This document shows, piece after piece, positions 1 to 60,162 of a stretch of 60,162 bases of DNA; the stretch's first letter is position 1; each line of letters starts with the position of its first letter. The translations under genes and the position numbers were made by a program. The stretch comes from a virus. The stretch lies in the IMG/VR virus record IMGVR_UViG_3300042197_004886, positions 1-60,162 of that record; one strand, 5' to 3'. The notes under the pieces were generated by a model, which did not search any database, had not been told where the DNA came from, and saw only the letters and a list, made by a program, of their open reading frames with translations.

Positions 1-647
1 AGGTTACTGCCGACCTTAAACAGTTAGAAAGCGACCTTGAAAAGCTGTCTAAGGAAATGGACTCGGACGGCGAACAGGCAATTCAATCCATAATCGAATC
101 TATCCAGACTGAGATAAAAACCGAATCTTTGACGCTAGAGGAAAAGTCCACTACACTAAACCTATTTATCACCTTGGACGACCTCTTATCTGATTCCGGT
201 ATCAAGAAAACCCTGATCGATAAGATCATTCCAACTCTTAATTCTAGGATCCAGGAGATCTCGGAACGCTTAGAATTCAAGTTTCAGTTTGAATTCGATA
301 GCGATTTTAATCCGATTATCTCTTACCTTGGCATGGAGGTCTCACCAGAGAGCCTTTCCAGCGGTCAGCGTAAAAAGATGAACCTTATTGTGCTCTTGGC
401 CTTTATCGAGATTATTAAAATGAAGCACAGCCAGATGAACGTTCTCTTCTTGGACGAGATCTTTAGCTCACTCGACAAAAACAACGTTTATAAGGCCATT
501 GAGATCCTTAAAGAGTATGCCGAAAAATACCGGCTAACTATCTTTGTTGTCTCGCACGAGTCTCTACCAGAGGAATTTTTCAATCACCGAATCCTCGTGA
601 CCACTCAGGACCACTTCTCAGAGATGAAAATAACAAAAGTCGGCTAA
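1..647 (+). CDS. 46: gp46-like recombination endonuclease subunit (SbcC/Rad50 family), 3' part
   Basis: The frame is open from base 3, so this is the C-terminal end of a gene that starts before the window. The visible part opens with a charged coiled-coil stretch (ADLKQLESDLEKL). It is followed by the ABC signature LSSGQRKKMNL, a Walker B with catalytic acid (VLFLDEIFSSLD) and the switch motif VSHE. This is the C-terminal ATPase lobe of Rad50/SbcC proteins. In T4, gp46 with gp47 resects DNA ends for recombination-dependent replication. The 46 assignment rests on the T4-like context, since SbcC cannot be separated by motif alone. The next gene starts three bases after the stop. Confidence 0.85.
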   Translation, partial: VTADLKQLESDLEKLSKEMDSDGEQAIQSIIESIQTEIKTESLTLEEKSTTLNLFITLDDLLSDSGIKKTLIDKIIPTLNSRIQEISERLEFKFQFEFDSDFNPIISYLGMEVSPESLSSGQRKKMNLIVLLAFIEIIKMKHSQMNVLFLDEIFSSLDKNNVYKAIEILKEYAEKYRLTIFVVSHESLPEEFFNHRILVTTQDHFSEMKITKVG

Positions 648-650
648 ACT

Positions 651-1898
651 ATGAAACTGAGCATTATCACCCCAACCCACACTCCCAAGTATCTCCTAGA
701 GCTCTACGAATCTATCTTAGAACAGACCTACACTGATTGGGAGTGGATCTTGTACCTCAATGGCGGACTTACCAGTAATCAGTTACCCAGCATCATATTA
801 GAAGACGCTCGAGTAAAGATCTATCTGGATTCGCCTTGCGCAGAGAGCCAAAACGTTGGCTATCTCAAGAATCGAGCCTTTCACCTAGGTTCTGGTGAAG
901 CTCTACTTGAAGTAGACCACGACGATCTTCTTACTCCAGACTGTTTAGCTGAGGTGGCTGCTGCTTTTGCGGAGGACGCAGGTATTGGTTTTGTCTATAG
1001 CGATAACGCCAAGTTGGCAGATAAGTTTGCTCCATACGGTTCCTACTATGGTTGGTCGCATCGATACTTTAAGTGGAAAGGCAGTAATTATGTTTCGATG
1101 AATTCTTTCGAAGCTGACGCTGGTGCTCTTTCCCTCATATTTTATGCGCCAGATCATATTCGAGCTTGGCGGCGAGATACTTATGTGCTGCTCGGCGGAC
1201 ACGATCGTTCGCTCTCTGTGCTAGACGATCAGGAATTAATGATTCGCACCTACATGGTCTCCAGGTTTAGGCAGATCAAGAAGACTCTATACTTATACCG
1301 TATCCACGGCGATAACACTTGGCTGCAGCGCAATGCTCTAATACAGGAGCAGACACAACAACTCTTCCTAAAATGGCAACAGCCCTTAGCTGAGCGTGAG
1401 GCAGACTTGCGTGGCCTTCGTAAAATTGACCTAGGTGGAGGGCTCTACGGCAAGCCCGGTTATGAAACGGTCGATATCCGCAATGGTTCTATCCAGGCAG
1501 ATCTTAATCAGCGCTGGCCCTTTGACGATAACTCAGTCGGGGTGATCAATGCCTCCCATGTGATCGAGCACCTACATAATAAGCACTTTACCATGTGTGA
1601 GCTACACCGAGTTTTGGCACACGGCGCTTGGGCATTTATTGAGGTGCCTTCTACCGACGGTCGAGGGGCCTTCCAGGATCCCACCCATGTGAGCTATTGG
1701 AACGAGAATAGCTTCTTTTATTATACTAGAAAGGAGCAAGCCCAATTCATCTATAACGATTCTATAAAGTTTCAGGCAAGGCTATTGGAAACCAAGTGTT
1801 ATACAAAATGGATGCAGGATAATAATGTACCCTGCACCAGAGCATGGTTGCGTGCAATAAAGGAGGACACCGTTCTCCCTGGCGAAAATCGTTTTTAA
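651..1898 (+). CDS. Fusion of GT2 glycosyltransferase and SAM-dependent methyltransferase
   Basis: A 415-residue protein with two enzyme domains. Residues 1-240 are a GT-A family 2 glycosyltransferase: N-terminal LSIITPTH, the metal-binding DxD region DHDD at 89-92, and acidic DDQE near 192-195. Residues 255-400 are a class I methyltransferase: motif I IDLGGG at 259-264, then VINASHVIEHL around 298-308 and EVPS near 331, as in Methyltransf_11 proteins. It probably transfers a sugar and methylates the glycan; the acceptor is unknown. It follows gp46 by three bases, far from the main glycan island. It converges with the minus-strand adhesin gene, leaving one base between the stops. Confidence 0.8.
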   Translation: MKLSIITPTHTPKYLLELYESILEQTYTDWEWILYLNGGLTSNQLPSIILEDARVKIYLDSPCAESQNVGYLKNRAFHLGSGEALLEVDHDDLLTPDCLAEVAAAFAEDAGIGFVYSDNAKLADKFAPYGSYYGWSHRYFKWKGSNYVSMNSFEADAGALSLIFYAPDHIRAWRRDTYVLLGGHDRSLSVLDDQELMIRTYMVSRFRQIKKTLYLYRIHGDNTWLQRNALIQEQTQQLFLKWQQPLAEREADLRGLRKIDLGGGLYGKPGYETVDIRNGSIQADLNQRWPFDDNSVGVINASHVIEHLHNKHFTMCELHRVLAHGAWAFIEVPSTDGRGAFQDPTHVSYWNENSFFYYTRKEQAQFIYNDSIKFQARLLETKCYTKWMQDNNVPCTRAWLRAIKEDTVLPGENRF

Positions 1899-1899
1899 A

Positions 1900-3816
1900 T
1901 TAAAAGAAATTGGGATCTGCTGGACTATCACCTATTCCAAAACACTGAGACCCTTGATAGACAATCGGATTATTGTGTGGTATTCCATAAGGCTGCATAC
2001 CTTCAAAGTAGGTAAATCCCAAATTTGCACTATTTCTATTTCCTTTTGAACTGAGAAGTTTGACCTGTCCTCTTCTAGAAACAGTCATGTTTGACGGAAG
2101 AACCCACCTTGCAAATTTTTCAAGATTATCAGTGAAGGTAATTGTGACATTAGTTGTTGTAGTTGATCGGACTAGACAATATTTGCCTGGTCTGCCTCCA
2201 AAAAACTCATTCATAGTTTGTGTGGTTCCCCCTGTGATAGTAACTGCATCAAATGCTATTCTATGCATATTTACCCATCCAGTACTAGTTGCAGTAATAA
2301 ATAAAGTTGTTCTTCTGGCTACTACTGTTCCTTTTATATAGTTTAAATTTCCGTTTTTATATAGATTTGGTAATGTAGGATTAGCAGCTCCTCCTAACCT
2401 ATAGATTCCACCAGTATTGATTACTAAGGGACTTGAAAAAACTGTAGATGATCCAGCATGTACCCAAAATCCACTACCAATCAAATTGATAGTGGTTGTT
2501 CCTGCGACTGTAGAAGAATTGGAATTTTCTAAACTTCCGTTCACATAAATATTGAAATTGTTTAAAGTTACAGGAACAGTTGCTGCGAATCTTAAGTAGT
2601 TACACCAAATATCACTAATTATATTCCATGTACCAAAAGGTACATTAGATCCTATATTTAGTATATTCCAGCTTGTGCCTAAGGTATCAATTGATCCTAT
2701 TGCATTTGTAATAGTTAATATTCTTGGTGGTATAAATGTTCCGCTTGTTAATTTAAAAGAAACATCTGTAAGAGAGCCTAAAATAAAAGTATCACTTGTA
2801 AATGTAACTAAAGGCATATCTATATCAATCAATTTCCAAGCGTTTATAGTAGTGACTGGTATTGAAATTACACCTGATGTTGCACCAGAAGTTCCTCCGT
2901 TAAAGTTTAAAGTAGGTTTTGTTCCACTACCAGCTGGACATTGAATGTTTCCAGTAGATCCAGTGTATGTGTTTAAGTAAATTTTAAAATCACCAGTTAG
3001 TGTTGTTGCTGCTGACATGTTTAGTGTGTTACACCAAAGATCATTAGCTAAAGTTGTAGCTCCGCTTGTTCCAATTATTGTGTTCCATTTTACATCAGAT
3101 CCTAGATTGAGAATTCCTTGAGACATAGTTAAAGTTGCTGAAGCAGCATTTGCTACTCCAGAAGTGTACGAGAATGTACCTGTTGTGCTGCTGGCGAAGA
3201 TGACAGCTGATATGGTTATAGTGTTTGCACCACTGTTTAAATTAAGATTTGTCAATGTTCCAAACCATCCATTTAACGTACCACCAGCAATTACAAATGT
3301 GGTTAAAGAAGTCACTCCTTGAAATGGTTGAGTAACTGTGTTATTGATACCTGCATTGCAAGTTATTGTTCTTCCACCAGCAAATATATTAGCTATGACA
3401 GCTCCTGAGCTGCCTGTATTTGTTACTACTCCCCCAAAGGTACAATCTGCAGCAATTGTGTATGTTTTTGATGTAGTGATGCTAATAAATCTAAATTCAT
3501 TAGGCCATATATAACCGTTTGGAGTGTAAGTAGCTGAAACATTGTTGAACGCTAAAAAGCCAGTGCCTCCTACACCCATTCCAGCCCCAAGCGTTATGTT
3601 ACCGCTCACGTTGATACTGAAAGTCATTGTGATGGTGTTAGTGTAATTGGTAAAGTTAATTGTAAGACAAACTCTGTTTGAAGCGTTTACTGTACATGCA
3701 GGAGAGGAAGCATCAAACACTACATCATCCGCTACAGTAGGCACAGCTCCTTCTAACCAGTTGGTGCTGGTTCCCCAATTGCTATCAGTGGTTCCTCTCC
3801 AAGTTCTTGTTGGCAT
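1900..3816 (-). CDS. Large beta-rich tail adhesin / fibre protein
   Basis: 638 residues, very rich in Thr, Asn, Ser and Gly, and poor in charged residues, as expected for a beta-helix or beta-sandwich virion adhesin. The N-terminus (TWRGTTDSNWGTSTNW, then a VPTVADDVVFD-type segment) resembles a module seen at the start of repeat adhesins and phage fibres of Bacteroidota. Internal modules repeat loosely around the phrase D-[IL]-W-C-N-x-L followed by F-x-I-Y-x-N (two clear copies). No signal peptide or enzyme motif is visible. It is the last gene of a minus-strand cassette with two small proteins and the collagen-like fibre, which supports a host-recognition role. The exact role is inferred. 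Confidence 0.6.
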   Translation of the reverse strand: MPTRTWRGTTDSNWGTSTNWLEGAVPTVADDVVFDASSPACTVNASNRVCLTINFTNYTNTITMTFSINVSGNITLGAGMGVGGTGFLAFNNVSATYTPNGYIWPNEFRFISITTSKTYTIAADCTFGGVVTNTGSSGAVIANIFAGGRTITCNAGINNTVTQPFQGVTSLTTFVIAGGTLNGWFGTLTNLNLNSGANTITISAVIFASSTTGTFSYTSGVANAASATLTMSQGILNLGSDVKWNTIIGTSGATTLANDLWCNTLNMSAATTLTGDFKIYLNTYTGSTGNIQCPAGSGTKPTLNFNGGTSGATSGVISIPVTTINAWKLIDIDMPLVTFTSDTFILGSLTDVSFKLTSGTFIPPRILTITNAIGSIDTLGTSWNILNIGSNVPFGTWNIISDIWCNYLRFAATVPVTLNNFNIYVNGSLENSNSSTVAGTTTINLIGSGFWVHAGSSTVFSSPLVINTGGIYRLGGAANPTLPNLYKNGNLNYIKGTVVARRTTLFITATSTGWVNMHRIAFDAVTITGGTTQTMNEFFGGRPGKYCLVRSTTTTNVTITFTDNLEKFARWVLPSNMTVSRRGQVKLLSSKGNRNSANLGFTYFEGMQPYGIPHNNPIVYQGSQCFGIGDSPADPNFF

Positions 3817-4055
3817 TACAATTCAGTTTCTACATTTATCTCTATTTGAGGAATAAGACTTTGTATTTGTCTGGCAATTTCTAGCTTACGGATCTCGGTC
3901 AATCCTCTGTTAATTATATTTTGTTCAATAATCTCTAAACCGGTAGGAGCAAAATGACTCACCTCAATAGTAGTCAAAACTCCGTCTAAATTATACTCGA
4001 CTTCAGTGTAGAGAGTTTCTTCGTTTTGTCTAGTAGATAGAATTTTATAAGTCAT
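3816..4055 (-). CDS. Small hypothetical protein of the tail-fibre cassette
   Basis: 79 residues, acidic, predicted mixed alpha/beta (LYTEVEYNLDGVLTTIEVSHF, then an Ile/Leu-rich helix). I do not recognise a family. It lies 12 bases after the 139-residue structural gene, and its stop overlaps the start of the large adhesin by one base, so the three are probably co-translated. A fibre chaperone or small fibre subunit is possible but not shown. Confidence 0.6.
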   Translation of the reverse strand: MTYKILSTRQNEETLYTEVEYNLDGVLTTIEVSHFAPTGLEIIEQNIINRGLTEIRKLEIARQIQSLIPQIEINVETEL

Positions 4056-4067
4056 ATGGTTTAATTT

Positions 4068-4487
4068 TTAATAATTTGCTGCGTAAGCGATTGCATCAGT
4101 TTGATCTTGTGCTCCAGCGTAAACTGATTGAATGACTGACATTACTTGTCCAGATCGCATGATGATAGGTTGATCGAACGTGTAGATAGCAGTTTGACCA
4201 ATAGCCGTGGTACTACGAGTAGCAGCGAGTACTGATACTTCTCCTATTAGTCGATGGTTTGTACCTCCTGTGTCAGAGAGAAAGATACGAAAAACTTTAG
4301 CGCCAGCTAATGCCGCTGTAGCTTGAGAATTGATGAAGCGTACTCCATCTACCCGAGTTCCGTCTGCGCCTGCTGTGACTAGAGTCACTAATGCGCCGGA
4401 TCCATCAGACGCTGTGTTAGCTGCTGCAATTCTTGCTGGTGTAAAATTACCTTGTAGAGTAAAGATAGGTGTTGTGTTTGCTGGCAT
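4068..4487 (-). CDS. Small virion / fibre-associated protein
   Basis: 139 residues, Ala/Thr-rich and predicted all-beta (PIFTLQGNFTPARIAAANT at the N-terminus, alternating hydrophobic strands after it). Proteins of this look are common among phage structural modules, often next to fibres, but I cannot name a family. Its start is preceded by ATAAAATAAC, a variant of the late-promoter word, with an A-rich leader. It sits between the collagen-like fibre and the small 79-residue gene on the same strand. Confidence 0.6.
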   Translation of the reverse strand: MPANTTPIFTLQGNFTPARIAAANTASDGSGALVTLVTAGADGTRVDGVRFINSQATAALAGAKVFRIFLSDTGGTNHRLIGEVSVLAATRSTTAIGQTAIYTFDQPIIMRSGQVMSVIQSVYAGAQDQTDAIAYAANY

Positions 4488-4501
4488 TGTTGCGTGTTAT
4501 T

Positions 4502-5671
4502 TTATGAAAAATTATAGTAATTGAAAAGTTTTGAAATAATTCCTTCTCCTCCTGGTGCTCCTGTTGCTCCCTGATCTCCTTGTGGTCCCTGGCCACCAGT
4601 TAATCCCTGCGGTCCCTGGTTTCCACTGGCTCCCTGATTGCCTTGATCTCCCTGTGGGCCGGCTATTCCCTGATCTCCCTGTGGCCCCTGTGCACCGGCT
4701 GCTCCCTGGTCTCCTTGTGCTCCCTGGTCTCCTTGTGCTCCCTGGTCTCCTTGTGCACCTTGTGGCCCCTGTGCACCGGCTGCTCCCTGATCTCCCTGGT
4801 CTCCCTTAAGTCCTTGTGCACCCTGGTCTCCTTGTGCTCCTTGAGATCCTTGTGATCCTTGAGCTCCAGTTGCACCTTGTGCACCCTGTGAGCCAGCTGC
4901 TCCTTGCGGACCCTGCGGCCCTTTTATCTGTAATGCCAAAACAAGGTCTTCGTCGTTTGAGAAACTATATCCGCCACTATCATAGGTTGCAGTTACTTCA
5001 ACATAATTATTTGAAATAACATTTATGCTGCTAACTATCCATTTTTGATAATTGTTCGAATCATCTTTGTCTTGAATGATAATAATATCATTTGCGCTTA
5101 GATTAGCTAGGTAGATATCAATATCTGATGCCTCCTGGGTCAAGTGATCAATATTGATTTGCGTTGCACTCGTCTGTGTTGCATTATTCCAAATAATATA
5201 GCCCGCTCCTGGATCTCCAGAATAAATTGTTGTCTTTGCTTTATAATTAAAAAAGCTGCTAGATTGACCTGGGGATCCTTGGTCCCCCTGTGAACCAGTT
5301 ACTCCCTGATCTCCTTGTGATCCAGCTGCTCCCTGTGGCCCCTGCGAACCGGCTGATCCTTGTGATCCTTGCAATCCCTGTGCACCAGTTGCTCCCTGTG
5401 GCCCTTGAGCTCCAGCTGTTCCTTGCGATCCTTGTGCACCTTGAGATCCAGCGGCGCCTTGCGCTCCTTGTGAACCCTGTGCTCCTTGTGGACCTTGCGG
5501 CCCTCCTCCACCGCCTCCTCCTTCGACCACTGTAATGTTACCTAAGTTATCAATCTTAGACAAGAGATCAGAATTATTTGTGTCAAATGCAATAAGATAT
5601 GCCCCATTGGGTATATTAGCATAGTCAACTGTCGAGAAATCTATTGTAGGATATAGGTATGAAATTGCCAC
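4502..5671 (-). CDS. Collagen-like fibre protein
   Basis: 389 residues. A 50-residue globular head ends in a run of seven glycines. Next comes a Gly-X-Y block of about 75 residues, a globular beta-rich insert at roughly 137-250, a second Gly-X-Y block of about 120 residues, and a short tail. X and Y are dominated by Gln, Ala, Pro, Ser and Asp ([15 protein letters not shown]), giving a charge-poor collagen-like triple helix as in many phage fibres. It probably trimerises as a flexible fibre or capsid decoration. Two ATAAATA(A) words lie 17-33 bases upstream of the start, which fits late expression. It is first in a minus-strand cassette of adhesin genes. Confidence 0.85.
4540..4925. repeat. 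Collagen-coding tandem repeats, block 2
   Basis: Degenerate 9- and 18-base repeats encoding Gly-X-Y, for example three near-perfect successive copies of ctggtctccttgtgctcc around 4702-4760. A shorter similar block lies at about 5265-5515. Such repeats expand and contract readily by slippage. Confidence 0.8.
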
Positions 5672-5687
5672 TCTTTAAAAAGTATGC

Positions 5688-5704
5688 TATTTATTCTTAT
5701 TTAT
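5688..5704 (-). promoter_or_regulatory. Two late-promoter-like words upstream of the collagen fibre gene
   Basis: Read on the minus strand, ATAAATAA (5697-5704) and ATAAATA (5688-5694) lie 17-33 bases before the ATG at 5671. They match the T4 late element TATAAATA in all but the first base. Confidence 0.5.
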
Positions 5705-5756
5705 CCTTAAATAAAACTTTCCTAAATCGCAGGTGTATAAAATCAAAAAGAAACCG

Positions 5757-6614
5757 ATGAAATTATATAAAGAAAAGGATTTTTCTTCCTTATATAAAGC
5801 GAGTCTAAGCGACTTAATGCTCTTTCCGGAACACGAGACCAGACCTAGAGACCTTAAGATCAGAGAAAATATCAATACTGTACTCGTATTAGAGGATCCT
5901 CTCTCTTGTCTCTACTCAAATCCTGTGAGATCTTCCCAGAAAAAATATATTTCAGCCGAGCTCTTATGGTATTTTGCTGGCAGAAACGATGTCGGCTTTA
6001 TTAAAAAGTATGCTAAGTTCTGGGAGTCAATCCAGAACCCTGACGGGACTGTTAACTCCGCATACGGTAACCTATTGTTTTCTAAAGTAAGTCCTCATGG
6101 GTTCACCCAGTACGACTGGGCAATCTCCTGTCTCATAAAGGATAAGGACTCTAGGCAAGCTGTAATGCATTTTAACCTGCCAGAGCATCAATACAGTTCC
6201 AATCGAGATTTTGTGTGCACAATGTACGCAATATTTCAGATTCGTAACGACAAACTTAGCCTTACCGTTTCGATGCGAAGTAACGATGTCATACTTGGTC
6301 TGCCGACTGATATCGCCTTTTTCGCAACTCTACAAGGACAGGCGTTAGTGCACCTACGTCAAATCTATCCTGACCTTGAGTTAGGCACCTACACACATAT
6401 CGCTAATTCATTTCACATCTACGAACACCACTTTGACCTGGCCAGCCGCATGCTGGCTCAAGACTTTACGGCAGAATCGATTCCTCCAGTCACAGTAGAT
6501 CTAGTGACGAAAATGGGTAAGACGACTCCGATCTTCGATCGACTTTTTGCGCACCATGCTGTGGAAACATTCGAGGACCCACTATGTAATTGGATTGCAA
6601 CAAATATCAAATAA
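5757..6614 (+). CDS. Thymidylate synthase-fold enzyme, probable dCMP hydroxymethylase
   Basis: 285 residues from ATG 5757; a GTG at 5733 would add eight residues. The fold is that of thymidylate synthase: folate and phosphate-binding segments, nucleophile Cys154 in DFVCT, then MRSNDVILGLPTD. Two features match T4 gp42 (dCMP hydroxymethylase) rather than thymidylate synthase. The cysteine context is DFVCT (DFMCT in gp42) instead of PCH. The residue reading the pyrimidine is Asp185 where thymidylate synthases have Asn, and gp42 has Asp179 at the same 31-residue spacing from its Cys148. It would then make 5-hydroxymethyl-dCMP for modified DNA. A dCMP deaminase lies two genes downstream. Overall length and flanks also resemble ordinary thymidylate synthase, so a dUMP enzyme is not excluded. 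Confidence 0.8.
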   Translation: MKLYKEKDFSSLYKASLSDLMLFPEHETRPRDLKIRENINTVLVLEDPLSCLYSNPVRSSQKKYISAELLWYFAGRNDVGFIKKYAKFWESIQNPDGTVNSAYGNLLFSKVSPHGFTQYDWAISCLIKDKDSRQAVMHFNLPEHQYSSNRDFVCTMYAIFQIRNDKLSLTVSMRSNDVILGLPTDIAFFATLQGQALVHLRQIYPDLELGTYTHIANSFHIYEHHFDLASRMLAQDFTAESIPPVTVDLVTKMGKTTPIFDRLFAHHAVETFEDPLCNWIATNIK

Positions 6615-6619
6615 CTATC

Positions 6620-6835
6620 ATGAAAATAGACCTTAAAAAATTCATAATCGGCGTCATCACCGCCCTGCTTACTGCATTAATCTGTTGGTTCGCATTCACC
6701 GTTTTTTCTCTGGGTGAGCTCTTTGGCGTGGAGCCCAGCTATCCACAGTGGTTAGGAATCTCCATCATCTCTACCCTACTTTTTACTCAACCCTACGTCA
6801 ACCGTAATGACTCAAAAGGACCTAAAATATCATAG
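6620..6835 (+). CDS. Small membrane protein with two transmembrane segments
   Basis: 71 residues from ATG 6620, five bases after the previous stop. Two hydrophobic stretches are visible, FIIGVITALLTALICWFAF and LGISIISTLLF, with a short polar loop between them and a charged C-terminus. No family recognised. It overlaps the dCMP deaminase start by 29 bases, so it belongs to the same transcript. An inner-membrane role is inferred only from hydrophobicity. Confidence 0.6.
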   Translation: MKIDLKKFIIGVITALLTALICWFAFTVFSLGELFGVEPSYPQWLGISIISTLLFTQPYVNRNDSKGPKIS

Positions 6836-7226
6836 TACCTACCTAAAGATGGCCACCGAGTGGTCTTCTCTCTCCTGCTGTCGTCGCAAAAAAGTCGGTG
6901 CACTTATCGTAAAAGAAGGAGCTATCATTTCCGATGGATTTAACGGCACACCAAAGGGCTTTACCAACGACTGTGAGGATCCAAATGGTGAGACCTACTG
7001 GTATGTGCTGCATGCAGAGGCAAACGCGATCCTTAAGGTGGCCAAGTCTTCACAGAGCACGGACGGCTCGACGTTATATGTCACCTATTCTCCTTGTAAG
7101 GAGTGTTCAAAATTGATTATCCAGGCCGGCATCCGCCGTGTCATCTACTTAGAGGAGTACCGAGACACCTCTGGTCTAAAAATGTTAAAGGAGGCTGGAA
7201 TAGATATATTACAGCTAGAAATATGA
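6807..7226 (+). CDS. cd: dCMP deaminase
   Basis: 139 residues. It has the zinc-dependent deaminase signature: HAEANAIL supplies the zinc His and the catalytic Glu, and SPCKECSK supplies the two zinc Cys. The N-terminal half (CRRKKVGALIVKEG, then NGTPKG) is typical of the T4 cd / ComEB family. It converts dCMP to dUMP and so balances dCMP use against dTMP synthesis, next to the gp42/thymidylate synthase-type enzyme. Its last codon overlaps the next start (ATGA), which suggests translational coupling. Confidence 0.9.
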   Translation: MTQKDLKYHSTYLKMATEWSSLSCCRRKKVGALIVKEGAIISDGFNGTPKGFTNDCEDPNGETYWYVLHAEANAILKVAKSSQSTDGSTLYVTYSPCKECSKLIIQAGIRRVIYLEEYRDTSGLKMLKEAGIDILQLEI

Positions 7227-7624
7227 TCGATAACCGAAACGTGACCGTGGTATTTGTAAAAGAATACCGAAATTTTATTGGAGCCTTTGAAAAAAAGGGC
7301 AAAGAAGACTACGTGCTTAACGTCAATAAGATTATCAAGGACAAATTTAGTACTAAGTTTATTGTGCCAAACAAGGTACAGTCTTTTTTACTCAACTATG
7401 AGATAAAAAAACTGTTAGACAAGGCAATAAATATCAAAAACAAAAAATATAAACGGGTAGTATACCTAAACTCCAATCTCTCCAGTTCAATCGTGCTCAA
7501 TACTATTGATTTTATCGAGGGCGAGTACGAAATGTTGAATTTTAATTTTCATCTTGTCGAGTCAGCTTCCCAACCTGATGACGAGATCGTCAATATAGAA
7601 AAACTAAATCGAATCTTAATATGA
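7223..7624 (+). CDS. Hypothetical protein in nucleotide-metabolism operon
   Basis: 133 residues from ATG 7223, chosen because it forms an ATGA overlap with the deaminase stop; a longer reading would run inside the deaminase gene. Basic first half (KKLLDKAINIKNKKYKRV) and acidic C-terminus. No recognised motif. The stop overlaps the next gene start (ATATGA), so it is part of a tightly coupled series. Confidence 0.6.
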   Translation: MIDNRNVTVVFVKEYRNFIGAFEKKGKEDYVLNVNKIIKDKFSTKFIVPNKVQSFLLNYEIKKLLDKAINIKNKKYKRVVYLNSNLSSSIVLNTIDFIEGEYEMLNFNFHLVESASQPDDEIVNIEKLNRILI

Positions 7625-8181
7625 ATCTAATCGCTAATTTTTCCGCTTGGCTCAAGTCTCTTAACGAGTCTTCAAAGAGCACCTATGATTATGGCTGTGC
7701 CATGGTTTACTATGATTTTCCTCAAATGCAGGAACTCCACTCTCTTATCTCACCAGATGACATATACCACGAGACTGGAGATAACACATATGGCTTGGAG
7801 GACGAACCTCACACTACCCTACTTTTTGGTTTTCATAGCGATGTTGATCTGGACCACGTGTTAAATGTGTGCAATAAGTTTAGTTATCCGGTTTTAAAAT
7901 TGCACAATGCCTCTTGTTTCAATAACGACAAATACGATGTGCTAAAGTTCGACGTTGTTTCTCCTGAATTACATGCAGCAAACGATCAGTTAAAGTCCGA
8001 ATTTGCAGATCGTTATACCACAGAATATCCCAATTACCATCCTCACTCGACGATCGGCTATATCAAAAAAGGAAAAGGTCAACCTTATGCTGACCTTCTC
8101 AATGGTAATTCTTATCGTGTTACTCCAAAAAAGCTCGTTTATTCGATGCCTAGCGGAGACAAGAAAGAGTTGATCTTTTAG
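7621..8181 (+). CDS. 2H phosphoesterase (2'-5' RNA ligase-like), possible anti-CBASS enzyme
   Basis: 186 residues with two His-x-Thr/Ser-x motifs, PHTTLLFG near residues 62-69 and PHSTIGYI near 141-148, the paired catalytic motifs of 2H phosphoesterases. Family members open 2',3'-cyclic phosphates, ligate RNA, or hydrolyse cyclic nucleotides. In T4, the 2H protein Acb1 (gene 57B) cleaves the cyclic oligonucleotides used by CBASS and has a comparable two-motif layout (IHSTI and PHITL). Assignment to Acb1 function is inference, because spacing and flanks differ. RNA repair is the alternative. Its stop overlaps the convergent gene by four bases. Confidence 0.75.
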   Translation: MNLIANFSAWLKSLNESSKSTYDYGCAMVYYDFPQMQELHSLISPDDIYHETGDNTYGLEDEPHTTLLFGFHSDVDLDHVLNVCNKFSYPVLKLHNASCFNNDKYDVLKFDVVSPELHAANDQLKSEFADRYTTEYPNYHPHSTIGYIKKGKGQPYADLLNGNSYRVTPKKLVYSMPSGDKKELIF

Positions 8182-9026
8182 TCTTCGTCTTCGAATTCAT
8201 ATTCGTCTCCGACTTCGAAGCTCTTTAGGAAAGTTTCAGTGTCGCCGGCAAGTCTTCTTCCAGAAGATTTAGGCATCTCTAATGCAGAGGGTACCTCTTC
8301 TTCATAGCTTTCTTCTCTAGCAGTTTCATAAGAATCTTCGAAATCTTCCTCTTCTCTGCTGGTTTCTCCAGAACCATACATTCTTTCGTAATCTTCGTCT
8401 GACATGGTGGCTGCGTCGGGCATTACATATAGCTTTCTAGCCGTTATGTCTGCATAAGCAATAAGGTCTCCGTCACGGTCTATATAATCTATGCGTCGGC
8501 CGTCGTTACTCTTGAAAAAGTCGGCCCAGTCTAGGCGCATCTCTCCCATTTTATCCTCAGCGTCTCCTATTGCTTCTAGGTCAGATTTACCTCGCAACGA
8601 CACAACTTTTTCTTCTGCGCCTGGGTTCATTCCATACCATTCTGATTCTATTTGTTCCTGTTCGTTAACAAATTTTTGAAAAGAAGTATAGGAAAATCCC
8701 TCGTTTGCAGCTTTACCAACATTTACTACCGGCAGACCCATATTCAGGTATGGATCCGGATAGTTGTAGGGCTTTTTGCGCTCTTGCTTGTAGACAAGGT
8801 CATTGCTCATTGCTTTGTAAGTCGGATTGTATACTGGGTGACCAAAGGCTGGGTGACGATCTACCACTCTTTGATAACCGTCTAACTTTGGATTAGTATT
8901 TACTTTTTTACCGCTGCTGTCACGATACATTTTAGCAGACTTGGGTCCACCGAAGCCAGGCTTCTTTAGGTCCATATAGTCGTCCATTTTCATCATGTCG
9001 CGACGGTGTACGTTAAACATTTCCAT
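8178..9026 (-). CDS. Acidic-tailed protein near the tail tube gene, function unknown
   Basis: 282 residues from ATG 9026, chosen because it follows an A-rich leader and clears the upstream tail-tube stop; an ATG at 9086 would overlap that gene by 41 bases. The N-terminal third is basic and rich in Met, Tyr and Pro (MKMDDYMDLKKPGFGG). The C-terminal 70 residues are strongly acidic (REEEDFEDSYETAREES). A middle segment (DYIDRDGDLIAYADITARKLYVM) looks like a small beta domain. No family recognised. A virion or assembly protein is plausible from context. Confidence 0.6.
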   Translation of the reverse strand: MEMFNVHRRDMMKMDDYMDLKKPGFGGPKSAKMYRDSSGKKVNTNPKLDGYQRVVDRHPAFGHPVYNPTYKAMSNDLVYKQERKKPYNYPDPYLNMGLPVVNVGKAANEGFSYTSFQKFVNEQEQIESEWYGMNPGAEEKVVSLRGKSDLEAIGDAEDKMGEMRLDWADFFKSNDGRRIDYIDRDGDLIAYADITARKLYVMPDAATMSDEDYERMYGSGETSREEEDFEDSYETAREESYEEEVPSALEMPKSSGRRLAGDTETFLKSFEVGDEYEFEDED

Positions 9027-9045
9027 TTTGTAAAGATTCTTTTTA

Positions 9046-9615
9046 TTATACGCGGATTTCTCCGATTCGGGTTTCTTTGTAGGCATCTGCTCTAAATTTA
9101 GCAGTTATCTCATAAAGAGTTGCACTAGTATAATTTAATTCCATTGCACTGAGCGCACCATTTGGAATTACTGGCGTAAACCTAAACTCCCTAAAAATGT
9201 CTCCAGCCTTGTTAAAAATAGCTAAATACATTTGTCCGTAATAGTCCCGCTTCAGACCCTGACGTCCGTTTAATGGATCGTAGGTTAGGTCTCCCCAAGC
9301 CCTTAAGATATTATAGATATACATGTTATTTTCCTCATTCAAGTTGACTGTGAACTTGATCGTAAGATCGGCAACTGTCGTTGTCGGTACTGCAGCCGCA
9401 TATGAACGTCTTGCAAATTTATAGTTTTGCTCGACTACTGCAACTGGAGTCAATTCAGGTATTCCAGATACGCTTATTACGTGCTCAACTAAGAGATCAA
9501 CGTTGTCTGTGATTACAGCAGGTGGTGTAATGATTAATTCGAACTGATTTTGAAAAATCGGTTCGTAATAGTTGGTTGCTGCTACAGAATTATCCCAATG
9601 TGGTAAACCGGCCAT
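9046..9615 (-). CDS. 19: T4 gp19-type tail tube protein
   Basis: 189 residues, close to the usual gp19 length of about 160-200. Typical features are an N-terminus carrying the FELIITPP strand, the middle GDLTYDPLNGRQGLKRDYYG, and a C-terminal block (PNGALSAMELNYTSATLYEI, then FRADAYKE) matching the conserved end of the phage_T4_gp19 family. It polymerises as stacked hexamers to form the inner tube of the contractile tail. ATAAATAA words 21-32 bases upstream suggest late expression. The tail sheath gene is not in this window. Confidence 0.8.
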   Translation of the reverse strand: MAGLPHWDNSVAATNYYEPIFQNQFELIITPPAVITDNVDLLVEHVISVSGIPELTPVAVVEQNYKFARRSYAAAVPTTTVADLTIKFTVNLNEENNMYIYNILRAWGDLTYDPLNGRQGLKRDYYGQMYLAIFNKAGDIFREFRFTPVIPNGALSAMELNYTSATLYEITAKFRADAYKETRIGEIRV

Positions 9616-9635
9616 TTTATCGTGATTATTTTATT

Positions 9636-9647
9636 TTATTTATTTAT
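9636..9647 (-). promoter_or_regulatory. Late-promoter-like words before the tail tube gene
   Basis: ATAAATAAATAA on the minus strand, 21-32 bases before ATG 9615; it also contains the stop codon of the upstream gene. Confidence 0.5.
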
Positions 9648-10456
9648 TCAGCGCTAGTCTCGTCCTTAGGAGGAGTAAACGATACTTTGTCTTCGACGTT
9701 GAATAGGTTTTTGTAATCTATTTTTGCTCCAAATGCGGCTTGCGCAGACCTATGTGAATAAGTATCAATTGATGTGGCGTCTCCCTTGAAATCAAGGAGT
9801 AATGAAGGCACAATCGTCCTAAATATCGCATCATCGATATTTTCAACATTGTCCCTTTCTCGAATTGTGGATAACGAGTCTTCTCCGCTACCTGCAATCT
9901 CAAGACGACCCGTCCCATCGACCTTTACCTTAAATTTTTCCCAAGTACCAGTCGGCTGACCATCTAGCGTGTCGACCATACCGGTCGAAAGTTTTAGTGT
10001 GATCTTTGGTGCCCCGCTGTCCAGCCCACTGGTTGAAACCTCCCTTAATACAATATGATCGGTAGTAAGAGAAACTTCATAGTAGGTATTTTTAAAATAC
10101 TTTTCGTTTAGGGCTTTCCTGTTTTGAGCCGAAATTTGCGCCTCTGCTGAGGACTCTGCCGCATAATCAGGGTTAATCTTCTTTTTGATCGCTTCACTGG
10201 CCAGCTCAAACTTGCGTTTAAGTATGTTTACTTCGCTTAGTGTGACATAGGTCAATAGCGCATTGCCTCCGGTAAACTTCATATCGGGAAAAACGTCGAC
10301 TTGGTGCAGCATTGCACTAATTTTCTTGGGGTCGATTAGCGTTTCCCCGTTTTGAATTTCCCAGTTTACAGTATGACTAATTATTGCCTGAAAAACGAAA
10401 CCTCCGTCTTTTGCACTAACGTCATCACGGTATCTGCTTTCTAAGAGGTTGACCAT
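9644..10456 (-). CDS. Hypothetical protein upstream of the tail tube
   Basis: 270 residues, soluble, mixed alpha/beta. A helical segment lies in the middle (VNILKRKFELASEAIKKKI) and is followed by beta-rich stretches (HIVLREVSTSGLDSG, then KITLKLSTGMVDTL). I do not recognise it. It starts one base after the previous gene ends (TAATG overlap) and runs into the promoter of the tail tube gene, so it belongs to a minus-strand morphogenesis block. Confidence 0.6.
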   Translation of the reverse strand: MVNLLESRYRDDVSAKDGGFVFQAIISHTVNWEIQNGETLIDPKKISAMLHQVDVFPDMKFTGGNALLTYVTLSEVNILKRKFELASEAIKKKINPDYAAESSAEAQISAQNRKALNEKYFKNTYYEVSLTTDHIVLREVSTSGLDSGAPKITLKLSTGMVDTLDGQPTGTWEKFKVKVDGTGRLEIAGSGEDSLSTIRERDNVENIDDAIFRTIVPSLLLDFKGDATSIDTYSHRSAQAAFGAKIDYKNLFNVEDKVSFTPPKDETSAE

Positions 10457-10713
10457 TAATCTTTCTTACGATCTCTCGTTCTTTTGTAGTTTTTCCAGAT
10501 CTCGTTATAGATGTTGCATGATGCCCCCAAGAAATTGGTGATTCCAACAAATTTCTTCTTGTCTTCGCCTTCCATGTTGGCAATCTTTACCCCGATCTTC
10601 TTTGCGTCATTGACCGTAAGCTCCTCATCGTCGTCTTTACCGACTAGCTTCTTTAACTCGCCCTTCTTCTCGAGTAGGGCAAACCTATGAAAGCTTGCTA
10701 TAGCTTTTTCCAT
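10456..10713 (-). CDS. Small hypothetical protein
   Basis: 85 residues, Lys-rich and helical (FHRFALLEKKGELKKLVGKDDDE), ending in KNYKRTRDRKKD. No family recognised. It sits between two unknown genes in a tight minus-strand series; its stop overlaps the next start by one base. Confidence 0.55.
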   Translation of the reverse strand: MEKAIASFHRFALLEKKGELKKLVGKDDDEELTVNDAKKIGVKIANMEGEDKKKFVGITNFLGASCNIYNEIWKNYKRTRDRKKD

Positions 10714-10724
10714 TCGCCTTAAAA

Positions 10725-10955
10725 TTATTTAGTGCTAACTACGTTCTTCTTCTTCACTGTGCTCATGTACTGCTTAGTGTACTTGTCAATGTGAGGAGTA
10801 CCTTTACCTTTTACAGGTCCTTGTGCCAACTCTTGTTTTACTTTTGCAGTTCCGGCAGCGTCATTGTTCTTAACATTAGCTTTTCCGCTGTAACCAGAGG
10901 CAGCTTTTTTGAACGCTGACATGAATTGGTTGTAGTTCATTACAGGATTACTCAT
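10725..10955 (-). CDS. Small basic hypothetical protein
   Basis: 76 residues, Lys/Ala/Gly-rich and probably disordered (NYNQFMSAFKKAASGYSGKA). An ATAAATAAT word and A-rich leader precede it, so it is first in the minus-strand transcript that ends with the tail tube and the acidic-tailed gene. No function visible; an abundant late internal protein is one possibility. Confidence 0.55.
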   Translation of the reverse strand: MSNPVMNYNQFMSAFKKAASGYSGKANVKNNDAAGTAKVKQELAQGPVKGKGTPHIDKYTKQYMSTVKKKNVVSTK

Positions 10956-10975
10956 TTTATCCAGATTTTTTTTTA

Positions 10976-10983
10976 TTATTTAT
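10976..10983 (-). promoter_or_regulatory. Late-promoter-like word
   Basis: Minus strand GATAAATAAT, 20 bases before ATG 10955. It is the only such word in the 87-base divergent gap before the glycosylase gene. Confidence 0.5.
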
Positions 10984-11042
10984 CTTTAACTGGGTAGGAT
11001 TTTTTAGTATTATTTGTTAGAGACCCGTTAATTTTACTAAAA

Positions 11043-11837
11043 ATGCCAGAACTAGCCGAGATCAAGATCATGTCAGAGTACATCAACTCTGTCTCTCAAG
11101 ACAGGGACTTTACGAGCATCATCGTCTCTCCTGAAGTGGAGAAGCGCCTGGGTCTTGTACAGCCCAGCGAGCTGCAGATGTTTAGTATCTCTGCCCAGTC
11201 TAGAGGCAAAGAACTGCTCCTTACTCTGACTTCAGGCCAGGACCAATACTTTCTTCGGGTTTCGATGGGCATGTCTGGTTATTGGACGATGAGCGATCGT
11301 GCTACTCCGCCTAAACACACTCATCTTAAATTTAATACGGTCTGCGGGCTCTCGCTATGTCTAGTCGACACTCGTCGCTTTGCAAAATGGCGCTGGTGCG
11401 ATGGCTGGTCCACTAATCGTGGTCCTTGCCCAGTCGACGAGCACGCTGCCTTCGTCGAAAATATCGCACAAAATATCAAAAAGGCAGCGTTCAATCAGCC
11501 GATTCATCTCGTGCTCATGGATCAACGCTACTTTAATGGTATTGGCAACTATTTGCGTGCCGAGATACTGCACCGGGCAGAGCAGGATCCTTTTCAAGAG
11601 GCCAGAGAGGCAATACTCTCTAACCTAAAGATCCTTGAACTCTGCCGTGCCCTACCCATCGAAGCTTACTATATCGGCGGCGGTCAGTTAAAGGACTGGC
11701 ACAACCCGTTTGAGGTACCAGCAGACGGCTTCTCCAGCTGGATCCAGTGCTATGGCAAGTCCGACACTGCCACTGTTGACAAAAACGGCCGTACTCTTTG
11801 GTACTGGCAATCACAAATCAAAACCCTAATCGCATGA
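11043..11837 (+). CDS. Fpg/Nei-family DNA glycosylase with a zincless finger
   Basis: 264 residues. MPELAE supplies the catalytic Pro2 and Glu3 after Met removal. DTRRFAKW and the helix-two-turn-helix (LMDQRYFNGIGNYLRAEIL) are the Fpg/Nei DNA-binding core. The C-terminal finger lacks the four zinc cysteines of bacterial Fpg. Instead CYGKSDTATVDKNGRTLWYW resembles the zincless beta-hairpin of NEIL1-like enzymes, keeping the DNA-contacting Arg in GRT. It excises oxidised bases and cleaves the strand by beta/delta elimination. Specificity is not visible. The stop overlaps the next start (ATGA). Confidence 0.85.
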   Translation: MPELAEIKIMSEYINSVSQDRDFTSIIVSPEVEKRLGLVQPSELQMFSISAQSRGKELLLTLTSGQDQYFLRVSMGMSGYWTMSDRATPPKHTHLKFNTVCGLSLCLVDTRRFAKWRWCDGWSTNRGPCPVDEHAAFVENIAQNIKKAAFNQPIHLVLMDQRYFNGIGNYLRAEILHRAEQDPFQEAREAILSNLKILELCRALPIEAYYIGGGQLKDWHNPFEVPADGFSSWIQCYGKSDTATVDKNGRTLWYWQSQIKTLIA

Positions 11838-12094
11838 AGATCACAAGCAGAACCGATCGCGAAAACTTTACAATGTTCGCCATCTTAAAGCAGCTAGAAA
11901 TGGCTGGCGTAGACCCAAAGGTGCTTACTGAAGACAAATTCTGGTTTAGCAACAATACCATTAGCCCAGAAAAAGCAGAAGAGTGGAAACAGTGGTTTCT
12001 TACCGAGGCTCGCAAGAACTTTAAGCTCACTAAGAAAAAGGCGGAGCGCGAGTTTATTTGGTTCAACCTTACCTACGGTCTTCGTGAAATATAA
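11834..12094 (+). CDS. Small hypothetical protein downstream of the glycosylase
   Basis: 86 residues from ATG 11834, which overlaps the glycosylase stop. Predicted helical with many aromatic residues (KAEEWKQWFLTEARKNF, then REFIWFNLTYGL). No recognised family. It is followed after 31 bases by the helicase N-fragment. Confidence 0.6.
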   Translation: MKITSRTDRENFTMFAILKQLEMAGVDPKVLTEDKFWFSNNTISPEKAEEWKQWFLTEARKNFKLTKKKAEREFIWFNLTYGLREI

Positions 12095-12125
12095 AACCTA
12101 AAACATCAGTATTAGTAAAGATTAC

Positions 12126-12290
12126 ATGGCAGAAATCCAATTGGAGTTTACTCCTCGACCACAACAAGAAGAAATACTCCAGTTCACTAAAGACTCGATC
12201 GCTGCTGGGAAAAAATTTGTCATGATTGACGCTCCGACTGGCTGCTTAACAAAAAATCAAAAAATACGAATATATAAATTAAAAAAGTAA
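12126..12290 (+). CDS. Fe-S (DinG/XPD-like) helicase, N-terminal extein with 15-residue IntN
   Basis: 54 residues. Residues 1-39 are the helicase N-terminus, ending FVMIDAPTG, which is the first half of a Walker A motif. Residues 40-54 (CLTKNQKIRIYKLKK) are an intein N-terminal block A starting with the nucleophile Cys40. The frame then stops, followed by a homing-endonuclease ORF. The C-fragment of the same helicase begins at 13596 and resumes exactly with TGKS after an intein C-terminus. Trans-splicing would rebuild APTG-TGKS, a perfect P-loop. This two-gene layout matches the atypical split inteins with very short N-parts known from T4-like phage metagenomes. Confidence 0.85.
   Translation: MAEIQLEFTPRPQQEEILQFTKDSIAAGKKFVMIDAPTGCLTKNQKIRIYKLKK
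12243..12287 (+). other. Split intein, N-terminal fragment (IntN, 15 aa)
   Basis: Cys-Leu-Thr start and hydrophobic beta strand (KIRIYKL) typical of intein block A. It begins directly after the Gly of the P-loop half. It is unusually short for a natural split intein, most of which have 90-120-residue N-parts. Confidence 0.85.
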
Positions 12291-12295
12291 TTTAT

Positions 12296-13492
12296 ATGAA
12301 GCGTAGTAAATATAATGAAATTGTTAAGGCCGCTCGTAAATTAAAAAATAATATTTCATTTGAAACGCTGAATGATTTTTTACAAAAATATAAAATTGAT
12401 TTAGATATAAATCCATCAGCTATTCAATCTTTAATTAATGAGATATTAATTGAAATCAAACAAACTGATTCAATAACGCTATCTAAATTAAAATTGAAGT
12501 ACAAAAAAACATCAAAGGAGTATTGGATTATCCGAGGTTGGGATCTTGAATATTCAATTAGAAAAGCAAAAGAAGCAAATCAAATATATTCTCATCCAGG
12601 TCGATTGAAGAAAAAAGGATATTCTCATGATGAAATTAAAAAAATTGTTAGTGATTCATGTAAAAAAGGTCATGTAACTTTAAAAAATAGACCTAATTAC
12701 GATGAAATACTCAACCGTAGAAATCGAGGATTTTCTAAATATCGATATACTAAAATCATAAATCCATTAACTGGAGTATTTTACACTAAAGATGAATCTG
12801 AACAAAAATATAAAGAGGACCAACGTCGAGCAAGTATCTCTGCAAATAAAAATAGAAAGCCTGAGTCAATTAACACTAAAATTGAATATTATTTAGCTAA
12901 AGGTCTTTCTTTAGATGATACAAAAGCAGCCTTATTTGAACGCCAAATACGAAATGGACTAACTTATTATATAAATCAATATGGATTAGCTCAAGGAACC
13001 AATAAATATTTTTCTCGCATAGAAAAATATGGAAATAAAATTAAAAAGTTAAGAGAAGACTTTCCACAAAAATGGAAGACTTCTGGTAAAAAGTATAGTA
13101 ATATATCCAAAAAATTTTTTGATAGTTTAATTAATGAAATTGACAATTTAAAAAATTTAACTATTTTTTATGCTGAAAATGAGTATTTTATATATGACTC
13201 AACCAACAAAAAAATATATTTCTATGATTTTTATGTTAAAGAAATTAATTTAATTATTGAATATCATGGAGTCGTATGGCACCCAAGAAAAAGAGTTCAA
13301 GAAGGATGGATTCATCCATATACTAAAGAAACGTCTGAGAAATATTATGACTTAGATAAACATAAAGAAAAACTAGCAAACGATAAAGGAATTGATGTCA
13401 TAACTATATTTGAAACTGACATAACCGTTAATAAAACACATATACTTGATGAATTACATAGAAGAATTAGGTCGTACTATAATATTAAATGA
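12296..13492 (+). CDS. EDxHD (Vsr-like) homing endonuclease inserted between split-intein halves
   Basis: 398 residues, strongly AT-rich, in a different frame from both helicase fragments and starting five bases after the IntN stop. The N-terminal 270 residues are Lys-rich with helical DNA-binding character. The C-terminal nuclease domain reads IYFYDFYVKEINLIIEYHG, then WHP, then YYDLDKHKEKLANDKGIDV and IFETDI. This is the Vsr-like / PD-(D/E)xK-related EDxHD arrangement described for I-Bth0305I and for endonucleases in fractured phage genes. It presumably cuts intein-less helicase alleles so the whole split-intein cassette is copied. Target specificity cannot be read from sequence. Confidence 0.85.
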   Translation: MKRSKYNEIVKAARKLKNNISFETLNDFLQKYKIDLDINPSAIQSLINEILIEIKQTDSITLSKLKLKYKKTSKEYWIIRGWDLEYSIRKAKEANQIYSHPGRLKKKGYSHDEIKKIVSDSCKKGHVTLKNRPNYDEILNRRNRGFSKYRYTKIINPLTGVFYTKDESEQKYKEDQRRASISANKNRKPESINTKIEYYLAKGLSLDDTKAALFERQIRNGLTYYINQYGLAQGTNKYFSRIEKYGNKIKKLREDFPQKWKTSGKKYSNISKKFFDSLINEIDNLKNLTIFYAENEYFIYDSTNKKIYFYDFYVKEINLIIEYHGVVWHPRKRVQEGWIHPYTKETSEKYYDLDKHKEKLANDKGIDVITIFETDITVNKTHILDELHRRIRSYYNIK

Positions 13493-13595
13493 TCTAAAGC
13501 ATCATTATAATATTGAAAAATTAAGTCAATTATCTGATTTTAAATTAAATGATTTTTTCAATAACCATGTTATCTCCAATAGTGAAGAAATAACA

Positions 13596-13928
13596 ATGAA
13601 AGATTTTTATGAGTTGGATGAAGAGCTATTAATTGAATCGTTGGATGGATACGTTAGAGTTGGAGAAAAAATAAAAAAGACCAATTTAGAATGTTATACA
13701 TTGACCTTAGTTGACAGTCGAAAATTGTCTGGAGCATTTAATCACCTGGTTGAAACGAGTAGAGGTTGGGTAAAATTAAAAGAATTAACAAATAATGATT
13801 ATGTATTAACGATTGATGGTCATATCAAAGTAAAAAACATCAGGCAAATTAAAACACAGGACGTATATGATTTAGAATGTTTGCATCCAAATCATAGATA
13901 TCTATCAAATGGCATATCTAATCATAAT
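13596..13928 (+). other. Split intein, C-terminal fragment (IntC, about 111 aa)
   Basis: Ends with penultimate His110 and terminal Asn111, followed by Thr as the +1 nucleophile. It contains the block B His (NHLVE) and block F (VYDLECLHPNHRYLSNGI). It is AT-rich compared with the downstream extein. The IntC start is uncertain between 13446 and 13596. Confidence 0.8.
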
Positions 13929-15404
13929 ACTGGAAAATCTTACGCCGCAATCATGATTGCCGATTGGTATCGTAAAGAGATCAACAAAAAGGCCAGGGTC
14001 GACGTTATCACCAATACCAAGCTCTTGCAGGACCAGTACATCAGAGACTTTAGTTTTGCAGCAAATCTTAAGGGTAAAAATAACTACTGGTGCAAGCGCC
14101 AGAACATGGGCTGTGGAGATGCTCAAATCTTAAACAAGGCCACCGAAAAAAAGTGTGAAGCCTGCGCTCACAAGATAGCTCAATCTCATTTTATCCGCAG
14201 CCCACTGAGCCTGACCAACTTTCACCTCATCACCTCCTACTCGATGTACTCTCCCGACCTTATGGCCGAGCGCAATTCTAAACTGCTAATCGTCGATGAA
14301 GCTCACGCTTTTGAGGAGGCATTTTGCGATTTTATTACCTCTGCATTTTCAGAACGCAGCCTAAAGCTGCTCGATATCTGGCAGCCCTGGATGGAGCGCG
14401 ACCTCGACAATATTAGTTCAGTTTACGAGCTTTCTGACTGGGTAAATGACGTTATTGTGCCGATCCTGGCCACCCGAGCTGAGGACTTACTCAGTGAGGC
14501 CAAGGAGATGCGTAATCGCGCAAAAAAGCTCGACCTCATCAAAAAAGCGGATCACGTCGACAAATCGATGTGCAAGTATAACCGTTTTGTGAAGGACCGT
14601 AAAAACTATGACTCTAATTGGACCTTTGAAAAGGATTTGGATCAGCACGGCAAAACGCGTATCCTAGTGGAGCCGATTTGGGGTAATCTCTACCTGCCTG
14701 AAATGTTTTGGGACAAGTACGACCACGTGATCTTTATGTCGGGTACGCTCCTAGATCGTGAGCTCTTCTCCTTTATCATGGGAGTAGAGGAGGAAGAGTC
14801 CACCTACTTGGCCATGCCCTGTCCTTTTCTTGCAGGAAAGCGACCTGTTATCTACCTAAAGTTCGGTAAAATGTCCTACTACAACAAGAAGGAAACTTTC
14901 AGCCGTGCAGTTCCAATTATTGAGCGTATTCTTGAAAAAAATAACAAGCATAAGGGTATCATCCACACAGCTAATTACGAATTTAGTAATTGGATAAAGA
15001 GCTCGATAAAAGATTCACGACTTATTTTCCACGATTCAGCAACTCGAGAAAAAAGTTTGACCGATCACCTAACTTCCACCCTAGAAACTGTCTTAGTATC
15101 TCCATCAATGATCAATGGAGTCGACTTAAAGGACGATTTTTCCCGCTTTCAGGTGATCTTAAAGGTACCCTTTCCTAATTTGGTGAGTACAAAGATCAAG
15201 AAGAGGTTGGAATCTAGGCCAGACTGGTATAATTGGAAGACACTAGTCGACCTATTACAATCGTACGGTCGCTCTATCAGAAATGACGAAGACTGGGCCG
15301 AGACCTATATCCTCGATGAGTGCTTCGACCAGATATTAAATAACAAAGGAGTGCCTCAATATTTTTTAGAGGCTCTTAAAATAAAAAAACTTTCTAAAAA
15401 ATGA
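13596..15404 (+). CDS. Fe-S (DinG/XPD-like) helicase, C-terminal extein preceded by IntC
   Basis: The frame is open from 13446 but overlaps the endonuclease there; ATG 13596 is the first start clear of it. Residues 1-111 are the intein C-part: block B-like GAFNHLVETSRGW, then VYDLECLHPNH and the terminal SNHN. The helicase resumes at Thr112 with TGKSYAA. Further motifs are an Fe-S cysteine set (WCKRQNMGC, then KKCEACAH), a DEAH Walker B (LLIVDEAHAFEE), FMSGTLLD, and a motif VI region SYGRSIRNDEDWAE. It resembles the XPD/DinG 5'-3' helicases. With the 39-residue N-extein the mature enzyme would have about 530 residues. The helicase DNA is GC-richer than the intein DNA. Confidence 0.85.
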   Translation: MKDFYELDEELLIESLDGYVRVGEKIKKTNLECYTLTLVDSRKLSGAFNHLVETSRGWVKLKELTNNDYVLTIDGHIKVKNIRQIKTQDVYDLECLHPNHRYLSNGISNHNTGKSYAAIMIADWYRKEINKKARVDVITNTKLLQDQYIRDFSFAANLKGKNNYWCKRQNMGCGDAQILNKATEKKCEACAHKIAQSHFIRSPLSLTNFHLITSYSMYSPDLMAERNSKLLIVDEAHAFEEAFCDFITSAFSERSLKLLDIWQPWMERDLDNISSVYELSDWVNDVIVPILATRAEDLLSEAKEMRNRAKKLDLIKKADHVDKSMCKYNRFVKDRKNYDSNWTFEKDLDQHGKTRILVEPIWGNLYLPEMFWDKYDHVIFMSGTLLDRELFSFIMGVEEEESTYLAMPCPFLAGKRPVIYLKFGKMSYYNKKETFSRAVPIIERILEKNNKHKGIIHTANYEFSNWIKSSIKDSRLIFHDSATREKSLTDHLTSTLETVLVSPSMINGVDLKDDFSRFQVILKVPFPNLVSTKIKKRLESRPDWYNWKTLVDLLQSYGRSIRNDEDWAETYILDECFDQILNNKGVPQYFLEALKIKKLSKK

Positions 15405-15422
15405 AAAAAAGAATAAAAAATC

Positions 15423-17270
15423 ATGAAAATAGAACAAAAATATCAAAAGCTCACTGATATTGAACATTGTTTACTTCGTCCGGGGATGTGGATCGGTAAT
15501 ACTTCTCCCCAAGAAGAAAAATTTACAATTTTAAATGATCAAAACTCTTTTGAAACATCTACATTGACCGTTTCTCCAGCATTTATTAAAATTTTTGATG
15601 AGATTGTATCTAACTCTGCAGATGAACATAAGAGGAACCCAAAATTAAATAAGATAGATATATCAATTGATCAGACTTCTGGAAAAATTACTGTTTTTGA
15701 TAACGGTGGAATACCAGTAGTTCAACACTCTCAGCATAAAGAATGGATTCCTCAAATGATTTTTTCAAACCTTCGCGCAGGTTCAAATTTTAATGACTCT
15801 GAAAGCCGAACTAGTGCAGGTCTTCATGGAGTTGGAGCAACTCTTACTAATATTTTTTCTACTAAATTTATTGTTGAAACCTGTGATGGAAAAAATGGAT
15901 ATTATCAAGAGTACAAAGATAATATGAAAAATGTAGGCAAGCCTTCAATTTCTCCTGCAAAGCGCGGTTTTACTAGGATAACCTTTTTTCCAGAATTATT
16001 AAGATTTAATATGTCTAAAATAGATGATGATACGATAAGGGTGTTACAGAAGAGAGCAATAGATATTGCTGCAACAAATCCTAAACTTTCAGTTACCTTT
16101 AATAAAGTTACATATAGTTTTAAGACCTTTGATGAGTATATTCGTCTCTACACGCAAGATTTCTTCTATGAAGAGTCAAAAGACTGGAAAATAGGCTTTG
16201 CAAAGGCCGAAAATGGCTTTCAAAACGTAAGTTTTGTCAATTCAGTACACACGAAAGACGGTGGGACACACGTCGAATATATCCTGCATCAGCTTATCTC
16301 GCAATTGCGTGAAATGATCAAGAAAAAGCACCGAGTGGACGTCAAGCCGAGCGATATTCGTAATTATGTGTCTATTTTTATCGACTGTACGATTATTAAT
16401 TCCTCTTTTAGTTCACAGACAAAGGAAAAACTAATTACTGAACAAAAAGAATTTGGCACTCGTCACGAAGTCAGCGACAAGTTGGCAAAAGCTGTTTTTA
16501 AGTCGGAAATAATCGCCTCCGTGCTCGATTGGATCGAGAAAAAAGCCTTGGCCCAAGAACGAGCTGAGCTACGTAAGCTTAATTCTACCCTGGACAAGAC
16601 TAAAATTCCAAAACTAATCGATGCCCAGCGTAAAGGCGATCGTGGACCCTGTATCTTAGGCATCTATGAGGGACTTTCAGCTCTCTCGGCTGTACGTAAG
16701 TTTCGTGATACTCAAACTCAAGGAGCATTTCCTCTTAAGGGTAAGTTTCTTAACGTCAGCGAGATGAAGAGCGCTGAAATTATCAAAAACGATGAAGCCG
16801 TGCAGTTAATGGCCTCGCTTGGTCTAAAGCTTGGCGAAGAACCTAAGGGATTAAGGTATGGTAGAATCTATATTTACACTGATGCCGATCCAGACGGCAA
16901 CTCGATTGCCGCTCTGCTTATTAATTTTTTCAATCGATTTTGGCCAGAGTTATTTGATCAAGGCAGGGTCTATAAGGTAATAACTCCGCTAGTTGTTGCA
17001 AAAAAAGGCAAAGAATCAATTAATTTTTACACCAACGAAGAGTTTGAAAAGTGGTCCGCTAAGAATAGGGTCAGCCAATGGAATATCGAATACAAGAAAG
17101 GGCTGGCCGCCCTCGAGGACGCTGAATACGCTGAAATTATTCGGGATCCCAAGGTAGTGCAGATCAAAAACGACAAGGACTATCGTGACTCGCTCAATGC
17201 CTGGTTCGGGGCCGACTCTGCTCCCAGAAAAGAAAGAATCCTAAACAAACCAAATAACCATGACCTATAA
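15423..17270 (+). CDS. 39: Type II DNA topoisomerase large subunit (T4 gp39/gp60-type)
   Basis: 615 residues holding ATPase and TOPRIM parts in one chain, which in T4 are divided between gp39 and gp60. GHKL ATPase motifs are EIVSNSADEH (N-box), FDNGGIPV, and TSAGLHGVGATLTN (G-box). The TOPRIM metal motifs are GIYEGLSAL and TDADPDGNS. With the gp52-like subunit two genes later it forms the phage topoisomerase needed for fork progression. Codon use shifts near 16190-16260: the first 770 bases are strongly AT-rich, the rest near 50% GC, which suggests a recombinant gene. The end overlaps the next start by 11 bases. Confidence 0.9.
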   Translation: MKIEQKYQKLTDIEHCLLRPGMWIGNTSPQEEKFTILNDQNSFETSTLTVSPAFIKIFDEIVSNSADEHKRNPKLNKIDISIDQTSGKITVFDNGGIPVVQHSQHKEWIPQMIFSNLRAGSNFNDSESRTSAGLHGVGATLTNIFSTKFIVETCDGKNGYYQEYKDNMKNVGKPSISPAKRGFTRITFFPELLRFNMSKIDDDTIRVLQKRAIDIAATNPKLSVTFNKVTYSFKTFDEYIRLYTQDFFYEESKDWKIGFAKAENGFQNVSFVNSVHTKDGGTHVEYILHQLISQLREMIKKKHRVDVKPSDIRNYVSIFIDCTIINSSFSSQTKEKLITEQKEFGTRHEVSDKLAKAVFKSEIIASVLDWIEKKALAQERAELRKLNSTLDKTKIPKLIDAQRKGDRGPCILGIYEGLSALSAVRKFRDTQTQGAFPLKGKFLNVSEMKSAEIIKNDEAVQLMASLGLKLGEEPKGLRYGRIYIYTDADPDGNSIAALLINFFNRFWPELFDQGRVYKVITPLVVAKKGKESINFYTNEEFEKWSAKNRVSQWNIEYKKGLAALEDAEYAEIIRDPKVVQIKNDKDYRDSLNAWFGADSAPRKERILNKPNNHDL

Positions 17271-17601
17271 AGAATTTAAAGAACTGGCAGACCTAATGGT
17301 CAGATCTACCAAGAAAAAGGATCAGGCATATAAACTCGGCATCGACCTGTATGAAGCTTTTGAAGAAAACGAAAGGCTAATCGGTCAGCTTTGGGCAAAT
17401 CTCCTTACTGAACCTGGTCTCGACTGGTTTAACTGGTTCATGTACGAAAAAGATTACCTTCACGATGGTGTGGGTCGCCCTGATCTTACGGCCAGTGATG
17501 AGGGCACTCCTATTTGCGAAAATCTAAAGGGACTTTATGAGTATCTAATAACAAACAACTATTTTAAAATCGCACCAGGTAATGCAGAAACCGGAAATTA
17601 A
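17260..17601 (+). CDS. Hypothetical protein between topoisomerase genes
   Basis: 113 residues, acidic and aromatic-rich (PGLDWFNWFMYEKDYLHDG). It overlaps both neighbours (11 bases with gp39, 20 with gp52), so it is translated with the topoisomerase operon. No family recognised. A topoisomerase accessory role is only suggested by position. Confidence 0.65.
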   Translation: MTYKEFKELADLMVRSTKKKDQAYKLGIDLYEAFEENERLIGQLWANLLTEPGLDWFNWFMYEKDYLHDGVGRPDLTASDEGTPICENLKGLYEYLITNNYFKIAPGNAETGN

Positions 17602-18943
17602 ATCAGTCACCCAATACCTTGATCAGGACTATCGAGAATATGCAGTCTATGTGGTCGAGGAGCGCGCAATTCCATCGGTAATTGATGGTTTTAAACCCAC
17701 TCAGCGTAAGGTGATTTTTGTTGCCGACCGAGTATGGAGAAACGGCTCAGAAAAGCCGCTAAAGATATTTCAATTGGCCGGTAAGGTCGCTAGCGATGCT
17801 CACTACCACCATGGAGATGGCAGCTTGAGCGGAGCGATCGTCGGAATGGCTCAAAAGTTTAAGAATTCAATGCCTGTTCTTGAAGAGATCGGTCAGTTTG
17901 GTTCGCTAAGGTCGCCGGAAGCTGGAGCTCCTCGTTATATCTCTACTAAACTGCACAAAAACTTTAGACAGCTCTATATGGACTTTGAGCTGCTTACTCC
18001 TCGTTATGAAGAGGGCAGCGAGATCGAACCCAAATATTTTTTACCTATTATTCCAACAGTTCTGCTAAACGGCGGTAGCGGTATTGCAGTCGGCTTTGCG
18101 ACTAATATCCTAAACCGCAATCCGGTCGACCTAATCGATGCCTGTATAAAAGAGCTAGACGGTAAACCCTATAAGGAGCCCACTCCTTGGTATTATGGAT
18201 TTGGCGGCGAGTGCATAAAGGATCCGGAAAGCCCGCTTTCTTGGATCTTTAGGGGTCGTTTCGAGGTCAAAAATACCTCTACTGTAGAGGTGACTGAGCT
18301 GCCTCCTTCGCTTACCTATGAAAAATTCGATTCGCACCTTAGTACGCTAGAAGACACTCGTCGAATCGTGAGCCATGACAATAACTGTAAAGCCGATATC
18401 AATTATCTCTTAAAATTTAGGCGAGAGGACCTTAAGGCCCTGCAGGACTCAGGTCGCTTGGCCAAATCGCTAAAGATGGAGGAGAGGCAGTCTGAAAATT
18501 TTACAGTGTTGGACGAGAATGGAGACCTAAAGATCTTTGACAGCGCGACCTCAATCATCAAGTACTTTGTCAACTTTCGATTGGGCTATTACACAAAACG
18601 CAAGCTCTACCTTATTAACAAGCTAGAACAGGAACTTACCCTACTCTCGAACAAGGCTAATTTTATCAAGTACATCATTGAAGGCAAGATTAAGGTCAAT
18701 AATGTTCCTCGTGCAGAAATTATCCTGGCTCTAGAAACCGCAGACTTTGACCAGATCAACGGTTCCTATAACTATCTGCTCTCGCTTCCGATTCATACGC
18801 TTACGAAAGAAAATTACGAATCCTTGATAGCTGACGTTTTTGCAAAAGAGCAAGAGTTAAGTATTATTAAGCAGAAGGAGCCTATCCAGATGTACAAGGA
18901 TGATCTCCAGGATCTTCGTAAGGCCGTGATTAAATCATATTAG
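17582..18943 (+). CDS. 52: Type II DNA topoisomerase medium subunit (T4 gp52-type)
   Basis: 453 residues, close to T4 gp52 at about 440. It is the DNA breakage-reunion (GyrA/ParC-like) subunit: ERAIPSVIDGFKPTQRKV near the N-terminus, HHGDGSL at 76-82, and the catalytic tyrosine Tyr119 in GAPRYIS (T4 gp52 uses Tyr116). IIPTVLLNGGSGIAVGFATN is the conserved tower/coiled-coil entry. The C-terminus is helical. It works with the gp39-type subunit upstream. Confidence 0.92.
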   Translation: MQKPEIKSVTQYLDQDYREYAVYVVEERAIPSVIDGFKPTQRKVIFVADRVWRNGSEKPLKIFQLAGKVASDAHYHHGDGSLSGAIVGMAQKFKNSMPVLEEIGQFGSLRSPEAGAPRYISTKLHKNFRQLYMDFELLTPRYEEGSEIEPKYFLPIIPTVLLNGGSGIAVGFATNILNRNPVDLIDACIKELDGKPYKEPTPWYYGFGGECIKDPESPLSWIFRGRFEVKNTSTVEVTELPPSLTYEKFDSHLSTLEDTRRIVSHDNNCKADINYLLKFRREDLKALQDSGRLAKSLKMEERQSENFTVLDENGDLKIFDSATSIIKYFVNFRLGYYTKRKLYLINKLEQELTLLSNKANFIKYIIEGKIKVNNVPRAEIILALETADFDQINGSYNYLLSLPIHTLTKENYESLIADVFAKEQELSIIKQKEPIQMYKDDLQDLRKAVIKSY

Positions 18944-18946
18944 TCC

Positions 18947-18954
18947 ATAAATAA
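18947..18954 (+). promoter_or_regulatory. Late-promoter-like word in intergenic gap
   Basis: ATAAATAA lies 80 bases before ATG 19035, much farther than at other genes. A TATAAT at 19009-19014 in the same 91-base gap could be a host-type -10 box, so which one drives the next genes is unclear. Confidence 0.3.
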
Positions 18955-19034
18955 GAGTCCATCAGGGTTAATCTTAACTAGTTTGTGAAACTTTTTTCCT
19001 GAGAATTGTATAATTACATAAAATCCTAACAAAA

Positions 19035-19286
19035 ATGGCAGACTTTTCAAAACAGTGGTGCGAGTTGAACGATCCTGAGATGCGACCCGACTTTGATATC
19101 CACGAAATCGCTAGTAATTTAGAAAAAGAACACTATACCTCGATCATCTGTGAGGGATTTGGCTTTATTGCCGTCGGCAAGGACGACAACGACAATATCC
19201 TCCTAGCGATGCCTACTGGAGGAGACCCAGACCAGGACGGTAACTCTGAGGTAGAGTGGAAAGCTTACGACGAAATCATAAAATAA
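19035..19286 (+). CDS. Small acidic hypothetical protein
   Basis: 83 residues, acidic (DDNDNILLAMPTGGDPDQDG). Preceded by an A-rich leader (cctaacaaaa). No recognised family. Eight bases separate it from the next gene, so the two are probably one transcript that may also read into the structured RNA. Confidence 0.65.
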   Translation: MADFSKQWCELNDPEMRPDFDIHEIASNLEKEHYTSIICEGFGFIAVGKDDNDNILLAMPTGGDPDQDGNSEVEWKAYDEIIK

Positions 19287-19294
19287 TCCATACC

Positions 19295-19723
19295 ATGACT
19301 ATTGCACAGGCACTAAAAGAAAAAAACAAAAAGGTGGCTAAGATCAACAAGATCTGGACCAGGATCGCTAGTTATAACTCTGTTATCGAAGGCTCGGAAA
19401 AGCCGTACGACAGCGATAAACTGTGGGAAGAGTACAATCGGGAAATTGCCGACCTGATCGACCTCAAGACCCGTATCCACTTGGCCAGCGCGCCAGTACG
19501 TAAGGATATCTTTGCCCTGTCTGAACTAAAGAGCAAAATCCAAAACATGCGCTCTTTAAACACACAGGACGGTCTCTTGCGCGATCGCTATGCCAGCGAA
19601 TATACTGAAATGGTGGCGCATTTTTCTACTCTTTGGAAAGACGAGCAGATCGAGCTTACCGAAAGTATGATCGATTCCATCCAAGAAAAGCTGGATGCCT
19701 TCAACCACTCGACTAACATTTAA
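19295..19723 (+). CDS. DIP1984-like helical protein
   Basis: 142 residues from ATG 19295. The whole chain is alpha-helical. It starts MTIAQALKEKNKKVAKINKI, holds the middle DLIDLKTRIHLASAP, and ends LDAFNHSTNI. This pattern (N-terminal AEAL-like helix, central loop, final N-x-T terminus) matches the DIP1984 / septicolysin-like family of unknown function as I remember it. No enzyme motif is present. The structured RNA begins directly after its stop. Confidence 0.6.
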   Translation: MTIAQALKEKNKKVAKINKIWTRIASYNSVIEGSEKPYDSDKLWEEYNREIADLIDLKTRIHLASAPVRKDIFALSELKSKIQNMRSLNTQDGLLRDRYASEYTEMVAHFSTLWKDEQIELTESMIDSIQEKLDAFNHSTNI

Positions 19724-19726
19724 TCC

Positions 19727-20050
19727 GGAGGTGGTGTTACACTATCCCTGGACGCGGGGAGAGATCGCAGATAATAAGCAATGACCGCCGCGTGGAATCA
19801 TTGACGAAGAGCGGTAGCGCAGGCGAAAATCCTGCCCGGATAACTTAAAAATGGGCACCGGCGGCTGAGAACGAGGAGACAAATGCTTCTATCTAGAACG
19901 AAAGTTCTATACTACTTGAACCTGATGGCGTGATGCGATATGACAATCTCAAAATTCAAGACACAAGAGATCAAAAGGCAAATCGTAAAAAGTCAAGACT
20001 CAATTTTGCAATTGTTAAATCAGGACCAGCCAAAGGCTGCCCACCATAAA
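19727..20050 (+). ncRNA. Structured non-coding RNA of unknown class
   Basis: A stretch of about 320 bases without a supportable ORF, more GC-rich and palindrome-rich than its surroundings, ending just before an intrinsic terminator. Visible helices: 19730-19734 with 20041-20045 (outer closure); 19764-19769 with 19934-19939 (long range); hairpin 19779-19784 with 19798-19803; 19785-19790 in that loop with 19859-19864, CCGCCG/CGGCGG, making a pseudoknot; 19819-19823 with 19831-19835; 19894-19899 with 19904-19909 around a GAAA tetraloop; 20001-20005 with 20010-20014; 20027-20031 with 20035-20039. It is not a tRNA, tmRNA, RNase P RNA or group I intron by any signature I can see. Fragments GGCUGAGA and GAACCUGAU recall the TPP aptamer, but the rest does not fit. 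Confidence 0.65.
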
Positions 20051-20055
20051 GAAAA

Positions 20056-20085
20056 AGAGGATCAAATGATCCTCTTTTTTCTTTT
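20056..20085 (+). terminator. Intrinsic terminator of the structured RNA
   Basis: Perfect 9-bp stem AGAGGATCA / TGATCCTCT with an AA loop (or 8 bp with a 4-base loop), followed by five T, C and four T. It is also positioned to stop the convergent transcription of the ferritin-like gene. Confidence 0.85.
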
Positions 20086-20112
20086 ACTCTAGTCCAAAAC
20101 TCTTTGCCTAAA

Positions 20113-20478
20113 TTATTTTAGGGTAAGTAGATATTTAAGCTTGTTGATCTCGGCCAGCATTTCGTCCCGGACATTCAATAGGTCTGTGTCCTTGTGATCA
20201 TCTAATTTGTTATTAAAGGACAATAAGAACTGGGTCAAGGTGTCCAGGTATTCACCCATGTTTACCTCGCCGATATTCATTAGGTTGATAGTATCGTCTT
20301 CTTCTACTGCTACTCGACCGTACTTGCCCATGTAACTCTCCATAAAACTGTCGATTAGGCCATCAAATGCTTCGTAAATTCCATCGAATGCTTTGTGTTT
20401 TGCATAGGAGCCGGTCTGCCAGTGTAGGACTTTAAACTGGGCCTGGATTCCTAAAAATGTTGACATTGCTGTTGCCAT
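20113..20478 (-). CDS. Ferritin/Dps-like phage protein (DUF5856-like)
   Basis: 121 residues, all-helical. The N-terminal helix QAQFKVLHWQTGSYAKHKAF followed by EAFDGLIDSFMESYMG resembles the first helices of Dps/ferritin-like proteins (His-Trp-Gln-Thr, then a conserved His) found in T4-like phages. Whether it binds iron is not shown. It follows the capsid gene, separated by a terminator, and has its own ATAAATAA word 16 bases upstream, so it is an independent late unit. Confidence 0.6.
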   Translation of the reverse strand: MATAMSTFLGIQAQFKVLHWQTGSYAKHKAFDGIYEAFDGLIDSFMESYMGKYGRVAVEEDDTINLMNIGEVNMGEYLDTLTQFLLSFNNKLDDHKDTDLLNVRDEMLAEINKLKYLLTLK

Positions 20479-20493
20479 ATTATTACTTTTATT

Positions 20494-20501
20494 TTATTTA
20501 T
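20494..20501 (-). promoter_or_regulatory. Late-promoter-like word
   Basis: Minus strand AATAAATAAA, 16 bases before ATG 20478. Confidence 0.5.
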
Positions 20502-20512
20502 TCTCCTAAAAC

Positions 20513-20540
20513 AAAAAAAGAGGGCTTACGGGCCCTCTCT
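20513..20540 (-). terminator. Intrinsic terminator after the major capsid gene
   Basis: Read on the minus strand: AGAGGGC stem, six-base loop, GCCCTCT stem, then seven T. It lies 25-50 bases past the capsid stop and separates it from the ferritin-like gene. Confidence 0.85.
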
Positions 20541-20563
20541 TTAAAACTTAGAAACTAAGTTGA

Positions 20564-22210
20564 TTACGCGCTAAAGTTAGCTGGCGCAACACTTCCAGTA
20601 AGAACACCAATGTTACCTTGGATGTCCATGCTTAAGTATTGAGTTTCAGGATGCCATCCAGCTTCAGTGATAGCATAACGAGACTTCATTCCGATCTTTG
20701 GAGAGAAGGTTCCCTCTGCGATGGTTTGTAAAGACTCAGCCATGATATACGGCATGAATTTAACACCTGGCTCTTCGTCAGCACCTTTACGTCCAAGAAC
20801 GATACGAGTATCACCCCAAGCTAAGTTAGGATCTACGTATACTTGAACTCCGTATACTTTACCAGCTGGGTAAAGGTTACCTGCTGTTCCAGCCATGTCA
20901 GTTGGAACTTGAGCGATAGAGTAACCAGCAACGTCAGCAAGAGCAGAAGCAATACGTCCGTTAGTCACGATGAAGGTAGCTGCACCGAAACGACCTCTGT
21001 GATAGATCAAGTTAGCAAGTTCAAGGATCTTGGTAACCAATCTACGCTGTAAGGTAGAAACGTTTTCAAATCCACCAGAACCAGCAGAAAGATCTAAGGT
21101 AGTGATACCTGCACCTTCAACTAGGGCAACTTCAGCTGAGTGAACATCACCTAAGGTGAATACACGGTCAACCAAACGCTTGTTGATAGACTGGGCAATG
21201 TCATTAACTGCTACGTTTTCCAACATAGAGATAACGTCATAGTTCCATACACGGTTCAAGTCTTGGATTTGCTCTACAGTTGCAGAGATAGAAACTTGGT
21301 CGCCTTCTGCTTCTACGAACTTAGTGAACATTTTAAGACCCATTTGACGGAACTTAGAAAGTTCAGCTTTTTCTCTCTTCATTGATCCGGGTATTCCGCC
21401 AGTTGACGGTAAGTAAGGACCATTGAAATCAGTTGTAGAATAATCATCATCAGATACTGAAGTGAAACCAGAGATGTGGTTTTCAAGAGCAGAAACTAAT
21501 TGTACTGATCCTGTGGCAGTCGCACCAGAAGTATCACCAGCGATGGTTACAGTGTTTCCTTCGATTGACGTCGCAAGAACATTACTACCATTGTCGGCCG
21601 TTACCTTAAGGATTACGTGGCCATCGATACGAGAGAATCCTACGAAATCTAAACTAAAGTCACCAGCGCCAGAACCACTGATTGTTGCTGCGTCACCGTA
21701 TGCTGCACTAGGAAAATCGGTTGCAGTCAATCCTACGATCTTAATCAAGTATGGATCGAAATCCTTATCTGTACGACCGCCTGTGTACAAGTAGTCTAAG
21801 TAAGGTAAGAAACCTACTGGAGAATCCATCGGGATAACTGGTACCAAGTCAAATCCAATTGTCTTAGCTGCAACTTGAATAGCTACAGGAAGCAATGAAG
21901 GAAATTTGTCGCCAGATCCAGAATCTGAGTAAGAATTTTTAACACCACCCGCAGTAAAAGGTGTTTGTGTTGCAGTCGGAGCAACAGGAGCTCCCATGTA
22001 ACCGCCTAAAGAAGCAGGTTGTTGGAAGAATAAACCAGGAGCAGTTTGTTCGAAGATAGGGGCAGTATTATCGAAAATCGCGTGGTTGTGAGCGTACTCA
22101 GCTAACCAAGGAGTTTTCTCCATATTTGCACCGTAACCTTCTAAAACTGGCTTCCAGGTGTTTGCCAAGCGAGCATCGCTTGAACGTCTGAAAATTTTTG
22201 TACGTGCCAT
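20564..22210 (-). CDS. 23: Major capsid protein (T4 gp23-type)
   Basis: 548 residues, similar to the 521-residue T4 gp23. The family is recognised from the N-terminal helix region (MARTKIFRRSSDARLANTW), NTAPIFEQTAPGLF, and FDLVPVIPMDSPVGFLPYLD, which corresponds to the conserved gp23 strand before the HK97-fold core. It also has a C-terminal SRYAITEAGWHPE. It assembles as hexamers after prohead maturation. An N-terminal propeptide cleaved by the gp21-type protease is expected from the family, but I cannot place the site. It follows the protease-scaffold gene by 35 bases without its own late word, so both are likely on one mRNA. Codon use is optimised and uniform. Confidence 0.9.
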   Translation of the reverse strand: MARTKIFRRSSDARLANTWKPVLEGYGANMEKTPWLAEYAHNHAIFDNTAPIFEQTAPGLFFQQPASLGGYMGAPVAPTATQTPFTAGGVKNSYSDSGSGDKFPSLLPVAIQVAAKTIGFDLVPVIPMDSPVGFLPYLDYLYTGGRTDKDFDPYLIKIVGLTATDFPSAAYGDAATISGSGAGDFSLDFVGFSRIDGHVILKVTADNGSNVLATSIEGNTVTIAGDTSGATATGSVQLVSALENHISGFTSVSDDDYSTTDFNGPYLPSTGGIPGSMKREKAELSKFRQMGLKMFTKFVEAEGDQVSISATVEQIQDLNRVWNYDVISMLENVAVNDIAQSINKRLVDRVFTLGDVHSAEVALVEGAGITTLDLSAGSGGFENVSTLQRRLVTKILELANLIYHRGRFGAATFIVTNGRIASALADVAGYSIAQVPTDMAGTAGNLYPAGKVYGVQVYVDPNLAWGDTRIVLGRKGADEEPGVKFMPYIMAESLQTIAEGTFSPKIGMKSRYAITEAGWHPETQYLSMDIQGNIGVLTGSVAPANFSA

Positions 22211-22245
22211 TGTTTAAGTTGATTTTTTTTTAGTTGGCGTTTTTG

Positions 22246-23493
22246 TTACTTGCGATAGCCTGCTCCACGAGAAAGCATTTCTAAGTAACCTTGAGAGTAA
22301 CCTCTCTGCATCTCAACCACCTGGTTTACAGGTACTAGGCCTTCTGTACTTTGGCTTTCGTTGAGTTTCTGCAATTTAGCATTATTTTTTTCTAATTCGA
22401 TTCTTTCGTTGATACCTCTTAGGTCAAGATCATCCCAGAAAGCTTTAGCTTGGTATGGGGTCTTGATTGAATACAACTGTGATTTTGCGTGAACTCTGCT
22501 CTGTTCGCTTTCGTTCATTCTGCTCCATGCTTGTTTGTATTCAGCAGGCATAAATTTAATGTGCGCTGGGATATTTTGATTTTTGTGAGCAATAACAGAT
22601 TCGATGATGCTTACCACATCTCCTTCGTTGAACCATACAGAGGCTCCAAGAGCTTCTACGATGGCTTGTTTCTCGTCAGCAGCTAGAGCATAAAAAGCTT
22701 TTTGTTTTGCTGGGCTCATCACCTTCAAGAAAGGATATCTGTTTTCAAGAACAGTCTGTGCTGAACTATCTGTTACCTCAGCAATAACTCTATCTACTTT
22801 AGCTAGTAACGCGTCTACTGAAGTGGATTCATCTAATTTAGAAACTCCACCTAAGACATTACGACGACCTCCAACTGATCCGCCTTCGTTGATTGATTCA
22901 GCTAAGTACTCGGTGTAACCAATAGACTGGCCCAATTTCTCAGAAAGATACTGTGCGTAGTCGCGATTCATGTTGATATTTTCAGCTAAGTGCTCAGCAT
23001 ACTCGATTCCGCGGTTAGCTCCTTCGGCTACGTACTCAGTGTACTGTAATCCTTTGTCTAACTCTTCGGCTAAGTAGTTCTGATACTTAATAGACTTGGT
23101 CAAGTTTTCTTTGATGTATTCAGAGTAGTTGATGCTCTGATTCAATTTCTCAGCAATGTAATCTTGGTGATTGATGCTTTGGTTTAATTTTTCACCAACG
23201 TAGTTTGTATACTCAATAGAGTTGTTGGTAGTTTCAGCTACGTGCTCGGTGTAGCGAATTGACTCGTTCAGCTTAGAAGAGAGATAATCAGCATAATTAA
23301 CTACTCCTTCTAATTGAGCTGCTAAATAATTTACAAATCCTACGAGTTTAGAATTGTCTACATCAGCACCACTAGATTGAGCAGATTCAAAAACTGCTTT
23401 TTGAGCTTTTAATTCATTTTTAATGCCAGCAAACTGATTGCTCAGTACTTTCGAGTACTGATCCATTTGTTCTCTTGTTACGAAATCGGCCAT
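22246..23493 (-). CDS. Nested in-frame scaffold ORF (internal start)
   Basis: 415 residues if translation starts at ATG 23493 inside the protease-scaffold gene. The sequence before this ATG (caaaaaacacaaaaaaatag, then cacaaca) is A-rich and resembles leaders of genuine starts nearby. It would give a free scaffold protein sharing its C-terminus with the protease fusion, as lambda C and Nu3 do. Predicted, not shown. Confidence 0.5.
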   Translation of the reverse strand: MADFVTREQMDQYSKVLSNQFAGIKNELKAQKAVFESAQSSGADVDNSKLVGFVNYLAAQLEGVVNYADYLSSKLNESIRYTEHVAETTNNSIEYTNYVGEKLNQSINHQDYIAEKLNQSINYSEYIKENLTKSIKYQNYLAEELDKGLQYTEYVAEGANRGIEYAEHLAENINMNRDYAQYLSEKLGQSIGYTEYLAESINEGGSVGGRRNVLGGVSKLDESTSVDALLAKVDRVIAEVTDSSAQTVLENRYPFLKVMSPAKQKAFYALAADEKQAIVEALGASVWFNEGDVVSIIESVIAHKNQNIPAHIKFMPAEYKQAWSRMNESEQSRVHAKSQLYSIKTPYQAKAFWDDLDLRGINERIELEKNNAKLQKLNESQSTEGLVPVNQVVEMQRGYSQGYLEMLSRGAGYRK

Positions 23494-24222
23494 TGTTGTG
23501 CTATTTTTTTGTGTTTTTTGAGGCGTGCTGAAGTTACTTCCGAACGCTTTATCTGAATTATTTATCTTGTAGACTTTAAAATTGTCCGCAAAATCTAAAC
23601 TTTCTGAGATGTCTACCACATTTTTTGAATTAACAAAGGAAGATTCCTTTAGGTGGTTATAACTCTCAGTAATCATTTGAAAATCGTTTTTCAAAGACTC
23701 AGATACTGCATTTTTAAGGATTGCCTCGGTGAAACCAGGCTCTCCAACTAGGTCATAGGTAAAAATTCTCTGTAGGGTAACTTTACCGCTTTCGTTTACC
23801 GAACCGGCTGCTCTAGAGGAAATCGATAGCTGAACTCCTCCTTCAAGAAGAGCTTTTGCAATTTTACCGTTAGGCGTATTCTCTAGGATTCTCAACTTGA
23901 TATTAACCCTGTCCTGACCATCATAGTTTAAGTCTTGAATGATATGCGATGCACTCTTCAAGCTTACGTCAAAGGAAGGTGGGTGATCGAGGTCACCTAC
24001 TAATTGATTTTTAGAGATCTTTTCTTTAAGATAAGAAAGATGCGGAAGATACTCGTTCTTCTCGTAGATACGACGGTTGTTGTTCATCTGTCCAAAGACA
24101 GCGCAAACACCCTCTAACACGGTACCGCTTGGACTGGACGATTGAACATTTAATTTTTGTCCAATGTTCTCGATAATAAGAACTACATCCTCACCAGTTG
24201 ACTTATTGTTTAAGTTTGCCAA
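22246..24222 (-). CDS. 21: Prohead protease (gp21-type) fused to scaffold with 14-residue repeats
   Basis: 658 residues from a TTG start. Residues 35-175 are a gp21-like serine protease: AVFGQMNNNRRIYEKNEYLPH, His80 in LVGDLDHPPSFDV, and the nucleophile region QLSISSR near Ser135. From residue 244 a different protein begins with Met (ADFVTREQMDQYSKVL). It leads into ten copies of a 14-residue coiled-coil repeat (YxEYxAExLNQSIx) at about 310-449 and a helical C-terminus. That part looks like the head scaffold (gp22 role). The internal Met has an A-rich leader like true starts, so the scaffold may also be made separately. Next to the capsid gene. Confidence 0.8.
   Translation of the reverse strand: MANLNNKSTGEDVVLIIENIGQKLNVQSSSPSGTVLEGVCAVFGQMNNNRRIYEKNEYLPHLSYLKEKISKNQLVGDLDHPPSFDVSLKSASHIIQDLNYDGQDRVNIKLRILENTPNGKIAKALLEGGVQLSISSRAAGSVNESGKVTLQRIFTYDLVGEPGFTEAILKNAVSESLKNDFQMITESYNHLKESSFVNSKNVVDISESLDFADNFKVYKINNSDKAFGSNFSTPQKTQKNSTTMADFVTREQMDQYSKVLSNQFAGIKNELKAQKAVFESAQSSGADVDNSKLVGFVNYLAAQLEGVVNYADYLSSKLNESIRYTEHVAETTNNSIEYTNYVGEKLNQSINHQDYIAEKLNQSINYSEYIKENLTKSIKYQNYLAEELDKGLQYTEYVAEGANRGIEYAEHLAENINMNRDYAQYLSEKLGQSIGYTEYLAESINEGGSVGGRRNVLGGVSKLDESTSVDALLAKVDRVIAEVTDSSAQTVLENRYPFLKVMSPAKQKAFYALAADEKQAIVEALGASVWFNEGDVVSIIESVIAHKNQNIPAHIKFMPAEYKQAWSRMNESEQSRVHAKSQLYSIKTPYQAKAFWDDLDLRGINERIELEKNNAKLQKLNESQSTEGLVPVNQVVEMQRGYSQGYLEMLSRGAGYRK
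22876..23295. repeat. Ten tandem 42-bp (14-residue) coiled-coil repeats
   Basis: Protein-level repeats of Y-x2-Y/H-[LVI]-[AS]-E-x-[LIT]-N-x-[SG]-I-x, about 140 residues in all. The DNA copies have diverged, so the repeat is old or under selection for protein shape. Confidence 0.8.
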
Positions 24223-24258
24223 AAGCCTTTAATTTTTTTATTATTTATAAAGGCTTTT
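24221..24258 (-). promoter_or_regulatory. Late promoter inside an inverted repeat
   Basis: ATAAATAAT (24240-24248, minus strand) lies 19 bases before the TTG start of the protease-scaffold gene. It sits in the loop of a perfect 10-bp inverted repeat (24221-24230 with 24249-24258, AAAAGCCTTT/AAAGGCTTTT). The hairpin may also act as a weak end for the DnaJ transcript. Confidence 0.45.
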
Positions 24259-24282
24259 GCTAAAAAATTTGCGAAAGGGCTC

Positions 24283-25263
24283 CTAAACCTTTTGCAGGAG
24301 CTCTTTAAAGCTATCTTTTTCCTCTTTGCTTAAATTTGAGAGGTCTGGAGTGATAATATCAAAGCAGATGATGTACTTTCCGACCTCCCTACGCTCGTTT
24401 AGGATGCCCTCAGACTCCAATACAAACCTTAAATCAGTCAGCGTTTTAGGCCCATTGATCTCGGCATCATACCTTTTATTGAGGATAGTTTCGATCCTTA
24501 CCTTTTCTCCCTTTAGTAACACTTTATAGAGCGGCACCTCGACCCTCTGCAAGACATCGTTGCCTAGGATCTCGACGTGTGGCGGCACTTCAAATTCAAT
24601 ATCGACATAGAGGTCGCCGAATATCGGTAGCTGTTCTGTATCTCCCCAGATATTAATATGACCCACTATTTCTTCGTTGCCGATTTTGCCTGCTCTTACT
24701 CTAGTAGAATAGATTCCTCCTTCTCTCTTGATAGGCAGGTGCATTGCTCTAAGATTTAGCTGGATAGCAATCTCTTTCTCCTCCTCTACCTGTTTATAGT
24801 TAAGTAACTTGTCTGTTTTGCCGACTACTTCTACCTTTTTTCTCTTGAACTCAAGTTCAATTTTTTTACCCAGTAGAGCGTCGGCCAGCGGTACCTTTGT
24901 CTTTAGCTTGATGTCTAGGTGTTCAGTGGTCGGCGGTGCCGCATGGGTCTTGCCTTGGCTTGCCCTGGCTCTAGCGTTCTCGTGTGCCCGTGAGCTCTTG
25001 AATTGCTCAGAACCAAAGTTATTTACAAAATCGTTGAATGAAAAACGACCGCTCTCAAATTTACGTGAGTCATCGTACTTTTTTCTCTTCTCTACATCTC
25101 CTAATATTGAATATGCCTCGGCAATCTTTTTAAACCGCTCCTCTGCAGCGACATTGCCAGGATTTTTGTCTGGATGGTACTGCTGTGCCAGCTTACGATA
25201 GCTCTTTTTGATCTCGGTCTCTGTTGCATTTTCCTGAATTTCTAAGATCCTGTAGTGGTCCAT
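24283..25263 (-). CDS. DnaJ-like (Hsp40) co-chaperone without zinc finger
   Basis: 326 residues. The N-terminal J domain (1-66) has the invariant HPD in YHPDKNPGN at about 29-37 and the closing KKYDDSR. A Ser/Arg/Ala linker follows, then two beta-rich client-binding domains ([18 protein letters not shown] through [14 protein letters not shown]). The Cys-rich zinc domain of classical DnaJ is absent, so this resembles class II (CbpA/DnaJB) proteins. It would recruit the host DnaK. Its place just upstream of the protease-scaffold and capsid genes suggests a role in head assembly, by analogy with phage use of DnaK/GroEL; that is inference. Confidence 0.85.
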
Positions 25264-25323
25264 CTTTTTTCTCTAAACTTTTTATTTCTATCTTGTATAA
25301 AACAAGAAAAAAAAGTTTTGTCG

Positions 25324-25944
25324 ATGGCGGTTTTAGGCAAGAGACTAGAGGAATTTATTGGACTGCATAAAGACCAAAAGATTGTGGTCTGCGGCTGCGG
25401 TACCTCCCTGTCTGAATTTAAGTCAGTCCACTCTGATTACATTACCATTGGTGTCAACGATGTACCTCTGCTTTTTCAGCCGACTTATCTCCTAGTCACC
25501 GACTCTCCAGGTAGATTTAGAACAGAGACCCGAGTAAAAATGGTCAACGGCTCTACTGCAAATTATCTTTTTACCTGTGCTAAAGGTTGGAGACATAGAA
25601 ATATCGTTTACTTTGAACTTGGTTCACAGGCTGCAAAAAACCTGAACAGTCGAACCAAGATCGACCACTTTGTGCACTCTCCATACTGTGCAGTCGGCCT
25701 AGCCTATAAGATGGGTGCCAAGCATATTGGTCTTATCGGGGTCGATTTTACCAACGGGCATTTCTATAACCCTCGTGATGGAGCACACCCTGTGATACAG
25801 ATGAATTACCTAAAGCGGGTAAACTCGGTGTACAGCGCAATGCTTACTGCGCTTTCTGGAAACGGGGTTAGTTTATATAATCTTAGTAGGCAAAGCCTGC
25901 TGGAGGTACCTAAAATAACGATTGATGAGTTTTCCAAACTATGA
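25324..25944 (+). CDS. DUF115/GT42-like glycosyltransferase-fold protein
   Basis: 206 residues from ATG 25324. It opens with a nucleotide-binding strand and loop (KIVVCGCGTSLSEF) and ITIGVND. A later segment, SPYCAVGLAYKMGAKHIGLIGVDF, is followed by VSLYNLSRQSLL. This order matches the fold shared by DUF115/MptE-like proteins and GT42 bacterial sialyltransferases (GNGPSL, then a CAVAIALG-type helix, SGIDF, and a CLCPNSLL-type end). It is first in the glycan island, directly upstream of the CMP-sialate synthetase (ATGA overlap), so a sialyl- or related transferase role is attractive but unproven. Confidence 0.55.
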   Translation: MAVLGKRLEEFIGLHKDQKIVVCGCGTSLSEFKSVHSDYITIGVNDVPLLFQPTYLLVTDSPGRFRTETRVKMVNGSTANYLFTCAKGWRHRNIVYFELGSQAAKNLNSRTKIDHFVHSPYCAVGLAYKMGAKHIGLIGVDFTNGHFYNPRDGAHPVIQMNYLKRVNSVYSAMLTALSGNGVSLYNLSRQSLLEVPKITIDEFSKL

Positions 25945-26594
25945 AGATAATTATTCCAGCTAGGCTAGGTTCAAAGGGCTTGCCTTTTAAGAATCGTACC
26001 CTATTCGACCGCACGGCCAGTATCATTCCTCAGGCCAAGAGAAACTCTACTTGGGTCACTACGGATGATCCTGAAATAGAGGCACAGGCCGTCGATTGGG
26101 GTTTTAACGTGATACGACGCCCTGCTGAACTTTCACAGGACGAAAGCTCGATTCGAGACGTGATGTTGCATGCAGTCAGGCACCTTAATCTAGACAGTAG
26201 GGAGCTTGTGCTCATGCTCTATCTTACCTATCCAGAGCGCACTTGGGCAGATGTCGAAGCGGCTACTGAATTTTTTCTACAGTACTATCAATATGGAGCT
26301 ACCGATTCGCTGCTCTGCAAAAAAGCGGTGAAGAGTCACCCTTACCTCTGTCTAGAGGAGACAGGTATAGGTTCTGCATTTGGTAAGCAGATAACTCCAC
26401 ATGACCTATACCGCCGACAGGACTATCCCACCTGCTTTGAACTGAGCCACTATATCTCGATATTTGAAGCCGGTGCAATCTATCGACTTAATCGCAACCT
26501 TTACTCAAATAATACTGTCTTCTATGGGATCGGGGATCCGGTAGATATCGACACACAAAAAGACCTAGAGTCATTAAATGAGCGTAGCAATTAA
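25941..26594 (+). CDS. neuA: CMP-N-acylneuraminate cytidylyltransferase (NeuA-like)
   Basis: 217 residues, usual length for bacterial CMP-sialate synthetases without extra domains. The N-terminal signature IIPARLGSKGLPFKN is the CTP-binding motif of the NeuA/KdsB group in its NeuA form. VTTDDPEIEAQA, RPAELSQDESS and the terminal GDPVDIDTQKDL follow the family order. It activates a sialic or other nonulosonic acid with CTP to give the CMP-sugar donor. It lies between the GT42/DUF115-like gene and the GT29 fusion, with coding overlaps on both sides, and NeuB is encoded 9 kb downstream. The precise sugar (Neu5Ac, legionaminic or pseudaminic) cannot be told. Confidence 0.85.
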   Translation: MKIIIPARLGSKGLPFKNRTLFDRTASIIPQAKRNSTWVTTDDPEIEAQAVDWGFNVIRRPAELSQDESSIRDVMLHAVRHLNLDSRELVLMLYLTYPERTWADVEAATEFFLQYYQYGATDSLLCKKAVKSHPYLCLEETGIGSAFGKQITPHDLYRRQDYPTCFELSHYISIFEAGAIYRLNRNLYSNNTVFYGIGDPVDIDTQKDLESLNERSN

Positions 26595-27996
26595 TGCCTG
26601 CACCTTTGCCTGTGATGCACAGTTTCCTTTTGTTAGGGTAAGCCTCTACAGTTTTATCCAGCATAATCGTTGGTTTAGTGGTACGGTAAAGCTCATTATT
26701 CACCCAGACTTTCCTCTTTCTGCAACCAACCTTAAGCTGCTAACAATGGTCTATCCCAACCTGGAACAGCACTATATCACGGAAGAGACCTCTTTTTTAA
26801 GAGAAGCTAGGCGCAGCCCCAAGACTTTTCTTTTACAGATAAAGGAGTATGCAAAGCTCTATGTCTTTTCGCTAGGGCAACAGAATCTGCTCTATTTTTC
26901 AAATACTGCCCTCTTCATGAAGGACGTTGCCGGGATGCTACAGCCGCAGAAGATAACCTTTACTAGCGAAAAGTCACTATTTTATCTAGGTAAGGAGTCC
27001 GACCTCTTTTCTCGCTTTGTGGAGGAGTCTCCCAAACATATTGACCTCTTTTTGACCTCTGCCCTAACTGGAGAAGACTTTGATAGAATCGACAACTTGA
27101 CCATATCCGCGACAGTCGTTCGGGACAATAAATTTGCACAGCTCTCCTCGGCCCTGCAGCATGCCAGCTGCATATGCTATAACGACTCTGTCCTGTCGTC
27201 TGGAGTTGGCTATCAGAAGATCAAGCAGGTATGGCTGCATAAGAACAAGGAAGTCGGGCAGGCTCTCTCTTCGCCTAGAGCAATCGCTTTTCCAACAGCA
27301 AATCGTCCTGCCGCTTTGCCGACCCGATCCGCTGCGCCTCCTGTACAAACAGAAGCCTCTTTTTCACAAGAAACAGTACATCTGCCGTCTTCCTCGGGTC
27401 TAGTTCAATCGCATGACCTATTTAGCTATCTAAATGGTAAAAAAATAGCGTTGGTTGCAAATTCTTCTCTTTTACTGGATCACAAATACGGTGCACTGAT
27501 CGACTCACATGATGTAGTTATTCGATTCAACGGTTATCCCATCTCGCCTGAGCATACTGGCACTAAAACCGGCATTCATTTTATTTTTCGACAGGCGCAA
27601 TTCAACCTGGAACAGGCCTGTGATTATCTGGTCGTTCTCTCTAATCCAATCGATCCTTGGAAAAATACAATACGCCATATTTTCAATACCTATCCCACTA
27701 AAAGAATAGTAAATTTTAATTTTCCTCCTAGAAATGCCGTCTCTGCAGCATTTGGCAAGGTAATCGCTCCTACGTCTGGGGTTTGCGCGATATTGTTTAT
27801 CGGTGGGCTGCGTCTTACCTCTGCCACCATTAGCCTATTTGGTTTCAATGGTTATCTTGGAGGAAAGGGCTCCATGTTTCGCTCAAATGAAGATCAGTCG
27901 ATCTCTTCCACCCATAATTATGTAGCTGAGAGAAAATATTTTCAGACAAATTTCAAAGAAATTAGTCCGGGCTTTTTACAAAGAAAAATCACATGA
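26578..27996 (+). CDS. Bifunctional protein: GT8-like domain plus GT29-type sialyltransferase
   Basis: 472 residues. Residues 1-230 look like a GT8-type transferase, but the usual DxD is replaced (LLYFSNTALFMKD), so activity is doubtful. A Pro/Ala/Ser linker covers about 235-275. Residues 288-460 carry the complete GT29 sialyl motif set. Motif L (289-337) includes KIALVANSS, then IDSHDVVIRFNGYP and GTKTGIHF. Motif S (397-423) includes APTSGVCAILFIGG and ISLFGF. Motif VS is His446 with Glu451 (HxxxxE). GT29 is the animal-type CMP-sialic acid transferase family and is rare in bacteria and phages. It overlaps neuA by 17 bases, and the next gene by 4. Confidence 0.82.
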   Translation: MSVAINACTFACDAQFPFVRVSLYSFIQHNRWFSGTVKLIIHPDFPLSATNLKLLTMVYPNLEQHYITEETSFLREARRSPKTFLLQIKEYAKLYVFSLGQQNLLYFSNTALFMKDVAGMLQPQKITFTSEKSLFYLGKESDLFSRFVEESPKHIDLFLTSALTGEDFDRIDNLTISATVVRDNKFAQLSSALQHASCICYNDSVLSSGVGYQKIKQVWLHKNKEVGQALSSPRAIAFPTANRPAALPTRSAAPPVQTEASFSQETVHLPSSSGLVQSHDLFSYLNGKKIALVANSSLLLDHKYGALIDSHDVVIRFNGYPISPEHTGTKTGIHFIFRQAQFNLEQACDYLVVLSNPIDPWKNTIRHIFNTYPTKRIVNFNFPPRNAVSAAFGKVIAPTSGVCAILFIGGLRLTSATISLFGFNGYLGGKGSMFRSNEDQSISSTHNYVAERKYFQTNFKEISPGFLQRKIT

Positions 27997-28856
27997 TAGA
28001 AGTATTCCATTACCGCGAAACCCCAATTGCCGATGCTCCAAAGGAACTTGCCAAGGCAATCAATAAATTTAATTCAAAGTATCGGTGCCACGTAATCGGT
28101 AAGGGTGCAACTACTTCTAGCCAACCCAAGAAATTTGATATTGTGCACGCACACAATAAAATACCTTTAAAGACCATTCGCGTACCAAAAACTATACTTC
28201 AATATCACAGCGAGCCCTGGCAAGTAGACTTAAAGAGCCCAGTACGTGCAAAACTCGTCATTGCTCAATACCATGCGACCCTGCCTCAATATTCGGGCTG
28301 CACCATCGTGCGTAACGTAATTGACTTTACCACGCCACAATACAACTTAAATGAGGTTAGAGACAAGATCAGGATAGGTTTTTCTCCTAGTAGAAAAGAA
28401 AAAATGGGCAGCTGGCACGATAAAGGTTATCAAAAAACCTCAGCCATCTTAAACAACATAAAAAAAATATACGGCGACCTTGTCGAAATCGACGTTATTA
28501 CCGGTGTCTCATTGGAGGAGTGCATTCGTAGAAAATCCAGGTGCAATATTCTGATCGACGAGTGTGTTACTGCAAGCTATCATCGATCTGGTCTAGAGGG
28601 TCTGGCCCTAGGCAAACTGACAATTTGTTCCCTTTCACCGGAGGTGGAACGGGTCTTTTTAAAGTCGTGCGCTGCAACCGCTTCCCCGTTTATCAATGTA
28701 TGGATCAATTCTCTTGAAATTGAGCTGTGCAAAATAATCGATTGTGGCATAGACTATATCATTGAAACTGGGGTTCAGAGCCGAGACTGGATGACTCGCC
28801 ACTGGCACCCACAAGCGATCGTTAATGAATACGTTAAAATATACGACACTCTATGA
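27993..28856 (+). CDS. GT-B (GT4-like) glycosyltransferase
   Basis: 287 residues, shorter than the usual 350-400. An N-terminal Rossmann half (FDIVHAHNKIPLKTIRVP, TILQYHSEPW, CTIVRNVIDF) precedes a second half with RIGFSPSRKEK, VEIDVITGVSLEE, and an ECVTASYHRSGLEGLALGKL segment corresponding to the E-x7-E donor site of GT4 enzymes. It shares ATGA overlaps with both neighbours. The acceptor and sugar are unknown. Confidence 0.7.
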   Translation: MIEVFHYRETPIADAPKELAKAINKFNSKYRCHVIGKGATTSSQPKKFDIVHAHNKIPLKTIRVPKTILQYHSEPWQVDLKSPVRAKLVIAQYHATLPQYSGCTIVRNVIDFTTPQYNLNEVRDKIRIGFSPSRKEKMGSWHDKGYQKTSAILNNIKKIYGDLVEIDVITGVSLEECIRRKSRCNILIDECVTASYHRSGLEGLALGKLTICSLSPEVERVFLKSCAATASPFINVWINSLEIELCKIIDCGIDYIIETGVQSRDWMTRHWHPQAIVNEYVKIYDTL

Positions 28857-29566
28857 AGCTTGGAATATTGATCATCAATCGTAATCATATCGCATATACA
28901 ATAGATCTAATTCATAAACTGGCCGCTCAGACCAGTAAGGATTTTGAGTTGACCATAATCGATAATGGTTCGAGCGAAAGAGACACTAGACCGCGATTAG
29001 CGGAACTTCGCATGCCATTTATCAAAGAAATTAGATATACTGGCAAAAATCTTTCTCTACATACTCTATGGAACGAATTTGTTCTTAAAAACAGTTATGA
29101 GTATTACAGTTTTTTAAACAATGACATGGTGATTCCTAAAAATTTTGTGAGTGATACTCTCGAAGTTTTTAATCGAGAACCTAGCGTAGGCTGTGTTGCC
29201 CATGCGACAAATCACCCCAATTATCAGGAGTGCAAGCCACTAGAGTATGAGATTTTTTCGGATAACTATCGGCAGGGTTGGGATTTTACTATGCGACGCG
29301 AAGCCTACTCACCGGTTCCCAGGTCTCTTCAATTTTTTTGCGGTGACGATTATCTATACGAAAAATTGTATCAAAAGGGCTGGAAATTTGCAATTGTGGC
29401 CAGCTCTCCAATAATACACTTTCAAGGGGCAACTCCACGCGTTCCTGGAATATCTTCTCGAGACATTACTGAATACAAAAAACTTGGATTTAAGCACGGG
29501 AGGCTAGATGTGTGCTTTAAATTGTCTAATTTTAAACCAACCTTTTCAAAAATAGTAGAAAACTAA
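28853..29566 (+). CDS. GT2 family glycosyltransferase
   Basis: 237 residues. GILIINRN and LTIIDNGSSERDTRP form the nucleotide-binding part. YSFLNNDMVIPKNF holds the NDM (DxD-equivalent) metal site, and FFCGDDYLYEKLYQKG the acceptor-side acidic pair. GT-A fold, inverting. Part of the tightly overlapped plus-strand glycan operon. Confidence 0.8.
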   Translation: MKLGILIINRNHIAYTIDLIHKLAAQTSKDFELTIIDNGSSERDTRPRLAELRMPFIKEIRYTGKNLSLHTLWNEFVLKNSYEYYSFLNNDMVIPKNFVSDTLEVFNREPSVGCVAHATNHPNYQECKPLEYEIFSDNYRQGWDFTMRREAYSPVPRSLQFFCGDDYLYEKLYQKGWKFAIVASSPIIHFQGATPRVPGISSRDITEYKKLGFKHGRLDVCFKLSNFKPTFSKIVEN

Positions 29567-29575
29567 GTAATCACT

Positions 29576-30184
29576 ATGAGAATTTCAGTTATAATGGCTT
29601 CGTACCTAGAACATTACAGCACAGGCAAATTTGATGCAGCGACTAACCGCGAATTCAAGTTTAGACGGGCGGTAAATTCTTTTTTGGAACAAACATTCAA
29701 GGATGCTGAACTCATAGTGGTAAGCGATGGCTGTAAAAAAACATCTCTCATCACTAGACGCGAATATTTAAGCAATCCCTCAGTTCGGCTAGTTCAAATA
29801 CCCAAGCAGACTCTATTTAGTGGAAAGGTTCGTCAGGCTGGTCTGAATGTAGCCAGAGGAGAAATTGTCTGTTATCTGGACAGCGATGATTATTTTGGAA
29901 AAGATCACCTTGCAGCAATTAATAGGTTCAACGATCGGGATTACATGTGGGCATATTACGATGATTATATCTTCAATGGCACCGACAAAAGGATCAGACA
30001 TGTCGAGCCCAAGGCAAATCGAATCGGCACTAGTTCCATCTGTCATCGTCGTAAGTGCCCATTCCATTGGGCCGACGGGTATGGCCATGACTGGACAAGT
30101 ATTAGTCGTATTCTAAAGGAAAGGCATTACAAATTACAAACACCGGACTATGTAGTCTGTCATGTTGGCAAAATTGATGTATGA
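29576..30184 (+). CDS. GT2 family glycosyltransferase
   Basis: 202 residues. ISVIMASYLEHY at the start, FLEQTFKDAELIVVSDGC, ARGEIVCYLDSDDYFGKDHL with the DSDD metal motif, and GHDWTSISRIL toward the end are classical GT2 landmarks. The C-terminus is short. It is the last of the moderately GC-rich glycan genes. After it the DNA becomes distinctly AT-rich. Confidence 0.85.
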   Translation: MRISVIMASYLEHYSTGKFDAATNREFKFRRAVNSFLEQTFKDAELIVVSDGCKKTSLITRREYLSNPSVRLVQIPKQTLFSGKVRQAGLNVARGEIVCYLDSDDYFGKDHLAAINRFNDRDYMWAYYDDYIFNGTDKRIRHVEPKANRIGTSSICHRRKCPFHWADGYGHDWTSISRILKERHYKLQTPDYVVCHVGKIDV

Positions 30185-30209
30185 CTGAATTAAATAAAAT
30201 AAAGAAACT

Positions 30210-30860
30210 ATGAAAATACTATACAAATTAACAAGTCGGTCCAGACCGGACAAACTTCTTAAAGTCATTGAAAATATTAAAGCATTTAGTCGACACCCGG
30301 AATACACAATATTGTGTTCTTTAGATCTTGATGATAATTCTCTCACTCCAATAAAAGAGGCTCTTCATAATATCGATAGAGTAATTTGTCATTATGGAAT
30401 TTCCAAATCAAAAATACATGCAATTAACCGGGATATGGATAAGGCCGGTGATTGGGATATTCTATTCAATGTTTCCGACGATCAGCTATTTTTAGTAGAA
30501 GGATTTGATCTTCTTGTAATAGATAAGGTGAAGGAAGTCGGTGGCGATTGTTTTTTACACTATCCTGACGCAAATGTAAAACAGAAGCTTGCAACCATGT
30601 CCATTATGGACAGAAAATATTATCAAAGATTTAATTATATTTACCATCCTAGTTATATTAGCTTGTGGTGCGATAATGAAGCGATGGAGGTTTCACAAAA
30701 ATTAGGCAGATATTTTTACACTGATTTGCAAATATTTGATCATTATCATCCAGCATACGGTAAAGCCATTAAGGATCCACAATATACAAAAACTGAAAGT
30801 TATTATCACATAGATAAAAAAACTTTCGATAGTCGCAAAAAAATAGGATTTCCAAGATGA
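30210..30860 (+). CDS. GT-A-like glycosyltransferase
   Basis: 216 residues. ILYKLTSRSRPDKLLKVIENI and YTILCSLDLDDNSL resemble the N-terminal half of GT-A glycosyltransferases. WDILFNVSDDQLFLVEGFD supplies an SDD metal motif, and DHYHPAYGKA supplies a late His-rich loop. The family is not certain. AT-rich. A TAAATAAAATAA run lies just upstream, a weak variant of the late word. Confidence 0.6.
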   Translation: MKILYKLTSRSRPDKLLKVIENIKAFSRHPEYTILCSLDLDDNSLTPIKEALHNIDRVICHYGISKSKIHAINRDMDKAGDWDILFNVSDDQLFLVEGFDLLVIDKVKEVGGDCFLHYPDANVKQKLATMSIMDRKYYQRFNYIYHPSYISLWCDNEAMEVSQKLGRYFYTDLQIFDHYHPAYGKAIKDPQYTKTESYYHIDKKTFDSRKKIGFPR

Positions 30861-31489
30861 ATACGAGTTATAGTCAAAATGGAGAAGATTTGATAATTGA
30901 AGAGTACTTTAAAACCCTCAATTTAAAAAGTCCCAGATTACTCGATCTTGGGGCAAATGATGGAATAACTCTTTCAAATAGTTATAAGTTATTAAAAAGT
31001 GGAAAGTGGCATGGAGTTTTGGTTGAACCGTCTGTTGAAGCGTACCGACGGTTACAAGAAAATTTGAAGGGACTCTCAGTAACTCTTTTAAATTTTGCAA
31101 TTGGAACAAATGACGGAGTCATTGATTTCATGGAATCTGGAGCTCATTTTTCAAATGGAGCAGATATTGCGTTAGTAAGTACGATAAGCGAAACTGATTA
31201 TAATAAATGGAAACACACAACTAGCTGGAAAAAGTATCAAGTTAATGTGTTTACAATAGATACTCTCTTTTCTAAGCTAGGTTATGATAAATTTGATTTT
31301 GTATCGATGGACATTGAAGGAATGGACTTACATGTACTTAAACAGATGGATCTTAGCCGCATGGAAGTAAAGTGTATGTGTGTGGAACACAATGGTAAAG
31401 ATATTGATCACTACGTCAACTATTGTCAAAAATACGGACTTATTGAAACTTCTAGAAATGCTGAAAATATTATTTTTATAAAAAAATGA
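30857..31489 (+). CDS. FkbM-family methyltransferase
   Basis: 210 residues. YSQNGEDLIIEEYF, then LLDLGANDGITLSNS (SAM motif I), VLVEPSVEAY (acid that binds the SAM ribose), TIDTLFSKLGYDKFDFVSMDIEGMD, and VEHNGKD follow the FkbM order exactly. It probably O-methylates a sugar of the glycan being built. ATGA overlaps with both neighbours. Confidence 0.85.
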   Translation: MNTSYSQNGEDLIIEEYFKTLNLKSPRLLDLGANDGITLSNSYKLLKSGKWHGVLVEPSVEAYRRLQENLKGLSVTLLNFAIGTNDGVIDFMESGAHFSNGADIALVSTISETDYNKWKHTTSWKKYQVNVFTIDTLFSKLGYDKFDFVSMDIEGMDLHVLKQMDLSRMEVKCMCVEHNGKDIDHYVNYCQKYGLIETSRNAENIIFIKK

Positions 31490-32052
31490 AACCTGCCCCT
31501 CTTCTTTCAATATTGATATGTTCTCTACATAAGAGAATCGATAAATTATCAAATTTATTATCGACTTTGAATCCACAAGTAGACTCGTACCCTAACCTGG
31601 TTGAACTAATTGTAAATATGGACAATAAGATTTTGTCTACTGGTAAAAAAAGACAACTATTGTTAGAACAAGCTTCTGGTGAATATATTGTTTTCATAGA
31701 CGACGACGACCACATCGACCATGAATATGTGTCTCTAATACTTTCTGCTTTAAAGACTAAGCCAGATTGTGTTGCTACTACTGGATGGTATACCAGTGAT
31801 AATGGAGAAAAAACAGTATGGTTTCTTTCTAAGGATTTGGAAAATGAGAATAAAAACGGTTATTTCTATAGAACAACGAATCATATAAGTCCAGTTAAAA
31901 GAGAGCTTGCGTTAGCCGTAGGATTTAAACCTATTTCATTTGGCGAAGACGCAGACTATAGCGCTCGATTAAAACCGTTGTTAAAGTCTGAAACTAAAAT
32001 AAATAAGCTTATCTATCATTACGATTTTAAAAGTACAAATAAAGAATATTAA
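31486..32052 (+). CDS. GT2 family glycosyltransferase (short)
   Basis: 188 residues. LSILICSLHKRI, LLLEQASGEYIVFIDDDDHIDHEY (DDDD metal motif) and FGEDADYSARL (acidic ED pair) define a compact GT2 enzyme. AT-rich codon use like the next genes. Confidence 0.8.
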   Translation: MKPAPLLSILICSLHKRIDKLSNLLSTLNPQVDSYPNLVELIVNMDNKILSTGKKRQLLLEQASGEYIVFIDDDDHIDHEYVSLILSALKTKPDCVATTGWYTSDNGEKTVWFLSKDLENENKNGYFYRTTNHISPVKRELALAVGFKPISFGEDADYSARLKPLLKSETKINKLIYHYDFKSTNKEY

Positions 32053-32055
32053 TTT

Positions 32056-32826
32056 ATGAATTCCAATACTAAATTACAATTACCTTCTGTGACTCTCATG
32101 TGCATAGATTGTGTTGATGTAAATAGAGCAATTGCCGTTGTAGAACATTGTAAAACACTTTGCGATTTCGGCAAAGTTAAAGTCTTAACTAGTTTGCCTA
32201 CTGATTATGAGCATATTAAAATAATGCCTCTTAATTCGCTTGTAGAATATTCCATTTTTATGTTGACTGAGTGTAGTAAATATATTGATACTGAACACGT
32301 ATTAATTATTCAAAGAGACGGGTGGATCCTAAATACTAAAACTTGGGACAATGAGTGGTTAAATTACGATTATCTTGCTCCAGTGTTCAATCAATATGAC
32401 ATCGTTGGAAGTGGAGGATTCTCGTTTAGGTCTAAAAAATTAATGGACACTCTTACTGAATGGATGCCAAAATGGGATGGTACCCCTGATGGAGCGAACG
32501 AAATTCAATCACAAGTTGGGTATTATGAAGATGGTGTTATTGCATTCAGTGAAGAACTAAGAAAAAAATTTAATTATGCGCCAATTGATGCTGCAAATAA
32601 ATTTGCGCAAGGAGGAAGTATGAATCTTGAAACATACTATGAATTTCCATTTGGATTTCATGGATCCGCTAGAGTTATAAATCATGAAACTGGAGAAGTT
32701 GGCCCTCCTTCCGATTGTGATCATGATGGACTATGTGGCTGCACTCATAAAAAAGGATTTGCTGCAAAGCAATTAGAACTTAAGCTTATTGAGCTTATGA
32801 AAAAATACACAAACTACAATGGATAA
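32056..32826 (+). CDS. DUF5672-type glycosyltransferase-like protein
   Basis: 256 residues. VTLMCIDCVDVNRAI, then HVLIIQRDGWILN, WLNYDYLAPVF, and DIVGSGGFSFRSKKLMD match the DUF5672 pattern found in glycan loci, in which QxDGW and GNGGFSLR are the landmarks. A C-terminal Cys-rich segment (CDHDGLCGC) is unusual. Catalysis has not been established for the family to my knowledge. It overlaps the next gene by eight bases. Confidence 0.7.
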   Translation: MNSNTKLQLPSVTLMCIDCVDVNRAIAVVEHCKTLCDFGKVKVLTSLPTDYEHIKIMPLNSLVEYSIFMLTECSKYIDTEHVLIIQRDGWILNTKTWDNEWLNYDYLAPVFNQYDIVGSGGFSFRSKKLMDTLTEWMPKWDGTPDGANEIQSQVGYYEDGVIAFSEELRKKFNYAPIDAANKFAQGGSMNLETYYEFPFGFHGSARVINHETGEVGPPSDCDHDGLCGCTHKKGFAAKQLELKLIELMKKYTNYNG

Positions 32827-33700
32827 AAAGATAACACATTTACGAAAAACTGATATACATAGCACGTTAACTACGTGGATATACTGCCATTTTGCGATGA
32901 TGTGGGCAGCCGAGCAGCAGGGATTATTATCCTACATTGATTGGCATGAGGGAGGCTTTTTAAAATCTTATGAAGACAAAGAAATGTTCGCAAAGAGCCC
33001 CAACGCGTATGACTGGTACTTTAAACAACCGATGGTTCCCTTTGCTGGGGGTGCCAAAGAGATACGTACATGGGAAACATGGCAAGATCCTTCGCCAATT
33101 CCGTTCATGGCACAACCGCTTTCAGTAATTAAGGACTACTATAAAAAACATCTTGTTTTCAATGACTATGTTAACGAAAGAGGAAAGCAAATAGTAGATA
33201 GGTATGGAATCGATTTTAGTAAGACCATTGGAATTACGTGGAGAGGAACAGACATTTATTTAGAAAGTTTAAACGGAAATTCAGGCAGAAAATATACACC
33301 TATTGAATATTATTTCCCTTGGATAGATAAGGCATTGGAGCAGATTCCTGATGCACGTATAGCGTGTACCAGCGAAGAAACTGGAATACTCGAACCTTTA
33401 TTTAAAAGATACCCACAGGCATTTATGATTGACGAATTTTATCAGGCCCCAAAGGGAAGCAAAGATAATCCTGAAAGATTTAGCCCAGTAAGCGGATTTG
33501 AAAGAGGATTGCAACCAGCATTAATGGTATGGTTATTCAGCAAGTGTGCATGGTTAATAAAAAATAGAGCAAGTACAAGTGCAGTTGCTTCTTGGTTAAG
33601 CGATGGGGAGATAGTGAATATCTGTCACACCGAAATATTAGGATTTCCTCCACACCTTGATGGGATTGAATATAAAGGTCAAGTATATCCAATAATATAA
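32819..33700 (+). CDS. Fucosyltransferase-like (O-FucT/GT23 fold) protein
   Basis: 293 residues. SKTIGITWRGTDIYLES followed by YTPIEYYFPWIDKALEQIPDARIACTSEET resembles the GDP-fucose site of alpha-1,2/1,6 and O-fucosyltransferases (HxRxTD-like, then a D/S-E-x-x strand). The N-terminus (WIYCHFAMMWAAEQQG) is also of that type. The basic pocket residue appears as Trp-Arg-Gly-Thr-Asp. The donor assignment is inference. Confidence 0.55.
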   Translation: MDKKITHLRKTDIHSTLTTWIYCHFAMMWAAEQQGLLSYIDWHEGGFLKSYEDKEMFAKSPNAYDWYFKQPMVPFAGGAKEIRTWETWQDPSPIPFMAQPLSVIKDYYKKHLVFNDYVNERGKQIVDRYGIDFSKTIGITWRGTDIYLESLNGNSGRKYTPIEYYFPWIDKALEQIPDARIACTSEETGILEPLFKRYPQAFMIDEFYQAPKGSKDNPERFSPVSGFERGLQPALMVWLFSKCAWLIKNRASTSAVASWLSDGEIVNICHTEILGFPPHLDGIEYKGQVYPII

Positions 33701-33720
33701 TAACAATACTCTCGAGAAAT

Positions 33721-34689
33721 ATGAATTACTGCGTACTAACAACTATTAATAAGCCGACCAAGGCAATCGAAGAACTTTATAAGAAGTTCGGAAATAATCT
33801 CATTATTGTAGGAGACAAAAAAACACCCAATGATTGGGACTACAACGGCATTAAGCCAATTTTAGGCACTACGAGTTTCGCTCCCGACAACCACTATGCA
33901 AAAAAGAATTTAGGTTACTTGGAAGCAATGAAAAAAGGTGCAAAATTAATCTATGATACAGACGATGATAACATTCCCAATGATACATGGAGTATCAGGA
34001 AATTAGAAACAGAGACAGACTTTTCTAAAACTGAGAAAGGATGGTACAATGTATATTCTTATTTTAAAACTAATATTTGGCCTAGAGGATTTCCTTTAAA
34101 TATGATAGGGCAGACTACGGCAAGCTCAGCAGGACATGGTGTGGTTCTAAGTTCTATTCAACAGGGTCTATCTGATGGAGAGCCCGACGTAGATTCAATT
34201 GCACGATTGGTACTAAAGGATAGAGATACTATATTTGCTGACAATCGAAGTATTAATTTGCAACCTTATACATGGAGTCCATTTAATTCTCAGACTACAT
34301 GGTGGTTCCCAAAAGCCTTTCCATTAATGTATCTGCCAGTTAACTGTTCATTTCGAATGACTGACATTTGGAGAAGTTTCATTGCACAAAGATGTTTGTG
34401 GGAAATTGGCGAATGTGTTACTTTTCATTCGCCCTCCGAAGTAATTCAAGAACGTAACGATCATAACCTAATGAAGGATTTTGAGGATGAAGTGCCGGGA
34501 TATCTTTTAAACGAAAAGATTATTGAAGTATTGAATGATTTATTTTTGAAAAGTGGAGAAGAATTCATGTGCGAAAACTTATTAACTTGCTATGAGGCCC
34601 TGGTAACAAACAAAATTTTACCATTAAAGGAAATTGATTCAGTAAAAAAATGGATAAGCGATTATGAAACTACAAGAAATTTGGAATAA
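33721..34689 (+). CDS. STELLO-like (DUF288) glycosyltransferase
   Basis: 322 residues. YCVLTTINKPTKAIEEL, LIIVGDKKTPNDW, APDNHYAKKNLGYLEAM and AKLIYDTDDDNIP are the four landmarks of the STELLO/DUF288 GT-A-like family, with DTDDDN as metal site. Related proteins occur in plants, algae, giant viruses and some phages. The sugar donor is unknown. It overlaps the next gene by 26 bases. Confidence 0.75.
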   Translation: MNYCVLTTINKPTKAIEELYKKFGNNLIIVGDKKTPNDWDYNGIKPILGTTSFAPDNHYAKKNLGYLEAMKKGAKLIYDTDDDNIPNDTWSIRKLETETDFSKTEKGWYNVYSYFKTNIWPRGFPLNMIGQTTASSAGHGVVLSSIQQGLSDGEPDVDSIARLVLKDRDTIFADNRSINLQPYTWSPFNSQTTWWFPKAFPLMYLPVNCSFRMTDIWRSFIAQRCLWEIGECVTFHSPSEVIQERNDHNLMKDFEDEVPGYLLNEKIIEVLNDLFLKSGEEFMCENLLTCYEALVTNKILPLKEIDSVKKWISDYETTRNLE

Positions 34690-35230
34690 GTTAAGTTTAC
34701 AAGGCTATGCTTCCGATAAAGGGGATATACATAGCTATTTGCCAGTATATGAAGAAATATTGGCACCATACCGTGAAACTGCTAAGAATGTTCTTGAAAT
34801 AGGATTATTTCATGGTCATTCTTTAAGGATGTGGGAACAATATTTTACCAATGCCGATGTTTACGGCATTGATTGTAGTGAAACACCTCACGATGGAATG
34901 GCAGATCTCAGGCCTATGATTGCAGAGGGCACTCATAACATTAATATCATGGACGCCTGTAACAAATCAGAAGTAAAAAAAGTATTTGAAGGTAAAATGT
35001 TTGATTGCATTATAGAGGATGCAGGTCATGCCATTTCTCAGCAGTTTGAGCTTTATTCTATTTGGAAAAAATATCTTTCTCCAAATGGTATTTATATAAT
35101 TGAGGATGTTCAAGATATAGATAATGACATATCGAGATTAAAATGCATCGACCCCGACAAAGAAATAAAAATCATCGATCGTCGATACTTGAAAAACAGA
35201 TATGATGACGTATTAATCATCATACATTAA
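34664..35230 (+). CDS. Class I SAM-dependent methyltransferase (CmcI/sugar O-methyltransferase-like)
   Basis: 188 residues. SDKGDIHSYLPVYEEIL, then NVLEIGLFHGHSLRMW (motif I), VYGIDCSETP, FDCIIEDAGH (catalytic DxxH region) and YIIEDVQDID follow the layout of small sugar O-methyltransferases related to CmcI and mycinamicin MTs. It ends the AT-rich glycosyltransferase series. Confidence 0.75.
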   Translation: MKLQEIWNKLSLQGYASDKGDIHSYLPVYEEILAPYRETAKNVLEIGLFHGHSLRMWEQYFTNADVYGIDCSETPHDGMADLRPMIAEGTHNINIMDACNKSEVKKVFEGKMFDCIIEDAGHAISQQFELYSIWKKYLSPNGIYIIEDVQDIDNDISRLKCIDPDKEIKIIDRRYLKNRYDDVLIIIH

Positions 35231-35254
35231 TTTTTTCTTTAAAAATATTTTTTG

Positions 35255-35437
35255 ATGAAAGAAATAACCCCATCTCAGCTTGCTAATCAGTTCGTAAACG
35301 ACGAAGACCTCGGTAGAGAAATTCGCAAGCATGTACTAGATTCTCACGAAAAAAACACTATTTTGGCAAATCTCGCGTTGGGCTTTCCAAACGACTTTGA
35401 TCTTGGTCAAAAGATCAGAGCACTCTTTGTCGACTAA
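35255..35437 (+). CDS. Small hypothetical protein
   Basis: 60 residues from ATG 35255 (a TTG one codon earlier is possible). Acidic, helical (VNDEDLGREIRKHVL). No family recognised. It is flanked by short AT-rich gaps. Codon use returns to the GC-richer phage style. Confidence 0.55.
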   Translation: MKEITPSQLANQFVNDEDLGREIRKHVLDSHEKNTILANLALGFPNDFDLGQKIRALFVD

Positions 35438-35464
35438 AACTCTTTATCCGTTTTTTAGTTCTTA

Positions 35465-35472
35465 ATAAATAA
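35465..35472 (+). promoter_or_regulatory. Late-promoter-like word before neuB
   Basis: AATAAATAAAAG, only nine bases before ATG 35482, so any transcript from it would have almost no leader. Confidence 0.4.
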
Positions 35473-35481
35473 AAGCGACAC

Positions 35482-36372
35482 ATGGAAAAAACAATAATAG
35501 TCGCCGAAATCGGCATTAACTATGCGTATGGCGAGGATCCTGCTCGATTTGTCGATAATGTCAAGCGACTGATTGATATTGCCTCTATTGCTGGCGCAGA
35601 CTACGTTAAATTTCAAAAGAGGGATCCTCACGTCTGTGTGCCTATGGCTGAACGTGAAGCCCCAAAGTCCGTTCCTTGGAGAAGAGAGCCGACTACTTAT
35701 TTTCAGTATAAGCTCGATATTGAGCTCTCGTTAGAGCAGTACAAGGAGATCGATGCCTACTGCGATCAGAAGGGCATGCTCTGGTTTGCCTCTGCTTGGG
35801 ACAAGAACTCAGTTGATTTTTTGCGTAAGTTTCAGACTAAACTGCCCAATGGAAAATGGGGCACAGTAATAAAGATTCCATCGGCTTTAATCCATGATCT
35901 TGAGTTAGTAGAGTATGCTAGAGACTGTTCGGACTTTCTCCTTATCTCTACTGGCATGAGTACCCAAGAGGAAATAGACCTTGCTATCGAGGAAGGCCGA
36001 CCGAACGTCGTATTTCACACCAACTCCAGTTATCCTGCTCCAATAAACGAATTAAATATGGAGTATATTCGTTATCTTTCTCATTTGAATGCATCACGAG
36101 AATTTAACAATGCATTTGAAGTAGGATATTCATCTCATGAAAGATCGATTGTTACTTGTGCTTCATCTATTTTATATGGAGCAACTTGGATAGAGAGACA
36201 TATCACAATAGATAGAAATTTCTGGGGAAGTGATCAGTTGAGTTCATCAGATCTTCCTGAATTTGCATCGTTAATTAAAAACATTCGCGAAATAGAGTCA
36301 TCTAGAGGCATATATGGATTGCGTAAAGTATTTAAGTCAGAATTACATAAAAAGAAGACTTTAAGAGGATAA
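35482..36372 (+). CDS. neuB: Sialic-acid (nonulosonate) synthase, NeuB family
   Basis: 296 residues. IIVAEIGINYAYG, AGADYVKFQKRDP, LDIELSLEQYKEI, WFASAWDKNSVDFL, KIPSALIHDLELV, LISTGMSTQEEI, HTNSSYPAP, VGYSSHERSI and ERHITIDRNFWGSDQLSS follow the NeuB TIM-barrel order, with Lys, His and Glu positions that bind PEP and the divalent metal. It condenses PEP with an N-acetyl-hexosamine. The C-terminal SAF (antifreeze-like) domain of typical 340-residue NeuB is missing; the chain ends soon after the barrel (KKKTLRG). The last 320 bases are AT-rich, and a homing endonuclease follows within 26 bases, so the 3' end may have been replaced. No NeuC is seen, so the sugar precursor may come from the host. 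Confidence 0.85.
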   Translation: MEKTIIVAEIGINYAYGEDPARFVDNVKRLIDIASIAGADYVKFQKRDPHVCVPMAEREAPKSVPWRREPTTYFQYKLDIELSLEQYKEIDAYCDQKGMLWFASAWDKNSVDFLRKFQTKLPNGKWGTVIKIPSALIHDLELVEYARDCSDFLLISTGMSTQEEIDLAIEEGRPNVVFHTNSSYPAPINELNMEYIRYLSHLNASREFNNAFEVGYSSHERSIVTCASSILYGATWIERHITIDRNFWGSDQLSSSDLPEFASLIKNIREIESSRGIYGLRKVFKSELHKKKTLRG

Positions 36373-36376
36373 ATAA
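36369..36376 (+). promoter_or_regulatory. Late-promoter-like word before the endonuclease
   Basis: GATAAATAACT overlapping the neuB stop, 21 bases before ATG 36398. Confidence 0.45.
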
Positions 36377-36397
36377 CTAAAATAGGTTATTCAGGAT

Positions 36398-37363
36398 ATG
36401 AATCAAATTAGTTGTAAAATATGTAATGAAACAGACTTAGCTAAAATGAAAAGTGCAGTCTTTAAAAAAACGAATAGCAGAAAATACTATAATATTTGTA
36501 TATCATGCTATTCAAAAAAGATGAAAGACTCTCTATTGGCTACTTGTAAAAACTATTCTACTGAAAAAATAGAAAAAGCTAAACAAAAAAGAAAAGAAAC
36601 TAATTTGAAAAAATATGGAACTGCCTTCCCTCAAAAATTAGATTCAGTAAAATTAAAAACGAAGCAAAATAATTTATTAAAACATGGAGTTGAAAATCCT
36701 TGGCAATCCAAACAAATTAAAGACAAAATAAAAAAGACTAATTTAGAAAGATATGGAGTTGAATATGTTTCTCAATCTAATCTTATTAAAAATAAAAAAT
36801 TAAATTCATGGTTTTCTAAAAAACCAGAAGAACGTCAAAAAATAATAAATAAAGCAAATTCAACAAAGAGATCGAAGACTGATTCTCAAAAATTAAAAAC
36901 TAAGGAGCTGAGAGAAAACACAAATTTACATAAATATGGAGTCAAAAATATTGGTCAATTAAATTATTCATATTCTAAAATATCTCAAGAATTATTTAAT
37001 TCGATATATTTAAAATTACCCATATTTCTTCAGCAAAAAACGTATTACGCATCATTAAATTTTGAATTTATACGAAAATTTAATGAATCAACGTACTTAT
37101 ATGATTTTACCATAACATCAATAAAGAAAATTATAGAGTTTAATGGAGATCTATGGCATGCGAATCCACTAAAATATCCTGATCCTAACTTAAAAATGAA
37201 AAGATTAAATGGAATTACGTGTAAAGAAATATGGGATAGAGATTTTAAAAAAATACAACACGTCGAGTCAATTGGATATTCTGTTAAGGTCATTTGGGAA
37301 AACGACTATGTAAAAAATAAAGAAGAAACCGTCGCTTCTTGTATATCATGGCTGTTAAATTAG
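36398..37363 (+). CDS. EDxHD (Vsr-like) homing endonuclease with LKKYG repeats
   Basis: 321 residues, strongly AT-rich. The N-terminus has a Cys-pair motif (CKICNETD, then CISCYSKK). Next come four to five copies of a target-binding repeat of the type T-N-L-x-[KR]-[YH]-G-[VT] at about 60-190 (TNLKKYGTAFP, NNLLKHGVENPW, TNLERYGVEYVSQSN, TNLHKYGVKNIG). The C-terminal nuclease domain reads YLYDFTITSIKKIIEFNGDL, then WHANP, then EIWDRDFKK and VKVIWENDY, as in the intein-associated endonuclease at 12296. Free-standing here, between neuB and unrelated genes. Confidence 0.8.
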   Translation: MNQISCKICNETDLAKMKSAVFKKTNSRKYYNICISCYSKKMKDSLLATCKNYSTEKIEKAKQKRKETNLKKYGTAFPQKLDSVKLKTKQNNLLKHGVENPWQSKQIKDKIKKTNLERYGVEYVSQSNLIKNKKLNSWFSKKPEERQKIINKANSTKRSKTDSQKLKTKELRENTNLHKYGVKNIGQLNYSYSKISQELFNSIYLKLPIFLQQKTYYASLNFEFIRKFNESTYLYDFTITSIKKIIEFNGDLWHANPLKYPDPNLKMKRLNGITCKEIWDRDFKKIQHVESIGYSVKVIWENDYVKNKEETVASCISWLLN

Positions 37364-37403
37364 TACAATTACTTTTAAACATTTTAAAATCTTTACGTGG
37401 AAA

Positions 37404-37706
37404 ATGAAAATCACACCAAAAAAAGTATTTCAATTCATCGAGGGCAACTTGAAACTGCTCGGCGACCGTATGCACCTCCTTCCAGTGCACGAACGTGAGC
37501 AGGTGCTCTACCGATCACAGATCTGTAAAGACGACTGCATGGTCTATGAATACTGTACTTACTGTGGCTGCTCTATTCCAGGTAAGCTATACGTGAAGGA
37601 GTCCTGCAACGGCGGTGAGCGATTTCCCGACCTGATGGGGGCCAAAGAGTGGGAAGAGTACAAGTTAAAAAACAATATTGAGATCAAAGGTGACCTACTT
37701 CATTGA
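37404..37706 (+). CDS. Small Cys-rich (zinc-finger-like) protein
   Basis: 100 residues. CKDDCMVYEYCTYCGC then ESCNGGERFPD gives five closely spaced Cys plus one further on, a likely zinc-binding knuckle seen in small T4-type phage proteins. Function unknown. It overlaps the following HAD gene by up to 29 bases. Confidence 0.65.
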   Translation: MKITPKKVFQFIEGNLKLLGDRMHLLPVHEREQVLYRSQICKDDCMVYEYCTYCGCSIPGKLYVKESCNGGERFPDLMGAKEWEEYKLKNNIEIKGDLLH

Positions 37707-37995
37707 TATCGACGACACTATCTGTACCCTGTCGGGCACAATGCAGTACGAGACCGCTCAACCCATCGCAAAGGCTATTGAAAAAGTTAATCGTCTCTTT
37801 GAGGAAGGACACAGAGTTATTTTCTGGACTGCTAGAGGAACCAAATCCGGTCTGGATTGGAGACAATTAACAGAGGCTCAGCTCCTCTCTTGGGGCGTCC
37901 AGTATCACGAGTTAAGGTTCGGTAAGCCAGTATACGATGTCTTTATCGACGACAAAAATATCAACTCGGAGGACTGGTTAAATGCAAAAGACTAG
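37678..37995 (+). CDS. Small HAD-superfamily phosphatase
   Basis: 105 residues from TTG 37678 (GTG 37690 also possible). Motif I FIDIDDTIC supplies the nucleophile and acid Asp pair. IFWTARGTKSG is motif II/III, and VFIDDKNINSEDW is motif IV. Short cap-less HADs of this type occur in capsule and LPS loci and in phages. It may dephosphorylate a sugar or nucleotide intermediate; the substrate is not visible. The stop overlaps the next start by 14 bases. Confidence 0.75.
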   Translation: MRSKVTYFIDIDDTICTLSGTMQYETAQPIAKAIEKVNRLFEEGHRVIFWTARGTKSGLDWRQLTEAQLLSWGVQYHELRFGKPVYDVFIDDKNINSEDWLNAKD

Positions 37996-38590
37996 AGTAC
38001 TTCTGCTGGGAAACAGCCCCCAAATAAATGAGATTCAATTTGATCTTCTACAGGAGGGAATCATCACGCTTGGCTTGAATCGAATCTGGTTAAAACACAT
38101 TCCTGATTACTTTTTCTTTCACGATCTAATTATCTCAAACGAGCTCAGTCGACAGCCTGAAATCCTTGCACAGCTTATCCAAAATTCTACTATTTTTTCA
38201 AGCGAATGGATTCGAAAGAACAAGAACAACGTTATTCCTAAATGGACTACCTCCTATCCTATGCCGCCATCTCAAGGTTTTCCAGATTCGGCTTCGCTCT
38301 CGATACAGATATTTTCAAAGCATATCATGAAGAGCAAACGGGTTTCGTTTTATGTTGCTGGGGTACCTCTGCTTTGGCAGGAGCCTAGCCATTTTTGGAA
38401 ACAACTTGAATACTCTCCCAGCGCGGCTGGCGACAAGGCCTGGTATGACCACCGCTTTCCTAAAATGTTACAAAACTTTAGAACTTTAAAGAATTTGGGC
38501 TATGATATCACGTCGGTCACTCCAGGATCTGCTTTAAACAAGCTCTTTCGTTACGAGAGCATTGAGAATCTCTATAAGAAGAGACTATAG
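37982..38590 (+). CDS. Unknown protein with GT42/DUF115-like start
   Basis: 202 residues. RVLLLGNSPQINEI and ITLGLNRIWLKHIPDYFFFHD resemble the opening of the 25324 protein and GT42/DUF115 folds (GNSP loop, then a GLNR strand). The later part is divergent (FYVAGVPLLWQEPSHFW). A sugar-transfer role is suggested by that and by its place at the end of the glycan island, with low certainty. Its end overlaps the convergent baseplate gene by six bases. Confidence 0.5.
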   Translation: MQKTRVLLLGNSPQINEIQFDLLQEGIITLGLNRIWLKHIPDYFFFHDLIISNELSRQPEILAQLIQNSTIFSSEWIRKNKNNVIPKWTTSYPMPPSQGFPDSASLSIQIFSKHIMKSKRVSFYVAGVPLLWQEPSHFWKQLEYSPSAAGDKAWYDHRFPKMLQNFRTLKNLGYDITSVTPGSALNKLFRYESIENLYKKRL

Positions 38591-39379
38591 GGAGACCTTT
38601 ACTGTCTTAGACAACACCGTCTCTTTAAAGGTGTTAACGATTGCGCTTGCTGCACCGGGAGTAGGCGGAAATTTTGCGTCTACTACTGATGCCATTGCAG
38701 TCAGCAACAAAAATAGAGTATCGCCTAATACTGCTGGGCCCATTACTGGACTGTGGCCGACTTTGACAAAGTTACCGTTCACCCATATCTCGTTAGAGGC
38801 TGCCTCGATCTCGCTACCGGAGGTCACCTCGATCCTTGAATTTGCATGGATAGAGATATTGCCTCCTCGCAATTCAATAATCGACTGGGACTCCGAGTGC
38901 TCAATGGTAATACTCTTGTCTCGACCAATATTTACCCTAGAACCCTTCAGCTGCATGGTGATGCCCTTTGAAATAGTAAACCAGACCTTAAGCTCTTCGT
39001 CGCCGTCGAACAGCACCACATGGGAGCCTAAATACTCTCCGTCTTTGCCCAATTCCTCACGCACGTCCTCTGCAATCTCGTGCAAAGAATAATACTCGGG
39101 CGAGTATGGGTTTCCGTTATCGAATCGCACTGCAACTACTGCTCCTTTCTTTGGTACTGATAGCGAGCCACCAAGCCCGTCCTTGCCAAAGTAGGCGCTC
39201 TTTTGTTTGGGATAGGCCCAAGGCAGATCCTCTACGGGAATATCGTCATAGAGACTAATTACCCGAATCCTGGCTCTGCCCTCTTTGCGCGGATCGTTTG
39301 GGTCTTCGACTATTCCCAAGAACTGCTTGTCTACTAAGTCTAGCCCTCTGCGTTCGATATCGTGATTTTGGTCCATCAT
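38585..39379 (-). CDS. 5: Baseplate central spike protein (gp5/VgrG-type)
   Basis: 264 residues. An N-terminal OB-fold segment (FLGIVEDPNDPRKEGRARIR, then DLPWAYPKQ) is typical of gp5. KKGAVVAVRFDNGNPYSPEYY precedes a beta-helix-like region with repeated short strands (SITIEHSESQSIIEL, GNISIHANSRIEVTSG, EIWVNGNFVKVGHSP). The lysozyme domain of T4 gp5 is absent. It would form the trimeric membrane-piercing spike under the tail tube. A CTAAATAA word lies 22 bases upstream. Confidence 0.8.
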   Translation of the reverse strand: MMDQNHDIERRGLDLVDKQFLGIVEDPNDPRKEGRARIRVISLYDDIPVEDLPWAYPKQKSAYFGKDGLGGSLSVPKKGAVVAVRFDNGNPYSPEYYSLHEIAEDVREELGKDGEYLGSHVVLFDGDEELKVWFTISKGITMQLKGSRVNIGRDKSITIEHSESQSIIELRGGNISIHANSRIEVTSGSEIEAASNEIWVNGNFVKVGHSPVMGPAVLGDTLFLLLTAMASVVDAKFPPTPGAASAIVNTFKETVLSKTVKVSL

Positions 39380-39410
39380 ATTAGATTATATCCTGATCTG
39401 GTTATTTAGT

Positions 39411-40472
39411 TTAGTTTCCGTAAATATTTCCCAAGTCTTCTACTGGAGGTTCAAGAAAATTGCTGGCCGCGCCCAGTGCTGGATTAATCAGGCCGCCGAC
39501 TGATGCTAGTGCATTTTGTACGGACTGACCCGCGTTTTGAATATTGTCCCCAATTACTGGTAGACCAGAGAGAAAAGAGCCAACGTTTGTTGCCAAGGCA
39601 CCGAGTGTGCGTCCGCTCCAAGGATTATTGATGTCGGTTTTTGTACGATCATCAAAGAGTCGGCTGCCGTCTGGATAACGACTCTCCTCTTCAAAGAAAC
39701 CTACTTTGATCTTGAAACTATTGGTGGCTGGCGTCCTAGTGGTGGCGACCTCTAGTCTGGCGCCGCCAGCAAAAGTATCGCTAAAATCAAACTCGCACTG
39801 TCTACACCTGAATTTTACGTAGCCGTACTGTTCTAACACATTAGAGAAGACGTTTCCTCCACCGACGATGTTACCGATCGCTCCGGTATTTACGCCAAGT
39901 GCCGCCGCAACATTTTGTCCTACGCCAGGAATTCGATACCTAATGTTTCTGGCCTCAGCCACATAGACGTCCATTGCAAACCATCGCAGGTTATCGGGCA
40001 CCCTTTCTCGCATGAATACCTTGTCATAGATCGCATTACGATAAATATCGGCAAGCTCATTAATTCTAAGATCTATCGCCTCTAGTGTATTGACTGTGAT
40101 GACTGCGTCCTTGGCCTTTTGTGGCTTTTCTGCATCAGTCGCGGCTTTCCACATCGTGTTTAGACCGCTGATGCTTTGAAAATACCAGGGTGCATCAAAT
40201 GTAAGGTATCTTAGTATATTCTTAAATACCACCAGTCCATTTGCCTCCGCTGTATAGCCTCGGTTCTTTAAAAAATCGACTGCAGTGTCCGCATTTGTTC
40301 TGAAAAGTGGAGAGTCCCACAGCTGCAGATCGGTAAATGCGGCTGACTCTACCGGTTCAAAGATAAAATCAATAGCAAAGGTCAAGAAAGTAGGCTCGTC
40401 GTAAGGATCAGTAAAAAATCCCTTCCTAAAGTTGTCAGTCTTATTCTGTATTCCGTAAAAATTATGTGGCAT
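39411..40472 (-). CDS. Baseplate/tail structural protein, family not identified
   Basis: 353 residues in the baseplate cluster. The middle is helical (INELADIYRNAIYDKVF), followed by a beta-rich segment with RCRQCEFDFSDTFAGGARLE. The Gly/Ala/Asn-rich C-terminus is probably flexible. I cannot match it to a T4 protein. A tube-initiator (gp48/gp54-like) role is one guess from its place between hub and spike genes. Confidence 0.6.
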   Translation of the reverse strand: MPHNFYGIQNKTDNFRKGFFTDPYDEPTFLTFAIDFIFEPVESAAFTDLQLWDSPLFRTNADTAVDFLKNRGYTAEANGLVVFKNILRYLTFDAPWYFQSISGLNTMWKAATDAEKPQKAKDAVITVNTLEAIDLRINELADIYRNAIYDKVFMRERVPDNLRWFAMDVYVAEARNIRYRIPGVGQNVAAALGVNTGAIGNIVGGGNVFSNVLEQYGYVKFRCRQCEFDFSDTFAGGARLEVATTRTPATNSFKIKVGFFEEESRYPDGSRLFDDRTKTDINNPWSGRTLGALATNVGSFLSGLPVIGDNIQNAGQSVQNALASVGGLINPALGAASNFLEPPVEDLGNIYGN

Positions 40473-40478
40473 CTTGTA

Positions 40479-41987
40479 TTATGGAGTTTTTTTCGATGGT
40501 TTCCACTCCCGTCTGGCTAAAAATAGCTCAGTATAGAGGCCGTTTGGGTGTAACCGGTCGTAGTGATACTTCGCACTGCTGACGTAATAGTAACCGCTCA
40601 GCTGTTGGTCTGGAATCTGCTTACGAAGATCGGGCTGTTCTGCCTGTTCTTTTGCCTTCTGGTCGTCTACGCTGGGCGTGGCTTTACGTATTCGCTCTGC
40701 CTCCTGTATTGAAATATAGATAGGTACTGTGAATCCTCGCACTACTTGAAAATTGATATTGTTTAGCGTGACCCTTAGTTTGATCTTGTCTAATTCACGC
40801 AGGTTATGATCGTTTAGTAGGCGAGCGGCATTCCACTCTGGATGATTGTTACCATAATCAATATTCATCCATTTCTTTATCTTGTTCTCAGCCAGGCTCT
40901 CTTCAGTCGGCACTAAATAATTTGTTTGATTACGATCAATGCTCTTTAACGGAGCCATAAAAAAGTCTTTGAACTTTTCCTTTGGCGCCTGTGTTGCCTT
41001 AAGGTGATCGTAATAGAAGATATTTTTTTTGTAGCCTTGTCTTTTTATTATTTGGCCCTGCTCAGAAACCAAGTTTAGCGTCGTGATGTAATTGGGACTT
41101 CTGCTCTGCTCGAGTTCAGTCGTCAGATAGTTAATCATCGTCTGCTCTTCAAGTTGCTTTTTTACAGCGTCACCCTTTACCTTTTGGCTGATTCCGCTGG
41201 CTAATGCATTTGCCGCAGTCAAAAAAGTAAGCTGAGGATCCTCTATTTTTAGCTGACGATTTACCTCTACATAATTTAAAAAATAGTACTTATCGATAAA
41301 CACGCTGAAGAAAGAATCGTCATCCTGGTATGCGTGTTTTGCAATCGTCTGGATAAAGTGATAGGCTCCAGAGTTAATATTGATCCAGGTCATCTTGTCG
41401 TTGGGTGAGCTTTCGTTTTCTGCAAATCCCAGTTTTAAATCTTCACATATCCTCTTTAAAGCCTCCTTTGAATTTAGGTTAGCATAGCTCTTCGACACGT
41501 TGTTGTAGATTCCCGGCACATATAACTCCCCTTTGATAAGATAGGAGGTGCCGATCCCGACTCCAGTCCTTGCTCCTGTGTACTTTGCTGGGGTAGATTT
41601 TACCTCGGTTATCAGAAAATCGCAGCGCACAGGTTTTAGCTTTTCAGTACCTACCTTTAGATAGAGACTCATGATTAGATCCACTTTTGGAAAGTAATCC
41701 CCTGCAAATTCTCCCGCGCCATCCGTAAAGGTCAACATTACGGTTGGGATAAAATGTGTCTCGTCCAAGACCATCGTGTCGATATTTCTTACGATCTGGC
41801 CGGCAATTTTTACAAATGGTGAATTGGCTCCAGTCTTTTGTGAAGAGTCCGGTAAGTTTGCTGGTGCTTTGTAGGCTGCCTTGACCTTGCCGTTGTTTGG
41901 GGTATCGTTGGAGGTGTCCTCCTCGTACAGCTCCTTTAGGGGAACTTTTGGCAATAGCGTGCCTTTTATGATTTGACCAAATGACAT
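40479..41987 (-). CDS. Putative baseplate hub protein (gp27-like)
   Basis: 502 residues. Beta-rich opening (VRNIDTMVLDETHFIPTVMLTF), TSYLIKGELYVPGIYNN, NSKEALKRICEDLKLGFAEN, IQTIAKHAYQDDDSFFSVFI, then a tube-like half and the final YYYVSSAKYHYDRLHPNGLYTELFLARREW. This layout recalls phage late-control gpD / gp27 hub proteins, which sit on top of the spike, and the spike gene follows in the same transcript. Assignment is by general resemblance. Confidence 0.6.
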   Translation of the reverse strand: MSFGQIIKGTLLPKVPLKELYEEDTSNDTPNNGKVKAAYKAPANLPDSSQKTGANSPFVKIAGQIVRNIDTMVLDETHFIPTVMLTFTDGAGEFAGDYFPKVDLIMSLYLKVGTEKLKPVRCDFLITEVKSTPAKYTGARTGVGIGTSYLIKGELYVPGIYNNVSKSYANLNSKEALKRICEDLKLGFAENESSPNDKMTWININSGAYHFIQTIAKHAYQDDDSFFSVFIDKYYFLNYVEVNRQLKIEDPQLTFLTAANALASGISQKVKGDAVKKQLEEQTMINYLTTELEQSRSPNYITTLNLVSEQGQIIKRQGYKKNIFYYDHLKATQAPKEKFKDFFMAPLKSIDRNQTNYLVPTEESLAENKIKKWMNIDYGNNHPEWNAARLLNDHNLRELDKIKLRVTLNNINFQVVRGFTVPIYISIQEAERIRKATPSVDDQKAKEQAEQPDLRKQIPDQQLSGYYYVSSAKYHYDRLHPNGLYTELFLARREWKPSKKTP

Positions 41988-42574
41988 TAGAATAGGTTTG
42001 CTTTAGTTAACTGTTGTATTAATCTGGCTCTCGAGATCGGCACAGGACAATTTTCCTTGTTTACCTGGGTAACGTCTTCTCCGAATATTACCTTGCCGTC
42101 TTTTACCTTCACGTTTTGGTTACCTTTGGTATTGACGTTCGGCGGCACGATTTCCTTTACCTTGTCCTTGAGAGCCTCGAGCCGCTTTTTGTCTTTAACT
42201 GTTTTTGGGTTAAGAAGTTTATCTTCGTTGCTCTCTTTTTGCTGGCTACCAATATCGATTATCTCCTTTGGAGAAACCAACATCTGTTCTAAGTTTTTGT
42301 AGGGAGGCACCAACAGGATATCGTATCTCTCGATGGCAAAAGGATTGGAGATGCCGTTATATTTTAACAGGGCTTCGTAAAACCTCTGTTCGCCGTACAT
42401 CCTTACTGAGAGTAGATCGGGCCGCATCTGTTCCTCTTCTGATACCCGAATATAGGACTCAGATATTCCAGGGTCCTTTTCAAAGCTAAAGGTTGCACTG
42501 GTCAAGTCGACGATAACGTCGCCGTTTTCTTTTGTAAATGTGTTTTTTAATCTAAGCAGCCTAGTTATTAACAT
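41987..42574 (-). CDS. 53: Baseplate wedge protein gp53-type (LysM-like)
   Basis: 195 residues. The core RPDLLSVRMYGEQRFYEALL, then ISNPFAIERYDILLVPP, is the LysM-like fold of T4 gp53 and related baseplate wedge proteins. A Lys/Glu-rich helical linker follows (KDKKRLEALKDKVKEIVPP). It would help close the wedges into a hexagonal baseplate. The stop and next start overlap by one base. Confidence 0.75.
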   Translation of the reverse strand: MLITRLLRLKNTFTKENGDVIVDLTSATFSFEKDPGISESYIRVSEEEQMRPDLLSVRMYGEQRFYEALLKYNGISNPFAIERYDILLVPPYKNLEQMLVSPKEIIDIGSQQKESNEDKLLNPKTVKDKKRLEALKDKVKEIVPPNVNTKGNQNVKVKDGKVIFGEDVTQVNKENCPVPISRARLIQQLTKANLF

Positions 42575-42575
42575 G

Positions 42576-44546
42576 TTAGTCCTTTGTTTTTAAGTCTCTA
42601 AAATAATCAGTCAGCGAGTTTGATTTTGCAAACCGCTCGCCGTATGCTCTAGCAACGTTTACTCTAAAATAATTAGCCAGTTTTGTGGCAGAGCTTGCAC
42701 TTATTCCTGTTCTGTTTCCTACAGTATCGTCACCTGCGATGTTATCAAAATTAACCTGAGTTACCCCGACCTGTGAGCTCTTTTCTTTGAAGTTAGCATC
42801 GCTTTTTGTCTCCGCACTAGCTGTAGAGCTTCCGTTCTTTGCAGTATTTATGGCAATGCTGTTCTTCTCTCCATAGGAATTGTAGGCACTCGACGGTTGG
42901 GGCAGTGCTGTAAAGAACATGGATCCTCCTCCTAAGTTGAACATGGATTCAATATCCTGTTTTGCTCTAGGCCTTCCGTGACTTAGCGTCACCTTAAAGG
43001 TTATCTCGGTCGGAAAGTCGTCCAGTCCCAGTGCCTCACCGAATTTGATCTTAGTATTATTTAGACATAGGTTGCCTATGACTGCCACTGGATGCATGGG
43101 GTTTCCGACTGTCAGGTGCCATTCACCGACTGCCCTACCGTCTAGGTATGACCTCATTTTTAGAGGAGTCTGCATAAGGTCGCTGACCCAAGAACCGGCT
43201 AGGTTCTGTGCGCCTTGCGAACTGGCTAGAGTGTCGGCCGCCTTTGAAATATCGCCCGACTTTACATTTTTTGACAGGTCGTCTATCAACTTTGCCAATT
43301 CTCCGCCCTTTGATTGAATCTGCCCTATCGCATAGGAGATGACGTCCCTGATTCCTCCGATAAAATCTCCCTCTTCGAACTTTTGAGAGGGCAGTCCAGG
43401 TAAAATAAATCCAGTCTTTTGAAAATATCGAATTCCTCCTCCCCAAAATTCTGCCTTGTTGTGGGTAAGCGATAGGAAATTACTGATAAGATCCAGCATT
43501 GCTATCTTGGGATTTACGTTATTGAACGTTCTAAGCTTATAGGTAAAGTCCAGACTAATCGGGTGTTCGTAGGTAAATCCTCTGCGCCTGATCTGTGTGC
43601 TGTTTATTACGTTGATTGGTCCCTGTATTCTATTCCAATACTGACCCTCGGAACCATACGAATCTTTTATCCACTGTTGAATTTTTGCATCATATCCAGT
43701 CGCGGCATAGGGGTTTGCCGGATTATCGAATAGCGTAGCTAATAATACTTTACGCAAGTTTGGGGCTAGCTCTTTGGTGAGGCCGGCTGCATCTAGGAGA
43801 GATTCGGCCTGTACTTCATTACCTGTGACGTCTTTAATATCTGCGGATAATTCTTTCCAATTAAATCCATACTTTATTCCCAATACGTTGTCTAGCTGAT
43901 TGCCGCTTTCTCCGCCCCACCAGGTAACTGCTTGCGCAATCGGAATCAGTGGCGATTTTGAATCAGCCACCTGTAAATTATCCTCTACTGGAATTGGGTA
44001 TCTGCGCAAAGTCAGCAGTCGATTGTTTGGAATCTTACCATACCACTTGCACCACAAAAAATCATTTAACTGGTATGGCGTTGCTGCCAGTGCAGTGTCC
44101 GCATTATTGTCTCCAGCCCGATTACGAGCCCAATCTATTATTCGGGAAGCCGTCGGGTTTGCAGTAGATCCCTTGTCTGCCTGTATCAGGGACAGTGCTC
44201 CCTTCAGTAGAGAATCGGCATTACTGCCCAATATGTAATTCTCAAAGTTCATGTTAATATCTCGATGATATTCTGGACTATATATCTTTCCATCGATTGC
44301 GCCGTACTTTGAATATCTAAATACGTAAAAAGGATTAAATAACGAGTCAGTTCCTTTGATTGCCGTGGCGCTTCCCGATCCGCCAGGTTTGTCAACTCCA
44401 CCGTATGATTCTGCTCGATAGCTACTGGCGATTTGAGGGTTAGTTTCCGTGATGCTTAGTATCTGATTTACGACAGAGCCTAAATTCACCTCCTGATTTG
44501 GTGCGCTGTTTGCTCCCAATATGTTGTCTGAACCGGGTATTGCCAT
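42576..44546 (-). CDS. Large baseplate/tail structural protein
   Basis: 656 residues, soluble. Recognisable features are RRRGFTYEHPISLDFTYKLR and a C-terminal domain with GEWHLTVGNPMHPVAVIGNL, FPTEITFKVTLSHGRPRAKQ and DIESMFNLGGG. These read like the beta-barrel of tube-related baseplate proteins. The C-terminal 110 residues are Ser/Thr/Asn-rich. No T4 equivalent is certain. A clean ATAAATAAT late word precedes it. Confidence 0.6.
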   Translation of the reverse strand: MAIPGSDNILGANSAPNQEVNLGSVVNQILSITETNPQIASSYRAESYGGVDKPGGSGSATAIKGTDSLFNPFYVFRYSKYGAIDGKIYSPEYHRDINMNFENYILGSNADSLLKGALSLIQADKGSTANPTASRIIDWARNRAGDNNADTALAATPYQLNDFLWCKWYGKIPNNRLLTLRRYPIPVEDNLQVADSKSPLIPIAQAVTWWGGESGNQLDNVLGIKYGFNWKELSADIKDVTGNEVQAESLLDAAGLTKELAPNLRKVLLATLFDNPANPYAATGYDAKIQQWIKDSYGSEGQYWNRIQGPINVINSTQIRRRGFTYEHPISLDFTYKLRTFNNVNPKIAMLDLISNFLSLTHNKAEFWGGGIRYFQKTGFILPGLPSQKFEEGDFIGGIRDVISYAIGQIQSKGGELAKLIDDLSKNVKSGDISKAADTLASSQGAQNLAGSWVSDLMQTPLKMRSYLDGRAVGEWHLTVGNPMHPVAVIGNLCLNNTKIKFGEALGLDDFPTEITFKVTLSHGRPRAKQDIESMFNLGGGSMFFTALPQPSSAYNSYGEKNSIAINTAKNGSSTASAETKSDANFKEKSSQVGVTQVNFDNIAGDDTVGNRTGISASSATKLANYFRVNVARAYGERFAKSNSLTDYFRDLKTKD

Positions 44547-44561
44547 GTTGTGGGTTTTTTA

Positions 44562-44569
44562 TTATTTAT
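44562..44569 (-). promoter_or_regulatory. Late-promoter-like word
   Basis: Minus strand GATAAATAAT, 15 bases before ATG 44546. Confidence 0.5.
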
Positions 44570-44598
44570 CGAAAATCAAAAAATAGCAACGCTTGCCC

Positions 44599-46323
44599 CT
44601 ATTTACGTTGTATAAAATCGGCAAAACTAGGCACGCTATTTGTGGGCTTGGTCTTTTTTGCTTTGCTCTTTTTCTTCTTAGCTCCAGTTTTCTTTCCAGG
44701 CCCTAACAGAGAAAAGGTGTCCATTCCTCCAGCCAAGCTTCCAGGAGTCTGCATGATCTGGCCTGGAGATTCTGGATTGACTGCAACAAAACCAGGCGAA
44801 TCGGCAACTGACAACATGTCCTCCCTTAATTTGCCCTCTTTCTTGCTAGAAAATGTCTTATTGATTGCTGCCGCGTAGTCTCTGCCAGCCTGTTTGCCTC
44901 CGACTACTGTGACGGTTCCTTGCACTATTGCATTAAGCCCTCTAAAGATCGCAACATTACGTTGGTACGCAGCTTTTGCTACCTGTTCATTACCCCTGTC
45001 TGGAATGGCAGAGAAGAGTCCTCCAAGCATCATTCCAAGTCCCTTAAGTATGTTACGTAACGGGCTCTCCTTCTTGCGATCTTCCTCAGAAACTGCCAGT
45101 TTGACCTTTGTGTAAAGCGGTAGGCGAATCTCAGGTTTTAGCTGGATTCCGCCAAAATTTCCCAAGTTAAATTCTCTGGAGAGATAATAATTCTTGATAT
45201 CTTTTTCTCTCTCAGTGACTGCGGTATTAAGCGAAGACTTTAGGTTTTGGGTGTCCCTCTCCGAGAGGTCTCCGTCTACTCTAGAATCGATATATTTTGC
45301 GATCCACTCGCTAGATGCCTTTAAGTAGGTCAGCTGGTTCTCCTCTTTTGCGCTCTCTTGAGCAATCGACTCCACCTCAAATTCTTTTATCCTTGCTGGG
45401 TCATCGTTGAAGACCTGCGATTCAAGCACGCTCTTCATCCATGCCGGATCTTTTTCCATCAGAGCTCTAAATAACTGATAATGGTCGCCGGCTTTTTCTA
45501 TCTGATCGTTTGACATTACTGGCAGCGATGCTAGGTTAATTGCCTTAATCAGCGTATCGATAATCCTCTTCTTGTTCTTGATGGAGCCTGTTTTTGGATC
45601 CTTGGGTTCCTTCTTTTCGATCTTTTCCTCTTTTTCTTTGATTGCATTTTTTAGAAACTGTGCCAGGCCCAGAAATTCAATCAAGTCCTTATACTTAAAG
45701 AGTATGTTTGCTCCGTCTGGAGTTTCAGGAATGGAATCAATGTTCTTCTTTTCCTGATCGAGGATCTTCTTGAACCCCAGGCCGGCTCCAGCTTTGCTTG
45801 CCGTCATGATCTTATCCACCTTTGCTCTTTTTTCTGGACTTAGGTCGACTGCCTCGGTCAAGGCACCAGTCTGACCAGCAAAGAGTCTATAGATCTTTAA
45901 CAATCTCTCTGAGATATTAGTATAGTCCTTTAGATACTGTACAAATTTTGTCTGTTCCCTGTCCCGATCCAGGGTATCGATAAAATCGATGAGCGCATCG
46001 CAGTCCTTTTTCTTCTTTTCAGTAAATTTCTCGATGAATTCCAACGGCTCGTCTTTGGTAAGCAGCTCGAAGATGTCCCCTAAATGCGGAGCCTCTGGAT
46101 TCTCCAAGTAGTCCAATGGAATCGAGTCCAACGTCTTTTCAATAGCTTCAAAAGAGGTATCTAGAGAATTTTTTTCGTTGGGGTCCCCGCCTATCTTTGA
46201 TTCGATCTGGTTTTTGATAGCATTGTAGTCTATCACAGGCGGCTGCTTGAGCTGATTTTGGTCTGCCTCGACAATAAGTTGGCCCCTTTCGATAAAATTA
46301 CGTAGATATGCTGCAAATCCCAT
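44599..46323 (-). CDS. Large helical structural protein, unknown
   Basis: 574 residues. Mostly alpha-helical and highly charged in the first 450 residues (IKEKEEKIEKKEPKDPKTG). A hydrophobic Gly-rich helix follows (ILKGLGMMLGGLFSAI), and the tail is Lys-rich (KKTGAKKKKSKAKKTK). In a baseplate operon it may be a tape-measure-related or internal virion protein. No motif supports more. An ATAAATAAC late word lies 18 bases upstream. Confidence 0.55.
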   Translation of the reverse strand: MGFAAYLRNFIERGQLIVEADQNQLKQPPVIDYNAIKNQIESKIGGDPNEKNSLDTSFEAIEKTLDSIPLDYLENPEAPHLGDIFELLTKDEPLEFIEKFTEKKKKDCDALIDFIDTLDRDREQTKFVQYLKDYTNISERLLKIYRLFAGQTGALTEAVDLSPEKRAKVDKIMTASKAGAGLGFKKILDQEKKNIDSIPETPDGANILFKYKDLIEFLGLAQFLKNAIKEKEEKIEKKEPKDPKTGSIKNKKRIIDTLIKAINLASLPVMSNDQIEKAGDHYQLFRALMEKDPAWMKSVLESQVFNDDPARIKEFEVESIAQESAKEENQLTYLKASSEWIAKYIDSRVDGDLSERDTQNLKSSLNTAVTEREKDIKNYYLSREFNLGNFGGIQLKPEIRLPLYTKVKLAVSEEDRKKESPLRNILKGLGMMLGGLFSAIPDRGNEQVAKAAYQRNVAIFRGLNAIVQGTVTVVGGKQAGRDYAAAINKTFSSKKEGKLREDMLSVADSPGFVAVNPESPGQIMQTPGSLAGGMDTFSLLGPGKKTGAKKKKSKAKKTKPTNSVPSFADFIQRK

Positions 46324-46341
46324 TACTCTAGAGTATTTTAG

Positions 46342-46349
46342 TTATTTAT
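46342..46349 (-). promoter_or_regulatory. Late-promoter-like word
   Basis: Minus strand GATAAATAAC, 19 bases before ATG 46323. Confidence 0.5.
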
Positions 46350-46367
46350 CAAGCTGGGATAAGCTGA

Positions 46368-46565
46368 TTACTTACCGCCCTTCCTCTTGAATTGAGAATA
46401 GGGAATCACCCACAGCTTGCGATTGACGTTTTTCTTTACATAATCAAAGATCGAGGTCTTGGGATCCTCTTCTGGATGCTGCAATACCGCATTCTGCAGT
46501 TGAGCCTTGCCTTTACGATAGTCGTCTAGGTTTTTCCAGCTTTCTTCTTGATGTTTTTTGGCCAT
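46368..46565 (-). CDS. Small basic hypothetical protein
   Basis: 65 residues, Lys/Gln-rich (MAKKHQEESWKNLDDYRKG), ending FKRKGGK. Not recognised. It follows the phosphoesterase by 11 bases with an A-rich leader (aaccaaaa) and an ATAAATC word inside the preceding gene end. Confidence 0.5.
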   Translation of the reverse strand: MAKKHQEESWKNLDDYRKGKAQLQNAVLQHPEEDPKTSIFDYVKKNVNRKLWVIPYSQFKRKGGK

Positions 46566-46576
46566 TTTTGGTTGAT

Positions 46577-48142
46577 TTATTTTAGGGTAGTGTACTCTCC
46601 CTTGATGAAATTGATGTGTTGTGCTTTGCCGTCCTGGTGAATGATAACGTGCGACTGTAACCAGCCACTGGCTCCCTGATTGTAGCCAATCCTTAGATGG
46701 GTCGAGGTACCGACTGCTAGAGCTCCGTCTTTTCTGCCAGGCGAGTGATAGTGACCTACCACGATCTTAGTATTAAGCTTTCTAAACTGTAATAAGGAAC
46801 CTCGACTGCCACCAGAACCTATGTCTCCATGCTGTCCCAGCTCCCAGCCCTTGACGATAAAACTATCGCTGCGACCCAGCGTCTTGAACAGGGGATATCG
46901 CTGCCTGATCACGTATGGAATAATACCATGCGGAGCGGCATCACTTAGTAAAGCGGCAGCAAACTGCATGTACTCTAAAGAGTTCTTTAGGGTCACTGTT
47001 TTTCTCCAATCGGTGTCTTTCAACCACCGATCAACAAAATCGTCGTGGTTGCTACGCACTATCGTTACATCATAGTCTTCAAAGGCCTTAAGCCCTTCCA
47101 ACATCGTATCGATTTCTCTCTTTAGATAGTTGGCACCGCTCATCTCCTTCTTGTACTGTACAAAAGGATCCTTTAATTCGTGGTGGTTTATCGAGTCGCC
47201 GTCGAACACGTCATGTAAAATTACATGCTCCGGTCTGATCTTTTTCATCAGCCCAAAGGTCGCCTCCAATACCGCTGGGTCGTGTTTGCCCCAATGTAGG
47301 TCGCCCAATACGATGGCCCCGACAGAATCTACTCTAGTTACCAGACTCTCGTCGTTCAGGGATTCCACCCGATAGAAGAGATCGGTAAAGCTGCCTTCGT
47401 CGTTTGCAGTCACCTGCCTTACGAAAAAGATATCGTCGTTCTTGATCTCGACCACGACGAAACCCAGGGTATGGTGAAACTCGCCCTTCTTGCCAGCTTT
47501 GGAATCTGTGTAATTTCTGAGCGTACAGGCTCCAGTAGTAAGCATCATTTTTGGTAGGCTTGTCTCCAGCACTGGAATCATCTCTAACTGCACCTTTGAC
47601 GAGCCAAAAATACAGGAATTGACTCCACTCATGCCCTGTAAACCCGTCATTGGGTCTACTGCAGTCGGCTGGATCTTTACATCGGACATGATCGAGAGAT
47701 ACTTATGTATGTCGTGACGATTTGCATCCAAATAGTCCTCGATCCTCTCAGACCAGGTGTCGTATTTCTTATCAGTAAAGACTGAAGTCGGATTCTTGTA
47801 ACGGCCTGCAATCACGTGGATGTCGGCCTCAATAAATTCAGCGTACTTTTCAATATTGCTGATCAGCTTTTCGTGGACTGGGGTGTCGTTTTGTGCCCAG
47901 GTAATAATGAATCTCTTCTTGTCCCGATTGATCTGCTTGGCCTTTGCGATAAGCAGCTGTGGTGATTCTTCTACCGCCTTTTTGCTATAACCTAGTTTGG
48001 AGATCCAGCTGTTAATTGTCCTCTCTGATCTGCCGAACCGCTGTGCCAAGGTGGCCATTCTTTGGTCCCAAGAGAGGGCTTTGTTAAAATAAGTGGTTGC
48101 TATAAACTCAATATCCTCGTCTTCAAGTTCAGTAAATTTCAT
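46577..48142 (-). CDS. Calcineurin-like metallophosphoesterase with N-terminal HTH
   Basis: 521 residues. Residues 1-60 form a helix-turn-helix-like unit (QRMATLAQRFGRSERTINSW). The phosphoesterase core begins near residue 275: GDLHWGKHD (metal ligands), HDVFDGDSINHH, VRSNHDDFVDRWL (NHD motif), GQHGDIGSGGS and VGHYHSPGRKDG (GHxH). This matches two-metal phosphoesterases acting on nucleic acids. A similar HTH plus phosphoesterase build is seen in T5 A1-type host-DNA-degradation proteins, but that link is from memory and tentative. TATAAATT lies 14 bases upstream. Confidence 0.75.
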   Translation of the reverse strand: MKFTELEDEDIEFIATTYFNKALSWDQRMATLAQRFGRSERTINSWISKLGYSKKAVEESPQLLIAKAKQINRDKKRFIITWAQNDTPVHEKLISNIEKYAEFIEADIHVIAGRYKNPTSVFTDKKYDTWSERIEDYLDANRHDIHKYLSIMSDVKIQPTAVDPMTGLQGMSGVNSCIFGSSKVQLEMIPVLETSLPKMMLTTGACTLRNYTDSKAGKKGEFHHTLGFVVVEIKNDDIFFVRQVTANDEGSFTDLFYRVESLNDESLVTRVDSVGAIVLGDLHWGKHDPAVLEATFGLMKKIRPEHVILHDVFDGDSINHHELKDPFVQYKKEMSGANYLKREIDTMLEGLKAFEDYDVTIVRSNHDDFVDRWLKDTDWRKTVTLKNSLEYMQFAAALLSDAAPHGIIPYVIRQRYPLFKTLGRSDSFIVKGWELGQHGDIGSGGSRGSLLQFRKLNTKIVVGHYHSPGRKDGALAVGTSTHLRIGYNQGASGWLQSHVIIHQDGKAQHINFIKGEYTTLK

Positions 48143-48155
48143 AGTGTACTAAAAA

Positions 48156-48163
48156 ATTTATAT
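48156..48163 (-). promoter_or_regulatory. Late-promoter-like word (TATAAATT)
   Basis: Minus strand TATAAATT, 14 bases before ATG 48142. It is the only site that begins with the T of the T4 consensus. Confidence 0.45.
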
Positions 48164-48190
48164 CTTATATCTCTATTGGAGAAATAAGTT

Positions 48191-50116
48191 TTATATGTCC
48201 TCTTTGTTCAGGTCTTTCTCCTGTAATTTTGGATCTACTATCTCTGCCGAAAAGTCCGAATTTTCAAGTATCGAGCTAAATTTCGACTTTTTCTGCTCGC
48301 TCTCGTCCACCTTCTTCTCTAACTCTTTTTGCAGGTTATAGAATTCAGGCACTATCGAGTTCGGCACCTGCTTCTTGAACTCAGCAAAGTCAGAGCGGTC
48401 AATCGTTTTTAATACCTCTTCTGATTTTATAAAGCTTGGCAGTTCGACGAGTTTAAACTCTTTTGCCAAGCGCAGCGGAATCTTTTTCTTCTTTATGTAC
48501 TCTAGCTGTAGAGCATAATCTTTTACCCTACGTTCTGAGGTTCCCCATAGCAGAGGTTTGTAAGCCGGGTGCAGTTCCTCTAAGATCTCTTCGATCTGTC
48601 CCGAATCGATCATCTTGATGTCTAGTATGAGGTCGTGATATTCTTGTTTTACCTTTTCAAGCATCGTTTTTGTGAGTCGAGTAGAAAAAGGAAACTTTGC
48701 AGTCTTCTTTTCGGGCTTGACTGCAACCAGCACCACTGGGTGTCCGTTCTTTTCTTTTAGCTTTTTTGCAGCCTTGATGTGGCCCATGGTGACGGGCTGA
48801 AAGTTACCGATAAGCAGGTTAACCTCGGTCGAGTCGGGCTTTTTGCCCTTGCCCTCAGCAACCTCCTTTTCGCTCAGTATTCCATCATCCGTTGCCGATC
48901 CAACAAACTCGCTAAAGCTTGGAAAAAGACCCTCGTACACCTTGTTGCCCATGATCACGTTTCGGATCTTATCAACGATAATGTTGAGCTGGGTCAGTAA
49001 TTCTTGCGTAAAAAAACCCGAGCTGGACTTTTTGCGATTACGTCTCAGGAAGTTAAGCAGGATTTTGTAGATCTCAGTATAGGTCTCGTTGCCCTTGATT
49101 AGGCGCAATACCGCTGGGTCCTTGACAAGATTTGTATCTAGCTCAAATTCCGGTCTCTTTAGATACTCAGGAATCTCGAGTTCAAGGCCTTCGTACTTAC
49201 CCGCATACTCTTTTATAAAGTCCTTAAAGATGCTATTGATCAGGGCTAGGTACTTTTCATCGTAATTTGAGCCCTTTTCCGCCATCTTTTCGAGATCCGC
49301 AACATCATACATTTCAAAGTGGTTCATCAAGTCGATGATGATGAGCCAGATATAATCCTGCGAACGGTTTTCTCTGGGTTTAGCCACTCCTTCCTCGCGT
49401 TGTTGAAACATGGGATCCACTAGCTTTGCCAAAAAGACCTGCTCTTCTGGGTTTTGGTTGGACTCGTCGTAAAACCTAAAGATCAGGGTGTCCGTGTCCA
49501 GCTCTTCCTCGAGCTGGCTCTCCTCGCCCTTTAGGATCGAGATGATATATTTAGTAAAAGAGTGGGTCTTGAACTTTTTTGTAAGCTCTTCACCTGGTGA
49601 GTAGACAAACTCAAGTATTGCAGTTTTCTGTTCATCGTTTAGCTTGCCCTCAAAGAGGATCGGAGGTCTCTCGACCACCAAATATTCTGCCCAGCGGTCT
49701 AGCTGTTCTTTATTCTGTACCGTGGCGACTGGAGTGCCCGAGTCGTCCAACTTATGGATATAGGAGAGCACAAGTCCGTTCTTCGGCATCGCCTTACGAC
49801 GCTTGCCGTCAAAGTCTCCTCTAGTAAAGTATTCAAAACCAAAGTAGAAATTAGCTGGAATCCTCTGTCTCTTCTCTTCAGGCAGCGACTCAAAGTGGGA
49901 GATTGCTCCATTGTAATATTTCATCAGCACACGGTCAACATAGCTAATCTCGCCGGCTTTTTTAAAGTACTTGAACTGGTCGTTCTTGTTCTTCTTTACC
50001 CCAAAAAGGGTGCCGTCTAACTTTTCGTTGATGATGACGTAACTGTTAAGCAGGCTGCTCAAAAAGGCTTCGCCCTTCTTTTCGTATACTTCTCTTAGGT
50101 TGTTTATTCCTGCCAT
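48191..50116 (-). CDS. Fusion of ligase-like (KxDG) domain and HxGH nucleotidyltransferase
   Basis: 641 residues. Residues 20-240 resemble an RNA/DNA ligase adenylation domain: motif I EKLDGTLFGV with Lys32, and a motif III-like YFGFEYFTRGDFDG at 91-104; motifs IV-V are not clear. Residues 430-610 are a cytidylyltransferase-fold enzyme: LLIGNFQPVTMGHIKAAKKL with T-M-G-H at 443-446, WGTSERRVKDY, and a C-terminal SEEVLKTIDRSDF element like the ISxTxxR region of NMN adenylyltransferases. A helical linker joins them. The pair could serve NAD metabolism, RNA repair or RNA 5'-end chemistry. Encoded with a kinase and HAD phosphatase on one strand. Confidence 0.65.
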   Translation of the reverse strand: MAGINNLREVYEKKGEAFLSSLLNSYVIINEKLDGTLFGVKKNKNDQFKYFKKAGEISYVDRVLMKYYNGAISHFESLPEEKRQRIPANFYFGFEYFTRGDFDGKRRKAMPKNGLVLSYIHKLDDSGTPVATVQNKEQLDRWAEYLVVERPPILFEGKLNDEQKTAILEFVYSPGEELTKKFKTHSFTKYIISILKGEESQLEEELDTDTLIFRFYDESNQNPEEQVFLAKLVDPMFQQREEGVAKPRENRSQDYIWLIIIDLMNHFEMYDVADLEKMAEKGSNYDEKYLALINSIFKDFIKEYAGKYEGLELEIPEYLKRPEFELDTNLVKDPAVLRLIKGNETYTEIYKILLNFLRRNRKKSSSGFFTQELLTQLNIIVDKIRNVIMGNKVYEGLFPSFSEFVGSATDDGILSEKEVAEGKGKKPDSTEVNLLIGNFQPVTMGHIKAAKKLKEKNGHPVVLVAVKPEKKTAKFPFSTRLTKTMLEKVKQEYHDLILDIKMIDSGQIEEILEELHPAYKPLLWGTSERRVKDYALQLEYIKKKKIPLRLAKEFKLVELPSFIKSEEVLKTIDRSDFAEFKKQVPNSIVPEFYNLQKELEKKVDESEQKKSKFSSILENSDFSAEIVDPKLQEKDLNKEDI

Positions 50117-50121
50117 ATTGA

Positions 50122-50685
50122 CTAGTCTGCGGAGGTTTCGCTTTGTGATTTTTCAGTCGACTCGTCCCGAGCCTCTGTTTCTTTTTTAACAGGTTCTGCT
50201 TCTTTACTCATTGCCTTGCGAATGCTTACTGCATCCATGCTAATGGAGATGCTGGCAACGTTATCTGAGTCCTCTGGGTTTTGCGTGAAGTACTCAATAA
50301 TCTTTTTAAGATTCATATTTAGGTCGTTTTCACCGAACCCTCCAGCCTCCTCTATTTTCTTCTTCAGATTTTTAGTAGCATTCCAGCTTCCTCTATAGCT
50401 AATAGACCAGCAATAGAAACGAACCTCTTCGTTCTTGCTGTCGTAGTAGTGCTGCATGTCCTTGATCTTTTGGATCGCACCGTTTGCATCACGATAGGTG
50501 GTCGCCCGGCCAAGAGTATCGGAAGGCACGCCAAATCTTACGCCATCTGCTAGTATCTCCATAAGATCACCAATACGTCCTATTATCTGCTTGGCCTTGT
50601 AGCCTTTGAGCGGACGGTCAATGTCACCCGATATTTCTGACTGTTCTTTTAAGTATTGATTAAAAAGCTTAAGGTCTTTCGCCAT
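50122..50685 (-). CDS. Hypothetical protein upstream of the ligase-nucleotidyltransferase fusion
   Basis: 187 residues. N-terminal half alpha/beta (YKAKQIIGRIGDLMEILAD, then EEVRFYCWSISYRGSWNATK). The C-terminal 35 residues are Glu/Ser-rich and likely disordered. Family unknown. Its ATAAATAAT word at 50703-50710 suggests it starts the transcript with the fusion gene, six bases downstream. Confidence 0.6.
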   Translation of the reverse strand: MAKDLKLFNQYLKEQSEISGDIDRPLKGYKAKQIIGRIGDLMEILADGVRFGVPSDTLGRATTYRDANGAIQKIKDMQHYYDSKNEEVRFYCWSISYRGSWNATKNLKKKIEEAGGFGENDLNMNLKKIIEYFTQNPEDSDNVASISISMDAVSIRKAMSKEAEPVKKETEARDESTEKSQSETSAD

Positions 50686-50702
50686 TTTACGCGATTTTTT
50701 TA

Positions 50703-50710
50703 TTATTTAT
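50703..50710 (-). promoter_or_regulatory. Late-promoter-like word
   Basis: Minus strand AATAAATAAT, 18 bases before ATG 50685. Confidence 0.5.
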
Positions 50711-50715
50711 TAAAG

Positions 50716-51315
50716 CTAAGCCGTCGCGACAGCTAGACCGTCTATTAATTCGCAAAATAGGTCGACACTCTCCTCATCGAAGTGATTAGTGAAGACGATT
50801 CGGCGGTTTTTACGGCTCGCGTCTGAGTCGTGTTTAGCCGACATGGTCAGCACCTCCTCAAAGACTTTTTTCTCAGCTTCGTAATTTTCAAAATTACCAA
50901 AGTAATCCTTGTTCCTCTTTTTAGGTGAGGGCATGTCCATACGCGTCAAGTACATGAGCACGCAGTCCTGGTAAAGATCGCTCTTTAGGATCTGTTCGAA
51001 CTCAGTCAATAGCCTTTGCTTGTCCATGCGTTCTCGATAGATCGACCATACATAGGCTGAAAAAATCGAACGATCAAATACGAGCACCTTGTCCTTCAAG
51101 ATCGTCCTGTTTAGCTCAAGTATCGTCATCACGTTTGCGATACTAAAATAGTGCACGCCCGGTCCAGTCTCCTGATCCCTCATGCCCAGCTCTTCGATAT
51201 ACTTTGCAAACGCAAACTTGTAGTAGATGACGTTTGGATTCTGGTTTCTCTCGAAAAAGGATTCTAATAGGTGTGTTTTTCCAACATGGCGAGCGCCCTC
51301 GATAAATACGATCAT
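50716..51315 (-). CDS. P-loop kinase (deoxynucleoside/polynucleotide kinase-like)
   Basis: 199 residues. Walker A FIEGARHVGKTHLLESFF near residues 4-21, and an acidic DRS motif (VLVFDRSIFSAYVWSIY) typical of deoxynucleoside and thymidylate kinases. A later LID-like segment is basic (PSPKKRNKDYF). It could phosphorylate a nucleoside or a nucleic-acid 5' end. Its start overlaps the HAD phosphatase by four bases, so the two are coupled. Confidence 0.7.
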   Translation of the reverse strand: MIVFIEGARHVGKTHLLESFFERNQNPNVIYYKFAFAKYIEELGMRDQETGPGVHYFSIANVMTILELNRTILKDKVLVFDRSIFSAYVWSIYRERMDKQRLLTEFEQILKSDLYQDCVLMYLTRMDMPSPKKRNKDYFGNFENYEAEKKVFEEVLTMSAKHDSDASRKNRRIVFTNHFDEESVDLFCELIDGLAVATA

Positions 51316-51887
51316 ATTAATTCTATTCTGGTTTCTTCTGAAAGTTTTACTCCTTTGATTCGATATACCTTTGCCTTATCGACGATGTAGGTTTTATAAC
51401 GATACTTTGGCAGTTCGGCCTGATCCCTCTTACGATTCAGCTGTGCAAAGAAATCCTGGTAAATACCGATCTGTTGTATCGAGTCCTCGTATATCTTTAC
51501 CTTGAGGATTTCTGGATTTTCTCTTAATAACTCGTCCAGTGTCTGGGCTTTTGAGCTCATTCGGCCTAGAAAAAACACCCGATCGAACCGGATGCCCCTC
51601 TTGTCCAGGATCTCCATCACCCCTTGCTGTAGAGACTCCACACGATGGGTGATAAGCACTGAAATCGTACCTGGCTTGGCTGCTCCAGCCGCCCAAGCAT
51701 CGTATACTGGTTTGATTAACTGTATGTTGTATAAGGTCTCTGAGAGCGAGACTGGGTGATCGTAAAAATCGTAAGGGTGACTGAAGTGTAGGTCCATCGT
51801 CTCGACCTGCGTCTTGCCGACGTAACCTGGCATCCTAAAAAGAGTTTCGTCAAAATCAAATACCTGTAAGAGGCGTCCTTTGTTCAT
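51312..51887 (-). CDS. HAD phosphatase (Swiss-army-knife RNA repair-like)
   Basis: 191 residues. VFDFDETLFRMPG is HAD motif I with the Asp-x-Asp pair. LITHRVESLQQGVMEIL with GIRFDRVFFLG is motif II and its helix, and KIYEDSIQQIGIYQDFF is motif IV. This order is that of HAD_SAK proteins found fused or linked to nucleic-acid repair enzymes. With the neighbouring kinase it could act like a divided T4 PnkP (5' kinase, 3' phosphatase). That pairing is inference. Confidence 0.7.
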   Translation of the reverse strand: MNKGRLLQVFDFDETLFRMPGYVGKTQVETMDLHFSHPYDFYDHPVSLSETLYNIQLIKPVYDAWAAGAAKPGTISVLITHRVESLQQGVMEILDKRGIRFDRVFFLGRMSSKAQTLDELLRENPEILKVKIYEDSIQQIGIYQDFFAQLNRKRDQAELPKYRYKTYIVDKAKVYRIKGVKLSEETRIELI

Positions 51888-51915
51888 GTTGGCTTGTTTT
51901 TTGTTATTCTATATG

Positions 51916-51923
51916 ATAAATAA
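51916..51923 (+). promoter_or_regulatory. Late-promoter-like word in a divergent gap
   Basis: GATAAATAATAAAAAG, nine bases before TTG 51933. On the opposite strand TATAGAATAA serves the HAD gene. The whole divergent gap is only 45 bases. Confidence 0.45.
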
Positions 51924-51932
51924 TAAAAAGTT

Positions 51933-52436
51933 TTGACTTTGGCGCACTTAAAATTTATCAAGTTATTCGAAGAGCACAGCAAAGACCTAGCGATCAATAA
52001 TTCCGAGGTCAGCCACACTTGGACTGAGGTCAGGGACGCCATCCAGATGAAGAGACCCTTCGTTATCGTTATCTTTAAGAACTCAGAGAACTACTTGGAC
52101 GCATTAGAGTCCTATTTTACCGAGGTCGACTATATCAAGCAGACAGCGATCCTCAATTTTGACGGAAAACAGCTAAAATATCCCTCCATCTTCTTTGTTC
52201 GCGACAAAGACGACGATTACTCGACCGAAGTGCGTAAGCTCTGTGAAAAATACAAGATCAAGTACGTCGTGGTCGGAGACGCCGGCTCCGAATACGCAAA
52301 ACTCTACTCACAAGACGGCACGGCAGTCGACTTGGGCAACGAAATCATCTCGACGTTAGAGCCCAAGGACTTTGGTACCGAAGACTGTTTTAAGCTGGGT
52401 TCCACCTACTATAGATTTATTGGTTTTGATAACTAA
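51933..52436 (+). CDS. Hypothetical protein upstream of uvsY/uvsW-like genes
   Basis: 167 residues from TTG 51933 (TTG 51939 is also possible; no ATG fits). FIKLFEEHSK at the N-terminus is a phrase common at the start of phage virion or ligase-like proteins. The body is alternating alpha/beta (RPFVIVIFKNSENYLDALES, then YPSIFFVRDKDDDYS). No family recognised. Confidence 0.55.
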   Translation: MTLAHLKFIKLFEEHSKDLAINNSEVSHTWTEVRDAIQMKRPFVIVIFKNSENYLDALESYFTEVDYIKQTAILNFDGKQLKYPSIFFVRDKDDDYSTEVRKLCEKYKIKYVVVGDAGSEYAKLYSQDGTAVDLGNEIISTLEPKDFGTEDCFKLGSTYYRFIGFDN

Positions 52437-52482
52437 ACCCAATTTTTGTCCTTTAGTATAATAGGATAAATCATAAAACAAA

Positions 52483-52929
52483 ATGGGCGACGAGCAAAAG
52501 AAGGACACGAAGGACAAAATCTCCACCAAGTTTCAGGCCAGACGTGCCGAGGTCTCCAAAGAGATCTATGAAAATATCGAAAAGCTTTCCAACCTAAAGA
52601 CCCTAAAGGACGCTCAGGTAAACATGCTCTCGCTAAGACAACGCCTACTTGAGGACAATCATACACTATTAGAACACATCACCTCTTTACGTAAAAAGTT
52701 TAGGGACGAGAAGGCCGACACGATGGAGACCCTATCGAAAAACCTGCAGCTACGCTACCAGGCCAACGAGAAAAACGTCGTGATCGAGGGCAGAACATCA
52801 GTCACAAAGGAGTACTTGGAGATATTCGAAAACCAGGTCTCCTTCTTTAATGAGTCGATCAAGACCATCGATAATATCATCTTTGGCATCAAGACTAGAC
52901 TCGATATCGAAAAGACCTTGGGCTTGTAA
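52483..52929 (+). CDS. Coiled-coil protein, possible UvsY-like recombination mediator
   Basis: 148 residues, almost entirely helical and charged (KDKISTKFQARRAEVSKEIY, LSLRQRLLEDNHTLLEHI), ending NQVSFFNESIKTIDNIIFGI. Size, helical character and a final helix with an IDN-x-I-F-x-I-K pattern recall T4 UvsY, which loads UvsX on ssDNA. It lies one base upstream of the UvsW gene, a neighbourhood also found in T4. Assignment is by context more than motif. Confidence 0.5.
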   Translation: MGDEQKKDTKDKISTKFQARRAEVSKEIYENIEKLSNLKTLKDAQVNMLSLRQRLLEDNHTLLEHITSLRKKFRDEKADTMETLSKNLQLRYQANEKNVVIEGRTSVTKEYLEIFENQVSFFNESIKTIDNIIFGIKTRLDIEKTLGL

Positions 52930-52930
52930 G

Positions 52931-54508
52931 ATGCTGCGATTTGAGCTTACACCGGACAAGAAATTTATCAAGCTAATCGATTTTAGCCTTAACTCTGAGC
53001 GGGCTGACCTCTTCTCCTTCTTCAAGAAAAAATCAAAAAAGGCCGACTTTAATGTGCTGGTCGACCGTGGCATATGGGATGGCTTTGACCGATTTATCAC
53101 AAAGGACGGGCTCATCTCAGTCTCCCTGTGGAAAGAAGTCTATAACTTTGCTGCACGCTACGGTTACGACTGCGAGATCGAGGGGATCGACGCTCTGCTC
53201 TCGCTGGGTCTTGATCGAGAAAAGTACGAAAAGTACGTTGCAAAACTGCTGGACGGAGTGGTTGACGAGTTCGGCAAGCCGATCGTGCCCAGGGACTATC
53301 AGGTAGAGGGCGCCTTTCGGGCAATACAGTACCGCTTCTGCACTCAAGAGCTAGCGACTTCAGCCGGCAAGACCCTGATCTTCTATATCTTTAACTCTTT
53401 CCTACGCGATGCAAAAAAGGTCTCGGCCGACAACAAGGCCCTGCTTATCGTGCCCAATATCTCGTTGGTCGGCCAGACTGCCGAGAAATTTGAGCTCTAC
53501 TCCTCACACAAGGATTCCTGGAAAGTCTGTACGATAGGCGGCGACGATCGCTTTAAGGAGAAGGAATTTGAGGCGGCTGAGCTGGTGATCTCCACCTATC
53601 AAAGCCTACAGAACCTGCCAAAGGAGGTCTTTAAGAAATTTACCTGCGTCTGTGTGGACGAAACCCACAAGTCGCGCGGCAACGTTATCCGCGATATATT
53701 AAAAGCCTGCTCCAATTGGAAATACAGGCTGGGCCTTTCTGGAACCGTAAAGATCGACGAAAAGTATTCTGACTTTTTCAGGGTACAGGAAAATGTCGGG
53801 CCGCTGGTGATGGTGCTCTCAGCAAAACACCTCATCGATAACGAGTACTCGCCCAACATCAAGATAAAGATGGTAAACCTTAAATACGATAAGGCCGACC
53901 CCTACCTACAGAAATACTGGGCCCTGAAACGCGATGGCAAGGCCATGTACAAGAGCGCAAAGGACTACGGCAAGGACATGCTGGCCATCGAGCGCTCCTT
54001 TATTTTTGAGAGCAAGGAACGACTTGATTTTATTAACTCGTTGGTGCAGAAATTCGGTAAAAACGCACTCATCCTCTTCTCTGATGTGAAAAACGGCTAT
54101 GGCAAAAAGATCCAGCAGAAACTGCTAGAGTGGAACACTAATACTTTTTATATTGACGGAGAGGTGGAATCCGCCGACCGAGATGATTTTAAGCAGACGA
54201 TGGAATCCCAAGACAACGTGGTGATAGTTGCAAGCTATGGTACATTTGCGACCGGAATTGACCTAAAAAAAGTGCACCATATTGTTTTTGCAGAATCGAC
54301 CAAGGCCGAGGTAACTCTTCGCCAGTCAATAGGTCGAGGCATGCGTAAACTGGCAGAAAAGACCCAGGTGATTATTTGGGACCTGGTAGACCAGCTAGAC
54401 GGTTACATGGTAAAACACGCTGAAAAACGCGAAGAGATCTATCGGGACCAGGAGTTTGAGATCGTAAAAAACACGATTGACCTTACAAAGAAAACAAGAG
54501 AAAGTTAG
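52931..54508 (+). CDS. uvsW: UvsW-type SF2 DNA/RNA helicase
   Basis: 525 residues from ATG 52931, close to T4 UvsW (about 500). It has a small N-terminal domain, then RDYQVEGAFRAIQYRF (Q-like), ATSAGKTLIFYI (Walker A), VISTYQSLQ (Ib), CVDETHKSRG (Walker B, DETH), GLSGTVK (III), ATGIDLKKVHHIVFAE and LRQSIGRGMRKL (VI). It remodels R-loops and stalled forks, moving T4 replication from origin-dependent to recombination-dependent. It converges with the minus-strand gene, overlapping by four bases. Confidence 0.9.
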   Translation: MLRFELTPDKKFIKLIDFSLNSERADLFSFFKKKSKKADFNVLVDRGIWDGFDRFITKDGLISVSLWKEVYNFAARYGYDCEIEGIDALLSLGLDREKYEKYVAKLLDGVVDEFGKPIVPRDYQVEGAFRAIQYRFCTQELATSAGKTLIFYIFNSFLRDAKKVSADNKALLIVPNISLVGQTAEKFELYSSHKDSWKVCTIGGDDRFKEKEFEAAELVISTYQSLQNLPKEVFKKFTCVCVDETHKSRGNVIRDILKACSNWKYRLGLSGTVKIDEKYSDFFRVQENVGPLVMVLSAKHLIDNEYSPNIKIKMVNLKYDKADPYLQKYWALKRDGKAMYKSAKDYGKDMLAIERSFIFESKERLDFINSLVQKFGKNALILFSDVKNGYGKKIQQKLLEWNTNTFYIDGEVESADRDDFKQTMESQDNVVIVASYGTFATGIDLKKVHHIVFAESTKAEVTLRQSIGRGMRKLAEKTQVIIWDLVDQLDGYMVKHAEKREEIYRDQEFEIVKNTIDLTKKTRES

Positions 54509-54807
54509 TCCCTATCCGCGATCACTTTTTCTAACTCTGCGTCGATTTGACGAGAGCCGTACCCGTCTTCCATCATAGCAATATAACACCCCTGCCAGTA
54601 GTCTATTGCGCTAAGCAGCTTTGCTCCGCTCTTTGCAGCAGGGAAAGTTTGCTCTCCAGAGTAATAGTACAATAATAGCTTTATCGCAATCTTTGAAAGA
54701 TAACGAGGTATGCCGAGCTCCTCTTCCGCTCGTCGCATGGCCCTCTGGATGCTTACTGGGATTGGGTCTGCGTCTGGATAGTGTTCATATAGTCTGATGT
54801 ACTTCAT
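54505..54807 (-). CDS. Hypothetical protein following the MORN-like array
   Basis: 100 residues from ATG 54807, which overlaps the preceding stop (ATGA). The first residues MKYIRLYEH copy the MKHIKLYEQ start of the three upstream paralogues, but the rest is different (IPVSIQRAMRRAEEELGIP, then SKIAIKLLLYYYSGEQTFP). This looks like an array-derived start joined to an unrelated helical protein. Confidence 0.6.
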   Translation of the reverse strand: MKYIRLYEHYPDADPIPVSIQRAMRRAEEELGIPRYLSKIAIKLLLYYYSGEQTFPAAKSGAKLLSAIDYWQGCYIAMMEDGYGSRQIDAELEKVIADRD

Positions 54808-55229
54808 ACTAGCCCAATCGATTTTAAATACTTCCATGCCTCCCATTCCTCTTGAGTAGTGACCTCTTTGGCGTGTTCGCCGTGCCAGTACCACCATTCC
54901 CACTCGACGGAGCCGTCTGGGCGATACACGATCTGGGCAGGCCCGTCTAGGCGATGCAGCTTACCGTTTTGGTACCACCATTCCCACGCGACGGAGCCGT
55001 CTCGGCGATACCCGATCATGGCAGGCCCGTCTAGACGATGCAGCTTATCGTTTTGGTACCACTCTTCCTCCTTAACAGAGCCGTCTCGGCGATACCCGAT
55101 CATGGCAGGCCCGTCTAGACGATGCAGCTTATCGTTTTGGTACCACTCTTCCTCCTTAACAGAGCCGTCTGGGTGATACCAGATCTGGGCTTCAGGTTCA
55201 GCTTGTTCGTATAGCTTGATGTGCTTCAT
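54804..55229 (-). CDS. MORN-like repeat protein, copy 3
   Basis: 141 residues from ATG 55229. It begins MKHIKLYEQAEPEAQ, then has four units of about 28 residues of the form YxxDGSVxxExWYQN[DG]KLHRLDGPAxIx, and ends with the shared tail WHGEHAKEVTTQEEWEAWKY. The repeat resembles MORN/YwqK-type beta-hairpins found in giant viruses, bacteria and phages. Function unknown. Start and stop overlap the neighbours by ATGA. Nearly identical in its last 45 residues to the other two copies. Confidence 0.65.
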   Translation of the reverse strand: MKHIKLYEQAEPEAQIWYHPDGSVKEEEWYQNDKLHRLDGPAMIGYRRDGSVKEEEWYQNDKLHRLDGPAMIGYRRDGSVAWEWWYQNGKLHRLDGPAQIVYRPDGSVEWEWWYWHGEHAKEVTTQEEWEAWKYLKSIGLV

Positions 55230-55985
55230 ATTAGCCCAATCGATTTTAAATACTTCCATGCCTCCCATTCCTCTTGAGTAGTGACCTCTTTGGCGTGTTC
55301 GCCGTGCCAGTACCACCATTCCCACTCGACGGAGCCGTCTGGGCGATACCCGATCCAGGCAGGCCCGTCTAGGCGATGCAGCTTACCGTTTTGGTACCAC
55401 TCTTCCTCCTCAACAGAGCCGTCTAGGCGATACCAGATCCAGGCAGGCCCGTCTGGGCGATGCAGCTTACCGTTTTGGTGCCACCGTTCCCGCTTGACGG
55501 AGCCGTCTGGGTGATACTTGATCCGCTTTTCAGGCTCAGCTTGTTCGTATAGCTTGATGTGCTTCATATTAGCCCAATCGATTTTAAATACTTCCATGCC
55601 TCCCATTCCTCTTGAGTAGTGACCTCTTTGGCGTGTTCGCCGTGCCAGTACCACCATTCCCACTCGACGGAGCCGTCTGGGCGATACCCGATCCAGGCAG
55701 GCCCGTCTAGGCGATGCAGCTTACCGTTTTGGTACCACTCTTCCTCCTTAACAGAGCCGTCTGGGCGATACCAGATCAGGGCAGGCCCGTCTGGGCGATG
55801 TCGCTTGTCGTTTTGGTACCACCATTCCCACTTGACGGAGCCGTCTGGGTGATACCAGATCTGGGCAGGCCCGTCTAGGCGATGCAGCTTACCGTTTTGG
55901 TACCATATTTCCCACTCAACAGAGCCGTCTGGGAGATACCCGATCCGCTTTTTAGGTTTAGCTTGTTCGTATAGCTTGATGTGCT
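54820..55985. repeat. Tandem gene triplication with about 84-bp internal repeats
   Basis: Long near-identical blocks recur at about 54810-54920, 55230-55340 and 55568-55680, covering each gene end and the next start. Inside genes, units of roughly 84 bases recur around gcccgtctaggcgatgcagc. Prone to copy-number change and to assembly error. Confidence 0.85.
55226..55567 (-). CDS. MORN-like repeat protein, copy 2
   Basis: 113 residues from ATG 55567, one repeat unit fewer than the flanking copies. Same MKHIKLYEQAEPE start and WEAWKYLKSIGLI end. Longer readings of this frame only translate the preceding paralogue out of frame. The unit loss and high identity indicate recent unequal recombination inside the array. 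Confidence 0.65.
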   Translation of the reverse strand: MKHIKLYEQAEPEKRIKYHPDGSVKRERWHQNGKLHRPDGPAWIWYRLDGSVEEEEWYQNGKLHRLDGPAWIGYRPDGSVEWEWWYWHGEHAKEVTTQEEWEAWKYLKSIGLI

Positions 55986-55989
55986 TCAT
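55564..55989 (-). CDS. MORN-like repeat protein, copy 1
   Basis: 141 residues, start MKHIKLYEQAKPKKR, then four repeats (DGSVEWEIWYQNGKLHRLDG and variants), same tail. It is the first of the array. The PhoH stop and an ATAAATAA word (55996-56003) lie immediately upstream, only six bases from its ATG. Confidence 0.65.
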   Translation of the reverse strand: MKHIKLYEQAKPKKRIGYLPDGSVEWEIWYQNGKLHRLDGPAQIWYHPDGSVKWEWWYQNDKRHRPDGPALIWYRPDGSVKEEEWYQNGKLHRLDGPAWIGYRPDGSVEWEWWYWHGEHAKEVTTQEEWEAWKYLKSIGLI

Positions 55990-55999
55990 CCAGTGTTAT

Positions 56000-56770
56000 T
56001 TATTTGCCGTTCAGTTTCTCTGATGACTCGATACGATCAAAGATCTCCTCCAGCTTTTTGATGATTGGGTGCCGCACGATATCCTCCTTGCCAAGCTGCA
56101 CGCAACCGATCTCTGGAATCTCGCCAAAGTATTCGATCAGGATCTCGAGTGCGCTCTTTTCCTTCTTATTGACGGACTTTTGTTTGACGTCGCCCAAGAA
56201 GATCATTTTCGAGTTCATGCCGATACGGGTGATGAGAGTACGTAAGTTATCTTTAGAGATCTGTTGAGCCTCGTCAACAATGATTATTGCGTTATCTAGC
56301 GTGACTCCAAGCGCAAACTTGATGGGCAGGATCTCGATCACGCCCAGGCTCTTTAGGCTCTCAGTCGTGGCCTTACCGATCACCTTATGAAAGTTAGAGA
56401 TGAAAGGGTACATGTACATCTCCATCTTTTCCTCCAAGGTGCCCTTCAGGTAACCGATCTCCTCGTCCTTTGGTACGTTTACCGACTTGATCAAGATGAT
56501 ACGGTGATAGGTTTCTCCCTCCTCTTTGATAAATTTAAGGGCCTTTGCACAGGAGAGATAGGTCTTGCCCGTGCCTGGAGGACCGATCACGACAGAGATC
56601 ACCTTCTGATCGATTGCCTCGATCACCCGCTTTTGCGCTTCAGACTTGCAGCGGATATCGATCTTTTCGGTAATTGCCTTGCCAGTACCGCGTTTGGTCC
56701 TTTCCCTTTCCCAATTCGAGATGTCCTCCATCTCCTCTTGAGTAAACCGATTTTTTCTTGTTCTTGCCAT
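56000..56770 (-). CDS. phoH: PhoH-like P-loop ATPase
   Basis: 256 residues, usual for phage PhoH. CKSEAQKRVIEAIDQK, then VIGPPGTGKTYLSCAKALKF (Walker A), RIILIKSVNVPKDEEIGYLKG, NAIIIVDEAQQISKDNL (Walker B), KMIFLGDVKQKS and a final DIVRHPIIKK are the PhoH landmarks, and resemble the helicase domain of RecD-like proteins. PhoH is widespread in marine phages; its role is unsettled and may involve RNA. The 206-residue gene upstream ends three bases before it. Confidence 0.92.
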   Translation of the reverse strand: MARTRKNRFTQEEMEDISNWERERTKRGTGKAITEKIDIRCKSEAQKRVIEAIDQKVISVVIGPPGTGKTYLSCAKALKFIKEEGETYHRIILIKSVNVPKDEEIGYLKGTLEEKMEMYMYPFISNFHKVIGKATTESLKSLGVIEILPIKFALGVTLDNAIIIVDEAQQISKDNLRTLITRIGMNSKMIFLGDVKQKSVNKKEKSALEILIEYFGEIPEIGCVQLGKEDIVRHPIIKKLEEIFDRIESSEKLNGK

Positions 56771-56773
56771 AGT

Positions 56774-57394
56774 TTAGTGTATTTTTGCTGCAATGACGAT
56801 ACCTAACAGTATCTTTGCATAGTTTAATTGAAAGTTTAGGAAGGACTCCACCGCTTTGCGCTGCGAATACTCTAGCGAGAGGTTCTCCAGCTTCTGTACG
56901 TTGAGCTTTTGCACTGCCAGGACAACATCATTGGTCAGCGCAGTACCGTGTAGGTTAAGTATGTCCTCTAGCACATCGCTCATCGGCACAAATAGCAGGT
57001 TTGGAATCTTTAACGACTTGATAAATTTTTTGCTCTGCTTTAGCTGTTCTAGCTTTTTGCCCAGCTCGCGCTCCTTTAGCCCGACTTGCAGCTCTTGTGC
57101 GATCGAGTCGAGCTTTTTAATACGACCGGCCGTCTCGGCCACCTCTGCAATATCCTCCTGATAAAAAGAGATAGAAAAGGCATTTTCTATTTCAACATAG
57201 GTAAAATTAAAGTGGTTTTCGGTGCCGAAGGAGCCAAGGGTCTTTAATAGAATGGGCGAGATTCCCAATTCGCTAGGATCCACTCCCTCCTTCTCCAGCG
57301 TTATTTCGTATTCCTCAAATGGAAAGGACTCCATAAAAGGAAAGGTCGAATATATTTCTGAAGTTTTACCCCTTGATCGTTTTTCACTCACCAC
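56774..57394 (-). CDS. Hypothetical protein upstream of PhoH
   Basis: 206 residues from GTG 57394. It is acidic with a helical middle (KELEQLKQSKKF-like segment: LGKKLEQLKQSKKFIKSL) and a hydrophobic C-terminus (YAKILLGIVIAAKIH). Family unknown. AATAAATAAT 15 bases upstream makes it the first gene of the PhoH-MORN transcript. Confidence 0.6.
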   Translation of the reverse strand: MVSEKRSRGKTSEIYSTFPFMESFPFEEYEITLEKEGVDPSELGISPILLKTLGSFGTENHFNFTYVEIENAFSISFYQEDIAEVAETAGRIKKLDSIAQELQVGLKERELGKKLEQLKQSKKFIKSLKIPNLLFVPMSDVLEDILNLHGTALTNDVVLAVQKLNVQKLENLSLEYSQRKAVESFLNFQLNYAKILLGIVIAAKIH

Positions 57395-57408
57395 AAACTT
57401 CTTTTTTA

Positions 57409-57416
57409 TTATTTAT
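57409..57416 (-). promoter_or_regulatory. Late-promoter-like word
   Basis: Minus strand AATAAATAAT, 15 bases before GTG 57394. Confidence 0.5.
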
Positions 57417-57478
57417 TCTTTCCGGACTTCTTAGTCTAGTTGCTTAGAGAAATGATTTTTATTTTTATTCAATAGACG

Positions 57479-58080
57479 ATGTCCGGCTTTTTAACTGAAA
57501 GAAAATTAGGTGAAAGTTTACCTTTAATTTTCAAAAAAGAATTTATTAATAATTTTCCTATAGGAAAATATAGAGCAGACTGGTTTAGTCCAGATCTATT
57601 GCTTTCAGTGGAATTCGATGGATATCGACACTATAACGACTCTCTAACTCAGCATAGAGATAAACTAAAGGATTCCTTTTTGAATTCAATTGGAGTTAAA
57701 TGTATCAGGATTCCATATTTTATTCAACTTCGCAAGATACGATAAATTCAGTGTTGCTCTTCGAAGGCTCGTTTACTGATGCCTGGTCACAAGAATATCC
57801 TCACGGTTTTATAGAAAAAACAGCTCTGCTCCCGGCTGATTTTAATGAGCTTGGAGTATACAGATTCATATCTGATATGAATCGCGTATCGATACGTATT
57901 CGTAAAGAAATTATTAATTCATTACTAGATAGAGCAAATCAAGTAAAATTAAAGATTTCTCCATTTGACAAATTAACAACAGTTTTCCCATTAAGCATAA
58001 TCAATGGACTTGATAATTGTACTTCACTAGAAGAAAAATCCTTAATTATTGAAAAAATATCATCAAACCTTTTGATATAA
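57479..58080 (+). pseudogene. Frameshifted Vsr/EDxHD-like nuclease next to the polymerase
   Basis: An AT-rich gene readable in two frames. Frame 1 (57479-57745) gives MSGFLTERKLGESLP, then a nuclease core YRADWFSPDLLLSVEFDGYR, VKCIRIPYFIQL, and a stop. Frame 2 (within 57700-58080) continues SQDTINSVLLFEGSF, then SQEYPHGFIEKTALLPADFN. Adding one base near 57727-57735 would join them as PYFIQL-SQDTIN, which reads as one protein of about 200 residues. So this is a single-base deletion, a sequencing error, or a programmed shift. Nucleases of this type accompany split phage genes. It precedes the polymerase C-half by 19 bases. Confidence 0.6.
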
Positions 58081-58099
58081 ACAAAAGTATAAAATTTAC

Positions 58100-60019
58100 A
58101 TGGAAGACAAATCAAAACAGATAAAAAAGCTAGATCTAAAGCAAAATGCAATCAAGATCTTAATTAATAGTATATACGGCGCATTCGGCAATAAGTGGTT
58201 CTACTTTTACAATCCCGACATTGCTCAGTCTATCACTCTACAGGGCCAAGACCTCATCAAGTTCTCAATCAAGGCAGTAAACCACTACTTTCAAGAGCGA
58301 TGGCACCTCGATACCGAACTACACCAGATGCTGGGCCTAAGCGAGTACACTATTCGCAAGATCGACGAAGAAGCGGCTATCTATACTGACACCGATTCTG
58401 TGGCAGCAGATACAATAATCTGTTCAAAGAAATTCGGAAATTTAACAATAGCCGATTATTATGAGCTATCTATTAAAAACGGTTCGGCTGGAGAAACTCT
58501 CGCTGGCCACGAATCAGTTGCTTCAGATGAAGATAAAGTTTTGAATTGGACCAATGAAGAAGGTCTCTATTATGCCCCAGTAAAGAGAATAATTAGACAC
58601 AAGGTTTCAAAAGAAAGATGGAAATTAACCACTGAGTCTGGAAAAGAAGTTATTGTGACTGGCGACCATTCTCTAATTGTTTTTAGAGAAGGTCATCAAA
58701 TTGAAATTAAAGCTAGAGATATAAATATTGAAACTGATCTTGTATTAACAGTAATTTCTCCGCTATCTGAAAAATTCGAAAGAATAGCAAAGATTGAAAA
58801 ATTGACCGATTTTGATGATGAATATGTCTATGATATTGAAATCGCCGATTCCTCTCATACTTTTATAGCAAACGATATATTAGTGCACAACTCAATCTAT
58901 GTGCAGTTTGACTCGGCTATCTCCTCGATCGAGGGCGCAAGCTTCACCAGAGAAGAAGCCCTAAAGATCTGCGTTGCTATTGATAATAATCGACTCTCAA
59001 CCTACTTCGATAACTGTTTTGACAGGTACGGCCGACTCTTCAACACAAAGAATCGACTAAAGTTTAAGCTCGAAAACCTCTCCGAATACGGTATCTGGCT
59101 AAAGAAAAAGAATTATGCTATCAAGGTAGCCTACGATCCCAATCCAGCAATGGAGCTCACTCCCAAAGAAAAACGTTACCTTATCATCAAGGGTCTTGAA
59201 CCGGTAAAAGGTTCCTATCCAGACTGGGCTCGTAAAAAACTGGTAGAGCTCACCGAGTGGGTAATGGAAATAGGTAAGTCGCTCGATATTGAGCGTGATA
59301 TTATCCCCAAGTTCAAAGAAATTCGTCAAGAATTTGACCAGCTCAGCGTCGATGAAATTGCCTTCAACTTCAAGATCAGAATCTATAACAAATACGTTGA
59401 AAGCGTCGACGAGTTAAAGCTAAGGAAGGGCATCTCGATCTATCCTAGAGCGGCCGCCTACTACAATCACCTCTTGACCAAGACCGGTCTCAACCGCAAG
59501 TACACTCCCCTGCGCGAAGGCGACAAGATCAAGTTTTACTACTGTGCCGCCAATGATTATGAGTTCGATGTTTTTGCCTATGCTCCAGAAAACTATCCGA
59601 CTGAAATTGCTCCAGCGCTAGATCGCGATCTCCAGTTCTTTACGCTTATCGTCGAGCCAGTCAATCGCCTGCTCAAGGCAATGCGGATGAGCTCAGTCGA
59701 TATTACTCTTAAGCGCGCAGTCGAGGTGATTTCGCCCAAGACAAAAAAGCCGCTGACTGATGACCAAATCTATCCTCTCTATGTGGTCGATAGCGATTCT
59801 CTAGGCTATATCGAAGTTGCTGAAAAGTTCTGGAAGGTGATCGGTAATCCTGATGCAGAGATCAGCGATGCTGACTTTCCAGAGTACTTAGCCACCATTA
59901 CTAAATGGGGTCTCAATTCGGTGATTGTGCCCAAGTTTGAGCTCGATAAGTATCTTAAGCGCCTTGCAAAGAAGAAAGCTGAGCCTGTAGTCGAGACTGA
60001 AGAGGAAGAGACTGAATAA
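58100..60019 (+). CDS. 43: Family B DNA polymerase (gp43), C-terminal half with mini-intein
   Basis: 639 residues. The gene starts just before motif B (KILINSIYGAFGNKWFYFYN), so the exonuclease domain and motif A of a T4-type polymerase are missing and must be encoded outside the window. Motif C is interrupted: YTDTD at 95-99, then a 165-residue intein (100-264), then SIYVQF. After the intein come thumb-region sequences (LKFKLENLSEYGIWLKKKNY, KGLEPVKGSYPDWARKKL, RDLQFFTLIVEPVNRLLKAM). After splicing this fragment would be about 474 residues and would need the N-half to work. The acidic C-terminus (VVETEEEETE) differs from a typical clamp-binding tail. Confidence 0.88.
   Translation: MEDKSKQIKKLDLKQNAIKILINSIYGAFGNKWFYFYNPDIAQSITLQGQDLIKFSIKAVNHYFQERWHLDTELHQMLGLSEYTIRKIDEEAAIYTDTDSVAADTIICSKKFGNLTIADYYELSIKNGSAGETLAGHESVASDEDKVLNWTNEEGLYYAPVKRIIRHKVSKERWKLTTESGKEVIVTGDHSLIVFREGHQIEIKARDINIETDLVLTVISPLSEKFERIAKIEKLTDFDDEYVYDIEIADSSHTFIANDILVHNSIYVQFDSAISSIEGASFTREEALKICVAIDNNRLSTYFDNCFDRYGRLFNTKNRLKFKLENLSEYGIWLKKKNYAIKVAYDPNPAMELTPKEKRYLIIKGLEPVKGSYPDWARKKLVELTEWVMEIGKSLDIERDIIPKFKEIRQEFDQLSVDEIAFNFKIRIYNKYVESVDELKLRKGISIYPRAAAYYNHLLTKTGLNRKYTPLREGDKIKFYYCAANDYEFDVFAYAPENYPTEIAPALDRDLQFFTLIVEPVNRLLKAMRMSSVDITLKRAVEVISPKTKKPLTDDQIYPLYVVDSDSLGYIEVAEKFWKVIGNPDAEISDADFPEYLATITKWGLNSVIVPKFELDKYLKRLAKKKAEPVVETEEEETE
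58397..58891 (+). other. Mini-intein in polymerase motif C
   Basis: 165 residues with no endonuclease domain. It starts SVAADTIICSKKFG (Ser nucleophile). The block B TGDHSLIVF has the Thr-x-x-His pattern, and block F/G reads VYDIEIADSSHTFIANDILV, ending His263-Asn264. The +1 residue is Ser265. All splicing residues are present. The site, YxDTD/S, is the same catalytic position used by inteins in archaeal polymerases. The intein DNA is AT-richer than the flanking exteins. Confidence 0.88.
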
Positions 60020-60044
60020 AAAATATGAGTGAATATAACGTCCG

Positions 60045-60077
60045 ATGATAAACAATCGTTTTAATGTTGTTTATCAT
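60045..60077 (+). terminator. Inverted repeat after the polymerase gene, possible terminator
   Basis: Perfect 11-bp arms ATGATAAACAA / TTGTTTATCAT around an 11-base loop, 26 bases past the stop. AT-rich and without a long T run, so it may be a weak terminator or a protein-binding palindrome. Confidence 0.45.
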
Positions 60078-60114
60078 TTGTTATAGTCAGTTTTCAAATC
60101 AAAATATTTATAAA

Positions 60115-60162
60115 ATGAGAAAATTAAAGAGAAGTCATAAAAACTTGATGATAATAGAAGCG
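60115..60162 (+). CDS. Start of a further gene, cut by the window end
   Basis: ATG at 60115 after an AT-rich leader (atatttataaa), open to the last base: MRKLKRSHKNLMIIEA. Very basic. Too short to identify. Confidence 0.4.
   Translation, partial: MRKLKRSHKNLMIIEA

Follow-up and report, generated by a model that had tools for sequence, protein, structure and literature searches.

A conserved gene island of a large bacteriophage predicted to make and transfer a nonulosonic acid by means of a GT29 sialyltransferase-family domain

In virus record IMGVR_UViG_3300042197_004886, a large bacteriophage, we studied positions 1-60,162 (the window, 60,162 nt) and found a conserved gene island that probably encodes a CMP-nonulosonate pathway together with transferases. 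As judged from homology and gene context, the sugar would be made by a phosphorylated route and a GT29 domain would use it to cap a glycan, most likely one carried by the virion. Animals, bacteria and some viruses that infect eukaryotes are known to make and attach sialic-acid-like sugars. If our reading is true, phages do the same with sugars of their own, the glycosyltransferase islands of large phages, so far unexplained, gain a concrete biochemical target, GT29 is no animal hallmark, and the phages become a source of GT29 enzymes and of a NeuA-GT29 fusion that is directly testable in E. coli.

The four open reading frames from which an earlier note had deduced such an island, at 25324-25944, 25941-26594, 26578-27996 and 35482-36372, are all intact. 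The start of the island had been placed correctly at 25324, but its end lies beyond the proposed 36372, so that the real extent is 25324-38590. The genes and domains are as follows:

25324-25944, + strand: g1, candidate Maf/MptE/GT42-like transferase, 206 aa, first core gene, overlapping NeuA by 4 bases (AF2, Foldseek, relatives)
25941-26594, + strand: g2, NeuA, CMP-nonulosonate synthetase, 217 aa (PF02348, PDB relatives, motifs)
26578-27372 (end approximate), + strand: N-terminal part of g3, GT8-like without DxD, predicted non-catalytic (motif comparison with sister islands)
27418-27996, + strand: C-terminal part of g3, GT29 sialyltransferase-family domain, residues 281-472 (PF00777, PDB profile, AF2 and Foldseek)
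27993-34689, + strand: variable middle with GT2s (Pfam)
27993-28856, + strand: GT-like gene of the variable middle (Pfam)
30857-31489, + strand: FkbM methyltransferase of the variable middle (Pfam)
32056-32826, + strand: DUF5672 gene of the variable middle (Pfam)
33721-34689, + strand: STELLO-like gene of the variable middle (Pfam)
34664-35230, + strand: methyltransferase (Methyltransf_24, Pfam 5e-8)
35482-36372, + strand: g15, SAF-less NeuB-family synthase, 296 aa (PF03102, clade)
36398-37363, + strand: homing-endonuclease-like ORF inserted between NeuB and g17 (PHROG homing endonuclease, 6.8e-15)
37404-37706, + strand: g17, conserved Cys-rich 100-aa protein (71-79% identity in the related phages L084, L107 and L002)
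37678-37995, + strand: g18, small HAD phosphatase, proposed nonulosonate-9-P phosphatase (HAD motifs, linkage, profile match)
37982-38590, + strand: g19, remote g1-like protein, last island gene (relatives, hhalign to g1)

The order g1-NeuA-[degenerate GT8 plus swappable C-terminal domain], followed after the variable middle by NeuB-g17-HAD-g19, is conserved. The island sits within the virion gene block, flanked by DnaJ and baseplate genes, and both order and place are kept in diverged phages, while the content of the variable middle differs among sister islands. Virion genes of the window include the major capsid gene (20564-22210) and one for a collagen-like tail fibre (4502-5671). The homing-endonuclease-like ORF is missing in phage L107, where NeuB and g17 overlap. 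Since many related phages carry this gene set, each time at the corresponding place in the genome, we regard the pathway as a real phage trait.

The assignment of the C-terminal part of g3 to GT29 was borne out by both the HMM and the structure searches that the earlier note had named as a check. PF00777 matched with E=7.5e-9 and 35.8 bits (36.8 in a second scan) against a curated cut-off of 23, a PDB profile search supported the same family, and the best 30 Foldseek matches in the PDB to the AF2 model of residues 281-472 (pLDDT 92.8) were all GT29 sialyltransferases (prob 1.00), headed by ST6Gal1 with bound CMP-sialic acid (E=4e-9). The further claim that all family motifs are present holds for sialylmotifs L (308-319/328-335), S (397-407) and VS (H446/E451); sialylmotif III was not recognisable in the g3 clade or its Actinomycetota relatives and is present in other phage GT29 proteins. 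The g3 domain is thus a member by profile and fold that is atypical by motif. Across 41 homologs, its residues N15, S16, D29, R36, N38, G121, H166 and E171 (domain numbering) vary little or not at all. It shows no evident L/S Cys pair as found in opisthokont enzymes, a pair that bacterial GT29 is also reported to lack (PMC5811610). A degenerate DNA pattern for the L motif matched once in the window, with no match expected from 100 shuffles, and found relatives, whereas a peptide-pattern search with the domain found none.

The description of this domain as animal-type and mostly eukaryotic did not stand, because phages and bacteria commonly carry GT29, the bacterial proteins being in print since 2018 (PMC5811610), and the g3 domain groups with phage and bacterial ones. 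In our tree it fell into a clade (support 100/98) with phages and Actinomycetota, outside of which lay ST3Gal1 and ST6Gal1, the only two animal sequences included. This tree and the abundance of GT29 in bacteria led us to reject transfer from a eukaryote. Bacterial GT29 proteins (a group described in PMC5811610, here represented by Streptomyces, Cellulomonas and Promicromonospora) belong to the same clade, with 33-36% identity for the nearest from Actinomycetota, but have another N-terminal region, and in a Cellulomonas genome NeuB is located on another contig than GT29, unlike in the phage island. A CMP-nonulosonate is a well supported predicted donor for the g3 domain, which very probably uses the product of NeuA.

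The likeness to GT8 noted for the N-terminal part of g3 is real, but its DxD motif has been lost: it reads YFSNT where the bona fide GT8 proteins of sister islands, which match PF01501, have LFLDAD. This part is predicted to be non-catalytic. In the related phage L002 the C-terminal domain of g3 is gone and NeuA is kept. We put forward as a speculative and rather unlikely generalization that a large-phage lineage carries a modular virion-sialylation platform, with a fixed core leading to CMP-nonulosonate via a phosphorylated, NeuC-free route and a dead GT8-like scaffold that bears an exchangeable catalytic domain (GT29, GT2, DUF115/GT42-like or none), through which related phages would come to display different nonulosonate-containing coats.

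The NeuA assignment proved sound. The protein matches PF02348 (2.3e-7), its closest PDB relatives are CMP-NeuAc synthetases (1e-10), and the motifs ARxGSKG, RRQ and DxDT are kept in most of 12 phages. Identity as a CMP-Kdo synthetase was rejected, as PseF/NeuA-type models and structures score better; because the PseF score is below the equivalog cut-off (42 vs 205.7 bits), we specify only the NeuA/PseF class and not the sugar. NeuB is likewise a true family member (PF03102, 4.8e-51), with the metal-binding His pair present and H219, E238, H240 and D251 invariant in 12 phages. It has no SAF domain, the protein ending before the SAF position, and in the tree it joins SAF-less NeuB proteins of Bacteroidota and alphaproteobacteria, apart from Neisseria NeuB, PseI and SpsE. 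Among Bacteroidota this subfamily is widespread, with 137/396 genomes carrying it, and its usual neighbour there is a HAD protein whose best NCBIfam match is Kdn-9-P phosphatase, below the equivalog cut-off (138.9 vs 180 bits), and whose best PDB match is 3e81. Such SAF-less Bacteroidota enzymes beside a HAD are the nearest cellular NeuB proteins found; the phages pair NeuB with another HAD.

NeuB was detected on 15/15 linked GT29 contigs, some of them selected on the strength of a NeuA or NeuB noticed beforehand close to GT29, versus 0/33 others; since relatives share ancestry, these counts are not independent events. For 6 of the 15, the stretch first examined showed NeuA only, and NeuB was nonetheless on the contig. 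In phage L045 NeuA (PF02348, 7.9e-21) is fused to GT29 (PF00777, 6.5e-14) with an overlapping NeuB next, and L066 probably has a second such fusion, the NeuA C-terminal end and GT29 lying in one frame. The linkage, the fusion and the common locus of NeuB, NeuA and GT29 support the original proposal of a nonulosonic acid that the phage itself produces and transfers. GT29 by itself is no proof of a nonulosonate, as many of the phages and some of the bacteria with GT29 lack NeuB entirely.

The catalytic motifs DxDxT, TARG, GKP and DD of g18 are present and conserved. In profile searches it matched the capsule-biosynthesis HAD 9iqw (1e-19) and also 1xpj, placing it as EcbF/BcbF-like rather than in the Kdn-9-P phosphatase (BT1713) or KdsC families. 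A HAD was found on 14/15 linked GT29 contigs, mostly adjoining NeuB, versus 1/22 others, and from this context we propose g18 as a nonulosonate-9-P phosphatase. The absence of NeuC that had been remarked upon was confirmed on the contig and is systematic: NeuC/WecB occurred in 0/22 phage records, five of which measure 484, 299, 207, 201 and 200 kb, and we therefore reject the idea that an incomplete contig hid NeuC from view. The absence is probably explained by a phosphorylated route, given a NeuB of the SAF-less subfamily that in Bacteroidota usually stands beside a Kdn-9-P-phosphatase-like HAD. In the Kdn-9-P pathway of Bacteroides thetaiotaomicron and Prymnesium parvum, Man-6-P is the substrate of both BT1714 and the P. 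parvum enzyme (PMC6200933). By analogy, the phage would share the logic of synthase, HAD phosphatase and CMP synthetase, with a HAD of another family and a presumed substrate. NeuB would use PEP and a host hexose-6-phosphate, turning Man-6-P into Kdn-9-P or ManNAc-6-P into Neu5Ac-9-P, g18 would remove the phosphate, and NeuA, as homology strongly supports, would form the CMP-nonulosonate. The GT29 domain, joined to its catalytically dead partner, would then cap a glycan built by the variable glycosyltransferase and methyltransferase genes. We consider the 9-phosphate route somewhat probable; that the sugar is Kdn and not Neu5Ac is a little short of an even bet.

The label GT42/DUF115-like given to g1 is backed by its fold. 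With the AF2 model (pLDDT 91.5), Foldseek returned Maf 5mu5 as best match (1.8e-5), with MptE and CstII also among the top and moderate query TM scores (0.42-0.61); the PF01973 score stayed under the Pfam cut-off (21.1 vs 34.6 bits). Direct profile comparison with GT29 gave only 6.5% probability, and hence we do not call g1 a GT29. Related phages carry g1 at 46-61% identity and g19 at 43-58% (L107, L084, L003 and L065), and hhalign related g19 to g1 with 64% probability. Maf flagellin glycosyltransferases, described in PMC11339370 as O-glycosylating protein Ser/Thr with nonulosonates, share the modelled g1 fold; g1 differs in having only a 206-aa core, and the phages are without flagellin. It may be a second nonulosonate transferase.

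Could NeuB instead make Neu5Ac from free host ManNAc, as in Neisseria, with the HAD doing another job? The protein scores higher with NeuB_NnaB (153 bits) than with PseI (101 bits) and keeps the core catalytic residues. However, 153 bits is far under the equivalog cut-off of 399.65, which together with the absent C-terminal SAF domain sets the protein apart from N-acetylneuraminate synthases sensu stricto; a Leu replaces the Glu of the Neisseria KIGSGE motif, and the separate clade and lack of NeuC speak against this classical route as well, making it improbable. We hold it still less likely that the GT29 domain draws on host CMP-Kdo while NeuA and NeuB serve another transferase such as g1. 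Such a division of labour would suit those GT29 phages (LR756500 and L022) that have a CTP_transf_3 protein and no NeuB, as well as the retention of NeuA in L002, but is opposed by the NeuA-GT29 fusion in L045, by the overlap of the NeuA and g3 genes and by NeuB on every linked GT29 contig.

Turning from the favoured phosphorylated route to the target, we give the phage's own virion slightly less than even chances, the highest of any acceptor considered. Display on host LPS or capsule, blocking superinfection or remodelling the host during infection, is a weaker candidate. It would fit the complete glycosyltransferase cassette of capsule/LPS type, the resemblance of g18 to a capsule-biosynthesis protein and the known alteration of host serotype by phage glycosyltransferases (PMC12619734), yet Pfam scans of the island revealed no flippase, polymerase or O-antigen ligase, g1 resembles protein-modifying Maf enzymes, and the island lies among virion genes. 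Attachment to modified phage DNA appears very unlikely. Phage glycosyltransferases can hypermodify DNA, according to work cited in PMC12619734, and a thymidylate-synthase-family gene is present at 5733-6614, but the latter is distant from the island, whose Pfam families include no DNA-modification gene.

A literature search, from which most subscription journals were out of reach, turned up no article dealing with nonulosonate synthesis by phages or with their GT29 proteins, and the gene set is apparently unpublished. A phage GT29 protein of the g3 kind is already in the database: A0A6J5NLG3 (UniProt/BFVD, uncultured Caudovirales phage, 492 aa) has 57% identity over the GT29 domain (TM 0.95) and bears only the automatic domain name 'Glycosyl transferase family 29'; we came across no publication on its pathway, context or function. 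Counterparts of NeuA, of the SAF-less NeuB, of g18 and of g4 occur in the huge phage LR756508 (484 kb) together with several GT29 genes, but the latter stand alone, some with sialylmotif III, and the stretch read has no GT8-GT29 fusion. Moraphages and Lak phages are aquatic Bacteroidota jumbo phages with core glycosyltransferases and, in some, DnaJ (PMC12619734, which does not mention sialic acid); the capsid encoded in the window is nearest to those of LR756500 and Lak.

The window covers the whole of an IMG/VR contig of 60,162 bases which, by its gene content, comes from a T4-like large phage: it carries genes for a major head protein, a head maturation protease and the baseplate, and its capsid protein is closest to that of the huge phage LR756500 (38%), followed by Lak phages at about 31%. 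All four genes claimed by the earlier note were present, within a glycosyltransferase-rich island. The relevant features are:

4502-5671: collagen-like tail fibre, a possible glycan acceptor
24283-25263, minus strand: DnaJ-like gene, left flank of the island
25324-38590, plus strand: island of 19 ORFs
36398-37363: homing-endonuclease-like ORF between NeuB and the small ORF g17
38585-39379, minus strand: baseplate gene, right flank of the island

The assignment of the C-terminal domain of g3 (26578-27996) to GT29 is solid on sequence and model grounds. The domain matched Pfam GT29 above cut-off and found ST3Gal1 by phmmer (6e-5), and a profile built from 46 homologs recovered ST3Gal1 at 1.5e-32 and the more distant GT42 enzymes at 2e-8. 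PF00777 was matched by 41/41 homologs, and the 30 best PDB fold matches of a confident AF2 model were all GT29, so that profile and fold agree with the family originally proposed. The proposed sialylmotifs L, S and VS were likewise found; sialylmotif III was looked for in this domain and was not present.

The enzyme had also been described as animal-type, and this did not hold. Using a degenerate DNA pattern of the L motif, which gave zero chance matches in the shuffled window, we found more than 100 viral and more than 100 GTDB contigs among the matches listed, nearly all scoring as GT29 with a profile built from seven members. Among these matches the closest to the window domain were three phage proteins (52-55%), ahead of Actinomycetota and further phages at about 33-37%. 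A tree built from 91 domains placed the window domain, with 100/98 support, in a clade whose 17 rows all come from phages or Actinomycetota; the two animal rows, ST3Gal1 and ST6Gal1, lay outside. On this tree and on the abundance of GT29 in phages and bacteria we reject an animal type. Bacterial GT29 has been in print since 2018 (PMC5811610), and UniProt already names one phage protein, 57% identical, as GT29. In Actinomycetota loci (e.g. L137, L187) a GT29 domain follows a long uncharacterised N-terminal region, an arrangement very common in Streptomyces and relatives.

Related phages (L002, L003, L006, L016, L065, L084 and L107) share the order and location of the island, with some genes missing in some: DnaJ on the opposite strand, g1, NeuA and g3 at one end, NeuB, g17, the HAD protein g18, g19 and the baseplate gene at the other, and a variable middle. 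Core-gene identities of 40-65% argue for a module that has been maintained rather than recently copied. Since NeuB and g17 overlap in L107, the homing-endonuclease-like ORF looks like an insertion into this core. In the sister phage L002, NeuB (13631-14362) is degenerate (243 aa, without the ERH...GSD catalytic stretch), while NeuA and g1 are intact.

Other genomes support a link between GT29 and the CMP sugar. NeuA and GT29 are fused in one protein on the 201-kb contig L045, with NeuB overlapping the fusion's end; on contig L066, which holds a 453-aa open frame, the C-terminal part of NeuA shares one frame with GT29, and GT29, NeuA and NeuB are adjacent in a Pelagibacteraceae genome. On whole contigs, NeuB occurred in 15/15 linked GT29 phages, some of them chosen because NeuA or NeuB had already been seen, versus 0/33 others; six linked contigs at first showing only NeuA all proved to carry NeuB. 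GT29 alone is no proof of a nonulosonate pathway, because NeuB-less GT29 phages occur, e.g. Stenotrophomonas phage DLP_6, and NeuB was not found in three GT29-bearing bacterial genomes. In DLP_6, a cultured phage and thus an accessible isolate for work on phage GT29, the GT29-like "hypothetical protein" (116909-117700) adjoins nucleotide-sugar transferase and methyltransferase genes. The huge phage LR756508 holds NeuA, NeuB, HAD, several GT29 genes and sugar-nucleotide epimerase/dehydratase-like genes within one 20-kb stretch (about 308-327 kb).

The reported lack of NeuC was borne out: NeuC/WecB (PF02350) was found in 0/22 phage records, including those of 484, 299, 207, 201 and 200 kb, in a search positive for 11/14 control genomes. 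The phage NeuB has no SAF domain, but its core catalytic residues (Lys, His, Glu-Arg-His, Asp) are intact; at the position of the Glu in the KIGSGE motif of Neisseria NeuB it has Leu. Its subfamily (E<=1e-70) was detected in 137/396 Bacteroidota but in only 7/385 genomes sampled from the class to which the Pelagibacteraceae genome belongs, and in a tree the phage and Bacteroidota members separated from Neisseria NeuB, PseI and SpsE (96/97). The L045 NeuB is full length and joins Neisseria NeuB in that tree; that contig has no HAD. A HAD gene lay directly upstream in at least 9 of the 12 Bacteroidota NeuB loci read, and the phages have a HAD of their own, on 14/15 linked contigs versus 1/22 others, mostly adjoining NeuB. 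The one Bacteroidota HAD tested had Kdn-9-P phosphatase as best model (138.9 bits, under the cut-off of 180) and matched PDB 3e81, which we take to be BT1713. The phage HAD has all HAD catalytic motifs and by profile search belongs to a different HAD family from BT1713, and because of this we infer a phosphorylated step from context. Kdn-9-P synthases of B. thetaiotaomicron and P. parvum use Man-6-P (PMC6200933). A phosphorylated route, in which the nonulosonate would be made from host Man-6-P or ManNAc-6-P, is the economical reading of the absent NeuC.

The g1 model (pLDDT 91.5) is closest in fold to the Maf glycosyltransferase 5mu5, then to MptE and CstII. Maf enzymes O-glycosylate flagellin with nonulosonates (PMC11339370), and together with the Maf-like fold this makes g1 a candidate second nonulosonate transferase; the assignment is only a lead because TM-scores were moderate. 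It is the main hint at protein glycosylation and, with the position of the island among virion genes, points to the virion as candidate target. The main rival is the host surface; Pfam scans of the island showed no export or polymerisation genes, which we count for the virion, together with the collagen-like tail fibre as a possible acceptor and the glycosylated virions known from other phages (cited in PMC12619734). Phage DNA is an unlikely target. The host may belong to the Bacteroidota, judging from the NeuB subfamily and the Lak-like capsid, and the moraphages (PMC12619734) are a plausible group for the window phage.

The GT8-like N-domain of g3 lacks DxD and is predicted to be catalytically dead, and what follows it varies: GT29 in the window, GT2 in L006 and no C-domain in L002. 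In L003 an S-motif-like domain stands behind a true GT8, and one L065 protein combines the dead GT8-like domain, a true GT8 and GT29. GT29, NeuA, NeuB, HAD and phage glycosylation are known kinds; as far as our literature searches show, the conserved phage module, the pairing of SAF-less NeuB with HAD, the NeuA-GT29 fusion and a dead GT8-like scaffold with swappable C-domains have not been described.

Elsewhere in the window, at 12296-15404, an AT-rich (28% GC) endonuclease-like ORF is followed by a helicase-like ORF whose start resembles the C-terminal portion of an intein, with SNHN preceding TGKSY; this is a possible intein or split arrangement. The DNA polymerase ORF (58100-60019) has an apparent intein-like insertion at its YTDTDS motif, ending ...DILVHNS, and four short, very similar genes stand in tandem at 54505-55989 (repeat type DGSVKEEEWYQNDKLHRLDGPA).

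Follow-up and report, generated by a model that had tools for sequence, protein, structure and literature searches.

A gp43-type DNA polymerase encoded by two distant genes in a phage lineage, with a contiguous mini-intein in motif C

The gene 43B and its intein

The window analysed here is the whole of a viral contig (G000) of 60,162 bases. It is a fragment; its record is classed as linear and has no end repeats, so its ends are arbitrary. At one end lies an open reading frame (ORF) of 639 codons uninterrupted by a stop. This is the gene 43B, which encodes the C-terminal half of a family B DNA polymerase of the T4 gp43 type as an intein-bearing precursor (Table 1). Profile searches matched the product to phrog_1918 (E 9e-58) and phrog_262 (E 5e-56), both annotated as DNA polymerase, and to the Pfam families DNA_pol_B (E 6e-13) and Intein_splicing (PF14890; E 4e-15). 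Motif B (KILINSIYG) is located at residue 19, and motif C (YTDTDS) follows at residue 95. Both motifs, together with the palm and thumb, are homologous to those of gp43, and RB69 and T4 gp43 resemble this half in both sequence and fold.

Alignment with T4 gp43 places the start of 43B ~18 residues ahead of motif B and reveals a shortened finger hairpin tip in the split polymerase. The break therefore falls before motif B, as a preliminary description of this DNA had stated. The same description took the gene to hold only the palm and thumb; its assignment to the C-terminal half of gp43 stands, but 43B also carries the second finger helix with motif B and is therefore more than palm plus thumb.

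Table 1. Features of the 43B locus and of the left contig edge.
Feature	Position	Strand	Remarks
Gene 43B, C-terminal half of T4 gp43-type family B DNA polymerase, intein-bearing precursor	58100..60019	+	639 aa; 474 aa once spliced
N-extein: finger helix, motif B (KILINSIYG), first part of motif C (YTDTD)	58100..58396	+	residues 1-99
Contiguous mini-intein, 165 aa, class-1 splicing residues (S1, TxxH, HN, +1 S), without endonuclease	58397..58891	+	residues 100-264
C-extein: remaining motif C, palm, thumb	58892..60019	+	residues 265-639
DUF559-like (Vsr-fold) endonuclease gene, two overlapping ORFs in different frames (57479-57745, 57700-58080)	57479..58080	+	directly upstream of 43B
gp46, C-terminal end; synteny anchor at left contig edge	3..647	+	in relatives, 43A lies ~7.5-9 kb further left

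The intein is inserted after YTDTD and before the +1 Ser of SIYVQF. It has Ser1, the block B sequence TGDH and a VHN terminus, followed by the +1 Ser; the earlier reading of a 165-residue intein at YTDTD/S, with complete splicing residues and no endonuclease, is borne out. Its site after DTD, its Ser1, TxxH, HN and +1 Ser residues and its predicted HINT fold place it among the PolB motif-C inteins of the Aes123 PolB1 type. AlphaFold modelled the intein with low confidence within the whole precursor, which was remedied by an intein-only alignment. The intein alone was then predicted with a mean pLDDT of 91, and the best match of this model in the PDB was 9HTH (TM 0.83), an artificially fused Aes123 PolB1 split intein.

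Pairwise comparison with the split homologues of two related loci, L005 and L006, gave a dN/dS of ~0.13-0.23 for the intein, with dS near saturation; this is read here as what would be expected of a working intein. An intein that is dead or poorly active, leaving 43B inactive in the window's phage, is very improbable. The adjoining endonuclease gene is frame-shifted, so mobile elements here do decay, but the reading frame of the intein is open, every catalytic residue is kept, and the comparison with its split relatives points to purifying selection. GC3 is 0.23 in the intein versus 0.54 in the exteins; as a sign of foreign origin this is weak evidence, because 93 of 878 equal-length windows in other ORFs are equally low.

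The N-terminal half in relatives of the window

The exonuclease motifs and motif A are not in the window; in collinear relatives they are carried by a separate gene, 43A. A phrog_262 profile search of the window matched the C-terminal half only, the exonuclease domain profile PF03104 had no match in it, and tblastn with three N-terminal halves gave a best E value of only 0.95. These searches agree with the preliminary description, in which the N-terminal half was said to be missing from the 57 kb upstream, within the bound set by the contig end. The half is probably lacking only because the contig stops too early. A search with exact DNA patterns for contigs that extend the window found none rightward and only L111 leftward. 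L111, another contig from the window's virus (99.98% identity over 10,644 bases), reaches 5.4 kb further left, stops inside uvsX and does not include 43A.

A scan of viral contigs supplied 56 relatives. In about 47 loci, at identities down to 40%, the C-terminal half is likewise a fragment and keeps its start, and in 47 of 48 loci the aligned Met1 is preceded by a stop codon 1-52 codons upstream. Most of the relatives are intein-free, with an uninterrupted YTDTDSIYVQF. When whole records were searched with phrog_262, the N-terminal half was found upstream of the C-terminal half on the same strand, at 52 kb in G003, 53 kb in G002, 54 kb in G006 and 67 kb in G007. The window is collinear with all four. 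The two halves also share a strand in G017, 12 kb apart, and in G012, about 58 kb apart. No N-terminal half was found in the 54 kb upstream of the C-terminal half in G001, a distance at the edge of that expected. A search for relatives of the window in genome contigs, as a hint to the host, returned none.

The 43A product (~474 aa) carries the exonuclease motifs DIE, NVTEFD and YNVIDV as well as motif A (DFSSMYP). It matches RB69 gp43 with an E value of 1e-31, the match ending short of the finger tip. From the alignment with T4 gp43, 43A itself stops at the finger tip, near T4 residue 494, and has no IntN, which settles for the relatives whether the missing half ends in an intein fragment or simply stops.

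The position of 43A is regular. Among 54 gp46 loci that were fetched, the count was restricted to the 23 with a full 10-kb flank, and in all 23 the gene lies ~7.5-9 kb upstream of gp46, in a block ordered 43A ... uvsX, gp41, gp47, gp46. For this reason 43A is expected just past the left edge of the window, and the window's phage probably has its own 43A there.

The preliminary description had itself raised the possibility that 43B is a remnant, replication being the work of another complete polymerase elsewhere in the genome. The contig is a fragment, so a further gene could lie outside it, but several observations make this very unlikely. A remnant would not be expected to recur with an unchanged start in so many divergent loci, and the exteins are strongly conserved (pN 0.13-0.16 with synonymous sites saturated). 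Furthermore, the relatives' records of 125-207 kb each hold exactly one N-terminal and one C-terminal half, and a search of the lineage's long records found no second complete gp43, PolA or PolIII alpha. Terminal repeats, sought in the relatives as a test of completeness, were not found. The other possibility raised, an assembly artefact with 43A truly directly ahead of 43B, draws on the position of 43B at a contig end, where assembly is least certain, but is scarcely credible and, on gene order, is already refuted for the lineage: an opposite-strand gene is kept upstream of 43B in about 40 independent contigs, another 25 sightings of 43A, each in an independent contig, are at the gp46/uvsX locus, and the halves are 52-67 kb apart in G002, G003, G006 and G007. 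The wide spacing of the halves and the place of 43A near gp46 in relatives indicate that the two-gene polymerase is a fixed trait of the whole phage lineage, neither artefact nor remnant.

Proposed splicing and assembly of the polymerase from two products

It is proposed that the replicative polymerase of this lineage of T4-like phages is permanently divided into two genes, 43A and 43B, on the same strand and 52-67 kb apart, and that the intein of 43B splices in cis before the product pairs with 43A. Given the anatomy of 43B, the conserved split, the distant N-terminal half in relatives and the predicted HINT fold, this is very probably correct. With two genes and an intein in the catalytic site, the working enzyme would require splicing first and then the joining of two separately made halves, the unspliced precursor presumably being inactive.

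In the proposed scheme, the 43A product would stop at the finger tip, contributing the exonuclease domain and motif A together with the first finger helix, and 43B would supply everything from the second finger helix onward, including motifs B and C, the palm and the thumb. The 43B precursor would fold its intein and splice in cis through an acyl shift at Ser1, transfer to the +1 Ser and cyclisation of Asn165, restoring motif C as YTDTDS-IYVQF. The mature 474-aa subunit would then join 43A non-covalently across the finger tip. In Aeromonas phage 25, the split 43A and 43B proteins purify together and show activity (PMC2988022), which by analogy makes such assembly plausible in the window's lineage.

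Throughout an entire phage lineage, a core catalytic subunit of the replisome can thus be divided between two genes that lie tens of kilobases from each other. The finger-tip split divides the dNTP-binding finger hairpin between two chains, and the distance between 43A and 43B means that their expression and assembly must be coordinated without an operon.

Comparison with other split polymerases

The closest precedent is Aeromonas phage Aes123 (JN377899; gp43A / gp43B1 / VSR endonuclease / gp43B2). Its gp43 is likewise broken at the finger tip, with motif A on one side and motif B on the other, and its intein, which begins with Ser1 and follows DTD in motif C, is 35% identical to that of the window. 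The combination of a finger-tip split with a motif-C intein is therefore already known, and the preliminary description was right that a gp43A/43B split with adjacent halves occurs near the same point. Aes123 differs from the window in that the genes are adjacent, an endonuclease lies between the halves of its split intein, and its gp43 split has a separate origin. More generally, the window's lineage shares with the Aeromonas 43A/43B polymerases a finger split between motifs A and B, but its halves do not lie side by side in one operon. What is new is the distance between the halves, more than 50 kb, and the occurrence of a contiguous intein that has split forms as its nearest relatives.

The separate origin follows from a polymerase tree of the joined N- and C-terminal exteins (794 columns). 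The window's lineage, G017, Lak-A2, G012 and Tenacibaculum phage PTm5 form one clade with 100% support, whereas the split polymerase of Aes123 groups with unsplit T4. As Aes123 falls with T4, outside the window's clade, the finger-tip split arose at least twice and is not of shared origin with the Aeromonas 43A/43B split. Within the clade, the spacing of 43A and 43B ranges from ~2 kb (PTm5) to ~220 kb on opposite strands (Lak-A2). Tenacibaculum phages PTm1 and PTm5 and the Prevotella Lak phages belong to the same finger-tip-split clade and have motif-C inteins as in the window, but their inteins are split. In Lak-A2 (L109, L110; a Prevotella phage) the split intein lies in the C-terminal half of gp43, in a record without annotation. 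A different split polymerase, PolIII alpha, is encoded by distant genes in a group of jumbo phages that includes Lak and PTm1 (PMC7824862). In the library of papers that was searched, no description of distant PolB halves was found.

Contiguous and split forms of the intein

The inteins closest to that of the window, at 66% identity, belong to L005 and L006, from uncultured viruses in IMG/VR. They come from the same phage clade, with the same 43B start and the same intein at the same site. In contrast to the contiguous intein of the window, IntN and IntC are separate genes in these two loci and flank an EDxHD-type endonuclease of 385-392 aa; their polymerase would therefore need three pieces. 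Dassa et al. (2009) reportedly described such fractured genes, in which IntN and IntC lie in separate genes with an EDxHD-type endonuclease gene between. This layout is seen in L005, in L006 and in a helicase gene of the window, but not in the window's polymerase intein.

In the intein tree, contiguous and split forms occur as sister groups three times: the window with L005 and L006, L038 with PTm5, and CC_R7 with F379. The inteins of Campylobacter phages CC_R7 (L104, contiguous) and F379 (L183, split) are PolB motif-C inteins that are 89% identical and form a second pair of the window's kind, that of F379 being divided by an inserted gene; unlike in the window's lineage, the polymerase itself is unsplit at the finger tip. 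Salicola phage SCTP-2 (L108) was considered as a further contiguous relative but is a weak comparator, as its PolB intein has KN in place of the terminal HN and is inserted one register earlier (YGD / TDS).

Under irreversible parsimony, a split ancestor requires 4 fusions and a contiguous ancestor 10 splits. In this small sample, the count is suggestive only, and favours re-fusion of a split intein. It is tentatively proposed that the mini-intein is a re-fused, or 'healed', split intein that has lost its endonuclease gene, and that contiguous forms have arisen repeatedly from split ones in this phage intein family; the odds are somewhat against this reading. In that reading, the spread of the mini-intein may now rely on an unlinked endonuclease, such as that encoded at 36398-37363 in the window. 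In the literature, split inteins are assumed to derive from contiguous ones (PMC12707363), and re-fusion, if true, would be the reverse. The three contiguous/split pairs offer natural tests of how split inteins originate or heal, and their inteins are candidate cysteine-poor splicing tools.

Mobile DNA near 43B and elsewhere

The DUF559-like endonuclease gene upstream of 43B separates it from a gene that is usually ~170 bases away. A search of all loci for this endonuclease beside 43B found it in the window only; it is therefore not the regular intein partner of the lineage. Extra DNA occurs at the same place in L009, L031 and L004, and in L009 and L031 the insert is a different endonuclease gene (527 aa). 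The spot upstream of 43B has thus been invaded repeatedly. Directly upstream of 43A in L112, the closest relative having the N-terminal half, an ORF (L112:42-575) resembles the DNA-binding region of a homing endonuclease.

The gene at 36398-37363 encodes a free-standing EDxHD-type endonuclease (Pfam DUF7487 and DUF559), a candidate trans-acting homing enzyme. Over 126 aa it shares 41% identity with the endonuclease that accompanies the Aes123 PolB split intein.

The minus strand at 54505-55989 holds 3 or 4 tandem, mutually overlapping ORF copies of ~130-170 aa, built of repeated 'DGSV..E.WYQNGKLHR.DGPA' units; none of the four collinear relatives has them.

A second fractured intein gene lies at 12126-15404, where a DinG/UvsW-like helicase is broken within Walker A (DAPTG / TGKSYAA). 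The N-terminal part (12126-12290) terminates in a 15-aa IntN (CLTKNQKIRIYKLKK) and is followed by an EDxHD-type endonuclease (12296-13492); the ORF at 13446-15404 then opens with a ~160-aa IntC ending in HN. The helicase gene of G007 is uninterrupted. UvsX inteins are present at TYA / SMDQYTPKG in L111:1-90 (the window's virus), L117:2543-4900, L154:3680-5000 and L158. Two of these UvsX inteins are split: in L117 an endonuclease gene separates the halves, and in L154 they are just 17 bases apart.
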